Assembly: GCA_019636735.1 (NCBI GenBank)
Contig: JAHBWY010000001.1
Span: 124,001-188,000, forward strand
Source of the DNA: Phycisphaeraceae bacterium
GTDB taxonomy: Bacteria; Planctomycetota; Phycisphaerae; Phycisphaerales; SM1A02
DNA length: 64,000 nt
Direction: 5' to 3'
The notes beneath the pieces are model-generated. The model was not told where the DNA came from, did not search any database, and saw only the letters and a list, made by a program, of their open reading frames with translations. A program made the translations under genes and the position numbers. This document shows positions 1 through 64,000 of this stretch, piece by piece (position 1 is the first letter of the stretch; every line of letters begins with the position of its first letter).

Positions 1-1
1 G

Positions 2-1327
2 CTCATCAACACGGGCAATGGGTTCTTTGTGAACGAGACGGCGGCTCGCCTGCCGAATATTGCGATGAGCAGTGCTCGTGCGCAGTTCGGCGATGTCGAC
101 AACGACGGCGATCTCGACCTCATCTTCAACAACTCAGGCGCGACGAATCGTTTCGGAACCGGCCAGCCGAGGATCTACCTGAACGATGGGAGTGGCTTCT
201 TCACCGACGCCACCGCCACGAACTTCCCCGCGGGCAACATCTCGCAGCAGATGGACATTCTCTTCTGCGACATCGACCTCGATTTCGATCTCGACATCTT
301 CGTCGGAACCCGCGCGACTTCGCCGAACCAGAGCCGCCTGTGGAAGAACAACGGGTCCGGCGTCTTCACCCTTCAGGCGGGATTTCCCAACGATTCCGCC
401 AGCTACTCGATCGATGTCGGTGACATCGATGGTGACGGCGATCTTGATGCGATCTCCGTCAACGGCGGCGTGAGTAATGCCGAGTTGCTCGCCCGCAACA
501 ACGGTGGTGGCAACTCGTGGACGAACATCTCCTCGTCGATCTCGCCGAATCCGACGGTCGATGACAATGACAGCCGTTTCTTCGATTACGACAACGACGG
601 CGATCTCGATCTGATCGTCGGCAGTCTGGGTTCCAGCGAGCGTCTGTACAACAACAATGGTTCGGGCTTCTTCACGCAGGTGTCCGGCGTGATTCCGGTT
701 GTCTCCGATGCGACGCTCGACATCAAGGTGGCGGACCTCAACGGTGATGGCCGCCTCGACTTCGTGACCGCACAGGGAGAAGCTGGTTCCTTCCAGAACA
801 AGATCTACATCAATGTGACGGGGCCGATCGACACCATCGCGCCCAAGATCGTGAGCATGGAGGGTGTTCCGAACGGCAATCCGCTGGGCACCCCGAGTGA
901 GAAGATCGTGCGCGTCATCATCTATGACAGCCACACCAGTGATCGTGGGTTCCACGACAAGGGCATCTTCCTCCACTACACCGCCACCTCGGGCTGCACG
1001 GTGATCGAGGGCCAGGTCCCGATGAAGTGGGTTGGAAACAACCTCTGGCGTGGTGTGATTCCAGCGATGCCCGCTGGCGCGTCGGTGTCGTACTTCGTGA
1101 CGGCCATCGATCACGCAGACAATGTCGGCACCGGCCCGACCCGCGACTACATTGAGGCCGGGCCGCCGCCGGTGGCCGGCGATGTCAACGGAGACCAGCT
1201 CGTGAATGGCGCCGATATTGCCCTGATTCTGGGCAACTGGGGCGGCACGGGCGAGGGCGACTTGAACTGTGACGAGGCGGTCAACGGAGCTGATATCGCG
1301 ATTGTTCTCGGAAACTGGGGCAATTGA
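2..1327 (+). CDS. FG-GAP/VCBS repeat protein with C-terminal dockerin-like motif (5' truncated)
   Basis: The frame is open from the left edge, so the N-terminus is missing; an internal GTG at 29 is only an apparent start. Five Asp-rich FG-GAP/VCBS calcium-binding blades are visible, for example GDVDNDGDLDLIF, GDIDGDGDLDA and DYDNDGDLDLIVG, typical of extracellular beta-propellers. An Ig-like stretch follows (about residues 275-370 of the visible part). The last 50 residues hold two EF-hand-like copies, GDVNGDQLVNGADIALILG and DLNCDEAVNGADIAIVLG, the dockerin-like pair common at the end of Phycisphaerae secreted proteins. Role is probably cell-surface or secreted binding; no catalytic motif is visible. 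The stop is TGA. Confidence 0.85.
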   Translation, partial: LINTGNGFFVNETAARLPNIAMSSARAQFGDVDNDGDLDLIFNNSGATNRFGTGQPRIYLNDGSGFFTDATATNFPAGNISQQMDILFCDIDLDFDLDIFVGTRATSPNQSRLWKNNGSGVFTLQAGFPNDSASYSIDVGDIDGDGDLDAISVNGGVSNAELLARNNGGGNSWTNISSSISPNPTVDDNDSRFFDYDNDGDLDLIVGSLGSSERLYNNNGSGFFTQVSGVIPVVSDATLDIKVADLNGDGRLDFVTAQGEAGSFQNKIYINVTGPIDTIAPKIVSMEGVPNGNPLGTPSEKIVRVIIYDSHTSDRGFHDKGIFLHYTATSGCTVIEGQVPMKWVGNNLWRGVIPAMPAGASVSYFVTAIDHADNVGTGPTRDYIEAGPPPVAGDVNGDQLVNGADIALILGNWGGTGEGDLNCDEAVNGADIAIVLGNWGN

Positions 1328-1424
1328 GGCCCTGAACGGGAAGACGGCGGCCCCGACTCGGTCTTGAATGGTTGTCCGCCCCGACCCGGGACGGGGAGCC
1401 ATTCGGTCAAGAGGAGGTCCAGCC

Positions 1425-3740
1425 ATGCGTCATCCGAAGCGAACATCGACCGCGACGAGGGCTCGAACGAGCACCGTCGCGGTCGCTGCATTGTCAATCG
1501 TCACGGCGCTGGCATTGGACAGTTCGGCCCTCGCGCAGCGGGGGGGCGGCGGGCAGGGGGCACCCCCCGGGCCCGGGGCTCCGTCGGCGCCAGGCGGAGG
1601 CGGTGGTGGCCGACCGATGATGCCCGGCGGAGGTGGTGCGCCAAGAGCCGCGCCGCCTGCGCCGAGTGCACCTTCGGCTCCGCGATCGGCGCCCGCACCG
1701 GCACCGTCAGCGCCTCGCGCCGCGCCGCCTGCGCCGAGTGCGCCTTCGGCTCCACGATCAGCGCCCGCGCCGTCAGCGCCTCGCGCCGCGCCGCCTGCGC
1801 CGAGCGCGCCTTCGGCTCCGCGATCGGCGCCCGCACCCACGGCACCGCGGACAGCCCCTCCTTCACCGGGTTCTCCTTCCGCTCCGCGTTCAGCGCCGGC
1901 ACCGTCAGCGCCTCGCGCCGCGCCGCCTGCGCCGAGCGCGCCTTCGGCTCCGCGATCGGCGCCCGCACCCACGGCACCGCGGACAGCCCCTCCTTCACCG
2001 GGTTCTCCTTCCGCTCCGCGATCGGCGCCCGCACCGTCAGCGCCTCGTTCAGCACCTGCGCCGTCTGCACCGGCGCCTCGTTGGGAACCCGCACCGACTG
2101 CTCCTCGATCTGCTCCCGTCCCGTCACCGACCGCGCCGACGCAGCGGCCCGGGCCCGACGGTGTGAGCCCCGCGCTCATGCCTGACCGTGGCGAGCGAGC
2201 GCAGCCCGGCGCTCGTGACTTCCCCGGTCGAGGCGCCGAGCCTTCGGCGCCTTCACGATCGCTCATGCCCGATCGCATGGCGCCTGATCGTGGCGCGCCG
2301 GGTCGTGGCGATGAGAGCGCATCGCCCGGTCGCCTCGCGCCGCGTGGTGAAGCTCCTCTCGGCAACGCCTCGCCCACGCGCGGGCAACCGACCGCGCGGG
2401 ATCCAGGCGCGCCTGGTACCGCGGCGTCTCCCGAGAACCGTGGTGTGTGGAATGGCGGCTCACCTCGTCCCCTTCCCGTTCCGGGTGACGGCGGCAGCGC
2501 TCGCAACGCTCCGGTCAGTGACTTCGCGCCGCCGGGCGGCGCAGCGCCTGCGGCAAGCGCCGCGTACGCCTACGACACGGGATACGGCTTCGACTCCGCC
2601 AACGCCTATGCCTATGGAGGCGGCGGTTGGCCTGGCTGCGGCTGGAATCAACCCACATGGTCCAATTGTGGCTGGTTCCCGACGAACTGCTGGGGCGGTT
2701 GGCCCGCGTGCTGGAGTCCCTGCTGGAGTCCCGGTTGGTCTTCATGCTGGACCCCCGGCTGGGCTGGCTGGGCTGGCTGGGGTTGGGGCGGTTGGAGCGG
2801 CTGGGGTGTCAGCTTCGGATTCAGCAGCGGTGGTTGGGGATTCGGTTTCGGCTTCGGAGGTGGTGGCTGGAGCGTGAGCGTTGGCTACAGCAGTGGCTTC
2901 TGGCCCGGATGGGGCGGCGCCTGGGCGCCGGGCTGGTGCGGCTGGAGCCCGTGGTGGACACCCGGTTGGTGTGGCTGGGGCGGCTGGAGTGGACCGTGGT
3001 GGGCTGGCGGCGCGTCGTGGTGCTCGCCGTGGATCGCGACCAGCTTCGTCGTCGCATCACCTGTCGTCGTGTCGGCTGCATGGACGCCGGTCGTGGTGCA
3101 GCCGCCGCTTCTGCTGGTTGAACAGCCCGTCGTCTACTCGCCCTCGACAGAGTGGATCGCCGTCGTCTCTGGTGAGACGGCGCCGTTCTCTGCGGCTGAC
3201 GGGACCATGGTCTTGGCGGATGCGTCGCTCACTCAGACTATGCCGACCGTGCCCATGACTCCCGCGGTCGCGATGCCGCCTGCGGGATTGCTCGAACAGA
3301 ATGCATGGGAGGCCTTGGCCTATGGCGAGGACTTCCGCGCAGAAGAGCTCTTCGCCGGTGTGCTCAATGAAGAGCCCGACAACGCGCGGGCCCGCGCCGG
3401 GTACGGTCTGGCGGCGGCGCTCATGGGCCGCGACGCGACGGCGGCGTGGGCGCTGCGGGACGCGCTCGCGCTGCGACTCGATGTGCTGGATGCGCTTCCG
3501 CTTCCTTCGGGAACGCGCTGGCGCCTGACGGAACTCGCTCGCTCCATCGAGAACCGCGCGAGTGAGAGCCCCTCGGGCGGCGCCGATCTCTACTTCCTTG
3601 CTGCGGCGCTGCGCGCGTCCGTCGGTGATCGGGCGCAGGCGGTCTACGCGATGGAGCTTGCCGCACGGCGAGGACCGCTCGATGAGGTTCGTGGGAACTT
3701 CCTGACGGTGCTTTCGTCGCAGATTGCCTGGAGACCGTAA
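1425..3740 (+). CDS. Secreted Pro/Ala-rich, Trp-rich protein with TPR-like C-terminus
   Basis: 771 residues. ATG at 1425 is chosen because AGGAGG lies at 1412-1417 and a signal peptide follows (Arg/Lys-rich n-region, then AVAALSIVTALALDSSALAQ). After a Gly-rich linker come about 200 residues of Pro/Ala/Ser repeats (APSAPRAAPPAPSAPSAPRS), a Pro/Arg-rich stretch, then about residues 398-540 made almost only of Gly, Trp, Ser, Phe, Pro and Cys, with 32 Trp by my count. The C-terminal 150 residues are helical and TPR-like (YGEDFRAEELFAGVLNEEPD). Function unknown; a cell-envelope or matrix role is inferred from export and composition. The upstream in-frame GTG at 1368 would spoil the signal peptide and is rejected. 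Confidence 0.8.
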   Translation: MRHPKRTSTATRARTSTVAVAALSIVTALALDSSALAQRGGGGQGAPPGPGAPSAPGGGGGGRPMMPGGGGAPRAAPPAPSAPSAPRSAPAPAPSAPRAAPPAPSAPSAPRSAPAPSAPRAAPPAPSAPSAPRSAPAPTAPRTAPPSPGSPSAPRSAPAPSAPRAAPPAPSAPSAPRSAPAPTAPRTAPPSPGSPSAPRSAPAPSAPRSAPAPSAPAPRWEPAPTAPRSAPVPSPTAPTQRPGPDGVSPALMPDRGERAQPGARDFPGRGAEPSAPSRSLMPDRMAPDRGAPGRGDESASPGRLAPRGEAPLGNASPTRGQPTARDPGAPGTAASPENRGVWNGGSPRPLPVPGDGGSARNAPVSDFAPPGGAAPAASAAYAYDTGYGFDSANAYAYGGGGWPGCGWNQPTWSNCGWFPTNCWGGWPACWSPCWSPGWSSCWTPGWAGWAGWGWGGWSGWGVSFGFSSGGWGFGFGFGGGGWSVSVGYSSGFWPGWGGAWAPGWCGWSPWWTPGWCGWGGWSGPWWAGGASWCSPWIATSFVVASPVVVSAAWTPVVVQPPLLLVEQPVVYSPSTEWIAVVSGETAPFSAADGTMVLADASLTQTMPTVPMTPAVAMPPAGLLEQNAWEALAYGEDFRAEELFAGVLNEEPDNARARAGYGLAAALMGRDATAAWALRDALALRLDVLDALPLPSGTRWRLTELARSIENRASESPSGGADLYFLAAALRASVGDRAQAVYAMELAARRGPLDEVRGNFLTVLSSQIAWRP
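1770..2033 (+). repeat. 132-bp direct repeat, two near-identical copies, inside the Pro/Ala-rich coding region
   Basis: Copy 1 spans about 1770-1901 and copy 2 about 1902-2033, both beginning CCGTCAGCGCCTCGCGCC and sharing the ACCCACGGCACCGCGG block 132 bp apart. 132 bp is 44 codons, so the duplication keeps the frame. It is embedded in shorter degenerate repeats of the APSAPR type. Confidence 0.8.
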
Positions 3741-3775
3741 GCGCGCGGACTCAAGCGCGAGCGGTGCGGTCGCGA

Positions 3776-3781
3776 TACTCT
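3776..3781 (+). promoter_or_regulatory. Candidate -10 element (TACTCT) for the RidA gene
   Basis: GATACTCT lies with TACTCT ending 6 nt before the ATG at 3788. That spacing places the transcription start at or next to the start codon, suggesting a leaderless transcript. No convincing -35 box is visible. Inference from motif and spacing only. Confidence 0.35.
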
Positions 3782-3787
3782 GCCGCC

Positions 3788-4222
3788 ATGCATGAGCAGG
3801 GCGTCTTTTCGACGCAAGCCCCCGAGCCGGTCGGTCCCTATCCGCACGCGCGACGCGCCGGCGATTTCCTCTTTGTCTCCGGCATCGGACCTCGCACGCG
3901 AGGCCGCAGCGAGATTCCCGGCGTCACGCTTGGAACCGATGGCACGGTCGTCGACCACGACATCGAGGTCCAGTGTCGAAGCTGCTTCGAGAACCTTCGA
4001 TCGGTCCTTCGAGATGCGGGTGTGCCCTGGGAGTGCATCGTCGATGTCACGACCTTCCTCACGCACATGAAGCGCGACTTCGCCGCCTACAACCGCGTCT
4101 ACGCTGAGTTCTTCGCGGGGCCGGGCAATCCGAATCCCGCTCGCACCACCGTCGAAGTCACATCTCTCCCCACACCCATCGCCATTGAAGTCAAGGTGGT
4201 GGCATTCCTCGGTAAGCGTTAG
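3788..4222 (+). CDS. RidA family protein, 2-aminomuconate deaminase type
   Basis: 144 residues, full length for RidA/YjgF proteins, which hydrolyse enamine/imine intermediates as homotrimers in the cytoplasm. The sequence carries the 2-aminomuconate deaminase-like variant signatures FLFVSGIGPRTRG, IPGVTLGTDGTVVDHDIE, QCRSCFENLRSVL and VDVTTFLTHMKRDF, and the conserved end PARTTVEVTSLP with the usual Arg. ATG 3788 is chosen; GTG 3764 adds eight poor residues. Stop is TAG. Family members of this subtype act in kynurenine/2-aminophenol degradation next to a semialdehyde dehydrogenase; an aldehyde dehydrogenase gene lies 5 kb away, but the remaining pathway genes are not in the window, so the substrate is uncertain. 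Confidence 0.85.
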   Translation: MHEQGVFSTQAPEPVGPYPHARRAGDFLFVSGIGPRTRGRSEIPGVTLGTDGTVVDHDIEVQCRSCFENLRSVLRDAGVPWECIVDVTTFLTHMKRDFAAYNRVYAEFFAGPGNPNPARTTVEVTSLPTPIAIEVKVVAFLGKR

Positions 4223-4231
4223 GTTCTCACC

Positions 4232-7021
4232 GTGCCGCAGATTTCATTCGACGCTCAGGGGTTCTCCATCGGCGGGCGCCGCATTTGGCTGATGGGTGCG
4301 GCGGTGGAGTCGTCGCTCTGGCCGCGAGCGCAGTGGTCGCGTGGTCTTGCGCTCCTTCGACAGCGCGGGTTCAACACGATTCGCACCAGTGCGCCGTGGA
4401 GCCTGCATGAGCGTCATCCGGGCCGGCTCGACTTCACTGGATCACTCGATCTGAAGGCATTTGTGAAGGAGTGCCGCGATCAGGGCCTCTGGGTGGTGGT
4501 GAGAATCGGCCCGATGGTTGGCGGCACTCATGCGGGCGGCGGATTGCCATCATGGATCGCCGAGATCCCCGAGCTTCGTCCGCGCGAGCCGCAGGATCTC
4601 TTTCTGCGCCAGGTCGCCTCATGGTTCGGCTCCGTGCTCGCACCATTGAAAGGTCTTGAAGCATCGGAGCGCAGCGGTCACGCCGCCGGTCAGAAGATGA
4701 GCGGTGGGTTGCTCGCGGTGCAGGTCGAACATGGCTGGGAGTGCGGCAACGAGAAGGCGGGCGAGGAGTACCTCACCGAGCTTCGGCGCTTTGTGCGGGA
4801 GTCGGGCATTGATCTGCCGGTGCTCACGGCGAATGGCCTCTGGGTCGGCGCGGAGGAGACCGTCGATGTCTGGCAGGGAAGCGATGATCTCCTGGCCCAT
4901 GTGCGGCAGTTGCGTCGCGTCCAGCCGCATGGGCCGGCACTGGTGGAGGTCACGACGCCGAGTGCGCTGAGAATCGCCCATGCTTCGAGAGGCGCGGTCC
5001 GTGCAGGTCGGGCTTCACACTCTGAAGCGGTCGATGGACGCGACCTCGCGCGGCGCGTGGCGCTCGTCTTCGCAGCCGGAGGGCAGGCGATCGTGGCGCA
5101 CGCCGCGCCCGAGGTGCATCGACTGACGGCTCCGGGACGCAGCGCCGGCGTGCCGCTTGAGACAAATGCCGTGGTTCCGGTCCTGGTGAACGAGGCCGAT
5201 CGCCCCGGCGCGGCGCTCGACGACCTCGCACCGCTGGCGATCTTCGCCTCCCACTTCGGCTCCGGGACGGGTGGCGCCGCAGGTTCGGAGGCGGTCGTGC
5301 TCGACCCCGACCGAGAGGTTGATGAGGCGCCGATCGTCATCTCGCGGGCATGCGGAAGTGGCACGGTCGCCTTCGTTCTGTCGGCGCCGCGGTCAACGGG
5401 ACGCACCCTGTCTCATCGCAAGGTGCCATCGACCGTGACTGGCGAGGTCTCGCTGATTTCCGCAGACGGACGGCGCCTCACCGTGGTGCGCGGAAGCGCG
5501 CCAGTCTCCTGGTATGCGTTCGATCTCGATCTCGGCGGCCGGTCCACTCTTGACTACGCAACGCTCTCCCCGCTTGCGTTCATCGACGATGCGCTGCTGG
5601 TGCTCATGGGCGCAGCCGGCGTCAAGAGCGTCGTCTCGATCAATGGAAGCGAGAGCCGCGCTGAGGTTCCCGACCTGAAGGCAGGCGCCCGCCCGCGCGT
5701 GCTCCAGCACGCCGGTGTGACGGTGCTGGTCGTGAACGAGCTCCAGGCGGCTGCACTCATCATCGAGCAGCGAGGGTGCCTGATCGGCGCCGAGCGCACG
5801 GAGGCCGACGGTTCAGTGACTCGAGCGAAGGGCTTCCGCGAAGTGGTGCGCGTGGAGTCGCGCGGGCAGGTGCGCGTGGTGCCATCATCCACCGCATCGG
5901 ATCGCACGACCGATGAGAAGCTCCGAGGCTGGCGCCGCGCTGACACGCAGGAGCTCACTTCGGGTCGAAGCGATCGATTCGCTGGCGTCGAGGAGCCTCA
6001 GTCACTTGCGGTCTACGCGCCGCGTCGCGGCTTCGGTTGGTACAGGCTGCGGGTTCCATCGCGGCGCGGAGCGTCGCTGCTCTGGATGCCCGGCGCAGTC
6101 GGCGACCTCCGCGCGTTTCTCGACGGCGCTCCGCTCGCCCACCTTGGCGAGCGGGCGCGCATGCCCCTGCGCATTCCTGCAGGCGGCGGAGCTGATGGCC
6201 GTTCACTCGTGATCCTCGCCAATGAACGGTCGAGGCCCAGTTCCGGCCTCGCTGCCGCCGATGCCGCCGGCGTGCGCGGGCAGGCGTGGATTGTGGAGCC
6301 GATCAAGGCGCGAAGCCGCAAGGTCGTCACGCCGCCATTCGATCCCTTCACGCTTCGGCGCTTCGTGCCGCTTCTGCCGGGCGCGCTGCCTGAAGAGTCG
6401 ATTCAGCTCTCGCTTCGACTCGATCGATCGACGCCGATCATCATCGATCCCGGCGTGCCGTTCTATGGCGCGGTGCTCATCAACGGAGTTCCTGCGGCGC
6501 TGGCCGATCGACCTGCGGGTGACCTTCGTGGCATTCACCTCGCGCCAGGGATGGCGGGGTGGCGCCAGGGGTCAGCAACGATCACGCTGGTGCCCTTCGC
6601 CTCGGCACCGGGAGTCGAGAGTCGCCTTCGACTCTTCAAGTGCATGGAGGTGATCGGGAGCAGTCGGCGTGGTGCGGCGGCGTGGGCCTTTGCACGGTGG
6701 GAGCCACCCGAGGCGGCAAGCGCCAAGTGGAGCAGCGGCGCTCCCGCGCGTGCGCGGGGACGACATCAATCGCTCCCCACTTGGTGGACCACGCGACTGG
6801 CTCGACCTGGTGCCGTCGAGCTACGACTCGACGGTCTCTCCTCTGGCGCCGTGTTGATCGATGGCGCACTCGCAGGTCGCTTCGACGCGGCGACCGACCC
6901 CCGATTGCCGCTCTCCAGCGGCGCGCTCGACCGCGAGGTGGAGGTGACGATCTTCGATGTCGAGGGTCGTTCGCCCGACCGCGTGAGCATCAGGTCGCGG
7001 CCGGGTGCCAGATCGTCTTGA
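4232..7021 (+). CDS. GH35 beta-galactosidase-like protein, probable non-catalytic homologue
   Basis: 929 residues, GTG start 9 nt after the RidA stop, so probably co-transcribed. The N-terminal 230 residues follow the GH35 (beta/alpha)8 fold: LLRQRGFNTIRTSAPWSLHE, an LDL-x-F helix (SLDLKAFVKECRDQGLWVVV), RIGPMVGGTHAGGGLPSWI, and GGLLAVQVEHGW. In active GH35 enzymes the last motif reads QVENEYG, the second Glu being the acid/base; here the Asn-Glu pair reads His-Gly. The later GPALVEVT may hold the nucleophile position. The rest is beta-sandwich-like with jelly-roll features (GFGWYRLRVPSRRG, LRAFLDGAPLAHLGERAR). No signal peptide is evident. The loss of the acid/base suggests a carbohydrate-binding or altered role; fold assignment is good, activity doubtful. 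The 3' end overlaps the convergent ALDH-like gene by 32 bp. Confidence 0.75.
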   Translation: MPQISFDAQGFSIGGRRIWLMGAAVESSLWPRAQWSRGLALLRQRGFNTIRTSAPWSLHERHPGRLDFTGSLDLKAFVKECRDQGLWVVVRIGPMVGGTHAGGGLPSWIAEIPELRPREPQDLFLRQVASWFGSVLAPLKGLEASERSGHAAGQKMSGGLLAVQVEHGWECGNEKAGEEYLTELRRFVRESGIDLPVLTANGLWVGAEETVDVWQGSDDLLAHVRQLRRVQPHGPALVEVTTPSALRIAHASRGAVRAGRASHSEAVDGRDLARRVALVFAAGGQAIVAHAAPEVHRLTAPGRSAGVPLETNAVVPVLVNEADRPGAALDDLAPLAIFASHFGSGTGGAAGSEAVVLDPDREVDEAPIVISRACGSGTVAFVLSAPRSTGRTLSHRKVPSTVTGEVSLISADGRRLTVVRGSAPVSWYAFDLDLGGRSTLDYATLSPLAFIDDALLVLMGAAGVKSVVSINGSESRAEVPDLKAGARPRVLQHAGVTVLVVNELQAAALIIEQRGCLIGAERTEADGSVTRAKGFREVVRVESRGQVRVVPSSTASDRTTDEKLRGWRRADTQELTSGRSDRFAGVEEPQSLAVYAPRRGFGWYRLRVPSRRGASLLWMPGAVGDLRAFLDGAPLAHLGERARMPLRIPAGGGADGRSLVILANERSRPSSGLAAADAAGVRGQAWIVEPIKARSRKVVTPPFDPFTLRRFVPLLPGALPEESIQLSLRLDRSTPIIIDPGVPFYGAVLINGVPAALADRPAGDLRGIHLAPGMAGWRQGSATITLVPFASAPGVESRLRLFKCMEVIGSSRRGAAAWAFARWEPPEAASAKWSSGAPARARGRHQSLPTWWTTRLARPGAVELRLDGLSSGAVLIDGALAGRFDAATDPRLPLSSGALDREVEVTIFDVEGRSPDRVSIRSRPGARSS

Positions 7022-7856
7022 ACTCGACGAGGCTCTCAAAGGCGCTCGCCCCCGACCAAGGCTCTTCGGCGAAGAAGTCGCTGGACGGGTCGATGATGCG
7101 CACGCGCTTCAGGTTTTCCGCGGAGCCCTTCCGAAGCTGAGCGGCGGTCTCACCTTCGACCGCGGCGAGCACGCCGTCGATGTCTCGGTGCGAAGCGATG
7201 TGCGGAACCAACTCCCCATGCTCGCCCGTGAGGAGGTTGAAGACCCCGGGCGGGAGATCTGAAGTCGGCGCACTCTCAGCCAGGAGAAGCGCGGGAAGAG
7301 GCGCCGCCTCCGAGGCAACCAGGATCACGGCGTTTCCCGCCACGAGCGCCGGTGCAAGAAGTGACACGGCGCCCAACAGCGGGGCATGCGACCCATCGAC
7401 GAGCGTCACGACGCCCGTCGCTTCCGGCACGGTGAAGTTGTAGTAGGGGCCCGCGACGGGGTTCTGTCCGCCGAGCACCATGGCGAGCTTGTCACTCCAG
7501 CCCGCCATCGAGAGCAATCGATCGATGGCCGCATCGACCTCGGCGCGCGCCGAGGCAGCGCTGCGACGCGCATGGGTTCGCAGCGCATCGGCAAGCTCAG
7601 CTCGGCGACCCTCGAGCATCTCCGCGAAGCGATGAAGCACCTGGCCGCGAAGGTAGGGCGTCGCCGCCTGCCATGCGGGCTGCGCCGCCCGCGCTGCTTC
7701 GACGGCGCTGCGGAGATCCTTGCGACTGGCCCGGCAGAGATGGGCGACCACTTCGCCTCGCAGGTCGAGGAGTTCCCGCGATCGCCCGCTCTCGGTGCGT
7801 GGAAACGAGCCACCGATGAAGAGCTTGTGGGTCTTGACGACAGGAAGGCGGTTCAT
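6990..7856 (-). CDS. Half-length aldehyde dehydrogenase-like protein without catalytic domain
   Basis: 288 residues, about 60% of a normal ALDH. It retains the N-terminal NAD-binding half: KTHKLFIGGSFPRTESGRS, a helical region with AARAAQPAWQAATPYLRGQ, and the Rossmann-like segment APALVAGNAVILVASEAAPLP and DLPPGVFNLLTGEHGELVPHIASH. The catalytic Cys motif and C-terminal oligomerisation part are absent. It lies 45 bp downstream of a complete ALDH on the same strand. In ALDH16 proteins a complete ALDH is fused to an inactive ALDH-like C-terminal domain; this pair looks like the same arrangement as two genes. ATG at 7856. Probably a structural partner of the upstream enzyme. Confidence 0.75.
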   Translation of the reverse strand: MNRLPVVKTHKLFIGGSFPRTESGRSRELLDLRGEVVAHLCRASRKDLRSAVEAARAAQPAWQAATPYLRGQVLHRFAEMLEGRRAELADALRTHARRSAASARAEVDAAIDRLLSMAGWSDKLAMVLGGQNPVAGPYYNFTVPEATGVVTLVDGSHAPLLGAVSLLAPALVAGNAVILVASEAAPLPALLLAESAPTSDLPPGVFNLLTGEHGELVPHIASHRDIDGVLAAVEGETAAQLRKGSAENLKRVRIIDPSSDFFAEEPWSGASAFESLVEFKTIWHPAAT

Positions 7857-7901
7857 GCGATGAGGCTTGTCAAGTGGGAGTGCTTGCAGTATCGAGCGCG
7901 A

Positions 7902-9353
7902 TCATGGCGTGAGATAGGCCGCGAGCCCGTGTCGGCCACCTTCGCGACCGAAGCCCGACTCCTTGAAGCCGCCGAATGGGCTCGCCGCATCGAAGAGGTT
8001 GAAGGCGTTGCACCAGACCACTCCCGCCTTCAGGCGCCGCGCGGTGTCGAAGATCTTGCTTCCCTTGGCCGTCCAGACGCCAGCGCTCAATCCGTAGGGC
8101 GTGTTGTTCGCTCGGGTGATCGCCTCTTCGGGCGTGCGGAAGGTCATCACCGCGAGGACGGGACCGAAGATCTCTTCGCGGGCGATCGTGGCGCTTGGCT
8201 GCACCCCCGTGAAGAACGCCGGTCGGCAGAAGTACCCGCGCTCGGGAAGTGTCGCGCTGCCGCACGGCTCCATGGTGGCGCCTTCGGAGGCACCGATTGA
8301 GAGATAGCGCTGCACCCGCTCCAACTGCACGCGCGAGTTGATCGGGCCGACATCAGTGTTCTTGTCAAGCGGGTCGCCCACGCGAAGTCGATTCATCCGG
8401 CTGCGAAGCTTGTCAACGACCTCGTCGACCACGGACTCCTCGACGAGCAATCGGCTGCCCGCGCAGCAGACCTGCCCCTGGTTGAACCAGATGCCCTCAA
8501 CGATTCCCTCAACGGCCTGATCGATCGGCGCATCGGCAAAGACGATGTTCGGGCTCTTCCCGCCGAGTTCCATCGTGAGCTTGATCGTGCGCGAAGCGCA
8601 CGCGGCGAGAATCGCCTTGCCCACCTCGGTGCTCCCCGTGAAGGCGATCTTGTCGAAGCCCGGGTGATCCACCATCGCGCGTCCCGTTGCAGGACCACCG
8701 GTGATGATGTTGACCACGCCATCGGGCAGCTCGCACTCCTTCATGATCTCGGCGAGGCGGAGCGCGGTGAGGGGTGTCGTCTCCGCTGGCTTCAGCACGC
8801 AGGTGTTGCCGCAGGCAAGCGCGGGGGCGAGCTTCCACGCGGCCATCAGCAGCGGGAAGTTCCACGGAATGATCTGGGCGCAGACCCCCACGGGGCGCGG
8901 GTCGCTCACGCCCGGAAGCGCATAGCGGAGCTTGTCACACCACCCCGCGTGATGGAAGAAGTGCTGCGCGACCATCGGGATGTCGAAGTCCCGGCTCTCG
9001 CGGATGGGCTTGCCCGAGTCAAGCGTCTCGAGCACCGCGAGCTCGCGCGCCCGCTCCTGAATGCGTCGGGCAATGCGAAAGAGGAACTTCGCGCGCTCGA
9101 TCGGCCTGGTGCGTGACCATCGGCGCAGCGCGGCCCGGGCTGCGTCATGAGCCTGGTGCACCGCGTCGGCGTCGGCGTCGATCACCTCCGAGAGTGGCGC
9201 CTCGGTGGCGGGGTTGACCGTCGTAAGCCGGGCAGCGCGCCGGGGTTCCTGCCAAGCACCGCCGATGAAGAGGCCATAGGACGACTGGATTTTCACCGGC
9301 ACGCTCTCGGGAGCGGCGCTGTACTCCCATGCGATGGGCTCGACTTGAGTCAC
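7902..9353 (-). CDS. Aldehyde dehydrogenase, NAD(P)-dependent
   Basis: 483 residues from the GTG at 9353, which gives the usual ALDH start (a short lead, then YGLFIGGAWQEP). Signatures: AQIIPWNFPLLMAAWKLAPA (cofactor pocket), GFDKIAFTGSTEVG, TMELGGKSPNIVF (general base Glu), FNQGQVCCAGSRLLVEE (catalytic Cys) and EIFGPVLAVM, so the enzyme is complete. It oxidises an aldehyde to an acid in the cytoplasm; substrate not predictable. It probably forms an operon with the ALDH-like half-gene downstream. A further ATG at 9455 is in frame but adds 34 residues unlike the family. Confidence 0.9.
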   Translation of the reverse strand: MTQVEPIAWEYSAAPESVPVKIQSSYGLFIGGAWQEPRRAARLTTVNPATEAPLSEVIDADADAVHQAHDAARAALRRWSRTRPIERAKFLFRIARRIQERARELAVLETLDSGKPIRESRDFDIPMVAQHFFHHAGWCDKLRYALPGVSDPRPVGVCAQIIPWNFPLLMAAWKLAPALACGNTCVLKPAETTPLTALRLAEIMKECELPDGVVNIITGGPATGRAMVDHPGFDKIAFTGSTEVGKAILAACASRTIKLTMELGGKSPNIVFADAPIDQAVEGIVEGIWFNQGQVCCAGSRLLVEESVVDEVVDKLRSRMNRLRVGDPLDKNTDVGPINSRVQLERVQRYLSIGASEGATMEPCGSATLPERGYFCRPAFFTGVQPSATIAREEIFGPVLAVMTFRTPEEAITRANNTPYGLSAGVWTAKGSKIFDTARRLKAGVVWCNAFNLFDAASPFGGFKESGFGREGGRHGLAAYLTP

Positions 9354-9709
9354 ACGATGAGGGTAGCGTCCGGCCGGGACCGTGGTTCTCGGCCAACAGT
9401 TGGTGCTTATGTGCAAGAGCGGCAATCCGGCAAAGGTCTGAGAACATGAACACAAATGAGGTTACTGGCGCTTGTTATAGACCGAAAGTTCCTTAACGAC
9501 CAGTAATCGCGCAGATTTGAACGGTGATGATCTGATTCATCTCCGCTTTGTTGCGTCAATGCAATGCCGGTGTAGTTTTACTGTCGAGCGAAGTCGAGTG
9601 GTTCGGCTTCAGCGTGGGACCGCAGGCTGAGACCTGACAGGCACCACGGGTTTCATTCGTGGAGAGTCCGTCGATTGGCGGGCAATCCGCTTGCGTTGAG
9701 GAGAGCAAG
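9354..9709 (+). promoter_or_regulatory. Divergent intergenic region, with a candidate promoter at 9551-9578
   Basis: 356 bp between the ALDH gene and a PEP-CTERM-like gene, more AT-rich than its surroundings. TTGCGT at 9551-9556, a 16-bp spacer ending in TG, and TAGTTT at 9573-9578 form a plausible extended -10 promoter for the rightward gene, giving a leader of about 125 nt. No ORF or RNA gene is recognised. Confidence 0.35.
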
Positions 9710-10243
9710 ATGAAGAAAGTTCTGATTGCCGCGAGCACCGTGCTCGTTGCCGCCGCCGCCGCGAACGCGGATGTGGTCGTGACCATTCCCGGCACCCATG
9801 TGCTGGCAGGTGGCCAGGGTGTGACCGTGGAGACGACGCCGCTCATCGGCACGCTGACGGGCATCATCGTGAAGTTCAACTACTCGAACGCCGCCGGAGG
9901 CTCATGGGCCGCCGACATCGGCGCCACTGTGGGCAACCTTCAGTGGGGCGGGTATGACATCTTCGTGAATGGTGCGAATGACTACCAGGGGGAGACCGGC
10001 GCGCCGAACAGCGGCAGCAATGTCAACTTCGCGAGCGCCGTGCTGGGTCTCCTCTCTGCGGCGCCCAGCTACAACAACACCACGGCAATCGTTGGTGTTG
10101 GTAACGGATACAGCTTCGCCGGCTCATCGGCGACTCTCTCCGATGTCGAGATCACGCTGAAGGGTGTCGACAAGATCCCGGCCCCTGGTGCTCTCGCGCT
10201 GCTCGGGCTGGCTGGCGTCGTGGGACGCCGTCGTCGCGCCTGA
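9710..10243 (+). CDS. PEP-CTERM-like sorted exported protein
   Basis: 177 residues. ATG 9710 is preceded by GAGGAGAG. A signal peptide (MKKVLIAASTVLVAAAAANA) is followed by a compact Gly/Asn/Thr-rich beta domain of about 120 residues, then a C-terminal sorting tail: PAPGALALLGLAG, two Val, Gly and RRRRA. This tripartite tail (P-x-P, hydrophobic helix, basic cluster) corresponds to PEP-CTERM signals processed by exosortase systems; none is encoded here. The mature domain is not recognised. An intrinsic terminator follows 59 bp after the stop. Confidence 0.85.
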   Translation: MKKVLIAASTVLVAAAAANADVVVTIPGTHVLAGGQGVTVETTPLIGTLTGIIVKFNYSNAAGGSWAADIGATVGNLQWGGYDIFVNGANDYQGETGAPNSGSNVNFASAVLGLLSAAPSYNNTTAIVGVGNGYSFAGSSATLSDVEITLKGVDKIPAPGALALLGLAGVVGRRRRA

Positions 10244-10301
10244 GATTCGTCATCCACCGATCGATCGTTCGCGGTCGATTCGGCAGCATCATGCTGACCT
10301 G

Positions 10302-10336
10302 ACCCGCCCCCGAGCGATCGGGGGCGGGTTTCTTTT
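10302..10336 (+). terminator. Intrinsic terminator
   Basis: Perfect 11-bp GC-rich stem (10302-10312 with 10319-10329, ACCCGCCCCCG), 6-nt loop, followed by a T-rich tail TTTCTTTT. It ends the PEP-CTERM-like transcript. Confidence 0.9.
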
Positions 10337-10419
10337 CCGAAGGACGCCCCCAGAGGATTGCTGAGAGAGCGCCCCTTGCCGGGTCCTGGGATGCCGTGCT
10401 CCTTCGGCGAACTTCCCAC

Positions 10420-10425
10420 TACGCT
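10420..10425 (+). promoter_or_regulatory. Candidate -10 element (TACGCT) for the ROK gene
   Basis: TACGCT ends 6 nt before the ATG at 10432, the same spacing as at the RidA gene, and no Shine-Dalgarno sequence is seen. A leaderless transcript is inferred. Confidence 0.35.
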
Positions 10426-10431
10426 GATCTC

Positions 10432-11142
10432 ATGTCTGGTCGCACCGTCCTCGCCATTGACATTGGGGGCACCCATGTGAAGTGCCGGGTCTCCACCGAT
10501 CCCGAGAAGCGCGAGTTCCCATCGGGTCCATCGCTCACGCCGCAGCAGATGGTTGCGGGAGTGAAGGCCTTGGCCAGGGATTGGCACTTCGATGCGGTGT
10601 CGATCGGCATCCCGGCTCCGGTCTTCGGCAATCGCCCGGCGCATGAGCCGGCCAACCTGGGGAGCGGATGGGTGAACTTCGACTACGACCGCGATCTCGC
10701 TCGCCCGGTCAAGCTCCTCAATGACGCGGCGATGCAGGCGGTAGGCAGCTACCGAGCGGGAAAGATGCTCTTCCTTGGCCTGGGAACGGGACTTGGAAGC
10801 TGCATGATCGCCGGCAAGGTCATCCTGCCGCTGGAGCTCGCCCACCTGCCCTATCGCAAAGGGCGGACCTTCGAGGATGCCGTGGGCCTGCGGGGGCTTA
10901 AGCGCCTTGGCAAGAAGGCTTGGCGCCGTCAGGTCGCGCGTGTCGTCGGCATTCTTCGGGCAGCGCTGCTGCCCGATGAAGTGGTGCTCGGCGGTGGCAA
11001 TGTGGCGCACCTGAAGGAGATGCCAAGCGGGTGCAGGCCCGGAGACAACGCGAATGCGTTCATCGGGGGCTTCCGCCTCTGGGATCACGAGTGGGCCAAC
11101 GCCGTTCCCATCTACGACGACGGCACGCCGCCCGGACAGTGA
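10432..11142 (+). CDS. ROK family kinase, polyphosphate-glucokinase-like
   Basis: 236 residues. The phosphate-1 motif AIDIGGTHVKC opens the protein; VKLLNDAAMQAVGSY carries the Asn-Asp of the sugar site and catalytic base; LFLGLGTGLGSCMI is the phosphate-2 loop; and LPLELAHLPYRKG aligns with the E-x-GH segment of ROK kinases. Length and motif order match bacterial polyphosphate glucokinases more than NagC-type repressors, since there is no DNA-binding domain and no zinc cluster. Likely phosphorylates glucose or a related sugar with ATP or polyphosphate in the cytoplasm; donor unproven. It converges with lgt. Confidence 0.75.
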   Translation: MSGRTVLAIDIGGTHVKCRVSTDPEKREFPSGPSLTPQQMVAGVKALARDWHFDAVSIGIPAPVFGNRPAHEPANLGSGWVNFDYDRDLARPVKLLNDAAMQAVGSYRAGKMLFLGLGTGLGSCMIAGKVILPLELAHLPYRKGRTFEDAVGLRGLKRLGKKAWRRQVARVVGILRAALLPDEVVLGGGNVAHLKEMPSGCRPGDNANAFIGGFRLWDHEWANAVPIYDDGTPPGQ

Positions 11143-11214
11143 CGCACCGCACAAAGGTGGATGTGCCCGACGACGGCGCGAAGCCGGGAGGTGTTGGTGT
11201 CGGCCGACATGCGT

Positions 11215-12234
11215 TCAACGCGCAGCGGTTGACACGCGCGACGATGGCGCCAGTCCGCCGACGGTGGCGGTCGGTCTCGATGACGACCAGAGAATCAGCA
11301 ACGCTCCAGCCGCGATCATGGCGAGGCTGATCAACATCGGCAGTGTGAGCGGTCCGAGCATGAGGACCCCTTCATCGGCTTGGCGAAACTGCTCGGTGAT
11401 CATCCGCAGAACGCCGTAGGCGAGGAAGAACCAGCCGGAGACAACGCCCGGTCGTCGTGGTCGCCACCAGACGGCCACGAGCACCGCCAGCAGGACTGGA
11501 CCGTCTGTCAGCGCCTGGAAGAACTGGCTCGGCCAGCGCGGAGTGAGCAACGGCGTGAGCGCATCCATCACTATCTGGTTGCCCCTCTCGAAGGCAATCA
11601 CCAGCGAGTCGGGAAAGGGCGCCGCGGGATCAACGAACTTCGGGGTCCGCAGCGCCTGCAACTCAGCTACTCGGATGAAGTGATCATCGAGGATCTCGCG
11701 CGGAAACTTCAGGCTCCACCGCGGTGGATTGCCCCACCACTCCTCCGGCAGGGGTTTGCCGAGGAGTTCGCCATTCACCCAGTTCGCCAGCCTGCCGAGG
11801 GCCAGTCCGGGCGGCGCTCCAATCGCCGCGCAATCCATCAGGTGCATGAAGGGCACACCCGCCCGTCGCGCGAAGAGCCATGCCGCGAGCGTGACGCCGA
11901 TGATGCCGCCGTGACTCGACATGCCGCCTTTGGTGATGTCAATCGCGCTCCACCACGGCACTGTCGGAGTGAAGGTCCAGAGAAGATGCGGGTCATAGAG
12001 GAGCACATGGCCGAGGCGCCCGCCTGCCACCACGCCGACGATCACATAGAAGACAAAGTCGGCGACCTGCTGCGGGGAGAGCAGAATGCGTCGTGTTCGG
12101 GCCAGCCAGTGCAGGAGCAGCCAGCCGAGCACGAAGCCCGTGACATAGGCCATGCCATACCAGCGCGGTCCGACGCCTCCGATCCGGAAGACATAGGGAT
12201 CGATGGAGTGAATGATGGACTCGGCCAGCATCAT
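11215..12234 (-). CDS. lgt: Prolipoprotein diacylglyceryl transferase
   Basis: 339 residues. Membrane enzyme that transfers diacylglycerol from phosphatidylglycerol to the lipobox Cys of prolipoproteins. Family motifs in order: RWYGMAYVTGFVLGW, VVAGGRLGHVLLYDP, TKGGMSSHGGIIGV (catalytic His region), LALGRLANWVNGELLG (signature with essential Arg/Asn/Glu), and PSQFFQALTDGP, plus several hydrophobic helices. The periplasmic segment between the signature and PSQ is longer than in E. coli Lgt. It serves the several lipobox proteins in this window. Two adjacent ATGs (12234 and 12231) are possible starts. Its upstream region is an 11-bp tandem repeat. Confidence 0.95.
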   Translation of the reverse strand: MMLAESIIHSIDPYVFRIGGVGPRWYGMAYVTGFVLGWLLLHWLARTRRILLSPQQVADFVFYVIVGVVAGGRLGHVLLYDPHLLWTFTPTVPWWSAIDITKGGMSSHGGIIGVTLAAWLFARRAGVPFMHLMDCAAIGAPPGLALGRLANWVNGELLGKPLPEEWWGNPPRWSLKFPREILDDHFIRVAELQALRTPKFVDPAAPFPDSLVIAFERGNQIVMDALTPLLTPRWPSQFFQALTDGPVLLAVLVAVWWRPRRPGVVSGWFFLAYGVLRMITEQFRQADEGVLMLGPLTLPMLISLAMIAAGALLILWSSSRPTATVGGLAPSSRVSTAAR

Positions 12235-12239
12235 GGTTC

Positions 12240-12426
12240 GATCACAGTTTGATCACCGCTTGATCACGAATGGGGCTTGGCTCGACCATCACTTGGGCAT
12301 CGCCCGATCATCGCTTGAGCATGACTTGGGATCGACTTGGTCTGGGCCTGATCAAGCCTCGGCCCTGGACTCGTCGTGACCTCAACCTGACCTCAACCTG
12401 ACCTCAACCTGACCTCAACCTGACCT
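12240..12426. repeat. 11-bp-period tandem repeat filling the lgt-queF intergenic region
   Basis: Seventeen consecutive 11-bp units. Left units include GATCACAGTTT, GATCACCGCTT, GATCATCGCTT and GAGCATGACTT; the last four (12383-12426) are identical CAACCTGACCT. Related 11-mers continue into both flanking genes: CATCATGGTTC at 12229 over the lgt start and CATCATGGCCG at 12427 over the queF end. The array covers any lgt promoter. Confidence 0.85.
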
Positions 12427-12428
12427 CA

Positions 12429-12797
12429 TCATGGCCGCTGCCAGCAGACCGGCACACTTCCGGCTGATGCCACGATGCGGGAGCGGATGCCGCCCCGGCC
12501 GCGCCATTCGGTGATGACCTGGAGCCATCGCGGGCTCATGCCCTGAGCCAGGTCATCGCGGATCCGATTGGTGACCGCCTCGTAGAAGATCCCTTCGTTG
12601 CGGAAGGATTGAAAGTAGAGCTTCAGGCTCTTGAGCTCCACGCAAACGGCCGCGGGCTCATACCGGATCGTGATGGCGCCGAAATCGGGATGCCCCGTCT
12701 TCGGGCAGACGGAGGTGAACTCCTCGTGCACATGCTCGATGAGAAAGGGGTGATCCGTCGGGGAATCGAAGTACTCGAGCAACTCCGGCGTCGGCAT
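12429..12797 (-). CDS. queF: NADPH-dependent 7-cyano-7-deazaguanine (preQ0) reductase
   Basis: 122 residues, the short unimodular (type I) QueF. It reduces the nitrile of preQ0 to preQ1 in queuosine tRNA modification. The T-fold carries FTSVCPKTGHPDFGAITIRY, with the Cys that forms the thioimide and the nearby Asp, and the QueF signature CVELKSLKLYFQSFRNEGIF for NADPH and substrate binding. ATG 12797 fits the family. No other queuosine genes are in the window; a Dus tRNA enzyme lies 45 kb away. The stop overlaps the end of the 11-bp repeat array. Confidence 0.95.
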   Translation of the reverse strand: MPTPELLEYFDSPTDHPFLIEHVHEEFTSVCPKTGHPDFGAITIRYEPAAVCVELKSLKLYFQSFRNEGIFYEAVTNRIRDDLAQGMSPRWLQVITEWRGRGGIRSRIVASAGSVPVCWQRP

Positions 12798-12842
12798 GGC
12801 GAAAGCCTACCGGCCGCCTTCGGGTCGCGCCGCGCTCGTGAT

Positions 12843-15344
12843 TCACGGGTGGGGCGTGGCCGGAGTCGGCGCGATCACTGCGGGCTGCAGGATCGCCTGG
12901 CGCATCAGAAGCTCCAGCAGGATTTCTTCACGCTGCCACCGCCATCCGTCAAGTGTCCAGATGGCCGCCGCAATCTCACTCAAGGGCGGAGGTGGGCCCT
13001 TCGGATCGTGGCTCGTTGTCGACGCCATGAGGAGCGTGGTGATCGAGTCATCCACGCGATCAAGCTCACTTCGCTGCGCGGCGGGAAGAAGGCCGAAGTC
13101 GAGCGTGGTCGGAGACTCGCCTGTGAGGCGCTTGAACGATGGTCGTGCCCGAGACAGCGGATCGACCACGAAGATGTCAGGCCACGCGGCCCGGCGATAG
13201 CACTCCTTGAGCGCGGTGCGATCATGGGCGAGGTCCACGACGGCCACAAGCTGGTTCAACGCCTCTCGATTGATCTTGGCCAGCTCGGCCAGAGCTTCAT
13301 ACATTCCTTGGACCTTGGGCGGTCGTTGGGCAGTCTCCGCGAGTTGCTCTGCCTCCCATCGGGTGGCGGCGACATGGGCGTCGATGGCCGCACTCATGCG
13401 CTGTCCATAGTTGCGCAGAATGGCAAGCACCGCCGAGTTCAACTCAGGGTGATCAGCCGATCGGAACCGCGCAAGCTCGGGCGACTCGTCGATGAGTCGC
13501 ACGAGGTCAACGGTGGCCTCGGTGCCTGGAGCGACATCATGGTTCGTCGGACCGGCCTCGATGCGGCGCCCCAGCCGTCGCCGGTCGCGATCCGCGAGTT
13601 CGATCAACAGCTCTCCCCAGCCCTCGGAGCGGGCGCCCTTGATGAGCGCGCGAAGGTTGTCAAACAGAGCCTCGTCAAGGCGCGCCAACTCGTGCTCGAG
13701 CTGCTCTTGCACATCCCGACTGCCGCGAAGGAACTCCTCGGCTGCCTGAAAGTTCGATTGGGTGAGCGTGTCCCATGTTCGCATCCGCTCGGCATTGGCT
13801 TCGAGGACAGGCTGTGCGGCGCGTCGTGTCTCCTCGATGAGGGCCCGGCCAACTTCTCGACGAGGGTCCTCGGGGGCGATCTCGCAGGTGTCAAGGAGGT
13901 GGTCGACCCACGAGACATCAAGTGGCTGCACTTGGCCACGAAGGTCGCCTCGTGCGGCGGCCGGCCGGACCGCGGAGTGAAAGGCGACAAATCCGCGACT
14001 CGACGGCGACGGCGGGAACGCCTCGGCGGCGCTCCGAACACGCCGAATGCCGAAGTCCGCAGGTTTCCATGTGCTGGTCGGCGGGTCGGGGCAGTCGAAG
14101 CCCAGGCCGGCGATCGAGGCGCGAGTGCGCGCGTCAAGACTCTCCATGGACGAGACCAGTTCACTCGCGGCGGCGACGAGCGCGGCCGTGTCGTCACCCG
14201 ACCCGCGGACCAAGTCAATGGCATCGGCCAATGCCAACTCGAGCGTGTCTCGCTCGAGGCGCCAAGCCGCCATGATGGAAGCGACCTCGTCAAGGGGACC
14301 CGCGTCGTGCCCGCCATCGGTGGGCCGTTCGTGGAGCGCGCGTGCGACGCAGAGGAGCGGTTGCTGCGGTGTCACGACGAAGGGGCCGCCGTACATTCGA
14401 GCGAGCACCTGTCCGCGCACACGACGCCAGAGATGCTCCGGAAGGAGGGGCTGAAGTTGATTCAGTGTCTCGCGCTGGTGGCGACCAATGTCAACGGCGA
14501 GATCACGAGCAGGTCTCAAGACTTCGTTGGCGACTGCGCGGACCAACTCGTTGTACTGCCGATGAACCGCCGGATCGCGCTCCTCGGCCGAAGGTCGAGC
14601 AACGCCGCGAGCTTCGAGCGCGGCGCGTTGGTTGGCGGGAGCGTCGCGCACAGACTCCTCCAGTTGTTGGAGCAGGCTGAGCAATGCGCGATCTCGCGCC
14701 GTGACCACCGCCTCGGCCGCCCGGCGCGTCTCCTCGGAAAGGTCCGAGGCCTTACGGTCACTCATCTCCCAGAGGACGGGCGATGCGGTGAACGACCCTC
14801 GGAGAATCGGACCGATCTCGATGTCGAAGGCAAGGAGATGCGACGCCCCCACACGCTCCCGGATCATGCGACGCTCAATCGCGCCTCGAATGTCATCGAG
14901 CAGCGCAGCGCAGGTGGCGTCGGTTGTCAGGGCCCGAAGATCGGCGAAGAGCCCCTGGTCGAGGCGGCGGCGCTTCTCCACGCCATCAGCGAAGAGCGCC
15001 TGACCCTCGGCGCGAGTCGATGCGGGGCCCATGGCCTGGATCGCCCCGGGAAGGAGTTCCCGTTCGCGAATCCTCGCCGCAGCGATGCGATAAGCGGCCA
15101 TGGTGTCGAGCACTCGAAGACTGGCGTCCGCGTCGAGCGATGGGCACTCGAGCACTCGTCGAAGTTCGTTGATCGACACGGGTTGTGGTGCGCCCTGAAG
15201 GCGCCCGATCTGGTTCACCTCCTCGACGCTCTCAAATGACAGCGCGTTCACTTGTGCCATAGCCGGCGCGGCAACGCAAGCGCTCAGCGCCCCGACAAGC
15301 AGAATCTCGGGCCACCAGCGTCGCACTGGATCTTGCATGGGCAT
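12843..15344 (-). CDS. Exported protein of unknown function, 833 residues
   Basis: I do not recognise a family. ATG 15344 (or 15338) is preferred because AAGGAG lies just upstream and a signal peptide follows (PEILLVGALSACVAAPAMAQ). The rest is almost entirely predicted helix, rich in Ala, Arg and Glu, with repeating Arg/Leu heptad-like stretches but no membrane segment or catalytic signature. A large extracytoplasmic helical scaffold is the most that can be inferred. It lies 62 bp downstream of an L,D-transpeptidase on the same strand, so it may share its transcript. A long antisense frame over it is a GC-rich shadow. Confidence 0.7.
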   Translation of the reverse strand: MPMQDPVRRWWPEILLVGALSACVAAPAMAQVNALSFESVEEVNQIGRLQGAPQPVSINELRRVLECPSLDADASLRVLDTMAAYRIAAARIRERELLPGAIQAMGPASTRAEGQALFADGVEKRRRLDQGLFADLRALTTDATCAALLDDIRGAIERRMIRERVGASHLLAFDIEIGPILRGSFTASPVLWEMSDRKASDLSEETRRAAEAVVTARDRALLSLLQQLEESVRDAPANQRAALEARGVARPSAEERDPAVHRQYNELVRAVANEVLRPARDLAVDIGRHQRETLNQLQPLLPEHLWRRVRGQVLARMYGGPFVVTPQQPLLCVARALHERPTDGGHDAGPLDEVASIMAAWRLERDTLELALADAIDLVRGSGDDTAALVAAASELVSSMESLDARTRASIAGLGFDCPDPPTSTWKPADFGIRRVRSAAEAFPPSPSSRGFVAFHSAVRPAAARGDLRGQVQPLDVSWVDHLLDTCEIAPEDPRREVGRALIEETRRAAQPVLEANAERMRTWDTLTQSNFQAAEEFLRGSRDVQEQLEHELARLDEALFDNLRALIKGARSEGWGELLIELADRDRRRLGRRIEAGPTNHDVAPGTEATVDLVRLIDESPELARFRSADHPELNSAVLAILRNYGQRMSAAIDAHVAATRWEAEQLAETAQRPPKVQGMYEALAELAKINREALNQLVAVVDLAHDRTALKECYRRAAWPDIFVVDPLSRARPSFKRLTGESPTTLDFGLLPAAQRSELDRVDDSITTLLMASTTSHDPKGPPPPLSEIAAAIWTLDGWRWQREEILLELLMRQAILQPAVIAPTPATPHP

Positions 15345-15406
15345 CACTCTCCTTGGTCGGTCTCGATCGGCATCGCCATCTCGACGCCGCTCCCCCCACC
15401 TCACCG

Positions 15407-16648
15407 TCAGGGAGCAATCAGAATCGTGCTGTTAGGCACCGTGAGCAGTTCGAAGACTACTTCAACATCGAGTTCGCGCATGCGCACGCATCCCATGGAG
15501 CGCATCTGCCCGATGGACTCGGGCTCGATCGTTCCATGAATGCCATAGGCCAGGAAGTCGCGGTTGTGCGGCTCGATGCCCTCGATGCCGATCCACCGCT
15601 CGCCGATCGGATTCTTCGGATCATCGGCGGCAAAGAACTCACCGGTGCGAGGATTGGTCCACTGGGGGTTCTTGAGCTTGCTGCGCGGGCGCACCTTGAA
15701 GATGCCCGTCGGCGTCGTGTTCGACTCACCGAGCCCCACGGGGTAGCTCGCGATCATCACGCGGTCTGCGCCTTCGCCGTGATAGACATTCAGTCTGTAC
15801 TCGCCCTTGAGGACCTCGGCATGGAAGGTGCCGGTTGGGACCTTGAGGACCTGGCCCGGACGGATGCGACGCGCATCACGGATCTCATTCACGCGCAACA
15901 GGAGATCAGGCTCACACTCGGCCTGAAGCGATCGCACGATGGCCGTCGGCGTCTCACCCTGTTGCACACGATGGGCACGGAACACCGTGTCGCCCTGGAC
16001 GAGACCGCTGCGGAAGAAGAGCGGCTGGTTCACTTCATTGATCGCTTCATACGCGCGCAGTCGCTCGGCGCCGGTGAGCGCGCTGCCATCGAGCAGTCGC
16101 GTCAGCGCAAGGCGCGCCGCAATCGGATCACTCGTGGTCAAGGCGAGCGCTCTGGCGAGTTCACTCGACGCGGCGCGAGCGCCCGGCGCTGGCGCGTTGC
16201 TCCGGGATGTGTCATCATCGGCGCGCTCGGAACTGACCGGTGGTGCAGGCGCGTCGAACCCCTTGGGTGGAGTGGCCTCACTCTCGGCGCCAGCCAAAGG
16301 CGCAGTCGCTCGATCGGGAAGCGACGGCACATTCGCGGGCGGCTTCGGCGTTTCGATGCGCCCCGCCGCCACGCCGGAAGTCACCACCTCGGGTTCGGGA
16401 GTCACCCATGATCCACTGCGGGTCGGCCTCGCCGGAGGGTCGACTGTTGCGAGCGGCGTCTGCGGCGCGGGGACGCCCTCACTCGGTGTCTCGGTGCCAA
16501 ACATCTTCACCATGGCCCATGTGCCGCCAGCGAGCGCCAAAAGCGCCACCGCGACCACGACTCCGCCGCGGCGCCCTCTCCTGCGCCGCGAACTCGACAT
16601 GTATCTGCTTCGACCTTGGGCCGGAATGGTCTGACTTGCGAGCGCCAT
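15407..16648 (-). CDS. L,D-transpeptidase (YkuD) with N-terminal membrane anchor and LysM
   Basis: 413 residues. Start ATG 16648. A basic cytoplasmic lead (SSSRRRRGRRGG) and one transmembrane helix (VVVAVALLALAGGTWAMV) are followed by a Pro/Ala/Ser linker, a helical region, a LysM domain near residues 230-280 (FRAHRVQQGETPTAIVRSLQ) and a C-terminal YkuD domain. The catalytic motif is HGTIEPESIGQMRSMGCVRM, with the essential Cys and the following Arg. The enzyme cross-links or attaches proteins to peptidoglycan in the periplasm. Its presence agrees with a peptidoglycan wall in planctomycetes. Confidence 0.93.
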   Translation of the reverse strand: MALASQTIPAQGRSRYMSSSRRRRGRRGGVVVAVALLALAGGTWAMVKMFGTETPSEGVPAPQTPLATVDPPARPTRSGSWVTPEPEVVTSGVAAGRIETPKPPANVPSLPDRATAPLAGAESEATPPKGFDAPAPPVSSERADDDTSRSNAPAPGARAASSELARALALTTSDPIAARLALTRLLDGSALTGAERLRAYEAINEVNQPLFFRSGLVQGDTVFRAHRVQQGETPTAIVRSLQAECEPDLLLRVNEIRDARRIRPGQVLKVPTGTFHAEVLKGEYRLNVYHGEGADRVMIASYPVGLGESNTTPTGIFKVRPRSKLKNPQWTNPRTGEFFAADDPKNPIGERWIGIEGIEPHNRDFLAYGIHGTIEPESIGQMRSMGCVRMRELDVEVVFELLTVPNSTILIAP

Positions 16649-16655
16649 GCCAACA

Positions 16656-17270
16656 TTATCCCGTTCGCAGCAATCGACGCTCCGTGCACAACCAATCCAC
16701 GGAGCGATCGTGCTCGGCTCGGGGGACTCGATCGACCACTTGGACCTCGTAGGCGACGCCGATGAGCAATGTCGTCGGTGGGAGGGCCGCGAGAAAGGCG
16801 TCGTAGAAGCCACCACCTCGGCCGAGCCTCGTTCCCGCGGCGTCAAAGGCGACTCCCGGTGTGAGGACCACCGAAATCGCCTCAGGAGCGACCTCTGAAC
16901 CCGCTGATGGCACCGAGGTGCCATGCAGACCCCGGCGCGTCTCTGAGAGGCCCTCGGGGGCTTCGACTTCGATCATCCTCATCAAGGGCACGCCGTCGGC
17001 GGACTGTCTCATTGCCTCCGGCAGGGCCACGCGCCGACCCTCACGCAGAAGATCGGTGAGCAGGCCCTTCAGATTGGGCTCATCGCGCAGCGCCAGGAAG
17101 CCGCAGATGACGCCGCCAACCGCGAGGAGCCCGCTTTCGGCCAGTTGGCGCTGGATCGAGTCGTCGGCGGCCACGCGCTGCGCATGGTCCGCCCGAGTTA
17201 TTCGGCTCCTGATCTCGGTTCGAAGGGCACTCTTGGCCGCGCTGATCGACTGTGACGGACAATCATCCAC
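16656..17270 (-). CDS. 5-formyltetrahydrofolate cyclo-ligase
   Basis: 204 residues from GTG 17270, the usual size. It converts 5-formyl-THF to 5,10-methenyl-THF using ATP. SAAKSALRTEIRSRI is the typical N-terminal helix, and RLGRGGGFYDAFLAAL is the phosphate-binding signature (G-x-GGG-[FY]-YD). The region PLMRMIEV is the family's substrate loop area. The stop lies 7 bp before the L,D-transpeptidase start, so the two are likely an operon. A TAGCCT box 8 nt before the GTG supports this start over the upstream in-frame ATG, which is within the glmS leader. Confidence 0.9.
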   Translation of the reverse strand: MDDCPSQSISAAKSALRTEIRSRITRADHAQRVAADDSIQRQLAESGLLAVGGVICGFLALRDEPNLKGLLTDLLREGRRVALPEAMRQSADGVPLMRMIEVEAPEGLSETRRGLHGTSVPSAGSEVAPEAISVVLTPGVAFDAAGTRLGRGGGFYDAFLAALPPTTLLIGVAYEVQVVDRVPRAEHDRSVDWLCTERRLLRTG

Positions 17271-17278
17271 AGCGGGAA

Positions 17279-17288
17279 AGGCTACCCT
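17279..17288. promoter_or_regulatory. Palindromic bidirectional -10 candidate between the formyl-THF ligase gene and glmS
   Basis: AGGCTACCCT reads as TACCCT rightward and TAGCCT leftward, with one shared TA step. The leftward box is 8 nt from the GTG of the cyclo-ligase; the rightward one is 70 nt before the glmS ATG. It matches ANNNTANNNT elements in two other divergent gaps of this window. Confidence 0.4.
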
Positions 17289-17358
17289 TGAACGCTCGAT
17301 CGGCGAACAGCGAGCGGCCGATACCAGTAGCGACACCTTTCCTGGAGAGCCCCCTCGC

Positions 17359-19197
17359 ATGTGTGGAATTGTTGCCTACATCGGCCGCCGACCCGCCAAG
17401 CACATCCTTTTGGAGGGCCTGAAGCGGCTCGAGTACCGAGGCTATGACTCCGCCGGGCTGGCGGTGCTGGACAAGGGGCAACTGAGATTGGCTCGTGCGG
17501 TGGGCAAGGTCTGTGCGCTGGAAGAAGTGGTCGAGCGTGAGGGCGGCTTCGATGGCAGCATCGGCATGGCCCACACTCGCTGGGCGACCCACGGCGGAGT
17601 GACCGAGCGGAACGCCCATCCGCACCGCGACGATCCGAAGCTCGGGCACGGCATCGCGCTCATCCACAACGGCATCATCGAGAACTACGCGGTTCTCAAG
17701 AAGTACCTCGAGGAGAAGGGGCACACCTTCACCAGTGAGACGGACAGCGAGGTCCTGGCGCACCTCATCGGCGAGCTCTACCGGGGCGACCTTGAGCGAG
17801 CGGTGCAGTCAGCCCTTCGGGAAGTGACCGGTGCCTACGCCATCGCCGTCATCTGCGAGCAGGAACCAGACACGCTGGTAGTGGCCCGCAAGGGGTCGCC
17901 GCTGATGGTCGGTGTCGGCAATGGCGAGTATGTGGTCGCCAGCGATGCGAGCGCCATCGTGGCACACACGAATCAGGCGTTCACACTTGCGGACTACACG
18001 GTCGCCAAGCTCACTCGAGAGAGCTTCCGGACGGCCACGGTCGACAATGTTCCGGTTGATGCGCAGGTCAAGGAACTGGAATTCGATCTCCAGCAGATCG
18101 ATCTGGGGACCTTCGAGCACTACATGCTCAAGGAGATCTTCGAGCAGCCGCAGGCGCTGCGCACCTGCCTCCAGGGTCGCATCGATGAGCGCGGTGGCCA
18201 GATCGTCCTTGGCGGCGTCGTGCCCTTCGCCCGACAGCTCGCCAACGCTCGCCGTGTGGCGCTGGTGGGGCAGGGCACCGCTCTCCACGCGTGCATGATC
18301 GGCACCTACCTGATGGAGGAACTCGCGAAGATCCCGACCGACTGGGATTTCGCCAGCGAGTTCCGCTATAGAAACCCGATCGTAGAAGAGGGCACCGTGG
18401 TGATCGCGGTCAGCCAGAGCGGCGAGACTGCGGACACGCTCGCAGCGCTTCAGGAGGCGAAGCAGCGCGGAGCTCTGGCCCTTGGCATCGTGAATGTCGT
18501 AGGGTCGAGCATCGCGAGGGAGACCGACGCGGGGGTCTATCTGCGCGTTGGTCCGGAGATTGGCGTCGCGAGCACCAAGGCGTTCGTTGGCCAGGTGACC
18601 GTGGCGGCCATGCTCGCGCTCTTTGTGGGACGAAGGCGATATCTCTCGCCCGAGTTCACCTCCTCGTACATGAGGCAGCTCAAGTCGGTCCCTTCCCAGA
18701 TTGAGCGAGTGCTTGAGCAGTCGGAGCACATCAGGCGTGTGACCGCCAAGTACATCCATCGCGAGAACTGGCTCTTCCTGGGACGCGGCGTGAACTACCC
18801 CGTCGCGCTTGAAGGCGCCCTGAAGCTGAAGGAGATCTCCTACATCCACGCCGAGGGCATGCCCGCAGCGGAAATGAAGCACGGCCCGATCGCTTTGATC
18901 GACCATGGCATGCCTGCGGTCTTCGTGGCCACCCGGAACAGCCAGTATGAGAAGGTGCTCTCGAACATCGAGGAGGTCCGCAGTCGCGGCGGCCACATCA
19001 TCGCGGTCGCCACCGAGGGCGACGAGCATGTGAAGTCGCTCTGCGAAGATGTCTTCTATGTCCCCGACCTGCCCGAGCATCTTCAGCCGCTCGTGACTGT
19101 GGTTCCACTCCAGTTGCTGGCCTATCACGCCGCGGTCATGCGAGGCAAGGATGTGGACAAGCCGCGAAACCTCGCCAAGAGCGTGACAGTCGAGTGA
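17359..19197 (+). CDS. glmS: Glutamine--fructose-6-phosphate aminotransferase (isomerising)
   Basis: 612 residues, the normal length. First step of UDP-GlcNAc synthesis: fructose-6-phosphate plus glutamine gives glucosamine-6-phosphate. The class II glutaminase domain starts at the processed Cys2 (MCGIVAYIG) with LEYRGYDSAGLAV, HTRWATHGG and HNGIIENY. Two SIS domains follow (ALVGQGTALHACMIGTYLME, VIAVSQSGETADTLAAL, GVASTKAFVGQV and LGRGVNYPVALEGALKLKE), ending with the family-typical KPRNLAKSVTVE. A GGAGAG ribosome site precedes ATG 17359. No glmS ribozyme-like leader was recognised. Supplies precursors for peptidoglycan and outer-membrane lipid. Confidence 0.97.
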   Translation: MCGIVAYIGRRPAKHILLEGLKRLEYRGYDSAGLAVLDKGQLRLARAVGKVCALEEVVEREGGFDGSIGMAHTRWATHGGVTERNAHPHRDDPKLGHGIALIHNGIIENYAVLKKYLEEKGHTFTSETDSEVLAHLIGELYRGDLERAVQSALREVTGAYAIAVICEQEPDTLVVARKGSPLMVGVGNGEYVVASDASAIVAHTNQAFTLADYTVAKLTRESFRTATVDNVPVDAQVKELEFDLQQIDLGTFEHYMLKEIFEQPQALRTCLQGRIDERGGQIVLGGVVPFARQLANARRVALVGQGTALHACMIGTYLMEELAKIPTDWDFASEFRYRNPIVEEGTVVIAVSQSGETADTLAALQEAKQRGALALGIVNVVGSSIARETDAGVYLRVGPEIGVASTKAFVGQVTVAAMLALFVGRRRYLSPEFTSSYMRQLKSVPSQIERVLEQSEHIRRVTAKYIHRENWLFLGRGVNYPVALEGALKLKEISYIHAEGMPAAEMKHGPIALIDHGMPAVFVATRNSQYEKVLSNIEEVRSRGGHIIAVATEGDEHVKSLCEDVFYVPDLPEHLQPLVTVVPLQLLAYHAAVMRGKDVDKPRNLAKSVTVE

Positions 19198-19373
19198 AGA
19201 CTCGCCGCTGATCGTCGGTGCCGTGCTCTGCCGCGCGGGTTGCTCGCGCCTTCAACACGCTCGAGCGCTCACGCGATCGACCGCAGAGCGCTCCCGCCGT
19301 GGCGAGATCGCCCCGCAGCAGGGCTCTCGCTTTCGACGCACTGGACGAGTTGGCAGGCTGAAAGTGCACGGGC

Positions 19374-19410
19374 AAAAAAGAACCGAGGCCGCCCTTGCGA
19401 GCGGCCTCGG
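19374..19410 (-). terminator. Intrinsic terminator for the leftward PEP-CTERM-like gene
   Basis: On the minus strand a 10-bp stem CCGAGGCCGC (19410-19401 with 19392-19383), 8-nt loop, is followed by TTCTTTTTT. It lies 70 bp after the stop at 19479. A second hairpin without a T tail (19425-19443, AGACAGGT arms) lies between. Confidence 0.85.
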
Positions 19411-19478
19411 TGAGTTGCGCTGTCAGACAGGTCGAACCTGTCTTCCGGGTCGCGTAGTCCGCGACTCGTCCCCTGAGA

Positions 19479-20183
19479 TCAGGCCCGACGACGACGACCA
19501 GCGATGCCCGCGAGACCGAGGAGCGCCAGAGCGCCCGGGGTCGGGATGGCATACTTGAAGGTCTTGTTGTCCTGGCCGAAGAAGGTGCCCGTGCCACCGA
19601 CGATACCGGTGCCGACCTGCGCCCCGAAGACGAGGAAGCGGTTGTTGGCCGCGCCGTCAGCGAGGATCGAGAAGCGGCCGACGATGACGCCCAGCGGGCC
19701 ATCGGTGCCCTGCCAGAAGCCCTGAAGCACGAGCGCCTTCGCGCCGTTGCTGTTGTTGGCCGGGTTGGGGTTCACGGTGAACCAACCAGCGCCGGGGCTC
19801 GGCGGGAGAGTGGGATCCGCACCCTCATCGTCGTTCCAGTTCAGGAAGCTGCCGTCCGGCGAGGTGTTGCCGACCGGGGTTCCGCCAGCAATCGCAGCGC
19901 CGAGGGCGACGCGGGAGTCAGCAGCATTCGAACCGCCGAGCGGCTGCCAAGAGCCGTTCTGCTGATAGAAGTTCGTCGCGCCGACGAGCTGAATGTTCGA
20001 GTTGAAGATGTTCAGGATCTTGTCCTGAGACGACGAGTAGACCGCGTACACATCGAGCACGTGGTAGGTGTTCGCGCCGACGGTGACATCGTAGGTGTCA
20101 GCGCCGAAACCGAGGAACGCAGCGTTCGATGAGCCCGCGATGCATGCCGCGAGCAAACCGCTTCCAAGAAGAACCTTTCGCAT
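19479..20183 (-). CDS. PEP-CTERM-like sorted exported protein
   Basis: 234 residues. ATG 20183 gives a signal peptide (MRKVLLGSGLLAACIAGSSN) and is preceded by GAGAGGG. The mature part is Asn/Gly-rich beta with DTYDVTVGANTYHVLDVYAV and SQDKILNIFNSNIQLVG; the fold is not recognised, though similar proteins recur in Phycisphaerae. The C-terminal sorting tail is PTPGALALLGLAGIAG followed by RRRRA. Probably processed by an exosortase-like enzyme and kept at the surface. The 270 bp upstream of the gene hold no other feature I can support. Confidence 0.85.
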   Translation of the reverse strand: MRKVLLGSGLLAACIAGSSNAAFLGFGADTYDVTVGANTYHVLDVYAVYSSSQDKILNIFNSNIQLVGATNFYQQNGSWQPLGGSNAADSRVALGAAIAGGTPVGNTSPDGSFLNWNDDEGADPTLPPSPGAGWFTVNPNPANNSNGAKALVLQGFWQGTDGPLGVIVGRFSILADGAANNRFLVFGAQVGTGIVGGTGTFFGQDNKTFKYAIPTPGALALLGLAGIAGRRRRA

Positions 20184-20453
20184 CTTGATCTTTCCCTCTC
20201 TATGTTGATCAGGGGTCCGAGTCCGAAACGGGCTGGCACGCAACCAAGCCCAACACGCACATAGTGCCACCTTCCGAGGTATTTTCCAAGGGGCCTGTCC
20301 AAAATCTTGGCAAAACGGTGTCGAATTGTTCCGTCTGGTTCGGTGACCTGTAGGCCATAAGAATGACTAAAGCCGCGTCATGTAACCCGGGCGGCCTTAT
20401 TATTGGACTCCATCGTCCCGTGGCCCGTTGTCCTGGCCGTGCGCCTCGAGCGC

Positions 20454-23048
<2,595 letters not shown>

Positions 23049-23226
23049 AGGACCCTCGTCGTCGCAAGCGCCATGCCGGGTGCTCGCGGGCGATGGGCCG
23101 TCGGGGCGATTCCCGGCCGATCTGGCGCGCCCTTCGAGCACGCCCGTGGCCCAATCACTGCCAAAGCAGCAGGCATGAAGGGGGCTGTTCGAAGCCAGCG
23201 GAGCGGCCGCCGAGATCGCGCGGGGC

Positions 23227-23232
23227 TACATT
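23227..23232 (+). promoter_or_regulatory. Candidate -10 (TACATT) for the gsp operon
   Basis: GCTACATTAG lies 16 nt before the gspF ATG, in the style of the TANNNT boxes seen elsewhere in the window; AAGGA follows as a ribosome site. No clear -35. Confidence 0.3.
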
Positions 23233-23248
23233 AGAAGGACCTCGACGA

Positions 23249-24433
23249 ATGGCCGTCTACGCCTACATCGCCAGGGATCAACGCGGCGTCCGAGTTCAGG
23301 GCAGGGTCGAGGCTGCCAATGAACAGGCGGCGGCGGCGGACCTGAGCGCCCGGGGCCTCGCCCCGGTCCGGGTTGAGGCGGCCACCTCGGCCATGCCCCG
23401 AGGGGGGCGGATTCCAGCGAGGCGCCTTGCCACCTCATATCAACAGTTGTCGGATCTGCTCCGCGCGGGAGTGCCCTTGCTTCGCTCACTTCAGCTTCTG
23501 GGACGAGGCCGCGCCGATCCGAGTCTTGCGGCCATCTGGTCGAAGATCGCCGACGAGGTCGCCGACGGCTCGCGTCTGGCCGACGCCCTTGCCCGGCACC
23601 CTCGCGTCTTCCCGAGCATCCAGGTGGCGGTGGTCCGGGCGGGTGAGCGGGGCTCCTTCCTCGAGCCGGCGCTCGCCCGACTCGGTCGGTTCCTGCACCA
23701 TCAGGCGGAGATGCGCAGCCGCGTGCTGGGCAGCTTGATCTACCCATGCATTCTGCTGGTGGGCGGCGTCGCGCTCGTCATCGCGGCGATGGTCTTCCTG
23801 GTCCCTCAGTTCAGGCCGCAGTTCGCACGGATCGAGACGCCCTTGGCGACCCGCGTGCTCTTCTTGCTCTCCGACCTGATTCTCGTGTGGTGGCCCCTGG
23901 TGGTGCCCGCGGTGATTGGACTTGGAATCGCCGGGTTCGTCGCCATGCGGCGCGATCGGGTGCGCCGCGCGGTCGCCTCGGCGCTCCTGCGAGTGCCCAA
24001 GGTCGGGGCGTTGATTCGAGGTCTCGCTGTGGCGCGCGTCACGCGCGTGCTCGGAACGCTCTTGGAGAACGGCATTCCACTCATTCAGGCGATGCAGACA
24101 TCGCGCGACGCCTCGGGGCATCCGCTGCTGGCCGAGGCGCTCGACAACGCCACGGAAGCCGTGCGTGGCGGCGAGTCGCTCACCCGGCCGCTCGCGGCGA
24201 GCGGTTTCTTTGACGAGGATGTGATCGAGATGATCTCCGTTGGCGAGAGCGCGAACAACCTCGCCCAGGTGCTTGTCAGCATTGCCGAGACGCTCGAATC
24301 GAGAGTGGATCGGGCGCTCGATCTCGCCATGCGACTGCTCGAACCGCTCCTTCTTCTGCTGCTGGCCGGAGGCGTGGTCTTCATCTTCCTCTCGCTGGTT
24401 CTGCCGCTGATGAGCCTCTCGTCGAAGCTGTAA
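23249..24433 (+). CDS. gspF: Type II secretion inner-membrane platform protein GspF
   Basis: 394 residues. N-terminal MAVYAYIARDQRGVRVQG matches the GspF/PilC start. Two copies of the T2SSF helical domain: the first has LSDLLRAGVPLLRSLQLLG and VVRAGERGSFLEPALARL, the second LGTLLENGIPLIQAMQTS and MISVGESANNLAQVL. Membrane helices lie near residues 165-190, 215-240 and 365-385 (LLEPLLLLLLAGGVVFIFLS). It couples the assembly ATPase to pseudopilus growth. First gene of the locus; no gspE precedes it, although gspE usually does. AAGGA precedes the ATG. Confidence 0.93.
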   Translation: MAVYAYIARDQRGVRVQGRVEAANEQAAAADLSARGLAPVRVEAATSAMPRGGRIPARRLATSYQQLSDLLRAGVPLLRSLQLLGRGRADPSLAAIWSKIADEVADGSRLADALARHPRVFPSIQVAVVRAGERGSFLEPALARLGRFLHHQAEMRSRVLGSLIYPCILLVGGVALVIAAMVFLVPQFRPQFARIETPLATRVLFLLSDLILVWWPLVVPAVIGLGIAGFVAMRRDRVRRAVASALLRVPKVGALIRGLAVARVTRVLGTLLENGIPLIQAMQTSRDASGHPLLAEALDNATEAVRGGESLTRPLAASGFFDEDVIEMISVGESANNLAQVLVSIAETLESRVDRALDLAMRLLEPLLLLLLAGGVVFIFLSLVLPLMSLSSKL

Positions 24434-24535
24434 CGGCGGTTGGACCCTGCGAAGCCTGTCGTTCGACCGTGCCGCGCCGCCGATCCATGGAAGCGACATG
24501 GCATGCCCACTATGCTCCCCCTCAGGAGACCCTGC

Positions 24536-25048
24536 ATGCACTCGACCGCCCACCGTCGCGCGTTCACCATCCTGGAGCTGCTGATCGTCATCGGCATCAT
24601 GCTGGTGCTGGGGGCGCTGGTGGTCATCAATGTGGTGGGTGCTCGAGACAAGGCCGATGTGCAGTCGACGGTGGTTCAGTTGCGGCAGTTCCAGTCGGCC
24701 ATCGATCGATTCCGGGTCGACATGCGGCGCCTGCCCACGCAGGAGGAGGGATTGAAGATCCTCTGGAGCGCCGAGGGATTGGATGAGACCGAGCGCTCGA
24801 ACTGGAGCGGCCCTTACCTCAGCGATCCGAAGCCGCGCGACCTCTGGGGCTCCGAGTGGATCTTCAAGGTTCCAGCTGATGTCGGCGGCCTCGACTTCGA
24901 CATCATCTCGGCGGGACCCGACCGGCAGGAGGGCACGGACGACGACATCTCACTCGCACGCGAGCGCATCAAGGACGCTGGCGGCGAGGATGCATTCAGT
25001 GACTTCGGCAGCTCGAGCACGGGCGTCGGCGGGTCGTCAGCGCGATGA
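24536..25048 (+). CDS. gspG: Major pseudopilin GspG
   Basis: 170 residues. ATG 24536 follows AGGAG. Class III prepilin signal: a short basic lead HSTAHRRA, cleavage before Phe, then FTILELLIVIGIMLVLGALV with the invariant Glu5. The residue before the cut is Ala rather than the usual Gly. C-terminal features are typical of GspG: RRLPTQEEGLKIL, WSGPYL, KPRDLWGSEW and the calcium-loop region GPDRQEGTDDDI. Builds the periplasmic pseudopilus. A 102-bp gap after gspF contains TATGCT at 24511, so an internal promoter is possible. Confidence 0.93.
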   Translation: MHSTAHRRAFTILELLIVIGIMLVLGALVVINVVGARDKADVQSTVVQLRQFQSAIDRFRVDMRRLPTQEEGLKILWSAEGLDETERSNWSGPYLSDPKPRDLWGSEWIFKVPADVGGLDFDIISAGPDRQEGTDDDISLARERIKDAGGEDAFSDFGSSSTGVGGSSAR

Positions 25049-25713
25049 ACCGGCGCGCGCCGAAGGCGCGCGGGGTGCGGGCGGTCGGAGAATCCGCCGC
25101 GCAGGTGGTCGGTCACAGGCTGGGCGTGACGCTCCTTGAGTTGATGGTGGTGCTCGGGCTGATCGTGGCGATCATGGCGCTCGCGGGTCCGTTGTTCATG
25201 CAGTCGATGCGCGATCGGGCGCTTCAGGATGCCGGAGAGCGGATGGTGGCGGGACTCGACGCCGCGCGCGCCCATGCGCAGCGCGAGGGCGTGGTGGTGG
25301 AGGTCATCGCGAGCGCCGGCGGTCGACGCATGGTGGCGACAGAGTGGTCCCCCGATGGTGGAGAGGCGCGTCCTGTCCCGGCGCTCTTCTTTGAGCTGCC
25401 GGCTCCGGTAAGCCTGATCGTGGAGCCCGGTGAAGAGACCCTGGTGATCTTCCTCCCCGATGGCTCTGCGCCCGCCGCGCGGCGCTGCGTGCTGCGGGGC
25501 GATGAGGCACTCGAGGCGTTGGTCACCATTTCGCCGATGCTTGGCCGAGCGTCGGTGACCATGCGGGCGCGGCGCGAGGATGGCGAAGCCGATCTTGAGG
25601 AAGATGATTCAGACGACCTCGTGGGCGAGGCTGATGGTGAGGTGCTCGCGCCGGAGTCGCAGTGGCGCATGGAAGGCCGAGCGCCCGAGCCGAAGGGGGT
25701 GGGTGTGCCATGA
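25045..25713 (+). CDS. gspH: Minor pseudopilin GspH-like
   Basis: 222 residues; ATG overlaps the gspG stop (ATGA). After a 27-residue basic lead comes a prepilin helix, G then VTLLELMVVLGLIVAIMALA with Glu5. A GspH-like beta region follows (LDAARAHAQREGVVVEVI, typical ARSEA-like motif of GspH/FimT), then an acidic stretch (EADLEEDDSDDLVGEADGE) near the end, absent from standard GspH. Minor pseudopilin of the tip complex. Name based on helix, domain and gene order. Confidence 0.8.
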   Translation: MNRRAPKARGVRAVGESAAQVVGHRLGVTLLELMVVLGLIVAIMALAGPLFMQSMRDRALQDAGERMVAGLDAARAHAQREGVVVEVIASAGGRRMVATEWSPDGGEARPVPALFFELPAPVSLIVEPGEETLVIFLPDGSAPAARRCVLRGDEALEALVTISPMLGRASVTMRARREDGEADLEEDDSDDLVGEADGEVLAPESQWRMEGRAPEPKGVGVP

Positions 25714-26168
25714 GCCGTCGAGGCGCCGTGCTTCTCGAGCTCCTGGTGGCGCTGGCCATCTTCGTCGTCGCTGCGACCACGCTGCTGGCGACCTTCGGTG
25801 ATGTGATTGCGTCGCTTGATCGCGGGGCCGTGCAGTCGCGGGCGGTGGACCTCGCGCGAACGCGCATGAGCGAGATCGAAGCGGGCCTTGTCGCCACCGA
25901 AGACCTGCGCTCCGAGGGGCGAAGTCGACCAGCGGCGGCGGGCGGTGGCTCGTCGCGCGATCGTGGCGAGGTGCGCGATCCCGATGGTCTCTTTGTCGAG
26001 ACGAGTGTGACCATGAGCGAGTTTCCGAACCTCTCGCTCGTTGAGATTCGCGTCTACGACGGCGTCCGGAGCGATGCCCGCTTCACGCTTCGGCAATTGG
26101 TCGAGCTGCCGCGTCAGCGGAGCGCGGCCGACCTGGGTGATGACTCCGAAGTGGAGCGTGCACCGTGA
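25710..26168 (+). CDS. gspI: Minor pseudopilin GspI-like
   Basis: 152 residues; ATG overlaps the gspH stop (ATGA). Short lead MSRRG, then AVLLELLVALAIFVVAATTL with Glu5; position 1 is Ala rather than Phe or Met. ARTRMSEIEAG resembles the conserved A-x-x-x-A-x-x-x-E segment of GspI, though a low-complexity Arg/Gly/Ser loop follows. Assigned from its place between H and J and helix features; together with J and K it should form the pseudopilus tip. Confidence 0.78.
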   Translation: MSRRGAVLLELLVALAIFVVAATTLLATFGDVIASLDRGAVQSRAVDLARTRMSEIEAGLVATEDLRSEGRSRPAAAGGGSSRDRGEVRDPDGLFVETSVTMSEFPNLSLVEIRVYDGVRSDARFTLRQLVELPRQRSAADLGDDSEVERAP

Positions 26169-26917
26169 GAGCGCCGGCGCGACGAGGCTTCACGCTGATC
26201 GAGGTGCTGGTCGCCCTCGGACTGGCGGCGGCGCTCCTCGGTTCGGTGATCGTCTTCGTCTCCAACCTGCGCGAGGCGCGAGGTCGCCTCGAAGAGCGGA
26301 CGATGCGGGAGCGAGCGGTCGATCACTTCTTCGATGCCCTCGAGGCGTCGATTCTCACGAGCATGCTCGACGCTGGCGATGGCGGCTTCGAAGGAAGCGA
26401 GGAGAGTTGCACCATCTTCACGGCGTCGGTGGATGCCGCGGCCACGCTTGAGCGGGGCGGTCGTCCCTTCATTCCCGCGTCGCGCTCATGGTTTGGCGTC
26501 GATCGTTCACGCGGAGCGCTCCTGGTGCGGCGAGGTGATTCAGCGCCCGAGGCGCTGCCCGCCGGCATCGACGCACTGCAATTCCGCTATCACGATGGCC
26601 GTGAGTGGGTGAGCGCGTTCGATGCGCGGACGCAGGGCCGACTGCCAACGGCGATCGAAGTGAGCGTCTGGCTTGCCGCCGCAGCTCCAGCCGGCGAGGT
26701 CGCTCGCCCGGCCGAGGAACGCGATGGCGAAGGCGGTGGCGCCGACTCCCGCGGCGGCGCTGCCACACGCGGCTCTGCTGATGAGCGCGCTCGCAGCGCC
26801 GGGCTCTTCGAACCACCGGAAGCTCCCGAGGCGCCGCCGGATCGGCGCCGCGTCATCGTGATTCCCGATTCGGCACCTGCGGAACTCCTTCCTGCAACCG
26901 TGGAGCGCACGCCGTGA
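26165..26917 (+). CDS. gspJ: Minor pseudopilin GspJ-like
   Basis: 250 residues; GTG overlaps the gspI stop (GTGA). Prepilin signal RAPARRG before FTLIEVLVALGLAAALLGSV, with Glu5. The body shows GspJ-like elements: RERAVDHFFDALEASI, a beta region with ALLVRRGDSAPEALPAGIDA, and LQFRYHDGREWVSAFDA, followed by a family-typical strand ATAIEV-like segment (LPTAIEVSVWL). A Pro/Glu/Ala-rich tail of about 70 residues extends beyond the usual domain. Confidence 0.8.
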   Translation: MRAPARRGFTLIEVLVALGLAAALLGSVIVFVSNLREARGRLEERTMRERAVDHFFDALEASILTSMLDAGDGGFEGSEESCTIFTASVDAAATLERGGRPFIPASRSWFGVDRSRGALLVRRGDSAPEALPAGIDALQFRYHDGREWVSAFDARTQGRLPTAIEVSVWLAAAAPAGEVARPAEERDGEGGGADSRGGAATRGSADERARSAGLFEPPEAPEAPPDRRRVIVIPDSAPAELLPATVERTP

Positions 26918-28944
26918 ACGGGTCTCGCACGCGGAAGGGCTTCGTACTGCTGGCCGTGCTCGCGCTCGTCGGTACGGCCATGGCCTTGACGGCCTCGGTG
27001 ACCTGGAGCGCCGTTGCGGAACATGCGGGGCGCTCCGCGGCGGTCGAAGCGGTTCGCCAGCGCGCGGTGGCATGGAGCGGCGCTCAAGCCGTGACAGCGC
27101 TCCTCGGTGAGCAGCGTCGAGTGGTCCTTCAAGGAGGTGAGCCGACACTGCCGCCGCAGTTGGTGCTCTTCGACGATGGCTCGCGCACAGCCGTCCTTCG
27201 CTTTCTCGACGCCTCCGAAGATGGCCGCACGCTTGTTTCTGAGGCTTCTCATCTCGACGCGAACTCCGCCGCGAGTGACGCTCTCCTGCTCGCGGGGTTT
27301 GATCCTTTCGATGCAGACGCCATTGTCGAAGCGCGGCAGCGCTCGCCCGGTGGGCGCCTCGCCTCGCTTGAAGACATTGTGCGCCTCTCTGGCATGGACG
27401 AAGCGCACTTGCGAGGCCGCGACGCCTTCGGCCCCGAAGCGATGGCCCTCGTGCGCGGGGTCCGAGGTGGCGAACAGGGGCGAGCGCTTGCGCGGGCGGG
27501 GGAGGCCCTTCGTGATGCAGGCCGTGCACTTGAGAACGCCGGCTCCGCGTTGCGCCCGGCGCCCGGATCGAACGAGGCCGACGCATCGGCCGGTGATCGG
27601 GCGGCTCGAGCACGGATTGAAGGAGCGAGCGGCCCCGCGCTCGCTGATCGACTGACGGTGTACGCCGTGGAGCCCGCGCTCTCGCGAAGCGGCACGCGGC
27701 GTTTGGAGCTCTCGGCGGCGTGGACGGAGTCATTGCGGGAGGTTCTTGGCGACGCGGTCGATGAGACGATGGCGCAGCGCATCGAAGCGCTCGCGGCGCG
27801 GAATCAACGACCTGCGGATGACGCCGCTCTGCTCGGATCGCTTCAGGAATTGGGCGTCAGACCTGAGTCATGGGCGGACATTCTCGATCGCCTCACGGTT
27901 GAGCGCGGTCTTTGGCGTTGGGGCAAGCTCGATCTCAATCGAGCGCCCGCCGCGGTGCTTGCGGCGCTCCCCGGTCTCTCGGCTGAACAGGCGGCGCGGA
28001 TCGAGCGCGAGCGGGATGGTCTCGATCCCGACGAGCGTGGCACACCCTTCTGGCTCCTCTCGCGCGGCATCGTCGACCCCGCGGAGATGCGGGCGCTCTA
28101 TCCGCGCGTCACCACGCGAAGCTTCTTCTGGCGCATGCGTTTCGTGACCGGGTACACCTCGTCCACCGATCCCGATGGTCCCATGCATGGCGTTTCGATT
28201 CTCGAGTGCGTGGTCGATCTCACGGCACCGCGAGCTCGATTGGCGGCGATGCGGGACCTGACACTTGCGCCGATGGCGCTGCGGCTGATCGAGGCGCGGG
28301 AACGACTCGGTGTCGACGATGACGCGCAGGATGATGGCCGTGGCGCTGCGCTCGCCCGTGCCGGTGAACGACTCGCTCGCGCGGGCGAAGGTGCCGCAGA
28401 AGTCGAGCGACTAACTGCGGCGCCAGCCGATCCGGAGCGGATCGCTGCTCTTCCGGTTGAAACACCCGCCGCGGGCGCGACGGGTGAAGGTGCTGAAGGA
28501 GCCCGCGCACCGCAGGCGGGTGCCGCTGCGCGGCCGGGCGGTGGCGCTGCCGCGCGCCGCCCGCCGGGGCGCGGAGAAGGTCGAGCCGGGCGCGGCGATG
28601 GTGCGGGCGCTCGCGCCGGTGGTGCTCCCGGCCCGGTTGAGGGGCGTGCGGGTCAGCGACGCCGTCCGCAGGGAGGCGCTGCGCCTGCGGGTGGCGCCGC
28701 GGCCCCGAGCGCTGCCGCCGGTCAGGACGCTGCCGCCGCAGGTCGTCCCGCGCGCGGGCGCGGCGGCGCTGCCGCCGCGACGCCTGTGAGTCCTGCGTTG
28801 CCACCACCCTTCGGTCGCTTCCGCCCGCGCCAAGCAGGTGCGACCTCGCCTGCCGGCGCCGGTTCCAATGGAGGCGCCTCGGAGGCGAGACCCTCGGGCA
28901 TCATGGACGACCTCTTCAGACCCAGGGATGATGATTGGCAATGA
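26914..28944 (+). CDS. gspK: Minor pseudopilin GspK-like with long low-complexity tail
   Basis: 676 residues; GTG overlaps the gspJ stop (GTGA). Signal TRKG before FVLLAVLALVGTAMALTASV lacks Glu5, as GspK proteins do. SAM-like helical domains are seen in GRLASLEDIVRLSGMDEAHL and the helix-hairpin-helix-like KLDLNRAPAAVLAALPGLS, both characteristic of GspK. The last 170 or so residues are Ala/Gly/Arg/Pro low complexity and end with a short acidic cap (FRPRDDDWQ). GspK caps the pseudopilus tip. The tail is unusual and probably disordered. Confidence 0.85.
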   Translation: MNGSRTRKGFVLLAVLALVGTAMALTASVTWSAVAEHAGRSAAVEAVRQRAVAWSGAQAVTALLGEQRRVVLQGGEPTLPPQLVLFDDGSRTAVLRFLDASEDGRTLVSEASHLDANSAASDALLLAGFDPFDADAIVEARQRSPGGRLASLEDIVRLSGMDEAHLRGRDAFGPEAMALVRGVRGGEQGRALARAGEALRDAGRALENAGSALRPAPGSNEADASAGDRAARARIEGASGPALADRLTVYAVEPALSRSGTRRLELSAAWTESLREVLGDAVDETMAQRIEALAARNQRPADDAALLGSLQELGVRPESWADILDRLTVERGLWRWGKLDLNRAPAAVLAALPGLSAEQAARIERERDGLDPDERGTPFWLLSRGIVDPAEMRALYPRVTTRSFFWRMRFVTGYTSSTDPDGPMHGVSILECVVDLTAPRARLAAMRDLTLAPMALRLIEARERLGVDDDAQDDGRGAALARAGERLARAGEGAAEVERLTAAPADPERIAALPVETPAAGATGEGAEGARAPQAGAAARPGGGAAARRPPGRGEGRAGRGDGAGARAGGAPGPVEGRAGQRRRPQGGAAPAGGAAAPSAAAGQDAAAAGRPARGRGGAAAATPVSPALPPPFGRFRPRQAGATSPAGAGSNGGASEARPSGIMDDLFRPRDDDWQ

Positions 28945-30590
28945 GCACGCCGCGACGAACCTTCTCCGGAGGCTCCCGCATGCGACTGGTCATCGACATG
29001 GGCCAGCGCCTCCTGCATGCCGTGCAGGGTGAGGTCCGTCGCGGTCGCGTGATCATCCGTCGCGCCGTCACCGTGGAAACGCCCGAGGATCTCGACACGA
29101 CGGATCCGAAGGCGACCGGAGCGTGGCTGGCCGAGACGCTTCGCGGCGCCGGGATTCGTTCGACGCGGGCGATCTTCGTCGTCAGTCGCGATGTCGCCAG
29201 CCACAAGCGCCTCATCCTGCCGACCACGCACGCGGAAGATCTGCCGGACATGACGCGCCTTGCGATGCAGCGCGAACTCGGACCGGCGGCCGAAGGCACG
29301 ATCATCGACTTCATTCCCGGCGGGCGCGAGGACGCGGGCACCGTCGTCCAGGCGTTCGCGGTCCCGCAGCGCGAGATCGACGCCATTCGCGCACTCGCGG
29401 AGCACGCGAAGATCGCGATCAGTCGGATCGCGCTCCGCACCTTCGGTTCGGCGCTCCTGCTCGAGACGCTTGATCGCTCCTTCGACTCAAGCGCCATGCA
29501 GCTCGCGCTTGACCTCACTGGCGAAGGATTGGATCTCTGCTTCCTCTCCGGAAACGAGCTCAGGCACAGTCGTGGCGCCGAAGTGCGCTATCAGCGTGAC
29601 CCCGGCGCCGCCGCAGACGCCGCGCTCACCGAAGTGCGCCGAAGCTGGGCCGCATGGCGATTGGCGCAGCCATCATCAGAGATCGCGCGAGGGCTCATTC
29701 TCGGCGAGCCCGAGATGGCGCGTCGCGTGGCCGACGGGGTGCGTGACTTGATCGGCAACGCCACGATTCTCGATTCGCATCCGCTCATTGGGGGCAAGGC
29801 CGACGCGGTGGGAGCGCTCGAAGCCTGCTGGCCGCTCGCGGGCGTGCTTCTCGAAGAGGGGATGGTCCGTCCCCGCATCGATCTCGCGTCGCCGCGCCGG
29901 GCGCCGGACCTTGCAGCCCGCCGTCGCATGGCGATCTACGCATCGGTCGGCTCTGTCGTGCTGGCTGCGCTCATCGGCTGGACGATCGGCGCTCGCGAAC
30001 TTCGAGCGCTCTCCTCTCGCGCGGCGGATCTGCAAGCCAAGGCTGAGAGCGCCCGCCCCGAGTCGCATCGCTTCACCCGCGACTTCTTCCGTGCGCAGCA
30101 CCTGGCGGCATGGGAGGACACCACGCCGCGCTGGCTCGACGCGATCGTCGATGTCGGCGGCTTCGCTCCCGACCCATCGCGTGTCGTCTTCGATCTCTTC
30201 GCGGGCACGCTTGAGACGGGCTCGCCGCGCGTCGTGAAGGAAACGGGGCGTGAGACCAGGATCTCCCTCAGGCGCCCGATGCGCATTCTTCTCGAAGGTG
30301 AAGCCAGTGAGCGCACCGCAGTCGATTCGCTGCGCGAGGCGTTTGTGAAGGATCAGCGCTTCTCGCTCGACTCGCCGGGCACGGACAAGCAGGGCGGCCG
30401 TCGCCTCGCGATGCCATTCACCTTCATCTTGCGACCGGGTGGCACCAACGCCGCCAATCCCGCGGGTGCGTCCGGCACTCCGGCGACTGCGCCGCCATCG
30501 GGCACCCCGGCTGGCGCGGAGTCGGGAGAGTCCGCAACGACCACGAAGCATGAGGCACCGAAGGCCGTTCGACTGGGAGGTGCCGCGTGA
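28941..30590 (+). CDS. gspL: GspL-like inner-membrane assembly protein with actin-like cytoplasmic domain
   Basis: 549 residues; ATG overlaps the gspK stop (ATGA). N-terminal 310 residues have the PilM/GspL actin-like fold: MRLVIDMGQRLLHAVQGEV, VVSRDVASHKRLILPTTHAE, MQLALDLTGEGLDLCFLSG. One transmembrane helix lies near residues 333-352 (IYASVGSVVLAALIGWTIGA), then a periplasmic region of about 190 residues with a ferredoxin-like PilN flavour and a Pro/Ala/Gly tail. GspL links the cytoplasmic ATPase to GspM. Name from fold and position; sequence divergence is high. Confidence 0.75.
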   Translation: MSTPRRTFSGGSRMRLVIDMGQRLLHAVQGEVRRGRVIIRRAVTVETPEDLDTTDPKATGAWLAETLRGAGIRSTRAIFVVSRDVASHKRLILPTTHAEDLPDMTRLAMQRELGPAAEGTIIDFIPGGREDAGTVVQAFAVPQREIDAIRALAEHAKIAISRIALRTFGSALLLETLDRSFDSSAMQLALDLTGEGLDLCFLSGNELRHSRGAEVRYQRDPGAAADAALTEVRRSWAAWRLAQPSSEIARGLILGEPEMARRVADGVRDLIGNATILDSHPLIGGKADAVGALEACWPLAGVLLEEGMVRPRIDLASPRRAPDLAARRRMAIYASVGSVVLAALIGWTIGARELRALSSRAADLQAKAESARPESHRFTRDFFRAQHLAAWEDTTPRWLDAIVDVGGFAPDPSRVVFDLFAGTLETGSPRVVKETGRETRISLRRPMRILLEGEASERTAVDSLREAFVKDQRFSLDSPGTDKQGGRRLAMPFTFILRPGGTNAANPAGASGTPATAPPSGTPAGAESGESATTTKHEAPKAVRLGGAA

Positions 30591-31546
30591 GACGCTCCCT
30601 CATCATCGGTGCCGTCGTCGCAGGCTCGCTCGTCGCGGGTGCGCTTGGGTACATGGGTGCGTCGGGGCGCCTCTCGAACGCGCGAACACAGGAGCTCGAG
30701 CGCATCGGAAGGTTCATCGACTTCCTTGAGCGTGTGCGCGCCGAGCGCCAGGCGCGCCCCGCAGTCGATGCGAGGATCAAGAGCGTCGCCAATCGCACGC
30801 TTGGACCCAACGCCGAAACGGTCGACAGCGGCTTGCGAAGTCGCCTCAATCGAATCGGTGAAGAGCTTCAACTCACCGATCTTCAGGTCGCGACCGAAGC
30901 GGAGAAGGAGCGCATCCTCTCTCCGGCGCGGAGTGAGATGACGCGACTCGATCGCACCCTTCGCGAGCAACCGGACTGGGTCGAAGTGCGCGGCGTGATC
31001 TCGGGCGAAGGGTCGCTTGATCAGGCGATGCGTCTCATTCATCGACTCGAGGTCGAACCGTGGATCAAGCGGCTCGATCAGGTGCGCCTCGATCCCGGTC
31101 GAACGGGCGAGCGGGTGCGGGTGGTGGTTCGACTCACCACGCTCTTTCTTGAAGGCGTCATCGGGCAGCCCGTTCCGCCCCCCTCGGCGGAGGCGATGTC
31201 GACCTACGCGCGCTACCAGCCATTCGTGCAGCGGAATCCCTTCCGACTTCCGCCGCCGCCGCCAGCGCCGCAACCCGCAGTCGTGCAGAAGCCGGCGCCG
31301 CGGCCGCCGGGGTTTCCATGGAACCAGTGGAAGGTGACAGGGCGCCTCGATGGCCCCCTCGGCGTTGAGGCATGTCTCCGCAATGTCGCCACCAATGCAA
31401 CGCTCACGCTTGCGCCGGGCACGCGAATCTCCGACGCTGAATTCATCGGCTTCGAGATCGATGCCGCGCTCTTCAAGATGGCCGATGCCCTGTTCCTGGT
31501 GGAACTTGGAGCCACCATGGATCAGCGCCGCGACTTTTCTCCTTGA
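30587..31546 (+). CDS. GspM/PilO-like protein fused to a GspC/PilP-like homology region
   Basis: 319 residues; GTG overlaps the gspL stop (GTGA). A membrane anchor (LIIGAVVAGSLVAGALGYMG) is followed by a coiled-coil (TQELERIGRFIDFLERV) and a GspM/PilO-like ferredoxin domain (VRGVISGEGSLDQAMRLIHR, VRVVVRLTTLFLEG). After QRNPFRLPPPPPAPQP the last 80 residues (WNQWKVTGRLDGPLG ... VATNATLTLAPGTRISDAEF) resemble the HR domain of GspC or PilP, the part that contacts the secretin N0 domain. Canonical systems encode GspM and GspC separately. Domain reading is from motif shape, not a database search. Confidence 0.65.
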   Translation: MRRSLIIGAVVAGSLVAGALGYMGASGRLSNARTQELERIGRFIDFLERVRAERQARPAVDARIKSVANRTLGPNAETVDSGLRSRLNRIGEELQLTDLQVATEAEKERILSPARSEMTRLDRTLREQPDWVEVRGVISGEGSLDQAMRLIHRLEVEPWIKRLDQVRLDPGRTGERVRVVVRLTTLFLEGVIGQPVPPPSAEAMSTYARYQPFVQRNPFRLPPPPPAPQPAVVQKPAPRPPGFPWNQWKVTGRLDGPLGVEACLRNVATNATLTLAPGTRISDAEFIGFEIDAALFKMADALFLVELGATMDQRRDFSP

Positions 31547-31577
31547 CGCACGGAGGGGCTTCGACGGGGGCGGCTGT

Positions 31578-31583
31578 TAGACT
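31578..31583 (+). promoter_or_regulatory. Candidate extended -10 upstream of the secretin gene
   Basis: TGTTAGACT in the 112-bp gap between the GspM-like gene and gspD gives an extended -10 (TG-N-TAGACT). It would allow separate expression of the giant secretin with a leader of about 70 nt. No -35 recognised. Confidence 0.3.
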
Positions 31584-31658
31584 CGGGGACGGACCATCAC
31601 AACCCGGCGCCCTGCAGGTCCAGCGAAGTGGGCGTCGCACATTCATGGAGACGAGTTG

Positions 31659-34600
31659 ATGCTGCTACGGCACTTCGACTGGATCGCTCCGGCGTTGACG
31701 GCGTGCCTTGGCGCCGCAGCGCTCGGGCAGGAGGCCCCGGACACGGCGAAGGACGCGCCATCGGCGACCCCGGCGGTCGCGTCGTCGCTGCCCCTCTCGC
31801 TCCCTGATGATCCGACCCCCGATCCGGCGCCATCGTCCGAGGACGCCACGCCGCCCGGGCCAACCGCGCCACAGGCGCCGAGCGCCGATGCTGCACCCGC
31901 CGCCGCGCCCGAGGCGCCAGCCGCGCCGACCACCATTCGCTTCGCCTTCAAGGATCAGCAGTGGGACCAGGTGCTCGATTGGTTCAGCCGAACGACGCGC
32001 ATGCCCGTGGTGCGCGAGACCCCCGCGCCCGCGAGCACCGTCGATTTCATCTCTGACCGGGCCTATGAACTGCCCGAAGCGTTGCAGGTCCTGAACACGC
32101 TCCTCCAGACGCAGGGCGTGATGCTGCGCCGCGAGCGGGACACCCTCTTCCTTCAGAAGCTCGATGACATGAAGCGGGAGAACATCCCGACCTTCGTTGA
32201 TCGACTTCCCGAGGAAATCACGGACGACCAGATCGTGACCCTCCTGCTGCCGTTGCGCAACGCGACGAGCACGGCGGTGGCCGAGGCGCTGCGCAATCTG
32301 GTGGCGAGCTATGGCAGCGTCACCGATCTGGCGCAGAGCAACTCGGTGGTGCTGGTGGAGACAGCGGCCAACCTGCGCCGCCTTCAGACGATCATCGCGG
32401 AGATCGACAAGGCCGATGTCGAGAACATCGTCGAGTACATTCCGCTCCGGTACGCGAAGGCTGAGTCGATGCTGCGAAGCCTGACCGGGCTCATGGCCGA
32501 ACGCCAGGTGCAGTTCGTCATTCAGCCCGACGGCAAGCGAGTCAGGGTGAGCGAGGACAAGATCGTGGGGCTCTCGCTCACGGCGGACCCGCGCACGAAT
32601 GCGATCATCGGCCGAGGGACGCGGGCTCGTCTGGACCAGTTGCGCGAGACGATCGCCCTGCTCGATGTCCCCATGCAGGATGAGACTCGCACCCTCCGCA
32701 CGATCGCCCTGGGTCGGCTGAATCCGCAGGAAGCGCGCGGCGCGATCGACGCCTTTCTCCAGTCGATGGCGCCCGAGCGCCGGCCGACCATCATCATGTT
32801 GCCGGAGCGCTCCGGAGTGGCTCTGGTCGGCGAGGCTGGCGCCCTCGATGAGGTCAGCGCGTTCATGCGCGAGGCGGCGGGCTCCGGGCCGGAGGGTCCC
32901 TCGCGTTCGCTGCGCACTTTCACCCTGGTCAACACGACGACGACCGCGATGATCCCCGCGCTGCGGGCGATGCTCACCGACGCGCAGATGCGCACGCTGC
33001 GGCTCGCTCAGGGGGCCGACGATCGCTCGCTGCTCGCCTTGGGCGACACCGATGCGGTCGAGACCGTTGTGGAGCTGGTCGAGGCGCTCGATCAACCCGC
33101 CCGGCGCGATGCGCGCGTGCGGGTCATCCCCATCGCCAACGCCGATGCCGCGCGTGTGGCCGAGCGCGCTCGCGAGCTCTTCCTGCGCGGCGAGGGCGCC
33201 GCAAGCGCCGAGGGCGCAGCGCCGGCGCTCCCGTCGCCGACCGTTGAGGTCGATACCGAGGGAAGTGCGATCATCGTGGCAGGGCGCGAAGACGCGGTCG
33301 ACGCCTTCGAGCGCATGATCAACCAGGCGCGAACCCTGACGCCGCCCGAGCGCAGTGGTCGCCTCGTCGTGGTGCGAGAGCGACGAGCGGAGGATCTCAT
33401 CGATCCGCTTCGGCAGGCCCTCGCGACCGTGGCGCCAAAGCAGGGCGGGCGCGTGCCCGAGCCGGTGACGATCGAAACGATCGCATCGGCGAATGCACTC
33501 TGGGTGACGGGTGAGCCCCAGCAACTGGCGCTCGCTGAGCTTGTCGCACGCGAGCTCGATCGCACCGACCGCAGCACCCGGCAGGTTCGCACCTATCAAC
33601 CGAAGCACCTCGATCCCGCGGCGCTCGTGCAAGGCGCCCAGCGCCTCGTCGCTGCGACGCGCAATGAAGGCCCCGGCGCCCCGGAGTTCCAGGTGGATCC
33701 GCGGGGCACCTCGGTGCTGGTCATCGCCGATCACGCGGAGATGGAAGGCGCGATGGCGGCGCTGCACACCTGCGACGAAGGCGCCGCGACCGCATCGGAG
33801 ACGATCGTGCGGGTCTATCCGCTGACGCAGGCCGACTCGAACGATGTGGCGGCAGCACTTCAGCGGGCGCTCGATGGCCGCGGTCCCGTGCGCCCCGGCG
33901 CGCCGCGACCCGTGGTGGCCGCGGAACGCAGCAGCAATTCGATCGTGGTCACGATGTCGCCCGACGACCTCGAGACGATCGAGGACCTCATCAAGCCGCT
34001 CGACACCGGCGTTGCCAAGGAAAGTGCACAGGTGCGCACGGTGGTTCTGCGACACGCGCGGGCCGAGCAACTCGCGCCGCTCGTGGAGCGATTGCTCGCG
34101 GAGCAGAACCTGGTGAATCCGGCGGATCTGCCGAGCTGGGCGCGATCGGAGTTCATTCGCAATCGCCTCGCAGGGAGTGGGCGCACGCCGGTCCGTGTCG
34201 CGGCGGATCAGCGCCTCAATGCGATCATCGTCACTGCGCCACGCGCGGTGCTCACGGTGGCGGAGCAGCTCATCGAGCAGCTCGACGCCGCTGGCGCCGA
34301 ACAGCACGCGCGCAGCGTGCGGGTGCTCGAGATCCGCAACGCCGACGCGGGGGAGATTGCCGGCGCGCTCGAGCAGGTCTTCCAGGGGGACGGCTCGGCT
34401 GAGGCGCCGCCGGTCATTCGGGTCAACACCGCCAGCAATTCGCTTCTCGTGCGGGCGAGCGATGAGCAGTTCTCCGTCATCGAGCGAGTGAGTCGCGCGC
34501 TCGACAAGGGTTCCATCGTGACCTCCCGGCAGATGCGCACACTGGCCATCGACCCCTCGCGGGCGAATGCCGAAGAGGTCGCGCGCGTGCTTGGCCGCAT

Positions 34601-37600
34601 GGCATCTTCGGGGGCCGATGGTGCCGAGGCGATCAAGGTCGTCCGTCTCGAAGACCTCATGCGCGAGTACGGGGTGGCACCCGCGGGTGCCTCGGCTCCT
34701 GCGACCACGACCGCGCCGGCGAACAAGATGCCCGCAGCTCCGGTGGCGCCCGGAGCCCTGCGCGACGACGCCGCTGCCGACGCACCCGCGAGCGCGGCTG
34801 CCGGCGATGCGACGGAGCCGCCCCCGACCATCGCGGTCGATCCGGCGACGAACGCGATCGTCCTGATTGGCGGACGCCGCTGGGTCGATCGCATGTCGCA
34901 GCTTGCCATGCAGATCGCGGAACAGCTTCCAGCTCCCTCGACCGAGGTGCGCGTCATCCAGGTGCCTGAGGGCGTCGATGTGAATCGCCTTCGCATGCTG
35001 CTCACCGAGGCGATGCGCGTGGTGACGCCGCCGGGTGGGCGTCCGGGCGACCTTTCGCGGCGAGTGAGCCTGCTCGCCGATGCGCCGAGCCGTGCGCTGG
35101 TGGTGGCCGCGACCGACACCGACTTCAGGCAGATTGCGCCGATCCTCGCGGCCATCTCTCGCACGAGCGGAACAGAGCCGGTGCTGGTGCGCTCGCTTGA
35201 GCCTCGCTTCGTCACAGCGGGGCAGGCGGTCGACACGATCCGCCAGATCATGGGCGCTCGGGCGCGAGCTTCGGCGGCCGCCGGTGGCGCACCCGGTCCG
35301 CAGGCGGAGTTCGCCATCGATCCGCGCGGTGACGGGATCTTTGCGATCGGCTCCGAGTCGGCGCTTGACGAAGTGCAGCGATTCCTTGAACTGGTCGATG
35401 CCGGCCCCCGCGCTGGCGAAACGCCGCTGCGCATCTTCGAGCTTGAGTATCTGCGCCCGCAGTCGGCGGCGCGTCTGGTGCGCGAGGTGGTCCTCGCGGG
35501 TGAGGCGGCCGAGGCTGCACGAACGACGCTGATTCCCGAGGAGGAGCTCGGCCTTCTACTGGTTCGGGCGCCGGAGGCAATCACGCAGCGCATCGACGCC
35601 GTCCTCCGCGAGATTGATCGGGCCTCGACCTCGGGGCTCGAACTCCGCACGCTCAAGCTCGAGCGAGCTGACGCGCAGTTGGTGGCCGAGGTGCTTCAGC
35701 GCTTCTTCGACGATCGCGCCCGTGTCACCGGTGCCGCGCGAGGCCGCCAATTGCCCCGCAGCGTGGCGATCGTCCCCGACCCCCGCAGCGGCACTCTCCT
35801 CATCTCCGCCAGCGACGCCGACTTCGCCGAGGTGACACGCGTCGCGAAGGAACTCGATGCGCCGATGGCGGCCAGCGATCTCCAGTTCCGCATCTTCCCG
35901 CTGCGCCACGCCGAGGCGAGCGAGGTGGTCGACCTCGTTCGCACCCTTGCGACCGAACTCACCGAGAGCGAGATGCCCTTCTTCTGGATGCGTCGCCAGA
36001 CGCCGCGGGCGAGCACGCGCGATGCCTTTGCCGTGCGCGCCGATGATCGGCTGAACGCACTCATCGTGACCGGGCGCGGCGATCGGTTCGCGCTGGTTGA
36101 GAACCTGCTGGCGGCGATCGACGCGCCGGTCGAGCAGGGGCAGGGGCGCCAGCTTCGCTTCTACCGAGTGAAGAACGCGGACATCTACATGGTGCTGCAG
36201 CTTGCGAACGATGCGCTCGGTCGAAGCGGCGCCGATCGACGATGGTGGGAAGGGGAGCGTGCCACGCGCGCCCGCATCGTCGCCGATCCGGGGACGAGCA
36301 CGCTCATCGTCAGCGCCACCGAGGCGCAGCAGCGCGAGGTGGCGGCACTGATTCAGTCGATCGACGAGGCGGTCACGCGACCTCAGGTGGACATGGCGGT
36401 CATTGCCCTTGAGTTCGCACCCGCGCAGGACACCGCGCAGACGCTGCGACGGTTCCTCGCGGAACGGGCTGCCGGAGACCAGGCGGCCGTCCAAGCGACG
36501 GCGATCGTGCCGAGCGTCAGCGCCAACACCCTGCTCGTCTCGGCTCCGACCGAGGTGCTGGCGACCATCCGGGACCTCGTCGCCAAGATCGATCAGCCGA
36601 GCGCCAGCGCCGATCGAACGATCGAAATCATCAAGCTGAAGAAGGGACTCGCGAGCGACATCACGCGCATCGTGCAGGAGCAGTTCACGCGGCGCGGCGG
36701 CGCTGCGCAGGGCGTCATTGTGACCTCCGATGCCCGCACGAACTCGATCATCGTGAACGCGCCGGAGCAGCTCTTCGAGCAGGTGAAGGCGCTCATCACC
36801 CGACTCGATACGCCGACCGATGCGGATGAGTCGGTGATTCGCACCTTCGCACTGACCGGGGCGAAGGCCGATGAAGCAGTGCGCATTCTCTCGCAGACTC
36901 TCCAGCTCGACGCCCAGGGGCGCCCGCGCGGGGTCACGATCCGGCTTGATGATGAAGCGGCGCCGCCAGTTGAAGTCCGCGCGCGCATCGTTGCCGATCG
37001 TCGTTCAAACAGCCTCGTGGTGACCGCAACGCCGGAGAGCATTCCGGTCATCGAATCGCTCATCTCGAAGATCGACACCGTGCCCGCGCGGGCGTCGCTT
37101 GAGTACCGCGTGATTCCACTCACGCATGTGGCTGCGAGTGACCTGAGCTGGACACTCAGGCAGATGCTTCGCACGCGCGAGCCCGGTGAGACGGATATCC
37201 GCGTCGACTACGACAATCAGGAGAACCGCCTCATCGTCGGTGCGACACCGGAGCAGTTCCGCGAGGTCGAGCGCATCATCAATGAACTCGACCGTCCTTC
37301 CGAGCGCAGCCGAGTCACGGAGTTCGTTGCCCTGAAGCACGCCCAATCCGAGCAGGTGCGGCAGGCGCTCTCCTTCTTCTACGGACCCGGCGCAGTCGAC
37401 GCCGCAGGGCAGGCGCAGCGCAGCGTGATCATCGTGGCGGACCCGGCGAGCAACTCGCTGGTCATCTCCGCGGCGAAGGACGAGTGGGACGGCATCCGCA
37501 CGCTGCTTGAGAAGCTTGACAGCGCCGACTACGACGCGAGTCTCCAGCTCAGGGTGATCGCTCTGGCCCACGCCGATGCGCCGAGCGTCGCGGAGGCGAT

Positions 37601-40600
37601 CAACGGCGCCTTCCGCATCACCACCGAGGCTCGCCCCGATCGCGCCGCGCCGCGACGCGATGCTGACCGAGGCCGCGATGGTCAACGCCCGGAAGATGCG
37701 CCGCCGCCCGCCGTGCTGGTACCACCCGATCGCTGGGTGAGCGCCACGGCGGAGCCGAGGACCAACGCCATCATCATCTCCGCGAGCCGGCAGAACCTTG
37801 TGAAGATCGAGGCGATCATTGCGCAGATCGATGTGGCCGAGAGCAGCAAGCTGCCTCCGCCCCGGCTGATCCCGGTCGAGAGCGGCAGTCCCGAGCAGCT
37901 TGCGCAGGCGCTGCGCGAGATCTATGCGGACCGCACGGCTGGCCGCGGCGCTCCGCCCGGACGCGAAGGCGGTCGCGGTGTCCGAATCGTCGGCGATGTG
38001 TCGAGCGGTGTCATCATCGTGCGGGCGTCGGAGGAGGAGTTCGCCGCCATCCAGGCGCTCGCCGAAGCGCTTCAGCAGCAGGTTGATTCGCGCGGCCTCA
38101 CGGTGCGCGTGATGCGACTGGCCCAGGCGCCCGCGGTGCGGGTGGCCAATGCCGTGCGCGATGCGTTCACCACGCGAGCCCGCCAGTCGAACCTTCCGTT
38201 CAGCATTCAGGCCGACCCATCGAGCAACGCCGTGGTGGTGGCTGCGACCGGGGCGCTCTGGACGGAGATCGAGGCGACCGTGAAGGCGCTCGATCAGATG
38301 ACGCCTTCGGCGGGACAGCAGGTGCTCATCATCGACTTGAACAATGTGACGCCGGAGACCGTCGAGCGCGTCATTCGCACGCTCGGACTCGAGCGTGAGC
38401 AGGCGCCTGAGAGCGCGACACGACTGGTGAACGAACCGGTGCGGATCGCACCGGTGCCCGGCCGCAATGCGGTGATGGTCGTCGCCGGAGCGGGCGATCG
38501 CGAGACGGTCGTCGCGCTCGTCAAGGCGATCGACGAGGAGCCGAAGCTCGCCGAGATGCAGATGCAGGTGGTCAGGCTCCGCAACGCGAGCGCGCCAACC
38601 ATCGTGGCGACGCTTCTCCAGATGCTCTCCACGGGTCCCGGCGCAGCGGCGGGTCAGGCGCCGACGGTCTCGCCGCTTCTGCGCTCACTTCAGGAGCAGG
38701 TCCGCCGACTCACGCTGCGTCGCGACGGTGCTGATCAGCCGGACATCGCCTTCGACCTCGCTCAGCCGATCAAGCTCGTGGCCGATGAGCGCATGAACGC
38801 GATCGTCATCGGTTCGACGCCGTCCAATGTTGCGGCGCTGCGCGAGGCGGTGGCGCTGCTCGACAGCGTGCCGACGACCGACGGCGTTTCCGTGCGCATC
38901 TTCCCGCTTGAGAACATGGCTGCCGCACAGTTCGCCCGGCTGGTGCGCGAACTCTTCCAGCAGGGGCGCAACCTCGCCAATGTGCCCCTCTCCACGGCCA
39001 AGGCGATGCCGGGTGGTGAAGTGGGCAAGGCGCTCGTCGGGGAGATCGCGATCGCCGTCGATGAGCGGACGAACACCGTGGTCGTCGCCGGGCGCGACGA
39101 AGCGGTCGCCTTCGTCGAGGTCCTGCACCGACGCCTTGATTCCGATGCGGTGACCGGATGGGTTGAACCTCGCATCTTCCAGTTGCGGCACGCCGATGCC
39201 CGCGATCTGGCCACGACGCTTTCCGATGTGCTGGCCGAAGCGAACAGCACGGGTCGCGGCGGCCGCGGCGGTGGGGCCACGAGTGAGCTCAGTCCGCTTC
39301 AGCGCCAAGTGGCGCGGTTGCGCATGATCCGTCTCGACCCCAACGGCGCCGCGCGCCCGATCGACAGCGATCTCTTCGCACCGCTGACTCAACTTGTCGT
39401 GCGACCTGACCCCGGGATGAACGCGCTCATCTGCATCGGCACGCCGGCCAACCTCGACATCATCGGTGAACTCGTGAAGCTCCTCGATGTTGAAGCAGCC
39501 GGTCCGAGCGCACTCGTGCGCGTCTACCCGGTGCAGAACGCGTCGGCGGCGCGCCTGGCGAACACCATTCAGCAGCTCTTCGAAGCGCAGTTCCAGGCGA
39601 AGGCGATCCGTGACGACGACCGGTTGAAGGTCGTGCCCGATGAGCGAACCAATGCCCTGGTGGTCTCGACCAGCACGCGCAGTTTCGCGGTCTTCGAGCA
39701 GCTCCTCGGGCAACTCGATCAGAAGATCGCCCCCGAGATCCGCGAGATCCGCACCGTGGGTCTGCGCAGCGCGTCGGCAGTTCGGCTCGCGCCGATCATC
39801 CAGCAGGTGCTAGATGCGCGGCTTGAGCGCCTGCGGCGCGTGCAGCCCGAGACGGCGGAACTCGAGCGCGTCGTCATCGTGCCTGACAGTCGTTCCAATG
39901 CGCTCATCGTCTCCGCGGCTCAGGAGAGCTGGCAGGTCGTCGAGCGCCTCGTGGGCGAACTCGATCGCGACCTCGACGCCGACCAGTCGGCGATGCATGT
40001 GCTCACCATCAAGAAGGCCAACCTCGATCGAGTCGCCTCGGCGATCAACGAGATCATGGATCGGCGCTACGCCGACCTTCCCAACGAGATGCGCCGCCGC
40101 GTGCGACCGCTGGTCCTGACGGATCCGCGCACGAGCAGCCTGCTCATTTCCGCCGCCCCCGGTGACTACACCGACATCGAGCGACTCGTCCAGCAGCTTG
40201 AGGCGACCCCGATGGATCCCGCGGTGTCGGTCGATGTCATCACGCTCGTCACCGCGCGAGCCGAGCAGCTCGCCCCGCGCCTCCAGACGCTCATGCGCGA
40301 GCGCATGGCGACGCTGGGCGGCGCCGAAACGCCGTCCGATCGCGTGTCGATCGCCCCCGATCCCGCGAGCAACAGTCTCATCGTCGCCGCGAGCGAGGAG
40401 AACCTCGCCATCATTCGGCAACTGGTCGAGGCGCTCTCGAAGGCGGGCGAAGAGGCAGTCGAAGGACGCCAGGTGGAGCTGGTCCTCCTCTCGAAGAGCC
40501 GGGCGCAGGATCTGGTGCCCGTCCTCAACGACCTGTATGTCAATGAACAGAATCGGCGCCGCGGCGAGAACGCCGTGCGCGTCACAGCGGACCAGCGACT

Positions 40601-42572
40601 GAACGCCCTTCTCATCACCGGACTTGAGCCCGATGTCGCCGCCGTCAAGCGCATGGCGGGCGAACTCGATGGCACGCGCCCGGCGACGGTGGTCGAGATC
40701 AAGGCCCTTGCGCTGGCGAGCGCGAATGTCGTCGAGACGGTCAATCTCATCGAGAATGTGCTGGCAGGCAACACCCTGGCGGGCGGTCGGCCCGGCCAGC
40801 AGGCGACAGTCGTCAAGTACATGCGGCAGATTCACGGCGACCCCGATGGCGCGCCCATGGAAACGGAAGTAAGCGCCGCCGTCCGGGCGAGCATTTCGCT
40901 GGTACCCGACATTCGCACGAACACCATCATCGTGCGCGCCCCGCGCGACGCGATGGAGCTCATCGAGCGCATGGTTCGGGACCTCGACCAGTCGAGCGCT
41001 GGCAGCCAGTCGATCAAGGTGCTCCGACTGGCCAACGCCGACGCCACGCAGATGGGGCGCCTGCTGACCGAGCTCTTCAATCTCAGGCAGCAGGGCAATC
41101 TCTTCGTGCTGAAGCCGCGCGAGGGAGTGCCCGGCGCCCCACTCGAGCCGATCATCGACCCCGCGTTCGGCGGCGATGCGCTCTTCGGAAGCGACTTGAC
41201 GATGGTGCCCGATCCTCGCCAGGCGCTCTCGATCACCGTTGACACACGCACCAACAGCCTGCTGGTGAGCGGCACGCCAACCTACCTCGAGCTCGTCGAC
41301 AAGGTCGTGCGCGAGCTCGATGGCCAGACGGCGAACGAGCGCGAGACGAAGATCTTCGCCCTCAAGAATGCGGCCGCCGACAATGTCGCTCGAATCGTCT
41401 CGGAGTTTGTCGACACCGATCAGCGCAAGGTGATCGCCACCCTCGGGACCGGCCAGATCGGGTCGGCGAGCCGTCTGCTCGAGCGCGAGGTCACGATCGT
41501 CGGTGACACGAAGACGAACGCCGTACTTGTCACCGCCAGCCCGCGCTATCTCGAGACGCTGACGCAGGTGATCCATGAACTCGATGTCGATCCGCCGCAG
41601 GTGCTCATCCAGGTGGTTCTCGCCGAGGTCACCTTGGGCAACTCCGAGGACCTCGGTCTCGAGTTCACTCGCTTCCAGGTGGGAAGCGTCAATGTTGCCG
41701 GTGGATTCGGGTTGCCGCGCAGTCCCTTCGCCTCGGGCATCAGCATCCCGGGACTGGCCGGGCTCGCTCCCGCGGTCTTCGGAAGCGCCGGTCTGCCCAA
41801 CATCGCCATCGGGTCTTCGCAGTTCGATCTTCTACTGAACGCGCTCAAGAGCCAGAATCGCGTGCAACTGCTCTCCAATCCCAGTGTCATGGTGGCGAAC
41901 AACACGCGAGGCTTCATCCAGGTCGGTGAAACGGTGCGCCTGCCGAACTCGGTGTCCTTCAGCGCGGCCGGCCAGCAGTCCAGCGTCGATCCCGAGGACA
42001 TCGGTGTGATCCTCAATGTCACGCCTTCGATCAATCCTGACGGCTTTGTCCGCCTCGAAATCGAGCCGGAGATCTCCTTCCTTTCGAAGGAGACGACACA
42101 GATCAGCGAGAACTTCGAGTCACCGGTCATCACCCGTCGACGAGCCAACACGACCGTCACCGTCAAGGATGGTCAGACCGTCGTGATCGGCGGCCTCATC
42201 CAGGATCGCTTCGAGCGGATCGACAAGAAGATTCCCTTCCTGGGCGACATCCCGATCGTCGGCTTCCTCTTCAGCAACAAGAGCGAGCAAGTTCAGAAGA
42301 CGGAACTGCTGATTGTCCTTACGCCGCATGTCGTGCGCTCTCCGGAGTCCGCCCGCGAGCGATCGCAGGGCATGCTCGAGAAGCTCTCGCTTCCGCCGTC
42401 GCTCAAGCGGCAGATCGAGGTCGGCGAGCTCCAGGGTCTGCACGGCGCCGTCGACGATCAGGGTCGCCTGATCGATCCGATCGGGGCACCGTCCGCGACG
42501 AAAGTGCAGGACATTGGCGGTCCGCAGGTTCCGGCAACTCAGGGGAGTAACGGCGGGGGGGGCTCTCGTTGA
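31659..42572 (+). CDS. gspD: Giant type II secretion secretin GspD with about 37 N-domain repeats
   Basis: 3,637 residues in one uninterrupted frame, about five times a normal GspD (roughly 650-750). ATG 31659 follows GGAG and starts a signal peptide (MLLRHFDWIAPALTACLGAA). Residues 24-90 are Pro/Ala-rich. N0 spans about 91-170 (TTIRFAFKDQQWDQVLDWFS, ELPEALQVLNTLLQTQGVML). From about 171 to 3310 there are about 37 tandem N1-like modules averaging 85 residues, each with a first strand (RVIPLRHADA-like), two helices, and a closing D-x-R-x-N-x-hydrophobic-V-x-A strand plus helix ending in -LD. The secretin domain (about 3311-3600) has the usual signatures: PPQVLIQVVLAEVTLGNSED, VQLLSNPSVMVANNTRG, VGETVRLP, TVKDGQTVVIGGLIQD, IPFLGDIPIVGFLFSN and ELLIVLTPHVV. 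A short Gly-rich tail lacks an obvious S domain. It forms the outer-membrane channel; the array would make an exceptionally long periplasmic vestibule. Confidence 0.93.
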   Translation: MLLRHFDWIAPALTACLGAAALGQEAPDTAKDAPSATPAVASSLPLSLPDDPTPDPAPSSEDATPPGPTAPQAPSADAAPAAAPEAPAAPTTIRFAFKDQQWDQVLDWFSRTTRMPVVRETPAPASTVDFISDRAYELPEALQVLNTLLQTQGVMLRRERDTLFLQKLDDMKRENIPTFVDRLPEEITDDQIVTLLLPLRNATSTAVAEALRNLVASYGSVTDLAQSNSVVLVETAANLRRLQTIIAEIDKADVENIVEYIPLRYAKAESMLRSLTGLMAERQVQFVIQPDGKRVRVSEDKIVGLSLTADPRTNAIIGRGTRARLDQLRETIALLDVPMQDETRTLRTIALGRLNPQEARGAIDAFLQSMAPERRPTIIMLPERSGVALVGEAGALDEVSAFMREAAGSGPEGPSRSLRTFTLVNTTTTAMIPALRAMLTDAQMRTLRLAQGADDRSLLALGDTDAVETVVELVEALDQPARRDARVRVIPIANADAARVAERARELFLRGEGAASAEGAAPALPSPTVEVDTEGSAIIVAGREDAVDAFERMINQARTLTPPERSGRLVVVRERRAEDLIDPLRQALATVAPKQGGRVPEPVTIETIASANALWVTGEPQQLALAELVARELDRTDRSTRQVRTYQPKHLDPAALVQGAQRLVAATRNEGPGAPEFQVDPRGTSVLVIADHAEMEGAMAALHTCDEGAATASETIVRVYPLTQADSNDVAAALQRALDGRGPVRPGAPRPVVAAERSSNSIVVTMSPDDLETIEDLIKPLDTGVAKESAQVRTVVLRHARAEQLAPLVERLLAEQNLVNPADLPSWARSEFIRNRLAGSGRTPVRVAADQRLNAIIVTAPRAVLTVAEQLIEQLDAAGAEQHARSVRVLEIRNADAGEIAGALEQVFQGDGSAEAPPVIRVNTASNSLLVRASDEQFSVIERVSRALDKGSIVTSRQMRTLAIDPSRANAEEVARVLGRMASSGADGAEAIKVVRLEDLMREYGVAPAGASAPATTTAPANKMPAAPVAPGALRDDAAADAPASAAAGDATEPPPTIAVDPATNAIVLIGGRRWVDRMSQLAMQIAEQLPAPSTEVRVIQVPEGVDVNRLRMLLTEAMRVVTPPGGRPGDLSRRVSLLADAPSRALVVAATDTDFRQIAPILAAISRTSGTEPVLVRSLEPRFVTAGQAVDTIRQIMGARARASAAAGGAPGPQAEFAIDPRGDGIFAIGSESALDEVQRFLELVDAGPRAGETPLRIFELEYLRPQSAARLVREVVLAGEAAEAARTTLIPEEELGLLLVRAPEAITQRIDAVLREIDRASTSGLELRTLKLERADAQLVAEVLQRFFDDRARVTGAARGRQLPRSVAIVPDPRSGTLLISASDADFAEVTRVAKELDAPMAASDLQFRIFPLRHAEASEVVDLVRTLATELTESEMPFFWMRRQTPRASTRDAFAVRADDRLNALIVTGRGDRFALVENLLAAIDAPVEQGQGRQLRFYRVKNADIYMVLQLANDALGRSGADRRWWEGERATRARIVADPGTSTLIVSATEAQQREVAALIQSIDEAVTRPQVDMAVIALEFAPAQDTAQTLRRFLAERAAGDQAAVQATAIVPSVSANTLLVSAPTEVLATIRDLVAKIDQPSASADRTIEIIKLKKGLASDITRIVQEQFTRRGGAAQGVIVTSDARTNSIIVNAPEQLFEQVKALITRLDTPTDADESVIRTFALTGAKADEAVRILSQTLQLDAQGRPRGVTIRLDDEAAPPVEVRARIVADRRSNSLVVTATPESIPVIESLISKIDTVPARASLEYRVIPLTHVAASDLSWTLRQMLRTREPGETDIRVDYDNQENRLIVGATPEQFREVERIINELDRPSERSRVTEFVALKHAQSEQVRQALSFFYGPGAVDAAGQAQRSVIIVADPASNSLVISAAKDEWDGIRTLLEKLDSADYDASLQLRVIALAHADAPSVAEAINGAFRITTEARPDRAAPRRDADRGRDGQRPEDAPPPAVLVPPDRWVSATAEPRTNAIIISASRQNLVKIEAIIAQIDVAESSKLPPPRLIPVESGSPEQLAQALREIYADRTAGRGAPPGREGGRGVRIVGDVSSGVIIVRASEEEFAAIQALAEALQQQVDSRGLTVRVMRLAQAPAVRVANAVRDAFTTRARQSNLPFSIQADPSSNAVVVAATGALWTEIEATVKALDQMTPSAGQQVLIIDLNNVTPETVERVIRTLGLEREQAPESATRLVNEPVRIAPVPGRNAVMVVAGAGDRETVVALVKAIDEEPKLAEMQMQVVRLRNASAPTIVATLLQMLSTGPGAAAGQAPTVSPLLRSLQEQVRRLTLRRDGADQPDIAFDLAQPIKLVADERMNAIVIGSTPSNVAALREAVALLDSVPTTDGVSVRIFPLENMAAAQFARLVRELFQQGRNLANVPLSTAKAMPGGEVGKALVGEIAIAVDERTNTVVVAGRDEAVAFVEVLHRRLDSDAVTGWVEPRIFQLRHADARDLATTLSDVLAEANSTGRGGRGGGATSELSPLQRQVARLRMIRLDPNGAARPIDSDLFAPLTQLVVRPDPGMNALICIGTPANLDIIGELVKLLDVEAAGPSALVRVYPVQNASAARLANTIQQLFEAQFQAKAIRDDDRLKVVPDERTNALVVSTSTRSFAVFEQLLGQLDQKIAPEIREIRTVGLRSASAVRLAPIIQQVLDARLERLRRVQPETAELERVVIVPDSRSNALIVSAAQESWQVVERLVGELDRDLDADQSAMHVLTIKKANLDRVASAINEIMDRRYADLPNEMRRRVRPLVLTDPRTSSLLISAAPGDYTDIERLVQQLEATPMDPAVSVDVITLVTARAEQLAPRLQTLMRERMATLGGAETPSDRVSIAPDPASNSLIVAASEENLAIIRQLVEALSKAGEEAVEGRQVELVLLSKSRAQDLVPVLNDLYVNEQNRRRGENAVRVTADQRLNALLITGLEPDVAAVKRMAGELDGTRPATVVEIKALALASANVVETVNLIENVLAGNTLAGGRPGQQATVVKYMRQIHGDPDGAPMETEVSAAVRASISLVPDIRTNTIIVRAPRDAMELIERMVRDLDQSSAGSQSIKVLRLANADATQMGRLLTELFNLRQQGNLFVLKPREGVPGAPLEPIIDPAFGGDALFGSDLTMVPDPRQALSITVDTRTNSLLVSGTPTYLELVDKVVRELDGQTANERETKIFALKNAAADNVARIVSEFVDTDQRKVIATLGTGQIGSASRLLEREVTIVGDTKTNAVLVTASPRYLETLTQVIHELDVDPPQVLIQVVLAEVTLGNSEDLGLEFTRFQVGSVNVAGGFGLPRSPFASGISIPGLAGLAPAVFGSAGLPNIAIGSSQFDLLLNALKSQNRVQLLSNPSVMVANNTRGFIQVGETVRLPNSVSFSAAGQQSSVDPEDIGVILNVTPSINPDGFVRLEIEPEISFLSKETTQISENFESPVITRRRANTTVTVKDGQTVVIGGLIQDRFERIDKKIPFLGDIPIVGFLFSNKSEQVQKTELLIVLTPHVVRSPESARERSQGMLEKLSLPPSLKRQIEVGELQGLHGAVDDQGRLIDPIGAPSATKVQDIGGPQVPATQGSNGGGGSR
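32172..41588 (+). repeat. About 37 tandem secretin N-domain (N1-like) modules
   Basis: Protein-level repeat inside gspD. I counted 37 modules by the closing strand motif: for example DPRTNAIIG, DARTNSIIVNA, DRRSNSLVVTA, DPASNSLVISA, DERTNALVVST, DTRTNSLLVSG and DTKTNAVLVTA. Mean length is about 255 nt. Modules are well diverged at DNA level, so collapse or expansion by misassembly is unlikely. Longer inserts sit within modules near 34690-34820, 37640-37730, 38630-38750, 39240-39400 and 41090-41220. The count may be off by one or two because several early modules lack the Asn. Confidence 0.85.
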
Positions 42573-43306
42573 GTCGGTGTCGAGCGCAGCATCGTTCGCT
42601 GTCGCACCCGGCGTGCTGGTGCGGCACGACGCACGCGGGCGGAGCCACGAGTGCCCGAGTTGCAGCCTCGTCGCCACGATCGCATCGGCCTCGGACCGTT
42701 CGCGCCGCCCGGGCCGCTCGGAGTGCGTGTGTCGCGAGCGCTCTAGCTCTTGCCCTTCTTCATGTTGCCGGTTGTGTCGAGCGCACCTCCGGCGCGGATG
42801 GCCGAGCACCGGTTCCTCAGCCTGTCTCCGCGCCGACGACTCCGAGCGAGGCGCCCGCGAACGCGGTGGTGCTGATCGCTCGCCCCGCAGTGGACACCAA
42901 CGGCAATCTCTGGCGGGATCGCATCGACCTTACGGTCTATCTCTTCGCGCAGCCCTTCCCGACACCGGTGTTCCGTGAGGGCGAACTCGACTTCTTCATC
43001 TATCCGGTGGGTCAGGCTGGTTCGCCCGATGCTCCAGGCGTCCCGCTGCGGAAGTGGACCGTCGATCCGCAGACCATGGCCGCACTGCGCGGCATGTCAC
43101 TGCCAGGCCCGTGCTACAACCTTGGCCTGAGTCTTCTGGCCGATGGACGCACGGACGAGCTGCCGGTCGACGCCGTCGATCTCGCCGCCGTCTTTCGCGC
43201 GCCGGGACAGCCGCCCGTCTGGACGCAAGGCGTCACCACGGTGCAGCTTGGCATGGTGGTTCCGGAGAGTGGCCGTAGCTCCCGCCGCGGAACGGCCACT
43301 CAATAG
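42569..43306 (+). CDS. Lipoprotein coupled to the secretin gene
   Basis: 245 residues. The only usable start is TTG 42569, which overlaps the gspD stop as TTGA; an in-frame TAA lies at 42548. The lead is unusually long and Arg-rich (about 60 residues) before a hydrophobic segment and lipobox (ALALALLHVAGC). The mature part is beta-rich with VLIARPAVDTNGNLWRDRID, VYLFAQPFPTPVFREGELDF and VDPQTMAALRGMSLPG; no family recognised. Translational coupling to gspD and the lipid anchor make a secretin-assembly (pilotin-like) role worth testing; this is inference from position only. Confidence 0.7.
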   Translation: MSRCRAQHRSLSHPACWCGTTHAGGATSARVAASSPRSHRPRTVRAARAARSACVASALALALLHVAGCVERTSGADGRAPVPQPVSAPTTPSEAPANAVVLIARPAVDTNGNLWRDRIDLTVYLFAQPFPTPVFREGELDFFIYPVGQAGSPDAPGVPLRKWTVDPQTMAALRGMSLPGPCYNLGLSLLADGRTDELPVDAVDLAAVFRAPGQPPVWTQGVTTVQLGMVVPESGRSSRRGTATQ

Positions 43307-43359
43307 AAGAAGAGGTCATCGCGTGCCTTTCTGGCCCGCGATGCTGCGGCCAGCGGCAA

Positions 43360-43430
43360 TTGGGGATCCTGGATTCGAACCAGGACTAAGTGGTTCAGAG
43401 CCACTCGTGCTACCGTTACACCAATCCCCA
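43360..43430 (-). tRNA. tRNA-Gln (anticodon CUG)
   Basis: On the minus strand the sequence folds as a cloverleaf. The 7-bp acceptor stem pairs TGGGGAT with ATCCCCA. The D-arm region is GGTGTAACGGTAGCAC. The anticodon arm AGTGG-CTCTGAA-CCACT has CTG in the loop. The T arm is CCTGG-TTCGAAT-CCAGG. The U1-A72 pair and CUG anticodon are those of glutamine tRNA. The 3' CCA is not encoded. Confidence 0.95.
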
Positions 43431-43450
43431 AGGCACGAATCGAGCCGCGG

Positions 43451-43479
43451 AGTGTAGCACCTCGCTCTCGGACGGTCGA
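43451..43479 (-). promoter_or_regulatory. Promoter for tRNA-Gln
   Basis: On the minus strand TCGACC (43479-43474), a 17-bp spacer, and TACACT (43456-43451), ending 20 nt before the tRNA 5' end. The best-spaced -35/-10 pair found in the window. Confidence 0.5.
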
Positions 43480-43588
43480 TCCGCAAGATGGACCGGGAAC
43501 CACGGCATGACTCCGACTGTTCTCATGCGAACGGGCGGAATGCGGGGAGATTGCTGGCTTTCCATTGCGGCAACCTTACGGTTCTCTC

Positions 43589-44125
43589 GTGAGGCACCGT
43601 TCACCCGAACAAGGCACCGTCTGGGCGCTGTCCTTGAACGCCGCGCTCCCGGGGATGGTGTTGGCTCTTCTCGCGCTCTCGGGTTGCGAGGGACGACCGC
43701 AAGCGCACCGATCGGGGGATCTCTCGGCCGCGTCGCCTGCGGCGCTCTTGGGAGGTCAGGTGCATGAACCGAGCGGCGCGCGGGACCTCAGCGCCGACCA
43801 CGATGACTGGGACGCCTTCGACGAGATGGATGAGTGGGGCGCCCGCAACGAGGCGCCGCGCCGATCACAACCGCCTCCACGCCCGCAGGGCAAGCCCTTC
43901 AACACCTCCTTGATCGATCGTGACGGCCGCCTTCGTCGCGTCGAGATTCGCATGCTCGATGGAGTTGCGGAGACGCGCGTCGATGGGCGGCTTGTCGCGC
44001 CCGAACGAGTGCGCGTGCATCGCCGCAGTGTGGTCGAGGTTCTCGATGAGCGCGGCGCGACCGAGCTCGCCTTCAATCTGCCTCGTGGCATGACCTCCGT
44101 CGTACAGACGAAGGCGCCGCGCTGA
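43589..44125 (+). CDS. Small lipoprotein of unknown function
   Basis: 178 residues from GTG 43589; a TTG at 43565 is also in frame. Signal with lipobox: PGMVLALLALSGC then EGRPQ. The middle is acidic (DHDDWDAFDEMDEWGARNE), then Pro/Arg-rich, and the C-terminal 75 residues are a compact beta-rich unit (LIDRDGRLRRVEIRMLDGVA, VDGRLVAPERVRVHRRSVVE). Not recognised. Likely lipid-anchored in the outer membrane. Confidence 0.65.
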   Translation: MRHRSPEQGTVWALSLNAALPGMVLALLALSGCEGRPQAHRSGDLSAASPAALLGGQVHEPSGARDLSADHDDWDAFDEMDEWGARNEAPRRSQPPPRPQGKPFNTSLIDRDGRLRRVEIRMLDGVAETRVDGRLVAPERVRVHRRSVVEVLDERGATELAFNLPRGMTSVVQTKAPR

Positions 44126-44203
44126 ACCCGTCGGTGCACCCGGCGAGATCGACGACATCAAAGGAGTCGCAACACCGCTGCGGTAGTGCCGCCTCGAGCG
44201 CCT

Positions 44204-44770
44204 CTATCGCCACGCGAGACTGCGACGATCGGTCAGGAGCGTGCCGTCGGGCAGCCTGAGGAACGCGTTGATCTCGACTTCCGACCCAGGGGCGGGCCGA
44301 GCCTCGGCGGGCAGGGTCACGCTCAATCGGTAGCTGCGCGTGATGCCCTCGAAGTGACTCAGGTTCGTCCGACGATTTTGAAGGTCGACCGGTCCGACCG
44401 TCCAGCGCTGCCCCGCCGACTCAATCTCGGCCCAGAGCCATCCGCTCGTACGGACCTCAAGGCCGTCGGCGTCGAGGCACTCCACCCGGATCTCGAGTTC
44501 GGTGGCTTGTCCCGGCGGGCCTGACGCCGCGGCCATTGGAACTCCACCTGAGGGGTCGACGCGGCGTGTGAGCGGGTTGATTCGAATCGAGGCCGCTTCG
44601 AACGAGGGCTGGTTGATTCGGTTCGCCGCGCGATCGCCGACCGCCGGATCATGGGGCCGAGCCGTCAGTGCGCCATCCTCCGCACATGCTGCCAGCAGCA
44701 GGAGGATCGGCGTCATCCAAAGGAGTTGGCCGCAGGCGCCCTTGGCTCGGCTCGCGCGCATCGACTCCAT
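44204..44770 (-). CDS. Lipoprotein of unknown function
   Basis: 188 residues from ATG 44770; ATG 44761 is an equally good start and better spaced from the TACCGT box. Signal and lipobox: LLWMTPILLLLAAC followed by AEDGAL. The mature part is about 150 residues of beta structure (TELEIRVECLDADGLEVRTS, RSYRLSVTLPAEARPAPGSE, INAFLRLPDGTLLTDRRSL), reminiscent of an Ig/C2-like sandwich. No family assigned. Divergent from the PDZ gene, with start codons only 17 bp apart. Confidence 0.7.
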   Translation of the reverse strand: MESMRASRAKGACGQLLWMTPILLLLAACAEDGALTARPHDPAVGDRAANRINQPSFEAASIRINPLTRRVDPSGGVPMAAASGPPGQATELEIRVECLDADGLEVRTSGWLWAEIESAGQRWTVGPVDLQNRRTNLSHFEGITRSYRLSVTLPAEARPAPGSEVEINAFLRLPDGTLLTDRRSLAWR

Positions 44771-44771
44771 C

Positions 44772-44781
44772 ACGGTAGCAT
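44772..44781. promoter_or_regulatory. Palindromic bidirectional -10 candidate between lipoprotein and PDZ genes
   Basis: ACGGTAGCAT reads TAGCAT rightward, ending 6 nt before ATG 44788, and TACCGT leftward, 10 nt before ATG 44761. The TA step is shared. The element is flanked by an 8-bp inverted repeat (GACTCCAT ... ATGGAGTC, 44763-44787). Confidence 0.45.
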
Positions 44782-44787
44782 GGAGTC

Positions 44788-45507
44788 ATGCGCATCACGC
44801 TTCGAACCTTCCGGCGTTCACTGCCTGTCGCGTGCGTTCTCCTGGCTGCGTGTGCTTCCGTTGCGGCACAACAGGGGACGGCTTCAACTGCGGTCGCCGC
44901 CGGCACCGCGGCACCAGCCGCGGTTGCAGCAACTCCGGCCCCCGCCCAATCCACGCCACCTCCCGCATCGACTCCACCGGCGGCGAGGCCCACGCCACTT
45001 CCCGATGGGAGCTTCCGAGATCTGGCCGGCAACCGACTCGTGCCGCCCGCAGCCATGGCGGGAGGCAAGCTCGAGGCGTGTCCTCCCGCCCTCGCCAAGC
45101 ACCTCGGCCTCGATCCGTCAAAGGTCTCGATGCTGGCCGAGGTCATTCCGGGTCTTCCCGCAGACAAGGCGGGCCTCGAAGTCCACGATCTGATCATCGC
45201 GGTGCAAGGTCTTCCCGACGCGGGCGAAGACACCATTCGCTCCGCCATCCGCGCCGCGAAGCCTGGTGATTCGATGGTGGTCACGGCTCGTCGCGGCGAC
45301 CGCACCTTTTCCGCGACGGTCGTCCTTGAGCCGTGGCACCCCGATCACATGATCCGCCCGCTCATGCCACATCACTTCCAGACGCTGCCGGCATTGCCGC
45401 CCCCGGTGCCCGCGACAACGGCCCAGGTTACGGCGCTCGAAGCACGAGTGGCTGCGCTTGAAGCGAAGGTGGCCGAACTGATGCGCCTGATGCAGGCCGG
45501 TCACTGA
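44788..45507 (+). CDS. Exported PDZ-domain protein with C-terminal coiled coil
   Basis: 239 residues. Signal peptide (RSLPVACVLLAACASVAAQ; also lipobox-like LLAAC), an Ala/Pro/Thr linker, then a PDZ domain near residues 100-185: VIPGLPADKAGLEVHDLIIA is the usual GxxA-A-GL-GD-I segment (Asp replaced by His-Asp), with DTIRSAIRAAKPGDSMVVTA and RGDRTFSATVVLEP. The last 25 residues are a heptad coiled coil (VTALEARVAALEAKVAELMR), suggesting oligomers. No protease domain. Probably a periplasmic peptide-binding or scaffold protein. Confidence 0.8.
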   Translation: MRITLRTFRRSLPVACVLLAACASVAAQQGTASTAVAAGTAAPAAVAATPAPAQSTPPPASTPPAARPTPLPDGSFRDLAGNRLVPPAAMAGGKLEACPPALAKHLGLDPSKVSMLAEVIPGLPADKAGLEVHDLIIAVQGLPDAGEDTIRSAIRAAKPGDSMVVTARRGDRTFSATVVLEPWHPDHMIRPLMPHHFQTLPALPPPVPATTAQVTALEARVAALEAKVAELMRLMQAGH

Positions 45508-45637
45508 CGGAGTCGGCCTCGCGGGCTTCGCGCGGTCCAACGCACTTGGCGTGGTGAGGCCGCAGCTCAACCACACGATGTGGTGCAACGCGGGCGTGGT
45601 TGCGCCATCAACGCCGCGGCCTGCTTGAAACAGTGAG

Positions 45638-45892
45638 TCACGCCACCGGGTCGATGACGCTGTATCGATCAAGATTGAGCGTCACGAGCTCGCCGTCATC
45701 CCGACGAAGCTCCAGGCGATCGAGCCAAAGGCGATCGTTACGGGCGTGCGCAAACCAGCTTCCCGTGGTCGCCTGTCGCCAGCGCACCACGGTGCCTTCA
45801 ACCGCCGTGGTCCAGACCTTCTCGACCTGCGGCATCTGTTGGGTCACACGCACGCGCGTGCCTGGAGCAAGAACCAGCATCTCGACTGACAT
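45638..45892 (-). CDS. Small conserved-looking protein of unknown function
   Basis: 84 residues. ATG 45892 has a near-consensus TATACT box 7 nt upstream. The sequence looks like a small beta-barrel: LAPGTRVRVTQQMPQVEKVW, TTAVEGTVVRWRQATTGSWF, LWLDRLELRRDDGELVTLNL. It resembles an SH3-like fold, judged only from pattern. No signal peptide, so cytoplasmic. Transcribed in the same direction as dapB and the M16 gene, 54 bp after the latter. Confidence 0.7.
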   Translation of the reverse strand: MSVEMLVLAPGTRVRVTQQMPQVEKVWTTAVEGTVVRWRQATTGSWFAHARNDRLWLDRLELRRDDGELVTLNLDRYSVIDPVA

Positions 45893-45899
45893 GGCGGCG

Positions 45900-45905
45900 A
45901 GTATA
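45900..45905 (-). promoter_or_regulatory. Candidate -10 element (TATACT) for the 84-residue protein
   Basis: On the minus strand TATACT is followed by 7 nt and then ATG 45892, again consistent with a leaderless transcript. Confidence 0.45.
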
Positions 45906-45946
45906 GGGCGGGGCCGTGGCGCTCCGACAACGGCGGAGCTGCCGGA

Positions 45947-47185
45947 TCACGAGTCGAGTGGCTGCGGGCCCACCACCGCGAGCGTTTCAGCCTTCGACCA
46001 GCGATCGGCCATCGGCCCGCGGACATAGGCGTTGAGTGACTCGAAGTCGACCGCGTCGACCTCGGCGGCCAGGTCCTTCAGCGACCGAGGTCGCCCCACG
46101 CGAACGATGTCGGCCGCCATGGCGCTGGCCCGTGCCGACATGCTTTCGCCCTGCATGACAAGGTGACTCTTGAATCCCACGACGGCGCGGGCGAACTCAT
46201 CGGGGGTCACGCCGTCGGCGAGGCGTCGAATCTCCGCTCGAATCTGGCCCAGGGTCTGACGCGCCCGCTCGTGGGTGCTCCCGGCGTAGATCGAGGTGAT
46301 GCCGAAGTCGCGACCGAGTGTGGCGCTCGAGCCCACGGAGTAGCAGAGCCCTCGCTTCTCACGAACCTCGGTGAAGAGTCGGCTGCTCGTGTCACCGCCG
46401 AAGATGCGGACGGCCAATCGATGCCGCAGTGACTCTGGCGCGGATTCGACCGGTGCCCAAAGCCCGAAGGCGAGGTGGGTCTGCGCCGTTGCAGATTGCA
46501 CATGCACGCTGCCTCCGAGCGGCGGCGCCGCCACACGGGGTTCTTCGCACGAGCCCTCCCATCCGTTGATGAGAGGCTCCAGAACTCCGAGAACCTCGTC
46601 AATTCGGATGCGGCCCGCGACGGCAAGAACTGAGCCAGCAGGCTTGGCCCTCCTGAGCCACTCGCCCCTGAGGCGCTCCACCGTCGCTGACTGAATCGCG
46701 TCTGCGTGACCGTAGCCCGAGCGGTTGAAGGGGGCGGGGAAGTGGCGCTCCGAGGCGCGGATGAAGGCGACATGCTGCGGCTCGTCGTCGAGACCGGCCA
46801 GCGCCTGGAGGGCCAGCCGCTTCACAGGTTCGAGGTGCTCAGGGTCGAAGCGTGGCGCAGTGACCATCGGCGCCACCAGCTTCAAGGTCTCGCCGAGATG
46901 CTGCGAGAGCATCGTCGAGTTCAACAGAAAGTGGAACTTGGTCGTCCTCGAGTGACGGTCGGCGCCCAAGCGATCGAACGCCTCGCTGTGCTCACGGCTG
47001 CTCATGGAGCCGACGCCGCGAAGGAGGTACTCCGCGATGAGGGCGGAATCGCCGTCACCGGCGGCGCCCTCGAGGTCATAGGAGTTGCCGCCCGGCAAAA
47101 GCCATGCGAGGGAGCAACTCTGGACTCCATCGAAGGTCTCGACGGCTACCGTCATGCCGTTCCTGAGCGTGGTGGTCTGGATCAT
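45947..47185 (-). CDS. M16 peptidase-family protein, non-catalytic R/Y-type subunit
   Basis: 412 residues from ATG 47185, preceded by GGAGG. Two M16 domains are visible, LRNGMTVAVETFDGVQSCSL at the start and GGSVHVQSATAQTHLAFGLW opening the second half. The zinc motif HxxEH expected after GDGDSAL is replaced by IAEYLLRG, so there is no metal site. The R/Y pair region GGDTSSRLFTEVREKRGLCY is kept. In heterodimeric M16B peptidases one subunit carries HxxEH and the partner R/Y; this looks like the latter. The start overlaps the dapB stop by 4 nt. No HxxEH partner is in the window. Confidence 0.85.
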   Translation of the reverse strand: MIQTTTLRNGMTVAVETFDGVQSCSLAWLLPGGNSYDLEGAAGDGDSALIAEYLLRGVGSMSSREHSEAFDRLGADRHSRTTKFHFLLNSTMLSQHLGETLKLVAPMVTAPRFDPEHLEPVKRLALQALAGLDDEPQHVAFIRASERHFPAPFNRSGYGHADAIQSATVERLRGEWLRRAKPAGSVLAVAGRIRIDEVLGVLEPLINGWEGSCEEPRVAAPPLGGSVHVQSATAQTHLAFGLWAPVESAPESLRHRLAVRIFGGDTSSRLFTEVREKRGLCYSVGSSATLGRDFGITSIYAGSTHERARQTLGQIRAEIRRLADGVTPDEFARAVVGFKSHLVMQGESMSARASAMAADIVRVGRPRSLKDLAAEVDAVDFESLNAYVRGPMADRWSKAETLAVVGPQPLDS

Positions 47186-47976
47186 GCGAATCCTCCGGGG
47201 CCGTGGGAGTGCTTCAACTCGCTGATCCACTCTTCAACGGTGTGCCACCCGGCAGGCCGGTGGACGAGCCACGAGGAGAGCCGCAGCGCGCCTCGCGCAA
47301 AGAGGTCGCGGCTGGTCGCCGCATGGCGAATCTCGATCACCTCGCCGGGACCGGCGAAGGTCACGGTGTGCTCTCCGATGACATCCCCCAGCCTCTGGGC
47401 ATGGATTCGTTCGGGCGAAATCGGGCGTCCGGCACCGTCGAGAGACTCAGCCAGGGCCTTGGCTGTGCCGGAAGGCGCGTCGAGCTTGTGCCGATGGTGG
47501 CGTTCGACGATCTCGATGTCGAACTCCGACCCCAGGAGACGCGCCGCCTCGGCGACCAGTCGACGAGTCACCGCCACCCCGAGCGAGGTGTTCGGCGCCA
47601 CCATGACCGGCACCGAGCGTGCGGCGTCGCGCAACATGGAGAGTGTCTCCGGGGAGAGTGCGGTGGTTCCGACCAGGAGCGCTGATCGTTTCGTAACTGC
47701 CGCTCTCGCCGCAACCTGCGCTCCGCGATCGGAACTGAAGTCGATGATCGCGTCGGCGCTGTCGGATGAGCCGATCCAGCGTTCCGAGTCACCTTGATCA
47801 AGCTCGGCGACGATCGTGAATGACCGCGTCTCTGCCGCGCACGCGACGATGCGCCGACCCATGCGACCCTTCGCGCCATGCACCACAATGCGAAGCGCCG
47901 GGCGCGGTGTTGCATCACCACCGACATCTGATGGCGACGCGCGCTCAGCGTGCATCGAGACCCCCAACAGGGACAT
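47182..47976 (-). CDS. dapB: 4-hydroxy-tetrahydrodipicolinate reductase
   Basis: 264 residues from ATG 47976; ATG 47955 is also possible. Reduces the dipicolinate intermediate with NAD(P)H in lysine and diaminopimelate synthesis. The Rossmann motif VVHGAKGRMGRR opens the N domain; DAIIDFSSDRGAQ, LLVGTTALSP and VMVAPNTSLGV follow; and the catalytic signature EIVERHHRHKLDAPSGTAKA is intact, with the His pair and Lys. The end has LSSWLVHRPAGWHTVEEWI in place of the usual tail. Operon with the M16 gene through an ATGA overlap. Confidence 0.95.
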   Translation of the reverse strand: MSLLGVSMHAERASPSDVGGDATPRPALRIVVHGAKGRMGRRIVACAAETRSFTIVAELDQGDSERWIGSSDSADAIIDFSSDRGAQVAARAAVTKRSALLVGTTALSPETLSMLRDAARSVPVMVAPNTSLGVAVTRRLVAEAARLLGSEFDIEIVERHHRHKLDAPSGTAKALAESLDGAGRPISPERIHAQRLGDVIGEHTVTFAGPGEVIEIRHAATSRDLFARGALRLSSWLVHRPAGWHTVEEWISELKHSHGPGGFA

Positions 47977-48047
47977 CCTCACCGAATTCTCTGAAGTCGA
48001 CTTGCATTCGTGGCCGATAAGGGTACAACTCCATGTGGGAGTCTGCT

Positions 48048-48096
48048 TTCGTTACGCGGGCAGCACTCCTTCACTCCGACACCTACGCGTAACGAA
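48048..48096 (+). promoter_or_regulatory. 11-bp inverted repeat in the leader of the Lys-rich protein gene
   Basis: TTCGTTACGCG (48048-48058) and CGCGTAACGAA (48086-48096) are perfect arms around a 27-nt spacer. The right arm abuts and partly covers AAGGGAG (48095-48101), the ribosome site of the 28-residue gene. It could be an operator or an RNA hairpin that hides the ribosome site. Confidence 0.6.
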
Positions 48097-48109
48097 GGGA
48101 GCCTGGCAC

Positions 48110-48196
48110 ATGGCAGCTCGCAAGAAGGCGAAGAAGAAGGTCGCCAAGAAGGCTGCGAAGAAGACTTCGAAGAAGAAGAAGTCCTCTCGCAAGTAA
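48110..48196 (+). CDS. 28-residue Lys-rich basic protein
   Basis: MAARKKAKKKVAKKAAKKTS, then KKKKSSRK: 15 or more Lys among 28 residues, in the AKK repeat style of histone H1-like C-terminal tails (HU/Hc1-type basic proteins). ATG 48110 has AAGGGAG 8 nt upstream, and a very strong terminator follows, so the short gene is a real transcription unit. Nucleic-acid binding is likely from composition; no structured domain. Too short for many gene finders. Confidence 0.7.
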   Translation: MAARKKAKKKVAKKAAKKTSKKKKSSRK

Positions 48197-48218
48197 TCTT
48201 CTCCGCAGTGAACGAACC

Positions 48219-48257
48219 GCCGCCGGAGCCGGCTATGTCGGCTCCGGCGGCTTTTTT
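48219..48257 (+). terminator. Strong intrinsic terminator
   Basis: Perfect 13-bp stem GCCGCCGGAGCCG (48219-48231 with 48239-48251), 7-nt loop, then TTTTTT. It follows the Lys-rich gene by 22 bp. Confidence 0.95.
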
Positions 48258-48362
48258 GCACCATGACATTTCGCCCTGCGCGCATTGCACCGCCACAGGC
48301 CCGTGACGCAGGTCTCCACGCTGATTGGTGACGAGCACTTGGCGGCGGGTCCTCGGTGACCG

Positions 48363-48368
48363 TAGGAT
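48363..48368 (+). promoter_or_regulatory. Candidate -10 element (TAGGAT) for the ferredoxin gene
   Basis: GTAGGATTC with TAGGAT ending 13 nt before ATG 48382. No Shine-Dalgarno sequence is obvious in the short leader. Confidence 0.3.
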
Positions 48369-48381
48369 TCGCCGCTCCCCC

Positions 48382-48648
48382 ATGGCCCACATCATTGCCG
48401 AACCCTGCATCGGAACCAAGGACACCGCGTGCGTCGAGGTGTGCCCGGTCGATTGCATTCATCCCACCAAGAGCGACGGCGATCACGGTGAGAGCAATCA
48501 GCTCTTCATCGACCCGGACACCTGCATTGACTGCGGCCTCTGCGTGGACGAGTGCCCTGTTCACGCCATCTTCCCGCAGGATGACCTGCCCGAGGAGTGG
48601 CAGAAGTACATCCAGATCAACGCGGACTACTACAAGAGCAAGGCCTGA
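48382..48648 (+). CDS. 7Fe ferredoxin (FdxA type)
   Basis: 88 residues. Small cytoplasmic electron carrier. The N-terminal cluster motif reads CIGTKDTACVEVCPVDC: the second Cys of a normal 8Fe protein is Thr, giving C-x7-C-x3-C-P as in [3Fe-4S] sites. The second motif CIDCGLCVDECP binds [4Fe-4S]. Sequence order and length match the FdxA family (MAHIIAEPCIG; CPVHAIFPQDDLPEEW). It has its own short-leader promoter candidate and is flanked by unrelated genes. Confidence 0.93.
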   Translation: MAHIIAEPCIGTKDTACVEVCPVDCIHPTKSDGDHGESNQLFIDPDTCIDCGLCVDECPVHAIFPQDDLPEEWQKYIQINADYYKSKA

Positions 48649-48686
48649 GTCGTCAGGCTCTGCCCCGCAACCGCGGGTGACCTCGA

Positions 48687-49094
48687 TCAGCGATCGTCGT
48701 TCGGAGCTTCCCGGTCAACGCCGCTCGGTGCCGTGGGCTTCTCTGTCCAATCGGGAACATCGCGCCCGAGTTGGAGCTCGCTGGGCATCGTCTTGCGGTA
48801 GCCGAGCTTCCGGATGATTTCGAGCACATCCGTCCACGAGGGGAAGGTCTTGTGATTGACGCGCTTGAAGGCATCGATCGCGAGCAGGAAGAGGAACTGC
48901 TCGCGGTTCATCTCCCCCTCTTCCGCGCTCTTCACGAAGTCCGTGAGGCGGCGCCCGGGCCCACGGCGGCGCTCGAGGTTGGTCGAACTGGGCGCTTCGA
49001 GTTGCCGACGGTCGAGACCCGACCGACGATCAACCACGCTCTTCCAGCGCTCCTGCTCCGATTGCGGATCCGGTTTCCCTTCGGCGTGACTCAT
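48687..49094 (-). CDS. Conserved-looking cytoplasmic protein of unknown function
   Basis: 135 residues from ATG 49094. The first half is highly charged (WKSVVDRRSGLDRRQLE, LERRRGPGRRLTDFVKSAEE); the second is helical with REQFLFLLAIDAFKRVNHKT and FPSWTDVLEIIRKLGYRKTM, which looks like a small winged-helix or SAM-like unit. No family named with confidence. The arginine-rich linker could bind nucleic acid. Divergent from the membrane-protein gene. Confidence 0.65.
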   Translation of the reverse strand: MSHAEGKPDPQSEQERWKSVVDRRSGLDRRQLEAPSSTNLERRRGPGRRLTDFVKSAEEGEMNREQFLFLLAIDAFKRVNHKTFPSWTDVLEIIRKLGYRKTMPSELQLGRDVPDWTEKPTAPSGVDREAPNDDR

Positions 49095-49105
49095 GCGTGA
49101 AGCAC

Positions 49106-49115
49106 ACTGTAGCAT
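49106..49115. promoter_or_regulatory. Palindromic bidirectional -10 candidate
   Basis: ACTGTAGCAT reads TAGCAT rightward and TACAGT leftward; the leftward box is 11 nt before ATG 49094, the rightward 29 nt before GTG 49145. GTGACT at 49086-49091 may serve as a rightward -35 with an 18-bp spacer. Confidence 0.4.
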
Positions 49116-49144
49116 CTGAATGGAAACCATCCGAAGAACGCGGC

Positions 49145-49660
49145 GTGCTCTGGTCCAAGACATTCATCCTGATTGCAGTCGGCGCTGGCGCGATTCTCCT
49201 TGGCCGAGGGGCGATCGCCTTCGTGCTGGGTTGGGCCTTTCCGGGTCTGGGTCACTGGTGGCTCGGTGAGCGGCGGCGCGGTCTTCTGGTGGGGGCTGGC
49301 GTGCTCGGGCTGTTTCTGGGCGGCCTCCTGATCGGCGGGATCGACGCGGTCGATCAACGGGAGGATGGACCGTGGTTTCTCGCGCAAGCCTGGAACGGTC
49401 CAATCGCCTTCGTCGCCGATTTTGCGAATGAGCGTCTGCTTCAGCAGGACCCGCCGCGCGTCGGCGAGTTGATCGCGAGTCCCGGACCGGCTCTGGCACC
49501 CGGCGGACCACCGAGCGAGGTGAAGATCAACATCTACAAGGGCGTGGGTGTCGTGAACGACATCGGCATGCTCTACATCGCCCTCGGCGGACTCATGAAC
49601 CTGGTCGCCATGCTCGACGCCGCCTCTCGAGCGCGTCGCCTTGCCGAGGAGGAGGCATGA
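49145..49660 (+). CDS. Integral membrane protein of unknown function
   Basis: 171 residues from GTG 49145; GTG 49097 would overlap the promoter and is less likely. Two or three hydrophobic helices at the N-terminus (FILIAVGAGAILLGRGAIAF, RRGLLVGAGVLGLFLGGLL) surround the motif FPGLGHWWLGERRRG, which resembles the P-G-x-G-x-x-Y-x-G-x-x-x-x-G motif of TM2/DUF5683-like membrane families. Then comes a periplasmic loop and a final helix (YIALGGLMNLVAMLDAAS). Next gene overlaps by ATGA, so the two are an operon. Confidence 0.7.
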   Translation: MLWSKTFILIAVGAGAILLGRGAIAFVLGWAFPGLGHWWLGERRRGLLVGAGVLGLFLGGLLIGGIDAVDQREDGPWFLAQAWNGPIAFVADFANERLLQQDPPRVGELIASPGPALAPGGPPSEVKINIYKGVGVVNDIGMLYIALGGLMNLVAMLDAASRARRLAEEEA

Positions 49661-49905
49661 GCACCATCGCCTGGATTCCCTTCGTCTCCCCCATGCCGTC
49701 GGCTGGAGCGCTCTGGTACCTGCTTGCCGTTCCGCTCGTCTTCTGCGTTGCGATGGTCTGGAAGGCGGTCCGCCTTGGATCGATGGAGCGCTACTGGGCG
49801 GCCGTGGTCGTCATGTTCGTGCAGGTGATCGTCGGCATGATCGCCCTCGGTCTAGCGCTGCTCATCCTTGTTCGCCTCATCGTTCCGCTCCTGCCGGTGG
49901 AATAG
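49657..49905 (+). CDS. Small membrane protein of unknown function
   Basis: 82 residues; ATG overlaps the previous stop. Two hydrophobic helices: AGALWYLLAVPLVFCVAMVW and WAAVVVMFVQVIVGMIALGLA with a longer hydrophobic run to LLPVE. Probably acts with the upstream membrane protein. The 3' end overlaps the convergent gene by 54 bp. Confidence 0.65.
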   Translation: MSTIAWIPFVSPMPSAGALWYLLAVPLVFCVAMVWKAVRLGSMERYWAAVVVMFVQVIVGMIALGLALLILVRLIVPLLPVE

Positions 49906-50457
49906 CGCCGTCCAGAGCGCAGCCACGCTCCACCCGACAATGGCCCATGCGAGCGAGAAGATGCCCGTATTGACGAGGAACCCTCGCCAGAGGAAGACGC
50001 GCGGAGGTCCGCCGTCGGCGTCGATGAAGCGACCCGCGGCACGGCGAAGACTGTCGCGTCCATCATCCTGCTCCACCTGAAGAGGGAAGATCTGGCTGAG
50101 CGAAGTGGTCGTCCATTGACGCGCAGCAATCGGTGCAGGCCAGCCGACGGCCAGTGTCGCCACCCGCGGATTTCCGCCGGCGGGCCATGGGCCCTCCGGT
50201 GGAATCGACCATGAGGGAATGTCCATGAGCGTCGGCGCCGCATTCACGAGCGGCGGGCGAAGCCGCTCGCAGTTGATCCATATGAGCCCGAACCGGTCGA
50301 GCCTCCGCACGATCCATCCCTCGGTCCCGTTGCGAACGACGATGGAAGTGCTCATCCGCTCCGCCGGACCGGCAGAGATCAGCGCATACGCGGCGAAGGC
50401 GAAGGTCGTCGCCGCACCGAGCAGTACAGCCAGAAGCAGAACAATGATCCGGCGCAT
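49852..50457 (-). CDS. Membrane protein with extracytoplasmic domain, unknown function
   Basis: 201 residues. An N-terminal helix (IIVLLLAVLLGAATTFAFAA) and a second near residue 170 (NTGIFSLAWAIVGWSVAALW) enclose about 140 residues rich in Pro, Trp and Arg (IVRRLDRFGLIWINCERLRP, DIPSWSIPPEGPWPAGGNPR). Not recognised. Convergent with the small membrane protein. Confidence 0.65.
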   Translation of the reverse strand: MRRIIVLLLAVLLGAATTFAFAAYALISAGPAERMSTSIVVRNGTEGWIVRRLDRFGLIWINCERLRPPLVNAAPTLMDIPSWSIPPEGPWPAGGNPRVATLAVGWPAPIAARQWTTTSLSQIFPLQVEQDDGRDSLRRAAGRFIDADGGPPRVFLWRGFLVNTGIFSLAWAIVGWSVAALWTALFHRQERNDEANKDEQR

Positions 50458-50485
50458 GATGAGGCGCCGACACCCCGCAGTCGGC

Positions 50486-50764
50486 TTACGCAGTCAGGTC
50501 ATCCAGCAGGCGCTGGAGCGCGACCTTCATGCGCTCGGGAGTGTCGTAGGTTCCACGGGCGATCGAGTCACGAATGGCATCGACCTTCGCGGAGCGAACA
50601 TCGGGAAGAGAACGCAGGCGCTCCAAGTGTCGCGCGTGATCGGAGATCTCCGCTCGATCGGCGGTTGGGCGCTGTTCGACCGGTGCGGGCGCGCCATAAG
50701 GACGAGGCGACGCCACCGGTGAGATGGGTCCAGTCGAGGGGCCGATGGAAGCAATGTCTGGCAT
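50486..50764 (-). CDS. flgM: FlgM-like anti-sigma-28 factor
   Basis: 92 residues. FlgM holds the flagellar sigma factor (FliA) inactive until the hook is complete. After a disordered Pro/Ser-rich lead, the C-terminal half matches the family: DRAEISDHARHLERLRSLPD, then VRSAKVDAIRDSIARGTYDT and PERMKVALQRLLDDL, including the typical R-x-x-K-V-x-x-I-x-x-x-I-x-x-G-x-Y core. No other flagellar gene is nearby. The 272-bp upstream gap shows no clear sigma-28 or sigma-54 site. Confidence 0.85.
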   Translation of the reverse strand: MPDIASIGPSTGPISPVASPRPYGAPAPVEQRPTADRAEISDHARHLERLRSLPDVRSAKVDAIRDSIARGTYDTPERMKVALQRLLDDLTA

Positions 50765-51036
50765 CTGTAGCGAAGGCTCCTCGGCGGGCCGTCCATCCTT
50801 GAACGCCCGACGACTCTCGAAAGTGCCGCGTCCTTGGAACCCGAGTCGACACTCATCCGAAGCGCGACTCCGCAGCAGCTTCTTGTCTGAGTTGTATCGT
50901 CGGCATGTAAGATGCGGCTTGAAGGATTCGCAAATCGCCAGGATGGCGCAACCTTGGACGCCACTTGACTTTGTGTCGTTGTCACCTTCGCCTCTCGTCA
51001 GATGATGGTGCGCCGTGGAAGACGGCTGCCCGGGGT

Positions 51037-52332
51037 GTGGTGCGCGTGGCCGGTAATACCTTGTTTCTCAGGTCGGCACCGGGCCTCCTTCTCATCCTTC
51101 TATGTGGACTGTCGGCCTGCAACTCCACATCGAATGAGGCCAAGGCTCGCGAGGCGGTGGCGAGGCTCGCCGCACCGGCTCCCGTCGCCGAGGTCACACC
51201 GACTTCCCTGATGAATCAGGGCGATGAGATCGATGACAACATCTGGGTTCGCCGCCCGCGTAATCGCCTCCAGCCCGGTCAGAGTGAGGCGCCGGAGCCA
51301 ATGGCGCGTGTGAATCGAGGCGCTGGTCCATCAACTCAGCCGACTGGCGCGGGCCCTGGCGCTGTCGCCACATCTGGTGCCGACTCGGACCTGCAAGGAC
51401 TTGCGGCGCTCGAGCCAGCGTTGCCGGTATCGAGGGTCGGCGGCGCTGCTCGTCGGCAGGCGGGGGTCGACGATGACTCCGGCGTTGCCATCTCCCTTGA
51501 GGACGCTGGCGCTCGAGGCACTCCGCGCCCGGAAGCCTCTCGCAGTGGAAGCACCAGTGTGGAACAGGCTGCGACTGCTTCGGCCGCGCGCGGCGCGCGA
51601 CGCTCTGACGCCGCCGACAGTTCCGCGGGGCGTGTCGCGGACGAGGGCCGTCCTGTCTGGAGCATTGCGCTCATGACCTTCGGAGGTGATGACCATCGTG
51701 CCGTCGCCGAGGCGGCATGCCGTCAGTTCCAGCAGCAGATCCCGCAGCTCCAGGGCGCGTTCGTGCGAAGCACCGCATCTGGCAGCGTGGTCATGTGGGG
51801 TCGATACGACGGTCCACGAGATCCGCGAGCTCGCCCGGCGCTCGATGAGCTGAAGCAGATCGTGATCGGCGATTCGAGGCCCTTCCAACGCGCCATGCTT
51901 GCGCGCCTCGAGCAGTCTGGAGATGAACGGATCGGTCCGTGGGATCTCCGCCAGATCCGACTCCAGAACCCCAATGTGCGGGTGATCTACACGCTCCAGG
52001 TCGCTGCATGGAGCGATCTTGGGAGTGGCACGATGACCTTCCCTCAGATTCGTCGTGCGGCCGAGTCCTACTGCCAGCAGTTACGGGCGCAGGGTGTGGA
52101 CGCGTGGTACTACCACGATGCCGATCAGCTCACGAGTATCGTGACGGTGGGCGCGTTCAACTCGCGGGCGTATGACGCGCAAAGCACGCTCTACTCCGAT
52201 GAAGTCGAGGCCTACCGCAAGCGCTTCCCAACCTCGCTGCTCAATGGCGAGGAGCTCATGATCAAGGGCGATCCTCGTCGACCCGATCTTGCCGTGCCGC
52301 AGCCGAGCCGACTGGTTGAGGTTCCGCGTTGA
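51037..52332 (+). CDS. Lipoprotein with two SPOR-like C-terminal repeats
   Basis: 431 residues from GTG 51037 (51040 and 51046 are alternatives). Signal with lipobox: APGLLLILLCGLSAC then NSTSNE. About 170 residues of Pro/Gly/Arg-rich linker follow. The C-terminal 200 residues contain two similar units, one starting VWSIALMTFGGDDHRAVAEA and ending GSVVMWGRYDGP, the other VIYTLQVAAWSDLG ending LTSIVTVGAFNSRAY; spacing and closing G-x-[YF] resemble SPOR (peptidoglycan-binding) domains. This reading is inference. The stop overlaps the holB start (TTGA). Confidence 0.65.
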   Translation: MVRVAGNTLFLRSAPGLLLILLCGLSACNSTSNEAKAREAVARLAAPAPVAEVTPTSLMNQGDEIDDNIWVRRPRNRLQPGQSEAPEPMARVNRGAGPSTQPTGAGPGAVATSGADSDLQGLAALEPALPVSRVGGAARRQAGVDDDSGVAISLEDAGARGTPRPEASRSGSTSVEQAATASAARGARRSDAADSSAGRVADEGRPVWSIALMTFGGDDHRAVAEAACRQFQQQIPQLQGAFVRSTASGSVVMWGRYDGPRDPRARPALDELKQIVIGDSRPFQRAMLARLEQSGDERIGPWDLRQIRLQNPNVRVIYTLQVAAWSDLGSGTMTFPQIRRAAESYCQQLRAQGVDAWYYHDADQLTSIVTVGAFNSRAYDAQSTLYSDEVEAYRKRFPTSLLNGEELMIKGDPRRPDLAVPQPSRLVEVPR

Positions 52333-53423
52333 ACGCCGCGCTTCTGGGGCAGGATCACGCGGTTCGCGCGATGGTCCGCGCGCTGAGGCGCGGCCGCCTG
52401 CACCATGCGTGGATCCTCCATGGTCCGCTGGGTGTCGGCAAGTTCACCGCGTCGATGCGACTGGCACGGCTCCTGCTCGACCCCGCGACGACCGGCGATC
52501 ACATCGAGCGCTTCGAGCCGCCGCGGGACACCGAGGTCGCACGGCTGATCGACGCGGGGACCCATCCCGATCTCCATGTCATCCGCAAGGAGTTGGCTGC
52601 GGAGAGCGAGATGCGAGAACTGCGCGAGCGCAAGCAGACGAATCTGCCGCTCGACCTTCTCCGCGAGCGCATGCTCGGCGGGGGGGCTGCTTCCGCGAAC
52701 ACGCCGCCCGTCTTTCGCACGCCGCTGCTCGGCCACGGCAAAGTCTTCATCATCGACGAGGCGGAGTTGCTCGAGGTCGAGGCGCAGAACGCCATGCTCA
52801 AGACGCTCGAAGAGCCGCCGGAGCGGACATGGATCATCCTCTGCACTCAGCAGGAGGATCGCCTGCTCCCGACGATTCGGAGCCGTTGCCAGCGCATCGC
52901 GTTCGGCACGCTGCCTCCCGATGCGATGGCGCGCTGGTGGTCTCAGAGCAACCTTGCGCCGTCGGCCTCGGAGCGCGCGTGGGTCGACGGCTTCGCGTGC
53001 GGATCGCCGGGCATGGCGAAGCTGGCAGTTGACGCGGGCCTACCGGCTGCATGGGAGTCGCTGCGACCCGGAGTCGAAGCGCTGGCCAAGGGTGGCTACA
53101 GCGCCACGCTCGCCGAAGCGATGGCGGAGTTCGTCGACGACCATGCCAAGTCGATCGTGAAGGCGAATGAGCAGGCGAGCAAGGAGGCTGCCAACCGTGC
53201 CGGGGCGAGAGCCCTCCTCGCCATGCTCGGCGCCTTCGCGCAGTCGCGCCTGCGAGAGGCGGTGAAGGACCAGAACCCAGATCGGGCGGAGCGCTGGCTT
53301 GAGGCGATCGATCGACTCCATGGCGTCGATGCGGAGCTTCGGGCGAACCTCAACATGAAGCATGTGCTCGCGCATCTCGTCTCGGAGTGGTCGCGCCGAC
53401 TTCATCCCGCGGGAGCGCGGTGA
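52329..53423 (+). CDS. holB: DNA polymerase III delta' subunit (clamp loader)
   Basis: 364 residues, TTG start overlapping the previous stop. AAA+ clamp-loader subunit. LLGQDHAVRAMVRALRRGRL and HAWILHGPLGVGKFTASMRL carry the Walker A; KVFIIDEAELLEVEAQNAML the Walker B; TLEEPPERTWIILCT sensor 1; and LLPTIRSRCQRIAF the SRC motif. The usual four-Cys zinc module between Walker A and B is not recognisable. The C-terminal collar domain is helical. Start codon choice rests on the coupling and on the family N-terminus. Confidence 0.9.
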   Translation: MNAALLGQDHAVRAMVRALRRGRLHHAWILHGPLGVGKFTASMRLARLLLDPATTGDHIERFEPPRDTEVARLIDAGTHPDLHVIRKELAAESEMRELRERKQTNLPLDLLRERMLGGGAASANTPPVFRTPLLGHGKVFIIDEAELLEVEAQNAMLKTLEEPPERTWIILCTQQEDRLLPTIRSRCQRIAFGTLPPDAMARWWSQSNLAPSASERAWVDGFACGSPGMAKLAVDAGLPAAWESLRPGVEALAKGGYSATLAEAMAEFVDDHAKSIVKANEQASKEAANRAGARALLAMLGAFAQSRLREAVKDQNPDRAERWLEAIDRLHGVDAELRANLNMKHVLAHLVSEWSRRLHPAGAR

Positions 53424-53433
53424 AGGGCGTGCC

Positions 53434-53976
53434 ATGAATCGACCTTCATCCGGCAACGCGACTCCCGGCGATCTGGAAGTCGAGCGGACCTTCCTCCTGC
53501 GCGCCATGCCGACAATGCCGCCAGGTTCGGTCGAAGTCCTTCGCATCGAGCAGGGTTACCTTCCCGCGGGTGGCGAGTTTGAAGGCCGCTTTCGACGCAC
53601 GGTCGATGAGAGCGGGCGAGAGGCCTTCGTTCACACCGTGAAGCGCGGGCTCGGCCTGGTGCGCGAGGAAGTCGAGCGCGAGATCGATGCGGCGACCTTT
53701 TTCCGCGAGTGGCCCCGCACGGTGGGGCGTCGACTGCGCAAGACGCGTCATCGAGTGCGCGGCGCCAACGGCCTGACCTGGGAGATCGATGAGTTCCATG
53801 GGTTGCCGCCTGTCGAAGGGCGGGCCCTGGTCATGGCCGAGGTCGAGATTCCCCACGGCGTCGATCCAGCCGCGGTCACCCCGCCGGAGTGGCTTCGGGA
53901 TCTGATCGTCCGGGAGGTCACCGACGAGCCTCGATTCCGCAACTTTGCGCTGGCGGCTGCGTCCGCTACGATCTAG
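53434..53976 (+). CDS. CYTH domain protein
   Basis: 180 residues from ATG 53434, 10 nt after holB. CYTH proteins bind triphosphate substrates in a beta tunnel with metal ions; bacterial members include inorganic triphosphatases and class IV adenylate cyclases. LEVERTFLLRA is the E-x-E-[RK] opening strand, YLPAGGEFEGRFRRTVDESG and VHTVKRGLGLVREEVEREID the central Arg/Lys and Glu strands, RKTRHRVRGANGLTWEIDEF and VMAEVEIPH the closing ones. Acidic and basic tunnel residues are kept, so the protein is probably active, most likely as a triphosphatase. Confidence 0.88.
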   Translation: MNRPSSGNATPGDLEVERTFLLRAMPTMPPGSVEVLRIEQGYLPAGGEFEGRFRRTVDESGREAFVHTVKRGLGLVREEVEREIDAATFFREWPRTVGRRLRKTRHRVRGANGLTWEIDEFHGLPPVEGRALVMAEVEIPHGVDPAAVTPPEWLRDLIVREVTDEPRFRNFALAAASATI

Positions 53977-53981
53977 CCCCT

Positions 53982-54389
53982 ATGGCCGACCGACTTCGAT
54001 GCATGGTGGTCACGCCGACCGAGTCGCTCTTCGATGAGGCGGCGGACTATGTGAACCTTCCCGCTTGGGATGGCCAGTTGGGTGTCATGTCCGGCACCAC
54101 ACCGTTCCTGACGCGCCTCGGGGTTGGAGTTCTGACGGTGACCAACGGCTCCAATCGAAGGCAGTTCGCCATCGGTGGCGGCTTCGCACAGATGCAGGGG
54201 GGCACGGTGACGCTGCTGGCCGATGGAGCGACCGCTGCCGAGGCCATCGACCGACCGAAGGTCGAGGCGGAGCTTGCGGCGATCGATTCACAGCTCACCG
54301 ACGGGTCTGTGCGCACCTCGCGTCAGCGGGAGCAACTTGACCGAGCCCGCAATCTTGCATTCACGAAGTTGACGCTCGCGCGTCGATAG
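53982..54389 (+). CDS. atpC: F1Fo ATP synthase epsilon subunit
   Basis: 135 residues. The N-terminal beta-sandwich is typical: RCMVVTPTESLFDEAADYVN, LPAWDGQLGVMSGTTPFLTR, LGVGVLTV and FAIGGGFAQMQGGTVTLLAD, followed by a helical C-terminal hairpin (AEAIDRPKVEAELAAID, RQREQLDRARNLAFTKL). Epsilon couples the rotor to the catalytic head and can inhibit hydrolysis. It starts 5 bp after the CYTH gene rather than after atpD, so it is detached from the atp operon. TACGAT at 53967-53972 lies 9 nt before the ATG. Confidence 0.92.
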   Translation: MADRLRCMVVTPTESLFDEAADYVNLPAWDGQLGVMSGTTPFLTRLGVGVLTVTNGSNRRQFAIGGGFAQMQGGTVTLLADGATAAEAIDRPKVEAELAAIDSQLTDGSVRTSRQREQLDRARNLAFTKLTLARR

Positions 54390-54399
54390 CGAACACACG

Positions 54400-55230
54400 G
54401 TGACGAGGCGATCAGGACGATCGAAGTCAGCGTCCGACATGGAAGTCGGAGAGGCCGCGGAACCCGCGGTCGCGGTCGCTGCGCCTGGTGATGTCATCGC
54501 GGAGGACGAGACCATCACCGGTGACGCGGATATGCCTCCGAACGCTCAGGATGCAGTGAGTGGCGGCCACCCCGACCAGCCGGATGAGGCCGCGTCACCT
54601 CCTCGAACGCGTGGGCGAAAGGCGAGCGGAAGCGCCGAGCGATCAACCCCCGAGTTGTCCACGCCTGAAGAGCCCTGTGCTGAGCTGCCCCTCACGCAGC
54701 GCGTTGAGGCGATCCTCCTCTGCTCCGATCGCCCACTGCCCGATGCGAAGATTGCGTCGATTCTGGGCCTGGCCGCCTCGGTCCAGGGCGCAGGGCGTTC
54801 GAGTGATGCCGCCAGAATGGTGCACGCGGCCATCGAGGAACTCAATGCCAGCTACGAGTCGACTGGCCGGTGTTTCCGCATCGAGGCGGTGGCTGGCGGA
54901 CGACAGATCCTCACGCGGCCGGCGCTCGGCCCATTGATGGTGCGGATCCGCTCCGCCCGTGCCGATGGGCGCCTCTCGCCAGCAGCACTCGAGACCCTCG
55001 CGATCATTGCCTATCGGCAGCCCATTCTCCGGGCAGATATTGAGAGCGTTCGGGGTGTCGCCTGCGGCGAGGTGCTCCGAACCCTTATGGAGCGGCGCAT
55101 GGTGCGAATCGTGGGTCGAGCCGAGGAGCTCGGCCGTCCCATGCTCTACGGCACCACCCGCGAGTTCCTGCGGGTCTTCGGCTTGGCCCGAATCGACGAG
55201 CTTCCGAAGCCGGGCGAACTCGCTGGTTGA
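54400..55230 (+). CDS. scpB: Segregation and condensation protein ScpB
   Basis: 276 residues from GTG 54400, 10 nt after atpC. ScpB is the winged-helix kite subunit of the SMC-ScpAB condensin. The first 95 residues are a disordered acidic/Pro extension not found in most ScpB. The core follows: LTQRVEAILLCSDRPLPDAK, AAIEELNASYESTGRCFRIE, AGGRQILTRP, the signature LSPAALETLAIIAYRQPILR, ADIESVRGV and GRPMLYGTTREFLRVFGL. scpA is not in the window. Confidence 0.93.
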   Translation: MTRRSGRSKSASDMEVGEAAEPAVAVAAPGDVIAEDETITGDADMPPNAQDAVSGGHPDQPDEAASPPRTRGRKASGSAERSTPELSTPEEPCAELPLTQRVEAILLCSDRPLPDAKIASILGLAASVQGAGRSSDAARMVHAAIEELNASYESTGRCFRIEAVAGGRQILTRPALGPLMVRIRSARADGRLSPAALETLAIIAYRQPILRADIESVRGVACGEVLRTLMERRMVRIVGRAEELGRPMLYGTTREFLRVFGLARIDELPKPGELAG

Positions 55231-55320
55231 CCACGGGCTGTTCGAGCGCTGACTCCATCGATGCGTCTGGCACCGGGATGGGAGAGGCCGTTCGAACGGG
55301 CACGCGCCGCCACTTGGTTC

Positions 55321-55360
55321 AAAAAACAAAGCGGGCCGACTCGTGTGAGCCGGCCCGCTT
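55321..55360 (-). terminator. Intrinsic terminator for the leftward PEP-CTERM-like gene
   Basis: On the minus strand a 10-bp stem AAGCGGGCCG (55360-55351 with 55338-55329) with a partly paired 12-nt loop is followed by TTTGTTTTTT. It lies 25 bp after the stop at 55385. Confidence 0.88.
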
Positions 55361-55384
55361 CAGAGTGCTATCGGATGGGGGGAC

Positions 55385-56107
55385 TTAGTTCCGGCGGCGA
55401 CGGCCAGCGAAGCCAGCAAGACCCAGGAGGGCCAGTCCGGCGGGAGCCGGAACGACCTCAGCCACGAAGACGCTGGTGAAGCTCGCCTGATCGCCCGCAC
55501 CAAGGGTGAACCGGAAGCGGATCTGCATGGCATTGCCCAGAGCCGGGCCAACCATGTCGGGGATCGGATCGCCGAAGAAGTCAGCGCCGATGTTCACGCT
55601 GTCGAACGGATTCGCGGTCACCGGGCCAGCCAGGTTCAGCAGTGATGCCTGGAAGACGCCATCGATGTAGGAGGTCCAGATCGGTGCTCCGCCGGTGCTC
55701 GAGAAGAAGCCACCGTCGAAGTCAGCCGTCAGGCCGCCCGACACCGAGCCACCGATCAGGGTGAATGGACCCTGGGGCGAAGTGTCGAGGGTGATCAGCA
55801 CATCGAAGTCAGCGAGACCGGCGCTCGTGTTGACAAAGGTGAAGTTTCCGCTGACGAACGCTGGCGAGGTCTCCAGATTGTTCGTGGCGTTGAAATTCCA
55901 CGAAGTCAGGTGGCTGACCCCTGCGCCGCTGCCCACGAAGTTGTAGACGCCGGTGAAGGCGGTCGCGGTGCCCGCGGGCAGGTAGTTCGTGTTGTTCCCG
56001 TTGACATTGACATCGACATTGACAACCGGGGGGGTGCCCGCAGCCGCGAAGGCGGAGACGGACGCCGCAGTCAGAGCAGCGAGAGATGCGATTCGAACGG
56101 AACCCAT
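55385..56107 (-). CDS. PEP-CTERM-like sorted exported protein
   Basis: 240 residues. ATG 56107 has GGAGG upstream and starts a signal peptide (RIASLAALTAASVSAFAAAG). The mature part is a beta-rich domain with Asn/Thr repeats (VNVDVNVNGNNTNYL, SWNFNATNNLETSPAFVSGN, DFDVLITLDTSPQGPFTLIG). The C-terminal tail is PAPAGLALLGLAGFAG followed by RRRRN. It shares its domain style (GDQASFTSVFVAEVVPAP) with the next gene upstream, so the two are probably paralogues. Confidence 0.85.
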   Translation of the reverse strand: MGSVRIASLAALTAASVSAFAAAGTPPVVNVDVNVNGNNTNYLPAGTATAFTGVYNFVGSGAGVSHLTSWNFNATNNLETSPAFVSGNFTFVNTSAGLADFDVLITLDTSPQGPFTLIGGSVSGGLTADFDGGFFSSTGGAPIWTSYIDGVFQASLLNLAGPVTANPFDSVNIGADFFGDPIPDMVGPALGNAMQIRFRFTLGAGDQASFTSVFVAEVVPAPAGLALLGLAGFAGRRRRN

Positions 56108-56255
56108 ATTTCCTCCGATGACCTTTCTTTGAGTCGGACCTCTGCCCGCGCTCATCATCTTTCTCATTCCATCCATGACTCTCTCGGCGACACACGCCGG
56201 GGAGCACTTCCCAATCCTGCCTCAGCCGAGCGGCTGGGCAAGAGAACCTTTTGAA

Positions 56256-56798
56256 TCAATCTCGTCGTCGACGACGCAGAGCGACCAGACCGCCCATCAC
56301 GGCGAAACCAGCCGGCGACGGGATCACCGTGAAGATGCTGGTGAAGCTCGCCGAGTCACCAGGCGTCAGGGTGAACTCGAGTCGGATCGAGATGAAGTTG
56401 TTCACCTGGATCGACGGCACATTGAAGAACGCCTCAGGAGTCGAGTTTCCGGAGAGGAACTGACCCGCCGAGAACGCTGCCGGTGCACCGGTGAGGAGCG
56501 ACTGCACCGGGTTCACCAGATCGATGATCGCGGTGTAGATGCTGCCTCCGAAAACCGGGGCGACGGTCGCGCTGTTACCGTTGAGGTCCGTCACGGTGCC
56601 CGTCACTGATCCGGAGATCAGCGTGGGACCGGCAACGGAAGCCACCGCGGTCTCGGTGATCGAATAGGTCTGCACCGAGTTCGAGGTGTTCGTCACCACC
56701 GTGTTGAAAATGATGGTGGCCGCATCGGCGGACGCGGTCAGAGCAACTGCCGCGCCAACGACTGCCAACCCAGCTCGCCCAAACAGATTTGAAGCCAT
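56256..56798 (-). CDS. PEP-CTERM-like sorted exported protein, paralogue of its neighbour
   Basis: 180 residues. ATG 56798 follows GGAGGAAGGA. Signal peptide (FGRAGLAVVGAAVALTASAD) and beta-rich domain with TIIFNTVVTNTSNSVQTYSI and LISGSVTGTVTDLNGN. Near the end, TLTPGDSASFTSIFTVIPSP parallels the neighbour's LGAGDQASFTSVFVAEVVPA. The tail is shorter: SPAGFAVMGGLVALRRRRRD. The two are in tandem, 148 bp apart, each with its own ribosome site. Confidence 0.82.
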   Translation of the reverse strand: MASNLFGRAGLAVVGAAVALTASADAATIIFNTVVTNTSNSVQTYSITETAVASVAGPTLISGSVTGTVTDLNGNSATVAPVFGGSIYTAIIDLVNPVQSLLTGAPAAFSAGQFLSGNSTPEAFFNVPSIQVNNFISIRLEFTLTPGDSASFTSIFTVIPSPAGFAVMGGLVALRRRRRD

Positions 56799-56988
56799 CG
56801 TCCTTCCTCCGAGAGCGGTTGCCACCGCGAATGCGGTGTTCCTTCTCTTTGCACTGCATGATGTCCACGGAAGGAGCACTCACCCCTCCCATCCAGCGAC
56901 CAAGACTAGCAGAGATGGACGCCGATGCAAATGATTCGATCGGTATTCCCCCGAAGAAAGTGAAATCTGAACCCCTGCCGACGCTCAG

Positions 56989-58146
56989 TTACTGGTCCAT
57001 TCCACCACGACCCGCATTGGCGCTGTCAGCGGGCCCGCGGACGGGGCATCGTCTGTTCAGGATATAGGACTTAACGGAGCCCCGCATGGTCTCAAGATCA
57101 TGGGCGGTCCTGACCGCTTCCTTGAGCGGCTTGATGTGACCCATGGTCTTGCCATACCAGGAAATCCTCTTCCGCATGGTCTCAACGGCTGTCCTAGAGT
57201 CCTGATAACTCTCAAGAAGCTCGATGTGTCGAAGGATTACCTCGCACTTAGCTTCCAGGCTCGGCTCGGCGGGAAGTGTCCCGTGACGAATGAGCGACCA
57301 GCTCCGGTGGAAGATCCAAGGCGTTCTCAAGGCGCCACGGCCGATCATGACCCCCGAGCAGCCGAACTTCATCAGTGCCTCGGCGGCTTGGGCAGGCTCG
57401 GTGATGTCTCCGTTGCCGATGACCGGGATTCGGTCGACGGCGGCGGCAACCTCGGCGATCCGATCCCAGTCTGCTCTGCCGCTGAAGAGCTGGACGGTGT
57501 AGCGCCCGTGCACGGTAATCGCGGCGATGCCTACGCCTTCGAGGGCCCGTGCCAGCGCAGGGGCCACAAAGTGCTCTGGATCCCACCCGAGTCTGACCTT
57601 GGCCGTCACAGGAACCTGGCCGCGAGAGTGCCGCTCGACCGCCAGCACGATCCGTTCGGCCAGGCGCACGGTTGACCCAGGGTCGCAGAGCAGAAGAGAG
57701 CCGCCGTTCTTCTTCGCCACCTTGTCGACGGGGCACCCCATGTTGATGTCGATCAGCTTCGCGCCATGATCGACAGCCCAGCATGCGGCCTCTGCAAGCG
57801 GGTCCTCCCAGTTGCCGTAAAGCTGCATTCCGCAGGGGTCATCGAACTCGTTCGTGGCGGCCAGGGCTACGCTCTTGGGTGTCCCCCGGAGAATCGCCCG
57901 GGAGTTGAGAAGGTCGGTGCTGGCCAATCCGACGCCCCCCAGCTCACGGCAGAGCACCCTGAAGGCGAGGTCACAGTGGCCCGCGATGGGAGCGAGGAGC
58001 AGGGGCGTCTCGAGTTGGAGCGGGCCGATTCTGAGCACGGCGTCTGCATTGTGGCGGCCGAGATACCCAAGGTCGAGTGTCCGGGCGAGGATCGCCTCGT
58101 CCTGAAGGCCGCTGGGCCTGTAAAAATGCTCTTCCGCAACCTGCAC
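56989..58146 (-). CDS. tRNA-dihydrouridine synthase
   Basis: 385 residues from GTG 58146. FMN enzyme that reduces uridine in the D-loop of tRNA. TIM-barrel signatures: [20 protein letters not shown] (FMN loop), [40 protein letters not shown] with the catalytic Cys and Lys, [39 protein letters not shown] and [15 protein letters not shown]. The C-terminal helical domain is present. The subfamily is DusB-like by motif, not proved. The start lies 17 bp from the divergent S9 peptidase start. Confidence 0.93.
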
Positions 58147-58163
58147 AGAAAGTGACTTGACCC

Positions 58164-60224
58164 ATGAACCAAGTTCAGTCGAACCCACTCTCCCGCACAC
58201 TGTTCGTCGCGGCTGCGCTCGCCGCGACCTCGGCCTCGACCGCGACTTCTCTTGCCGCGTCGGACAAGCCCTTGATCCCGCGCGCCGTCATCTTCGGGAA
58301 CCCGGAGCGCGCTTCGCCGAGCCTCTCCCCGGATGGCACCCAGGTCGCGTTCCTCGCTCCATACGAGGGTGTGCTGAATGTCTGGGTGACGCCGCTCGAT
58401 GTGAGCACTGTCGGACCGGATGGTCTCCTTGCCGCCGCACAGCCGCGGCCCGTGACCAAGTCGACGGATCGTCCCATCGGCCGATTCAGTTGGGCCCAGA
58501 ACGGCGAGCAGATCCTCTACCTGAAGGATCGTGGCGGCAATGAGAACTACCAGGTCTTCGCCGTCGACCTCGCCACCGGCGAGGAGCGCAACCTCACACC
58601 AGGAGAGAACACCCTCGCTCAGATCCTCGACACGGACAAGAAGTTCCCCGACGAGATCCTTGTCATGAGCAATGCGCGTGACCCGAGGATGCTCGATGCC
58701 CATCGGGTGAATACGCGCACCGGCGAGTCGACGATGATCTTCGAGAACACTGCCGGATGGATCGGCGTAGTTCCCGACCCAGAGTGGAACATCCGCGCCC
58801 GTGTGAAGATGGAGCCCGATGGCTCCACCACGACGGAGCTCCGCGATTCGGCGGACGGACCTTGGTACACCTTCCTGAAGGTGCCTTTCGAAGACGCGCA
58901 GACGACCTAGTTCGTCGGCTTCACGAAGGATGGCCGCGGCGCCTACATGATCGATTCGCGCAATCGGAACACTGCGGCACTTTTCCGGGTGACCCCGTCG
59001 CCCGATGACGGGAAGCAGGAACTCATCTACGCCAACGACAAGGCTGATGTCAGCGGTGCCATGGTGAACCCCGACTCGCGCGATGTTGAAGCCGTGGAGA
59101 GCGAGTACCTCCGAAGCGAGTGGACCATTCTCTCGGACGCCATTCGCAGGGACTTCGAGGCGCTGGCGAAGCTCGATCGCGGCGACTTCGAGGTCACAAG
59201 CCGCAGCCGCGATGACAGCAAGTGGGTGGTCATCTACCGCAGCGATCTCTCGCCCGCGCGGTGGTGGCTGTGGGATCGCAAGGCTGGCAAGGGCGTCTAC
59301 CTCGGCGCCGCGCGGCCGGCGCTGGCGAGCAAGCCCCTGCAGCCGATGCTGACGGTCGAGATCCCTGCACGCGACGGGCTGACGCTGCCGTCGTATCTCA
59401 CGCTGCCGAGCCCCGATGCGAAGAACGCACCGATGGTGCTGATGGTGCACGGTGGTCCATGGGCGCGGGACAGTTGGGGCTACAACCCCTATCACCAGTG
59501 GCTCGCCAATCGCGGCTACGCCGTCCTCGGCGTCAACTTCCGAGGGTCAACCGGCTTCGGCAAGGACTTCCTGAACGCGGGCAACCGAGAGTGGTTCGCC
59601 AAGATGCAGGATGACCTCAACGACGCAGTCGAGTGGGCGATCAAGAAGGGCTACGCCGATCCGAATAGGGTGGCCATCATGGGTGGCAGCTATGGCGGCT
59701 ACGCGACTTTGGCGGGCTTGACTCGTGATCCGGAGCTCTTCGCCTGCGGTGTTGACATCGTGGGTCCGAGCCACATCAGGACGCTGCTTCAGAGCATTCC
59801 ACCGTACTGGGAGCCGCTCATCGCGATGTTCGAGACTCGCGTCGGAGCACTCTCGGAGCCGGATTTCCTCGACACGATTTCACCGCTCACGCATGTCGAG
59901 CGCATTCAGCGCCCGCTGCTGATCGGTCAGGGCGCCAATGACCCTCGCGTGAAGGTGCACGAGAGCGACCAGATCGTTGAGGCGATGAAGCGCCACCAGC
60001 TTCCTGTGACCTATGTTGTCTTCCCCGATGAAGGTCACGGATTCGCTCGCCCCGACAACAACATGGCCTTCAATGCGATCACCGAGGCGTTCCTCGCCAA
60101 GCACATCGGCGGCCGCGCGGAGCCTGTCGGCGACGATGTGAAGAAGAGCACCGCGCAGGTGCGTGAACTCGGCGGCCTGAATCTGCCCAATGTGCCCGTG
60201 TGGACGCCTTCGGCCTCACCGTGA
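58164..60224 (+). pseudogene. S9 family serine peptidase interrupted by one in-frame TAG
   Basis: A single reading frame of 687 codons from ATG 58164 to the TGA at 60222 is broken only by TAG at 58908-58910. The first part (248 residues) has a signal peptide ([20 protein letters not shown]) and propeller blades (SLSPDGTQVAFLAPYEGVLN, RFSWAQNGEQILYLKDRGGN). The second part continues the propeller (GFTKDGRGAYMIDSRNRNTA) and has the complete alpha/beta-hydrolase domain: VLMVHGGPWARDSWGYNP, IMGGSYGGYAT (nucleophile Ser), GANDPRVKVHESDQ (Asp) and DEGHGFARPDN (His). Intact homologues are secreted acylaminoacyl/dipeptidyl peptidases. A recent nonsense mutation, a base-call error or readthrough would all fit. 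The first methionine after the stop is at 58947. Confidence 0.85.
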
Positions 60225-60248
60225 GTTGGTCGAGAGTCGTCGCGGAGC

Positions 60249-60278
60249 GATGATCCATGTCGGATCATCGATCCGACA
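60249..60278 (+). other. Two overlapping, mutually exclusive 8-bp hairpins
   Basis: GATGATCC (60249-60256) pairs with GGATCATC (60262-60269), and TGTCGGAT (60258-60265) pairs with ATCCGACA (60271-60278). Each has a 5-nt loop and they cannot form together. They lie between the S9 stop and its terminator. Confidence 0.6.
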
Positions 60279-60294
60279 GATGTGCTGAACGATG

Positions 60295-60335
60295 AAGGCG
60301 GTGCCAGGTCGAGGCCTGGCGCCGCCTTTCTTTGT
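60295..60335 (+). terminator. Intrinsic terminator after the S9 peptidase gene
   Basis: 14-bp stem AAGGCGGTGCCAGG (60295-60308) with CCTGGCGCCGCCTT (60315-60328), one G-T pair, 6-nt loop, then TTTCTTTGTT. It also faces the end of the convergent hydrolase gene. Confidence 0.9.
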
Positions 60336-60345
60336 TGGTTGAGGA

Positions 60346-63249
60346 TCAGCGGTCGATGCGAGAGCGGGGTAGAGGCTCGGGAACTGGGTCTGGATCAGGC
60401 GCGGGATCGGGCGCGGGGTCAGGTGACGGGTCCGGAGCGGGATCTGGCGCTGGGTCCGGCGCGGGATCTGGCGCGGGGTCCGGCGCGGGATCTGGCGCTG
60501 GGTCCGGAGCGGGATCTGGCGCGGGCGGTGGCGCTGGATCCGGCATTGGTTCAGGCTCAGGTTGTGGGCCAGGCTCAGGCGCCGGGTCGCTCGGTGGTGT
60601 GGGCTCAGGAGGCGCTGGTGCCGCAGCTGGCTCTGGCACCGGTGCCGGCTCAGGCGCGCTCGCGGGCTCCGGTTCAGGCGCCACCGGCGGCGGGGCTTGT
60701 GCTGGCATCACGCCGAAGGTCCCTCGTTCCGTCGACCAGTCATTGCCGAAGTAGCCCGCCAAGCGAATGCCATCGAGACCTCGCTCGAGCATCTCGGCGC
60801 TGATCACCACGACATCGGGATAGCCCACTCCGCTCAGGAAGTAGGGCATGCGTTCGGCCAACCGGGTACCGACGAGGCCTGTGCCACTCACCGCGCCGAC
60901 GCTGGCGATATTGCTCCCGGGCCGCGGTCGAATGAAGAGAGTGCACAGGTCATCGCCGAGAAGCGTGTGCGACCCGACCCGCACGCCGGCGCGCCCCACC
61001 TGCACGGGGCTCTCTCGCAGCAGCGCCTCCCACGCTCCATTGGTGTCAGCGTTCCCATAGAGCACCACATTGCGATCGGGATCGGCGGAGGGGTCGAACT
61101 GATGATCGGGAATCACCTCGATCGAGCCGTTGCCGCGATACCAGAAGATCTCCGCGTCAAAGCGAGCCTTCGCGAGAAGGGCGGCGTTCTCCTCCGGACT
61201 TCCGCGGGTGCCATAGACGAAGAGCACGCGACCCGTGAAGGCGCTCTTGAATGGTCCGCCGCGCCGATGGTTCTTCAGTTGGGGGCCGGGCGGGTCGATG
61301 CGGGCCCATGCGACATCACCCTTTCGCTCAAGCCAGAGCACGCCGTCACTCGGCCACGGCAGGTCGGCGAGCACCGCGCCATCGAGTTCAACTCGCAGCG
61401 GCGCCTCACCGTCAAAGCCCGCGGCGCTCAGATCGATCGCGAGTCGTTCAACATTCGAGGTGGAGCCATCGACGCGCCGATCGCCAAGGTTGCGCCTCAG
61501 ATCGATGCGAGATCGAACAAACGGCTCCTGCTGCGCATCGATCAGCGCCCAATCGCAACGACCATTGACTGTGGGCGACGCGCAGACGAAGGTCACGCTC
61601 CCGCGCTTGGCGGTCGGGAGGAGCGAGCGGGCTCGCAGGAAGTCCATCAACGGAGGCCAGTCCATGCACTCCTGGCCCCACCAGTGACCGGCTCCGGGTT
61701 GCTCCCGATAGGCGAAATCAGTGTGAAACTGGCCGAGCTCGCCGCGCATGGTTCGCGCGTTTGAGACGGAGACATTGTCGTCGGCTTCACCATGCAGGAT
61801 GTAGATGCCCAGTCGCGCAAGGTTCTCGCGCATCTCGAGCGTGCGACTCGGGAGCGCCGCGCGATGGAGGATGGCGCCAACCGGATGAGAGGGATCGAGA
61901 TCGGCACCGCCCGGAGGAAAGGCGATCCAGCCGGCGCTCGGCGCCGCGGCGGCGAAGAGGTGGGTGTCGTGCACGGTCAGATGCCAAGTTCCGTGGCCGC
62001 CCATCGAATGGCCGGTGACCCATCGACGCAGCGGATCGGGAGTCAGTCGCGCCTCAGCGTCGGCGAGCGCTTCGAGGGCATCGAGTCGCCCCCAATCCTC
62101 CCAGTCGAAGCCGAAGGGCCGACGATTGGTCGGCGCGACGAGATGCGCCCACGACTTGCGCGAGTATGCCGCCGCTTGATCGCTGGCTTCAACGCTCGCG
62201 CCGTGCAGCGAGAGGATGAGGCCCGGCCTCTCATCGCCCTCGGGCGCCGCGGGCTGAATGGCGTAGTACTGCACACTTCCGTCGATGCCGCTCACGAAGG
62301 TCTCGCGGCGCATGGCGCTCCCATCGACCGCTCGGAGCGACACATCCAGTCGGCTCACTTTCTCCTGAGGAGCCTCCGCGCCTTCAGGGCGAGCTCGCAG
62401 TTCGAGATCGACCGTGAGGACGCCCATCTCGCGCGGCGCTGCGCCGATCAGCCGAACGGGCACCTTGAGCACTCCGAGGGGCGGAATCTCCGGCACGGCG
62501 GAGACAGTGACTTCGCCGCCGGCGAGGCGCGCGTGGATGGTGGCGCCGCGAAGCGGCTCGGTCCGCGGATTGATGACCAGCACACCGAGATGCGTGTCGA
62601 CCGCGCGCCCCACCAAGAGGTCTGGCGCCGTCAGGTCGCGTCGCTCGAGAGTTGGTGTCGGCGGCTCCGGCAAAGGGCTGAGTGTTGCTCTCAGCACGCC
62701 GCGCGACGCCGAGAAGAGAAGTGTGTTCGTCCCCTCTCGCAGCTCGATGGGCAGCACGGTGATGCCATGCTGATAGAGGTCGCCCATGCGCGGCTCACCG
62801 TTCACATAGACCATGCCGTGGGCCGTGGCGTCGAGGAGCATGACCCGCGGCGCATCGCTCTCGATGCGCACGAATGCGTAGCCGCCTCGAAGCCCCTCGT
62901 TGCGAAGGAAGCCATCGTCTCCGGCCGTGACCCGGTTCCACTGCAAGGTGCGTCCATCGGGGAACTGGAGCGTGGATCCCTCGTCAGGAGCCGCGAAGGT
63001 CCCCTTGAGAAGTTGCGCTTCAATCGCGTCGATGCGAACGGGCGTGCGTCGACCCCGAGTGACGCCGCCAACGACGAGCGCCTCGGTGATTGCCACGGGC
63101 TCGACGCGCGACGAGACCGGCGCCATCTGCTCCGACACCGGCTCGGAGCGGACGAACGCCACGGCTGAGGCGCGAAGCAGCAGGAGCAGGAAGGCCGCGG
63201 CGCACGCGTCGCGCGAGGTCGGCCATTGGGGACGGCGGGGTCCGCGCAT
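60346..63249 (-). CDS. Large exported alpha/beta-hydrolase (esterase/peptidase-like) with PAPD-repeat tail
   Basis: 967 residues from ATG 63249. An export signal (RDACAAAFLLLLLRASAVAF) is followed by about 300 residues of beta domains (VNGEPRMGDLYQHGITVLPI), then a prolyl-oligopeptidase-like hydrolase domain: GLILSLHGASVEASDQAAAY, WVTGHSMGGHGTWHL with the nucleophile Ser near residue 412, YILHGEADDNVSVSNARTM (Asp), and GAGHWWGQE (His). A further domain of about 300 residues follows, with GRVLFVYGTRGSPEENAALL. The last 115 residues are Pro/Ala/Glu/Asp with at least ten PAPD units. Secreted esterase, deacetylase or peptidase; substrate unknown. Upstream ATG 63351 would displace the signal. Confidence 0.8.
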   Translation of the reverse strand: MRGPRRPQWPTSRDACAAAFLLLLLRASAVAFVRSEPVSEQMAPVSSRVEPVAITEALVVGGVTRGRRTPVRIDAIEAQLLKGTFAAPDEGSTLQFPDGRTLQWNRVTAGDDGFLRNEGLRGGYAFVRIESDAPRVMLLDATAHGMVYVNGEPRMGDLYQHGITVLPIELREGTNTLLFSASRGVLRATLSPLPEPPTPTLERRDLTAPDLLVGRAVDTHLGVLVINPRTEPLRGATIHARLAGGEVTVSAVPEIPPLGVLKVPVRLIGAAPREMGVLTVDLELRARPEGAEAPQEKVSRLDVSLRAVDGSAMRRETFVSGIDGSVQYYAIQPAAPEGDERPGLILSLHGASVEASDQAAAYSRKSWAHLVAPTNRRPFGFDWEDWGRLDALEALADAEARLTPDPLRRWVTGHSMGGHGTWHLTVHDTHLFAAAAPSAGWIAFPPGGADLDPSHPVGAILHRAALPSRTLEMRENLARLGIYILHGEADDNVSVSNARTMRGELGQFHTDFAYREQPGAGHWWGQECMDWPPLMDFLRARSLLPTAKRGSVTFVCASPTVNGRCDWALIDAQQEPFVRSRIDLRRNLGDRRVDGSTSNVERLAIDLSAAGFDGEAPLRVELDGAVLADLPWPSDGVLWLERKGDVAWARIDPPGPQLKNHRRGGPFKSAFTGRVLFVYGTRGSPEENAALLAKARFDAEIFWYRGNGSIEVIPDHQFDPSADPDRNVVLYGNADTNGAWEALLRESPVQVGRAGVRVGSHTLLGDDLCTLFIRPRPGSNIASVGAVSGTGLVGTRLAERMPYFLSGVGYPDVVVISAEMLERGLDGIRLAGYFGNDWSTERGTFGVMPAQAPPPVAPEPEPASAPEPAPVPEPAAAPAPPEPTPPSDPAPEPGPQPEPEPMPDPAPPPAPDPAPDPAPDPAPDPAPDPAPDPAPDPAPDPSPDPAPDPAPDPDPVPEPLPRSRIDR
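60400..60545. repeat. 12-bp tandem repeats coding the PAPD tail
   Basis: On the plus strand GGATCTGGCGCG-like and GGGTCCGGCGCG-like 12-mers alternate. They encode PAPDPAPDPAPD on the minus strand. The opposite frame is also open (Gly/Ser/Ala) but is a shadow. Confidence 0.8.
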
Positions 63250-63305
63250 GGGCGAGATGTTCTCCGATCGGAGATCGACCGTCGAGTGGGGCAATCGAGC
63301 GGTCA

Positions 63306-64000
63306 CTATGCGAAGAGGTGCTCGAGGATGACCGACTTGACCTCCCGGCATCCGATCCGCGCTTCCTGCGGCCCGAAGCGATTGTCAGCGATCAAGAGGG
63401 GCTCGAAGCCCGGGGCGACTCGATCGCGTCCATGGCTTCCGCGAACGAGCGACGGGTCGAGCGGGATCACTTCGAGCAGTGAGCGCAGGCCGAGGCGCCG
63501 CTTGGCGAGCGTCCACGCGACGCGCAACCCCGGCAGCGTGAGCTTCGGATCGATGAAGAGCTCGCACGGGTCGTAGCCGGGCTTGCGATGAATGTCCACG
63601 GTGCGCGCGTAGTCCGGCGCCTTCGCCGGGTCCTCCCACCAGCCGTAGGCAAACCATGCGCCGGGCGCGGCAATGCAGAGAAAGTCGCCCGAACGCGGGT
63701 GGTCGAGGAGTCGCTCGCGCTGGGCCTCGCGGTCGAGCACTTCGTCGACACCATCGGTGCGTCGAAGGAGTTCGGCGACGCGCTGGTGCAACGCGGCGTC
63801 TCCCGGATCGCGAAGATAGACATGCGCCACCTGGTGATCGACAACCGCGAAGGCGTCGCTGGCGCCGGCATCGAGGTGCTCGCGACCAAGCTCCTCGCGC
63901 AGTTGCAGCGTGCCGGCATGGCGCAAGATTCGATTGAGTTCGATCGCCTTCGAAACGGGCTCGATGCCGTACTCACTCACGATCATGACGCGAGTGGCCG
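63306..64000 (-). CDS. Alkaline-phosphatase-superfamily (nucleotide pyrophosphatase-like) protein, C-terminal part
   Basis: 231 residues visible; the frame is open to the right edge, so the N-terminus lies outside and ATG 63986 is not the true start. The edge sequence ATRVMIVSEYGI matches the T-x-x-hydrophobic-V-V-S-D-H-G-M metal-binding motif, here with Glu-Tyr replacing Asp-His. Other signs are VVDHQVAHVYLRDPGDAALH, RSGDFLCIAAPGAWFAYGWW and DIHRKPGYDPCELFIDP, as in planctomycete NPP/PglZ-like phosphodiesterases, whose His in the IHRKPGY segment binds zinc. It converges toward no gene; the hydrolase gene starts 56 bp downstream on the same strand. Stop is TAG. Confidence 0.75.
   Translation of the reverse strand, partial: ATRVMIVSEYGIEPVSKAIELNRILRHAGTLQLREELGREHLDAGASDAFAVVDHQVAHVYLRDPGDAALHQRVAELLRRTDGVDEVLDREAQRERLLDHPRSGDFLCIAAPGAWFAYGWWEDPAKAPDYARTVDIHRKPGYDPCELFIDPKLTLPGLRVAWTLAKRRLGLRSLLEVIPLDPSLVRGSHGRDRVAPGFEPLLIADNRFGPQEARIGCREVKSVILEHLFA

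Follow-up and report, generated by a model that had tools for sequence, protein, structure and literature searches.

The window (the whole analysed stretch of 64,000 nucleotides) contains a gsp gene cluster on the forward strand. The 5' end of its annotated gspF frame (23093-24433; TIGR02120, E=4.8e-93) is overlapped by clpB on the opposite strand. Then come gspG, encoding the major pseudopilin (24440-25048; TIGR01710 above the cut-off), and three genes for minor pseudopilins: gspH-like (25045-25713) and gspI/gspJ-like (26165-26917), both identified by family matches, and between them a gspI-like gene (25662-26168) with a prepilin-like N-terminus and homologues in relatives. The gspK-like gene (26914-28944) encodes an HHH_3 domain and has homologues upstream of giant secretin genes class-wide. 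The gene in the gspL position (28935-30590) has no family match and is assigned by conserved position, as is the gene in the gspM position (30587-31546), for which T2SSM matches in one orthologue only (E=0.089). The GspM-position protein was suspected, by eye, of carrying a GspC-like HR domain; this idea was rejected, as a profile search gave no PDB match and, in Pfam, nothing beyond weak T2SSM/PilN matches. No GspC was recognised in family searches. GspE-like ATPases are encoded elsewhere in the genome, none of them above the TIGR02533 cut-off. The order of gsp genes before the secretin gene is kept across the class Phycisphaerae, and it agrees with the original prediction, which placed gspD after gspF-M.

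The secretin gene itself is a giant gspD (31659-42572, forward strand). It is a stop-free frame of 3,637 aa (protein P0001) with an ATG start at 31659, an alternative TTG start at 31656 and a stop ending at 42572. The mass computed from the translation is 390.7 kDa, as expected from the earlier claim of a single intact frame and about 0.39 MDa per subunit. By sequence reading and hydropathy, P0001 begins with a signal-peptide-like N-terminus (MLLRHFDWIAPALTACLGAAALG followed by Q; 31659-31730); this is followed by a Pro/Ala-rich linker which reaches approximately 31928. Residues 91-170 (31929-32168) are N0-like. The N0 family PF21305 is recognised in 13 of 17 orthologues (best E=1e-4), the window copy alone scores below the cut-off (E=0.16), and a PDB search with this domain gave no match. 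The signal peptide originally claimed is thus retained as a signal-peptide-like start, and the claimed N0 domain as N0-like only.

Residues 194-3319 (32238-41615) comprise 37 contiguous N1-type, ring-building modules, which bears out the earlier count of about 37. Modules were counted with an HMM trained in this analysis on the giants; Pfam recognises 34 Secretin_N (PF03958) stretches (1009.9 bits, E=0), where the usual number is three. The C-terminal Secretin domain (PF00263) occupies residues 3395-3560 (41841-42338; E=8.7e-50). A lipoprotein gene (42569-43306, forward strand; lipobox Cys at 42773) overlaps the gspD stop. It has no family match, but it is conserved downstream of giants, with homologues after most of those in the window's order, and its product is a candidate pilotin.

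P0001 scores 1021 bits with the GspD model TIGR02517 (cut-off 351) and 402 bits with the PilQ model TIGR02515. The closest solved sequences to its profile are GspDs, with matches at 1e-48 to 1e-68 (PulD 1.4e-68, compared to approximately 1e-38 for PilQ). No AMIN domain was found in a Pfam search; together with the higher GspD score and the pseudopilin operon, this distinguishes the giant from PilQ-type secretins. By sequence criteria P0001 is a member of the GspD secretin family, as predicted, although the N0 call is weak. HMM searches of the translation, proposed as a check at the outset, matched both PF03958 and PF00263.

Tandem Repeats Finder reported no array in the giant gspD. Modules within P0001 are at most ~41% identical to one another; this is neither a young tandem repeat nor a collapsed assembly. 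Elsewhere in the window there are tandem repeats at 1647-2047 and 60392-60544, with 66/132-bp and 12/24-bp units, respectively, and a perfect 11-bp repeat, TGACCTCAACC, is present in 4.7 copies at 12377-12428.

Giant secretins form a class-wide family. The C-terminal profile matched in 244 of the 397 genomes sampled from the class (E<=1e-60), and at least 85 of the 397 contain single open frames of at least 3,000 aa; the search of Phycisphaerae genomes suggested with the original prediction therefore succeeded. These long giants have 3,000-6,169 aa and 31-63 modules, and the longest (6,169 aa, 63 modules) is found in G079. In a PF00263 search of 41 genomes (the window's own and 40 relatives), the best secretin matches in many of them fall on frames of 3,333-5,086 aa. 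Giants are present in the single-contig genomes G010 (4,856 aa) and G034 (4,634 aa), and in the further single-contig genomes G042, G074, G250, G285 and G316. Named relatives are nearly all metagenome genomes of Planctomycetota/Phycisphaerae; one is a closed chromosome, CP070772.1. In the phylum sample (392 genomes, matches at E<=1e-118), long secretins are confined to the window's order. Elsewhere in this sample, secretins of 1,277 and 1,413 aa (8-9 modules) occur in two genomes from other lineages.

Several individual genomes deserve mention. G042 and G074, of one genus and both single-contig, carry 38-module giants (L121 and L122) which are 93% identical. In G039 (PNC21), a 55-module array (L039/L111) lies in three overlapping frames of 2,199, 1,710 and 1,519 aa, due either to sequencing errors or to a real three-way split. 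Small genomes of family f1 (2.0-2.8 Mb, e.g. G002, G006, G008, G017, G018) have no match to the C-terminal profile at E<=1e-60, which suggests loss of the giant with genome reduction.

A tree of 59 secretin ends, in which deep branches are long and the root is unsure, separates the giants from the other secretins included from the same genomes. The window's giant is sister to L042, L043 and L044. One giant from the window's order (L025; G029, family f6) groups with f15/f16 arrays from outside the order; this suggests either horizontal transfer or misplaced taxonomy.

Within the window's order, the modules of different arrays are orthologous one to one and keep the same succession. The window and L031, from another family, have 37 modules each, with 33 reciprocal best matches (rho 1.00). 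Arrays from three genera (L021, L024 and L027) have 52 modules each, all collinear at ~50% identity, and four species of genus g25 have 50 modules each at 79-86% identity. Arrays of the order differ in length mainly within their N-terminal third. Outside the order, the last 10-15 modules are roughly collinear and the N-terminal parts differ. Array length is not strictly fixed, as sister clades have 37 and 43 modules. Between the LD at the end of one module and the beta1 of the next, the linker is 9 aa long (IQR 9-9) and takes 7-11 aa in the window's array; the alpha1-beta2 loops of that array, by contrast, span 6-72 aa. Constant linkers and variable internal loops would be expected if adjoining modules hold a fixed geometry. 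The dN/dS ratio is 0.08-0.20 over whole arrays and 0.04-0.28 in 300-codon windows, indicating purifying selection. Together, orthology, fixed linkers and dN/dS point to an old, constrained array in which each module has its own identity.

AlphaFold models five middle modules as beta-alpha-beta-beta-alpha units (pLDDT 75, pTM 0.46). Foldseek matched this model to the N-domains of GspD/XcpQ with E down to 1.7e-09, so the proposed check by structure prediction returned secretin N-domain folds. The second-best match was the Deinococcus radiodurans secretin DR_0774 (PDB 8co1, E=1.9e-09), which is identified by its PDB entry alone and is, in contrast to the giant, of ordinary size (a 740-residue chain). 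The C-terminal 703 residues also gave good module folds (pTM 0.38). With pTM values of 0.38 and 0.46, these monomer models do not predict the arrangement between modules.

Two adjacent genes share the array in three lineages: families f17 and f19 and the window's sister clade (L042-L044). Neither these two-gene versions, nor the inner joint which they reveal, nor the class-wide family was part of the original prediction. Gene 1 encodes a signal peptide and ~17-37 modules, with some gene 1 sequences cut by contig ends or gaps; an N0-like part is seen in f1 and f19 examples. Gene 2 likewise starts with a signal peptide and adds 12-24 modules together with the secretin domain. All 15 two-gene arrays examined are broken within a module, between alpha1 and beta2, such that beta1-alpha1 closes chain 1 and beta2-beta3-alpha2 opens chain 2. 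Scores of single half-modules are weak and the gene 1 half of L159 (and partly of L156) was assigned by eye; it is the consistency over the 15 pairs which constitutes the evidence. A break inside a module makes sense if both chains must meet in register. In L042-L044, both half-modules correspond to module 11 of the window (the hinge module, 34527-34961). The alpha1-beta2 loop of module 11 holds a Pro/Ala-rich insertion of 52 aa (34671-34826), the longest such loop of the array. The split sister clade lies among fused relatives in the tree, so that this split is probably derived. In the genus-mate G001, the contigs begin within the hinge region and stop short of the gate, and are thus uninformative on fusion there.

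Fused relatives have a long insertion at the hinge position. In seven fused f8 arrays it keeps three features ahead of the half-module, namely a GxRxDA motif, a stretch that is basic and hydrophobic, and A-x-(A/G)-Q. It resembles the signal peptides of separate second genes and retains a signal-peptidase-like site. An automatic scan for hydrophobicity at the hinge, which used a crude threshold and missed the true hinge in many arrays, gave p<0.05 in 16 of 95 arrays; a hydrophobic stretch is present there in several of the order's fused arrays but absent from the window's insertion (p=0.97). A hydrophobic hinge stretch in every fused array was therefore rejected as a generalisation, the f8 alignment alone being convincing. 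A single class-wide junction was likewise rejected: counted from the end of the array, the long insertion is 11-15 modules away in f8, f17, f19 and f22 and 21-28 modules away in the window's order, and homology of the two positions is not claimed.

Known GspDs have N0-N3 only, i.e. four N-domains in ~650-700 aa, compared to 37 modules in the giant, which is about five times the normal size, and up to 63 in its relatives. Both have the C-terminal secretin domain, N1-type modules and a gsp operon, and the start of the giant is, on a weak call, N0-like; the giant family differs from known GspDs in size and in its two-chain form. N-domains form superposed rings, the number of which depends on the machine (PMC10550240). 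PulD with HR domains protrudes ~20 nm (PMC6882859). The PilQ of Thermus thermophilus, a 757-residue protein of a type IV pilus/DNA uptake machine, has six stacked N-rings and a channel of ~35 nm, and is called unusual (PMC5745081, PMC4463427). As would be the case in the giant, extra N-rings lengthen its periplasmic channel; however, it has 6-10x fewer modules, and the parts of these two reports that were consulted describe no intra-module split. The original prediction knew of no described secretin of this size, and a literature search for named giant secretins likewise found none; subscription journals lay mostly outside this search and novelty is unproven.

The reading that best accounts for these observations, and which we hold to be somewhat better than an even bet, is that P0001 is the outer-membrane secretin of a type II secretion system with its 37 modules stacked as a ringed tube of ~100 nm, one module being jointed. 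Approximately 12-15 subunits would form the gate in the outer membrane, within the 12-16-fold symmetry of secretin rings, and every module would contribute one ring to the periplasmic part. N0 would dock on the inner-membrane platform, with a continuous tube linking it to the gate. Assuming 2.5-3.5 nm per ring, 37 rings would give a tube of ~90-130 nm, within which the pseudopilus and folded cargo could pass. The one fixed module would be a joint at which a break in the chain is tolerated, and in some lineages two separately exported polypeptides may complete one composite ring at this joint. Given the fixed linkers and the positional constraint, a long stacked sheath is the simplest reading. 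A stacked channel of ~100 nm is plausible, backed indirectly by the constant linkers, the positional orthology and the intra-module breaks. Against this reading count the low pTM of the models, the short secretins of the same genome, the unequal module numbers of sister clades, the failure to recognise a GspC and the location of the GspE candidates elsewhere in the genome.

Repeats in envelope proteins often serve as spacers. The array might accordingly be a flexible or folded tether, an alternative already raised in the original prediction: only the few gate-side modules would form rings, and the others would be beads on a string which anchor the secretin to the inner membrane or peptidoglycan. 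In its favour, N-modules can be dynamic in isolation (PMC10550240), AlphaFold gives no firm geometry between modules, and array length shifts by block deletions. However, the 9-aa linker is uniform over the array, unlike that of a loose tether, and modules retain position-specific sequences at family-level divergence. The two-gene forms would sever a tether unless the halves re-associate; intra-module breaks are hard to square with a mere tether, as they abolish the covalent link but leave the sequence of the module preserved as two parts. This alternative is disfavoured and considered unlikely. A dead or misassembled gene, i.e. a functionless repeat expansion or an assembly artefact, could be suspected because the genome is a 33-contig draft, but the same architecture recurs in many genomes, single-contig ones included. 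This recurrence and the ~41% maximum identity between modules refute both an artefact and a young tandem repeat. With dN/dS of 0.04-0.28 throughout, the suspicion is scarcely credible.

The fused giant could also be a precursor which is cut at the hinge insertion, giving a sleeve of N-modules only and a shorter secretin with 11-28 modules. The two-gene versions in f17, f19 and the window's sister clade fit this, as do the basic/hydrophobic stretch and A-x-A/G-Q site kept in the seven f8 arrays and the hydrophobic stretch at the hinge in several fused arrays of the order. In the window, however, the insertion is Pro/Ala-rich and without such a stretch, and few arrays are individually significant in the (crude) hydrophobicity scan; cleavage of this kind seems quite improbable. 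A related proposal is that of a bipartite tube of >100 nm, in which the gate with 11-28 rings and a lower sleeve are separate chains meeting in a composite ring, and in which fused precursors are cut at a conserved internal signal-peptidase site. This is put forward tentatively, as a possibility which probably does not hold in full.

The stacked-tube reading had originally been linked to a wide periplasm, to which such a channel would be suited. This part of the prediction is weakened. Next to the giant, the window's genome encodes secretins with 0-4 N-modules, among them proteins of 678, 784 and 1,043 aa which carry 1, 3 and 4, respectively. These short secretins must work in the same envelope, so a span of 100 nm is not required everywhere in it. 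Cryo-tomography of the planctomycete Planctopirus found the periplasm to be wide solely at invaginations (PMC5394234). Genome G000 (3.4 Mb) has eleven T2SSE-type ATPase matches and five secretins, and holds several type IV filament machines.

If the stacked-tube reading is true, this family of 31-63 rings would rank with the longest known protein channels and alter the view of the reach of a type II pseudopilus. The two-gene arrays are a natural split-protein experiment on in-register stacking of N-domains. Giant secretins also offer a tangible way into the envelope of the Phycisphaerae, which is poorly known.

Follow-up and report, generated by a model that had tools for sequence, protein, structure and literature searches.

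In the 64,000-nucleotide stretch of DNA analyzed here (the window), a gene encoding a 28-amino-acid Lys-rich protein is preceded by a structured mRNA leader. Comparison with the leaders of relatives showed that this structure is a conserved H-type pseudoknot in which helix P1 has at least 8 pairs, helix P2 has 7–12 pairs and loop 3 includes the sequence CUCCGAC. Judging from its position and conservation, we lean toward the view that the leader pseudoknot controls translation of the Lys-rich protein. The features of the region are as follows.

47182–47982, − strand: dapB, divergent from the Lys-rich gene
47992–48019, + strand: promoter-like bipartite element TGAAG-N17-CCGATA, from the order-wide leader comparison
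48024–48029, + strand: TACAAC, possible −10 or initiation region, from 62 aligned leaders
48038–48046, + strand: pseudoknot helix P1, 5′ arm GGAGTCTGC, which pairs with 48060–48069
48048–48058, + strand: pseudoknot helix P2, 5′ arm TTCGTTACGCG, left arm of the inverted repeat, with the core GTTACGC at 48051–48057
48060–48069, + strand: pseudoknot helix P1, 3′ arm, with C48064 bulged, from the arm-swap controls
48074–48080, + strand: CTCCGAC in loop 3, between the P1 3′ arm and the P2 3′ arm
48086–48096, + strand: pseudoknot helix P2, 3′ arm CGCGTAACGAA, right arm of the inverted repeat, running into the Shine-Dalgarno sequence
48094–48101, + strand: Shine-Dalgarno sequence (SD) GAAGGGAG, read from the sequence
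48110–48196, + strand: gene for the 28-amino-acid Lys-rich protein, with ATG at 48110 and stop at 48194–48196
48219–48257, + strand: intrinsic terminator, with a stem of 15 pairs and a loop of 3 (48219–48251) followed by T6
48382–48648, + strand: FdxA-like ferredoxin, a conserved neighbor with two Fer4 stretches and scores below the cut-offs of the FdxA models

The first-pass annotation had described a 28-residue Lys-rich gene with its own ribosome site, an 11-bp inverted repeat touching that site and a strong 13-bp terminator. The gene and its SD are both present in the window, as is the repeat, whose arms (48048–48058 and 48086–48096) overlap the SD at 48094–48101. The terminator does follow the ORF, but its stem has 15 pairs and not 13. 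The same annotation had taken the repeat for a hairpin leader. This simple reading was rejected because a helix that had gone unnoticed, P1, interleaves with the inverted repeat; the repeat is one of the two helices, P2, in an H-type pseudoknot.

A conserved H-type pseudoknot in the leader

None of 200 dinucleotide shuffles of the 221-nt unit folds as well as the unit itself (z −4.55), and the best pseudoknot of the window leader scores above 40 of 40 shuffles of its own sequence. The best-pseudoknot search was applied to 64 distinct leaders with 40 shuffles each. A GTTACGC-like arm is found in 29 of them; 17 of these, including the window leader, beat all 40 shuffles, and the remaining 12 were reached by 1 to 13 of the 40. 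Among the 35 leaders without such an arm, only those of two genomes (G005 and G059) beat all 40 shuffles, with helices placed differently, and those of G048 and G071, also with a different placement, were each reached once in 40 shuffles. Since just 2 of these 35 leaders exceed their shuffles, the gene does not generally require the knot. CP050848 (L141), a complete genome, carries the Lys-rich gene with a leader that lacks this pseudoknot. Conservation across relatives means that the unit found in the window is not a chance arrangement.

Covariation was analyzed in an alignment of the 29 leaders, which were selected by their GTTACGC-like arm; in the 7-pair core of P2, 98.5% of the cells are paired in this set, while slid registers reach 40% or less. 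Double-sided changes are found in three of the seven pairs, a number reached by 2 of 500 shuffles, and the P2 covariation score is higher than those of all 500 shuffles and of all slid registers. The count of further pair types in P2 was no higher than in shuffles, as 200 of 500 reached the same number. Helix P1 is little conserved in sequence, and for this reason its own arms were scored against arms swapped between genomes. Own arms scored 549.5 in the 29 leaders (mean of swapped arms 334.2, maximum of 300 swaps 407.5), 701.1 in 34 leaders when bulges were allowed (mean 407.1, maximum of 100 swaps 460.6) and 1613.8 in 88 distinct leaders (mean 855.3, maximum of 300 swaps 956.3). These controls ignore relatedness, and since swaps among close relatives raise the control score, the test is conservative in that respect. 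Together, the P1 swap controls and the compensatory changes in P2 indicate that both interleaved helices are under selection as RNA.

Conservation of the gene, its leader and its flanking signals

The closest named relatives of the ferredoxin encoded downstream share about 76–83% identity with it and are mostly labeled Phycisphaerales, Phycisphaerae or Planctomycetota, and on this basis the genome is assigned to Phycisphaerales (Planctomycetota). The ferredoxin was searched in 101 genomes; a strong match was taken in 87, where the upstream region was inspected, and 14 genomes were left out, three without a match and 11 with a weak or paralogue-level best match (E 3e-26 or worse). On the ferredoxin strand, 65 of the 87 genomes have a Lys-rich ORF upstream of it, at a distance of 500 nt or less in 63. 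In the other 22 genomes, no Lys-rich ORF was detected in 19 and the contig was too short in three. The 19 include G027, where the unit is complete but lies in inverted orientation about 1 kb away from the ferredoxin, and G076, where the ORF is reduced to 7 codons. The first-pass annotation had asked whether the ORF is conserved among close relatives, and the inverted repeat in relatives. The ORF proved to be kept across much of the order (the 63 of 87 genomes with the gene beside the ferredoxin) and P2 is kept with compensatory changes in the 29 leaders. The idea of a unit with its own controlled expression is thus well supported by a conserved ORF and a conserved RNA-structure leader. Among 80 named loci, a Lys-rich ORF is present in 21 and absent from 56, three being too short, and none of those labeled Actinomycetota, Acidobacteriota or Chloroflexi has one. 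Three bins labeled Kuenenia, Chitinophaga and Singulisphaera carry it, and these labels are taken to be wrong.

Of 72 loci whose surroundings were examined, 46 have dapB in the stretch that flanks the Lys-rich gene. In the window dapB is divergent, so that two promoters share one intergenic region. The proximity of a lysine-making enzyme to a lysine sink may be a coincidence. Two unnamed proteins encoded directly after the ferredoxin, at 48687–49163 (− strand) and 49097–49660 (+ strand), recur beside the ferredoxin in many loci; the former has only a sub-threshold match to HHH_6.

A covariance model with P2 as its sole structure was built from leaders that all contain CTCCGAC. Searched against the same 101 genomes, it gave matches with an E of 0.1 or less in 32, and in 24 of these E was below 1e-4. 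Five genomes outside the training set (G003, G012, G027, G033 and G076) had E values below 1e-4; all five matches precede a Lys-rich start, and both P1 and P2 are preserved in their leaders, with novel pair substitutions such as GGTACGC/GCGTACC and GCACGC/GCGTGC. Six of the eight weaker matches were inspected and look like chance, because the ORFs behind three of them (G030, G036 and G093) are not rich in Lys and CTCCGAC is missing at the site in the other three (G043, G045 and G055). When 181 genomes of the family were searched at E 0.001, 98 were positive, 95 with a single copy and three with two copies (101 matches); the positives comprise 58 of the 104 good-quality family genomes and 17 of the 45 genera. 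A Lys-rich ORF, defined by an ATG 18–56 nt after CTCCGAC or a near variant and by at least three Lys in total with at least two in the first nine residues, was found behind the leader in 101 of 101 matches. Strong matches were confined to part of the window's own family, and in the window's own genome the next match after the window leader had an E of 5.9. On 71 loci the model matched 19, and the Lys-rich ORF went undetected only at L136 and L202, which are apparently one 41,233-base contig of G076. Two leader copies were seen in each of G170 (L339/L379), G166 (L340/L378) and G184 (L365/L380). Five of these six copies lie 0.5 kb or less from a contig end, which suggests assembly duplication.

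Rfam 15 gave no match at the gathering score in eight loci, and within 47800–48500 of the window the only matches below it were sX6 (20 bits against 40), mir-4659 and Xoo2. A description of a CTCCGAC pseudoknot leader was not found in searches of openly licensed papers. In a 2010 survey of structured RNAs, Planctomycetes are named once, in connection with a different motif (PMC2864571).

The sequence CTCCGAC is invariant in the training alignment (29/29) and in the model matches (101/101), although its presence in all matches is partly built in because the model was trained on leaders containing it. The order-wide figure of 55 of 64 leaders, which includes families without the window-type pseudoknot, is not built in by the model. 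CTCCGAC is also present in most relatives that fall outside the GTTACGC set, whose best pseudoknots are mostly no better than shuffles. Because the sequence is retained across the order without the knot, the knot probably arose within one lineage as an addition to a more ancient leader signal. The SD of the 101 model matches is GGAG in 78, GGAA in 19 and GGAT in 4, and its GGA is separated from the 7-bp P2 core by 4–11 nt. The CTCC portion could pair with the GGAG of the SD. An obligatory anti-SD role for CTCC was unsupported, since the 23 of 101 leaders with GGAA or GGAT retain CTCCGAC without change; given this constancy, we consider it likelier that some factor reads CUCCGAC than that CTCC serves as an obligatory anti-SD switch. 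Taken as a candidate general leader signature, a pattern of CTCCGAC, SD and ATG has 14 matches in the window's own genome, a count made without a composition-matched control. In four leaders (L119, L129, L096 and L236), from one genome each of genera g33 and g55 and from two named loci, CTCCGAC is tandemly duplicated in loop 3 (CTCCGACACTCCGAC).

Upstream of the pseudoknot, a CGAT-type (or CGAAG) element, chosen by script, lies 60–125 nt before the ATG in 62 of the 64 distinct order-wide leaders. Roughly 18 nt farther upstream lies T(S)AAG, which played no part in the selection and is conserved, with A at −20 in 97% and T at −23 in 94% of cases (n = 62). In the TACAAC region of the 62 aligned leaders, T is found at +9 in 84%, A at +10 in 77% and A at +13 in 85%. 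The sequence CCGATANNNNTACAAC has a single exact match in the window's own genome, at the TACAAC region of the window. The TSAAG-N17-CCGATA element persists in most order-wide leaders even where TACAAC is lost. Its CCGATA or CCGATAA portion resembles the −10 sequence of FliA (sigma-28). The TSAAG-N17-CCGATA pattern was matched in 24 of 25 genomes, a count in which the places were partly read and the control had a different composition, and which therefore speaks neither for nor against a sigma-28 promoter. Binding of sigma-28 at Chlamydia hctB is among the observations of one study (PMC12282069). Six leaders of family f5 (L086, L059, L117, L200, L080 and L210) have no GTTACGC pseudoknot, and 6 of 6 carry a −35-like TTGAC box upstream of the start. 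At the other end of the unit, a terminator follows 67 of the 88 closed family ORFs with enough sequence (rate in shuffled sequences 0.007); order-wide, it was found in 31 of 65 loci where about one was expected.

The Lys-rich protein

The product of the ORF at 48110–48196 is MAARKKAKKKVAKKAAKKTSKKKKSSRK, in which 16 of the 28 residues are Lys or Arg. The 90 closed ORFs found behind leader-model matches in the family genomes encode 7–161 amino acids with a Lys plus Arg content of 48–65%; 80 of them span 16–36 codons and only that of G076 is shorter than 16. The ORF of G102, which belongs to the same genus as G076, has 27 codons. Lys-rich homologues with a visible start (n = 54, among the 87 genomes) range from 18 to 172 amino acids. 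Proteins so short and simple are easily overlooked by gene finders; the leader RNA backs the reality of the gene and offers a handle for finding relatives.

No family model in Pfam or NCBIfam matched the window protein at E up to 1, and a comparison with PDB chains at E up to 10 likewise gave nothing; no ribosomal-protein family matched it or the homologues tested. Models of Hc2 and of Burkholderia H1-like proteins were matched by one of the four homologues tested, that of 172 amino acids, always below threshold: 19.5 bits against a cut-off of 40 for PF07382, 25.6 against 80 for NF038053 and 8.8 against 135 for NF038052. The remaining three homologues gave nothing at E up to 10. Any Lys/Ala-rich repeat might produce a match as weak as this one. 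Assignment of the window protein to Hc2 (PF07382, NF038052 or NF038053) was rejected on the curated cut-offs, which it does not reach; the protein looks like a free H1 tail and is not to be called an Hc2. It is minimal and presumably disordered, resembles an isolated histone-H1 tail and probably binds DNA or RNA. A possible role as a nucleoid or RNA-binding factor, suggested when the gene was first read, fits the Lys/Arg composition and the sub-threshold match of the homologue to the Hc2 and H1-like models. A search for paralogues in the window's own genome with a 140-amino-acid homologue as the query gave no match, and this search also missed the window gene itself.

Possible control of translation and related systems

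A pseudoknot beside the SD would govern access of the ribosome. A factor that reads CUCCGAC could stabilize the pseudoknot, and initiation would then be blocked or trapped; a free pseudoknot would be melted and the Lys-rich protein made. The most economical candidate for this factor would be the Lys-rich protein itself, which would exert negative feedback when the sticky polycation is in excess, in the manner of T4 gp32. The amount of a nucleic-acid-binding, Lys-rich peptide would have to be limited in some such way. In the version that we favor, a pseudoknot with a CUCCGAC loop would meter a free-standing H1-tail-like polycation by direct autogenous feedback and would constitute an undescribed class of RNA; we regard this full version as possible rather than probable, and its autogenous step is rated clearly lower than control of translation by the leader. 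One genome argues against it, G076, which keeps the leader and the terminator with only a 7-codon ORF. A 28-residue low-complexity peptide is also an unusual candidate for specific recognition of RNA.

Other explanations were considered for the same leader. Small translational riboswitches share a characteristic layout: a compact H-type pseudoknot, with a conserved loop, adjacent to the SD. The leader has this layout, and its CTCCGAC is present in every one of the 101 model matches, as would be expected if a small molecule or ion were bound around CUCCGAC in loop 3 to control translation of the Lys-rich protein. However, all 101 matches at E 0.001 precede a Lys-rich ORF and none a metabolic gene, and there were no matches to Rfam riboswitches, and we find a sensor of this type unlikely. 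We give somewhat less credence to a constitutive 5′ stabilizer or translation enhancer that makes a small mRNA long-lived and senses nothing. The 5′ knot and the 3′ terminator stem (the 67 of 88 ORFs above) would shield a short message at both ends, but plain hairpins would do as well, and the conserved 7-nt loop and the GTTACGC core suggest recognition.

The reduced unit of G076, in which the leader, SD and terminator surround the 7-codon MAAKKKK (L246:1587–1610), raises the question of whether the structured transcript works in trans and the peptide is secondary, and the size of most closed family ORFs, just 16–36 codons in 80 of 90, agrees with such a dual-function RNA. Yet G076 accounts for one of those 90 ORFs, the other 89 are Lys-rich frames of 16–161 amino acids and relatives elsewhere reach 172, which leaves this explanation improbable. 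The succession of a short ORF with Lys codons, a terminator and a same-strand gene, all adjoining the lysine biosynthesis gene dapB, would suit a leader peptide whose terminator attenuates the downstream ferredoxin. We consider this attenuator very improbable: dapB is divergent in the window and hence is not in the transcript of the Lys-rich ORF, the gene downstream is a ferredoxin and not part of a same-strand lysine-biosynthesis operon, homologues are as long as 172 amino acids, and the inverted unit of G027 is intact about 1 kb from the ferredoxin. Finally, GTTACGC...GCGTAAC is a perfect dyad and could be a DNA operator for a dimeric repressor, but some 30 nt separate its arms, which interleave with another helix that covaries, and we give this reading the least credence of all.

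If the Lys-rich protein does regulate its own message through the pseudoknot, the message would act as a sensor of how much of a chromatin- or polyanion-binding peptide is free, and an autogenous circuit like that of gene 32 would have evolved for an H1-like protein of a bacterial chromosome; in one species, that with the 7-codon ORF, the unit would be reduced almost to the regulatory RNA alone. Several Planctomycetota have condensed nucleoids. Such feedback would couple production of a minimal H1-like protein to sensing by the mRNA that encodes it, and would offer a concrete entry into DNA organization in Planctomycetota. A study of Gemmata records no recognized histone homologues and two HU-type proteins (PMC3440768).

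The closest parallel to the proposed feedback is T4 gene 32, whose product, when in excess over its DNA target, is described as repressing its own message through a leader pseudoknot (PMC3014915). Like the window gene, gene 32 has an H-type pseudoknot upstream of the SD, and gp32 is a nucleic-acid-binding protein, as summarized in the same source (PMC3014915). The two proteins are unrelated, and the unstructured A+U-rich spacer between the T4 knot and its SD has no counterpart in the window type, in which the P2 core is 4–11 nt from the SD core (101 matches). The translational operator of E. coli rpsO likewise includes a pseudoknot in the leader region and is under autogenous control, according to that account (PMC3014915), but rpsO encodes the ribosomal protein S15, while the window protein matches no ribosomal-protein family. 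On the protein side, Hc2-like proteins are described as built of short Lys-rich repeats whose number varies, and with it their length (PMC2848022); the Lys-rich repeats and large length variation of chlamydial Hc2 (HctB) and Bordetella BpH1 are also features of the Lys-rich family reported here, although Hc2 proteins have 165–237 amino acids and the window protein has 28. The C-terminal tail of P. aeruginosa AlgP is, like the window protein, a low-complexity basic sequence resembling an H1 tail; in the description cited, its KPAA repeats are joined to an N-terminal domain (PMC9239181), whereas the window protein is free-standing and proline-free.
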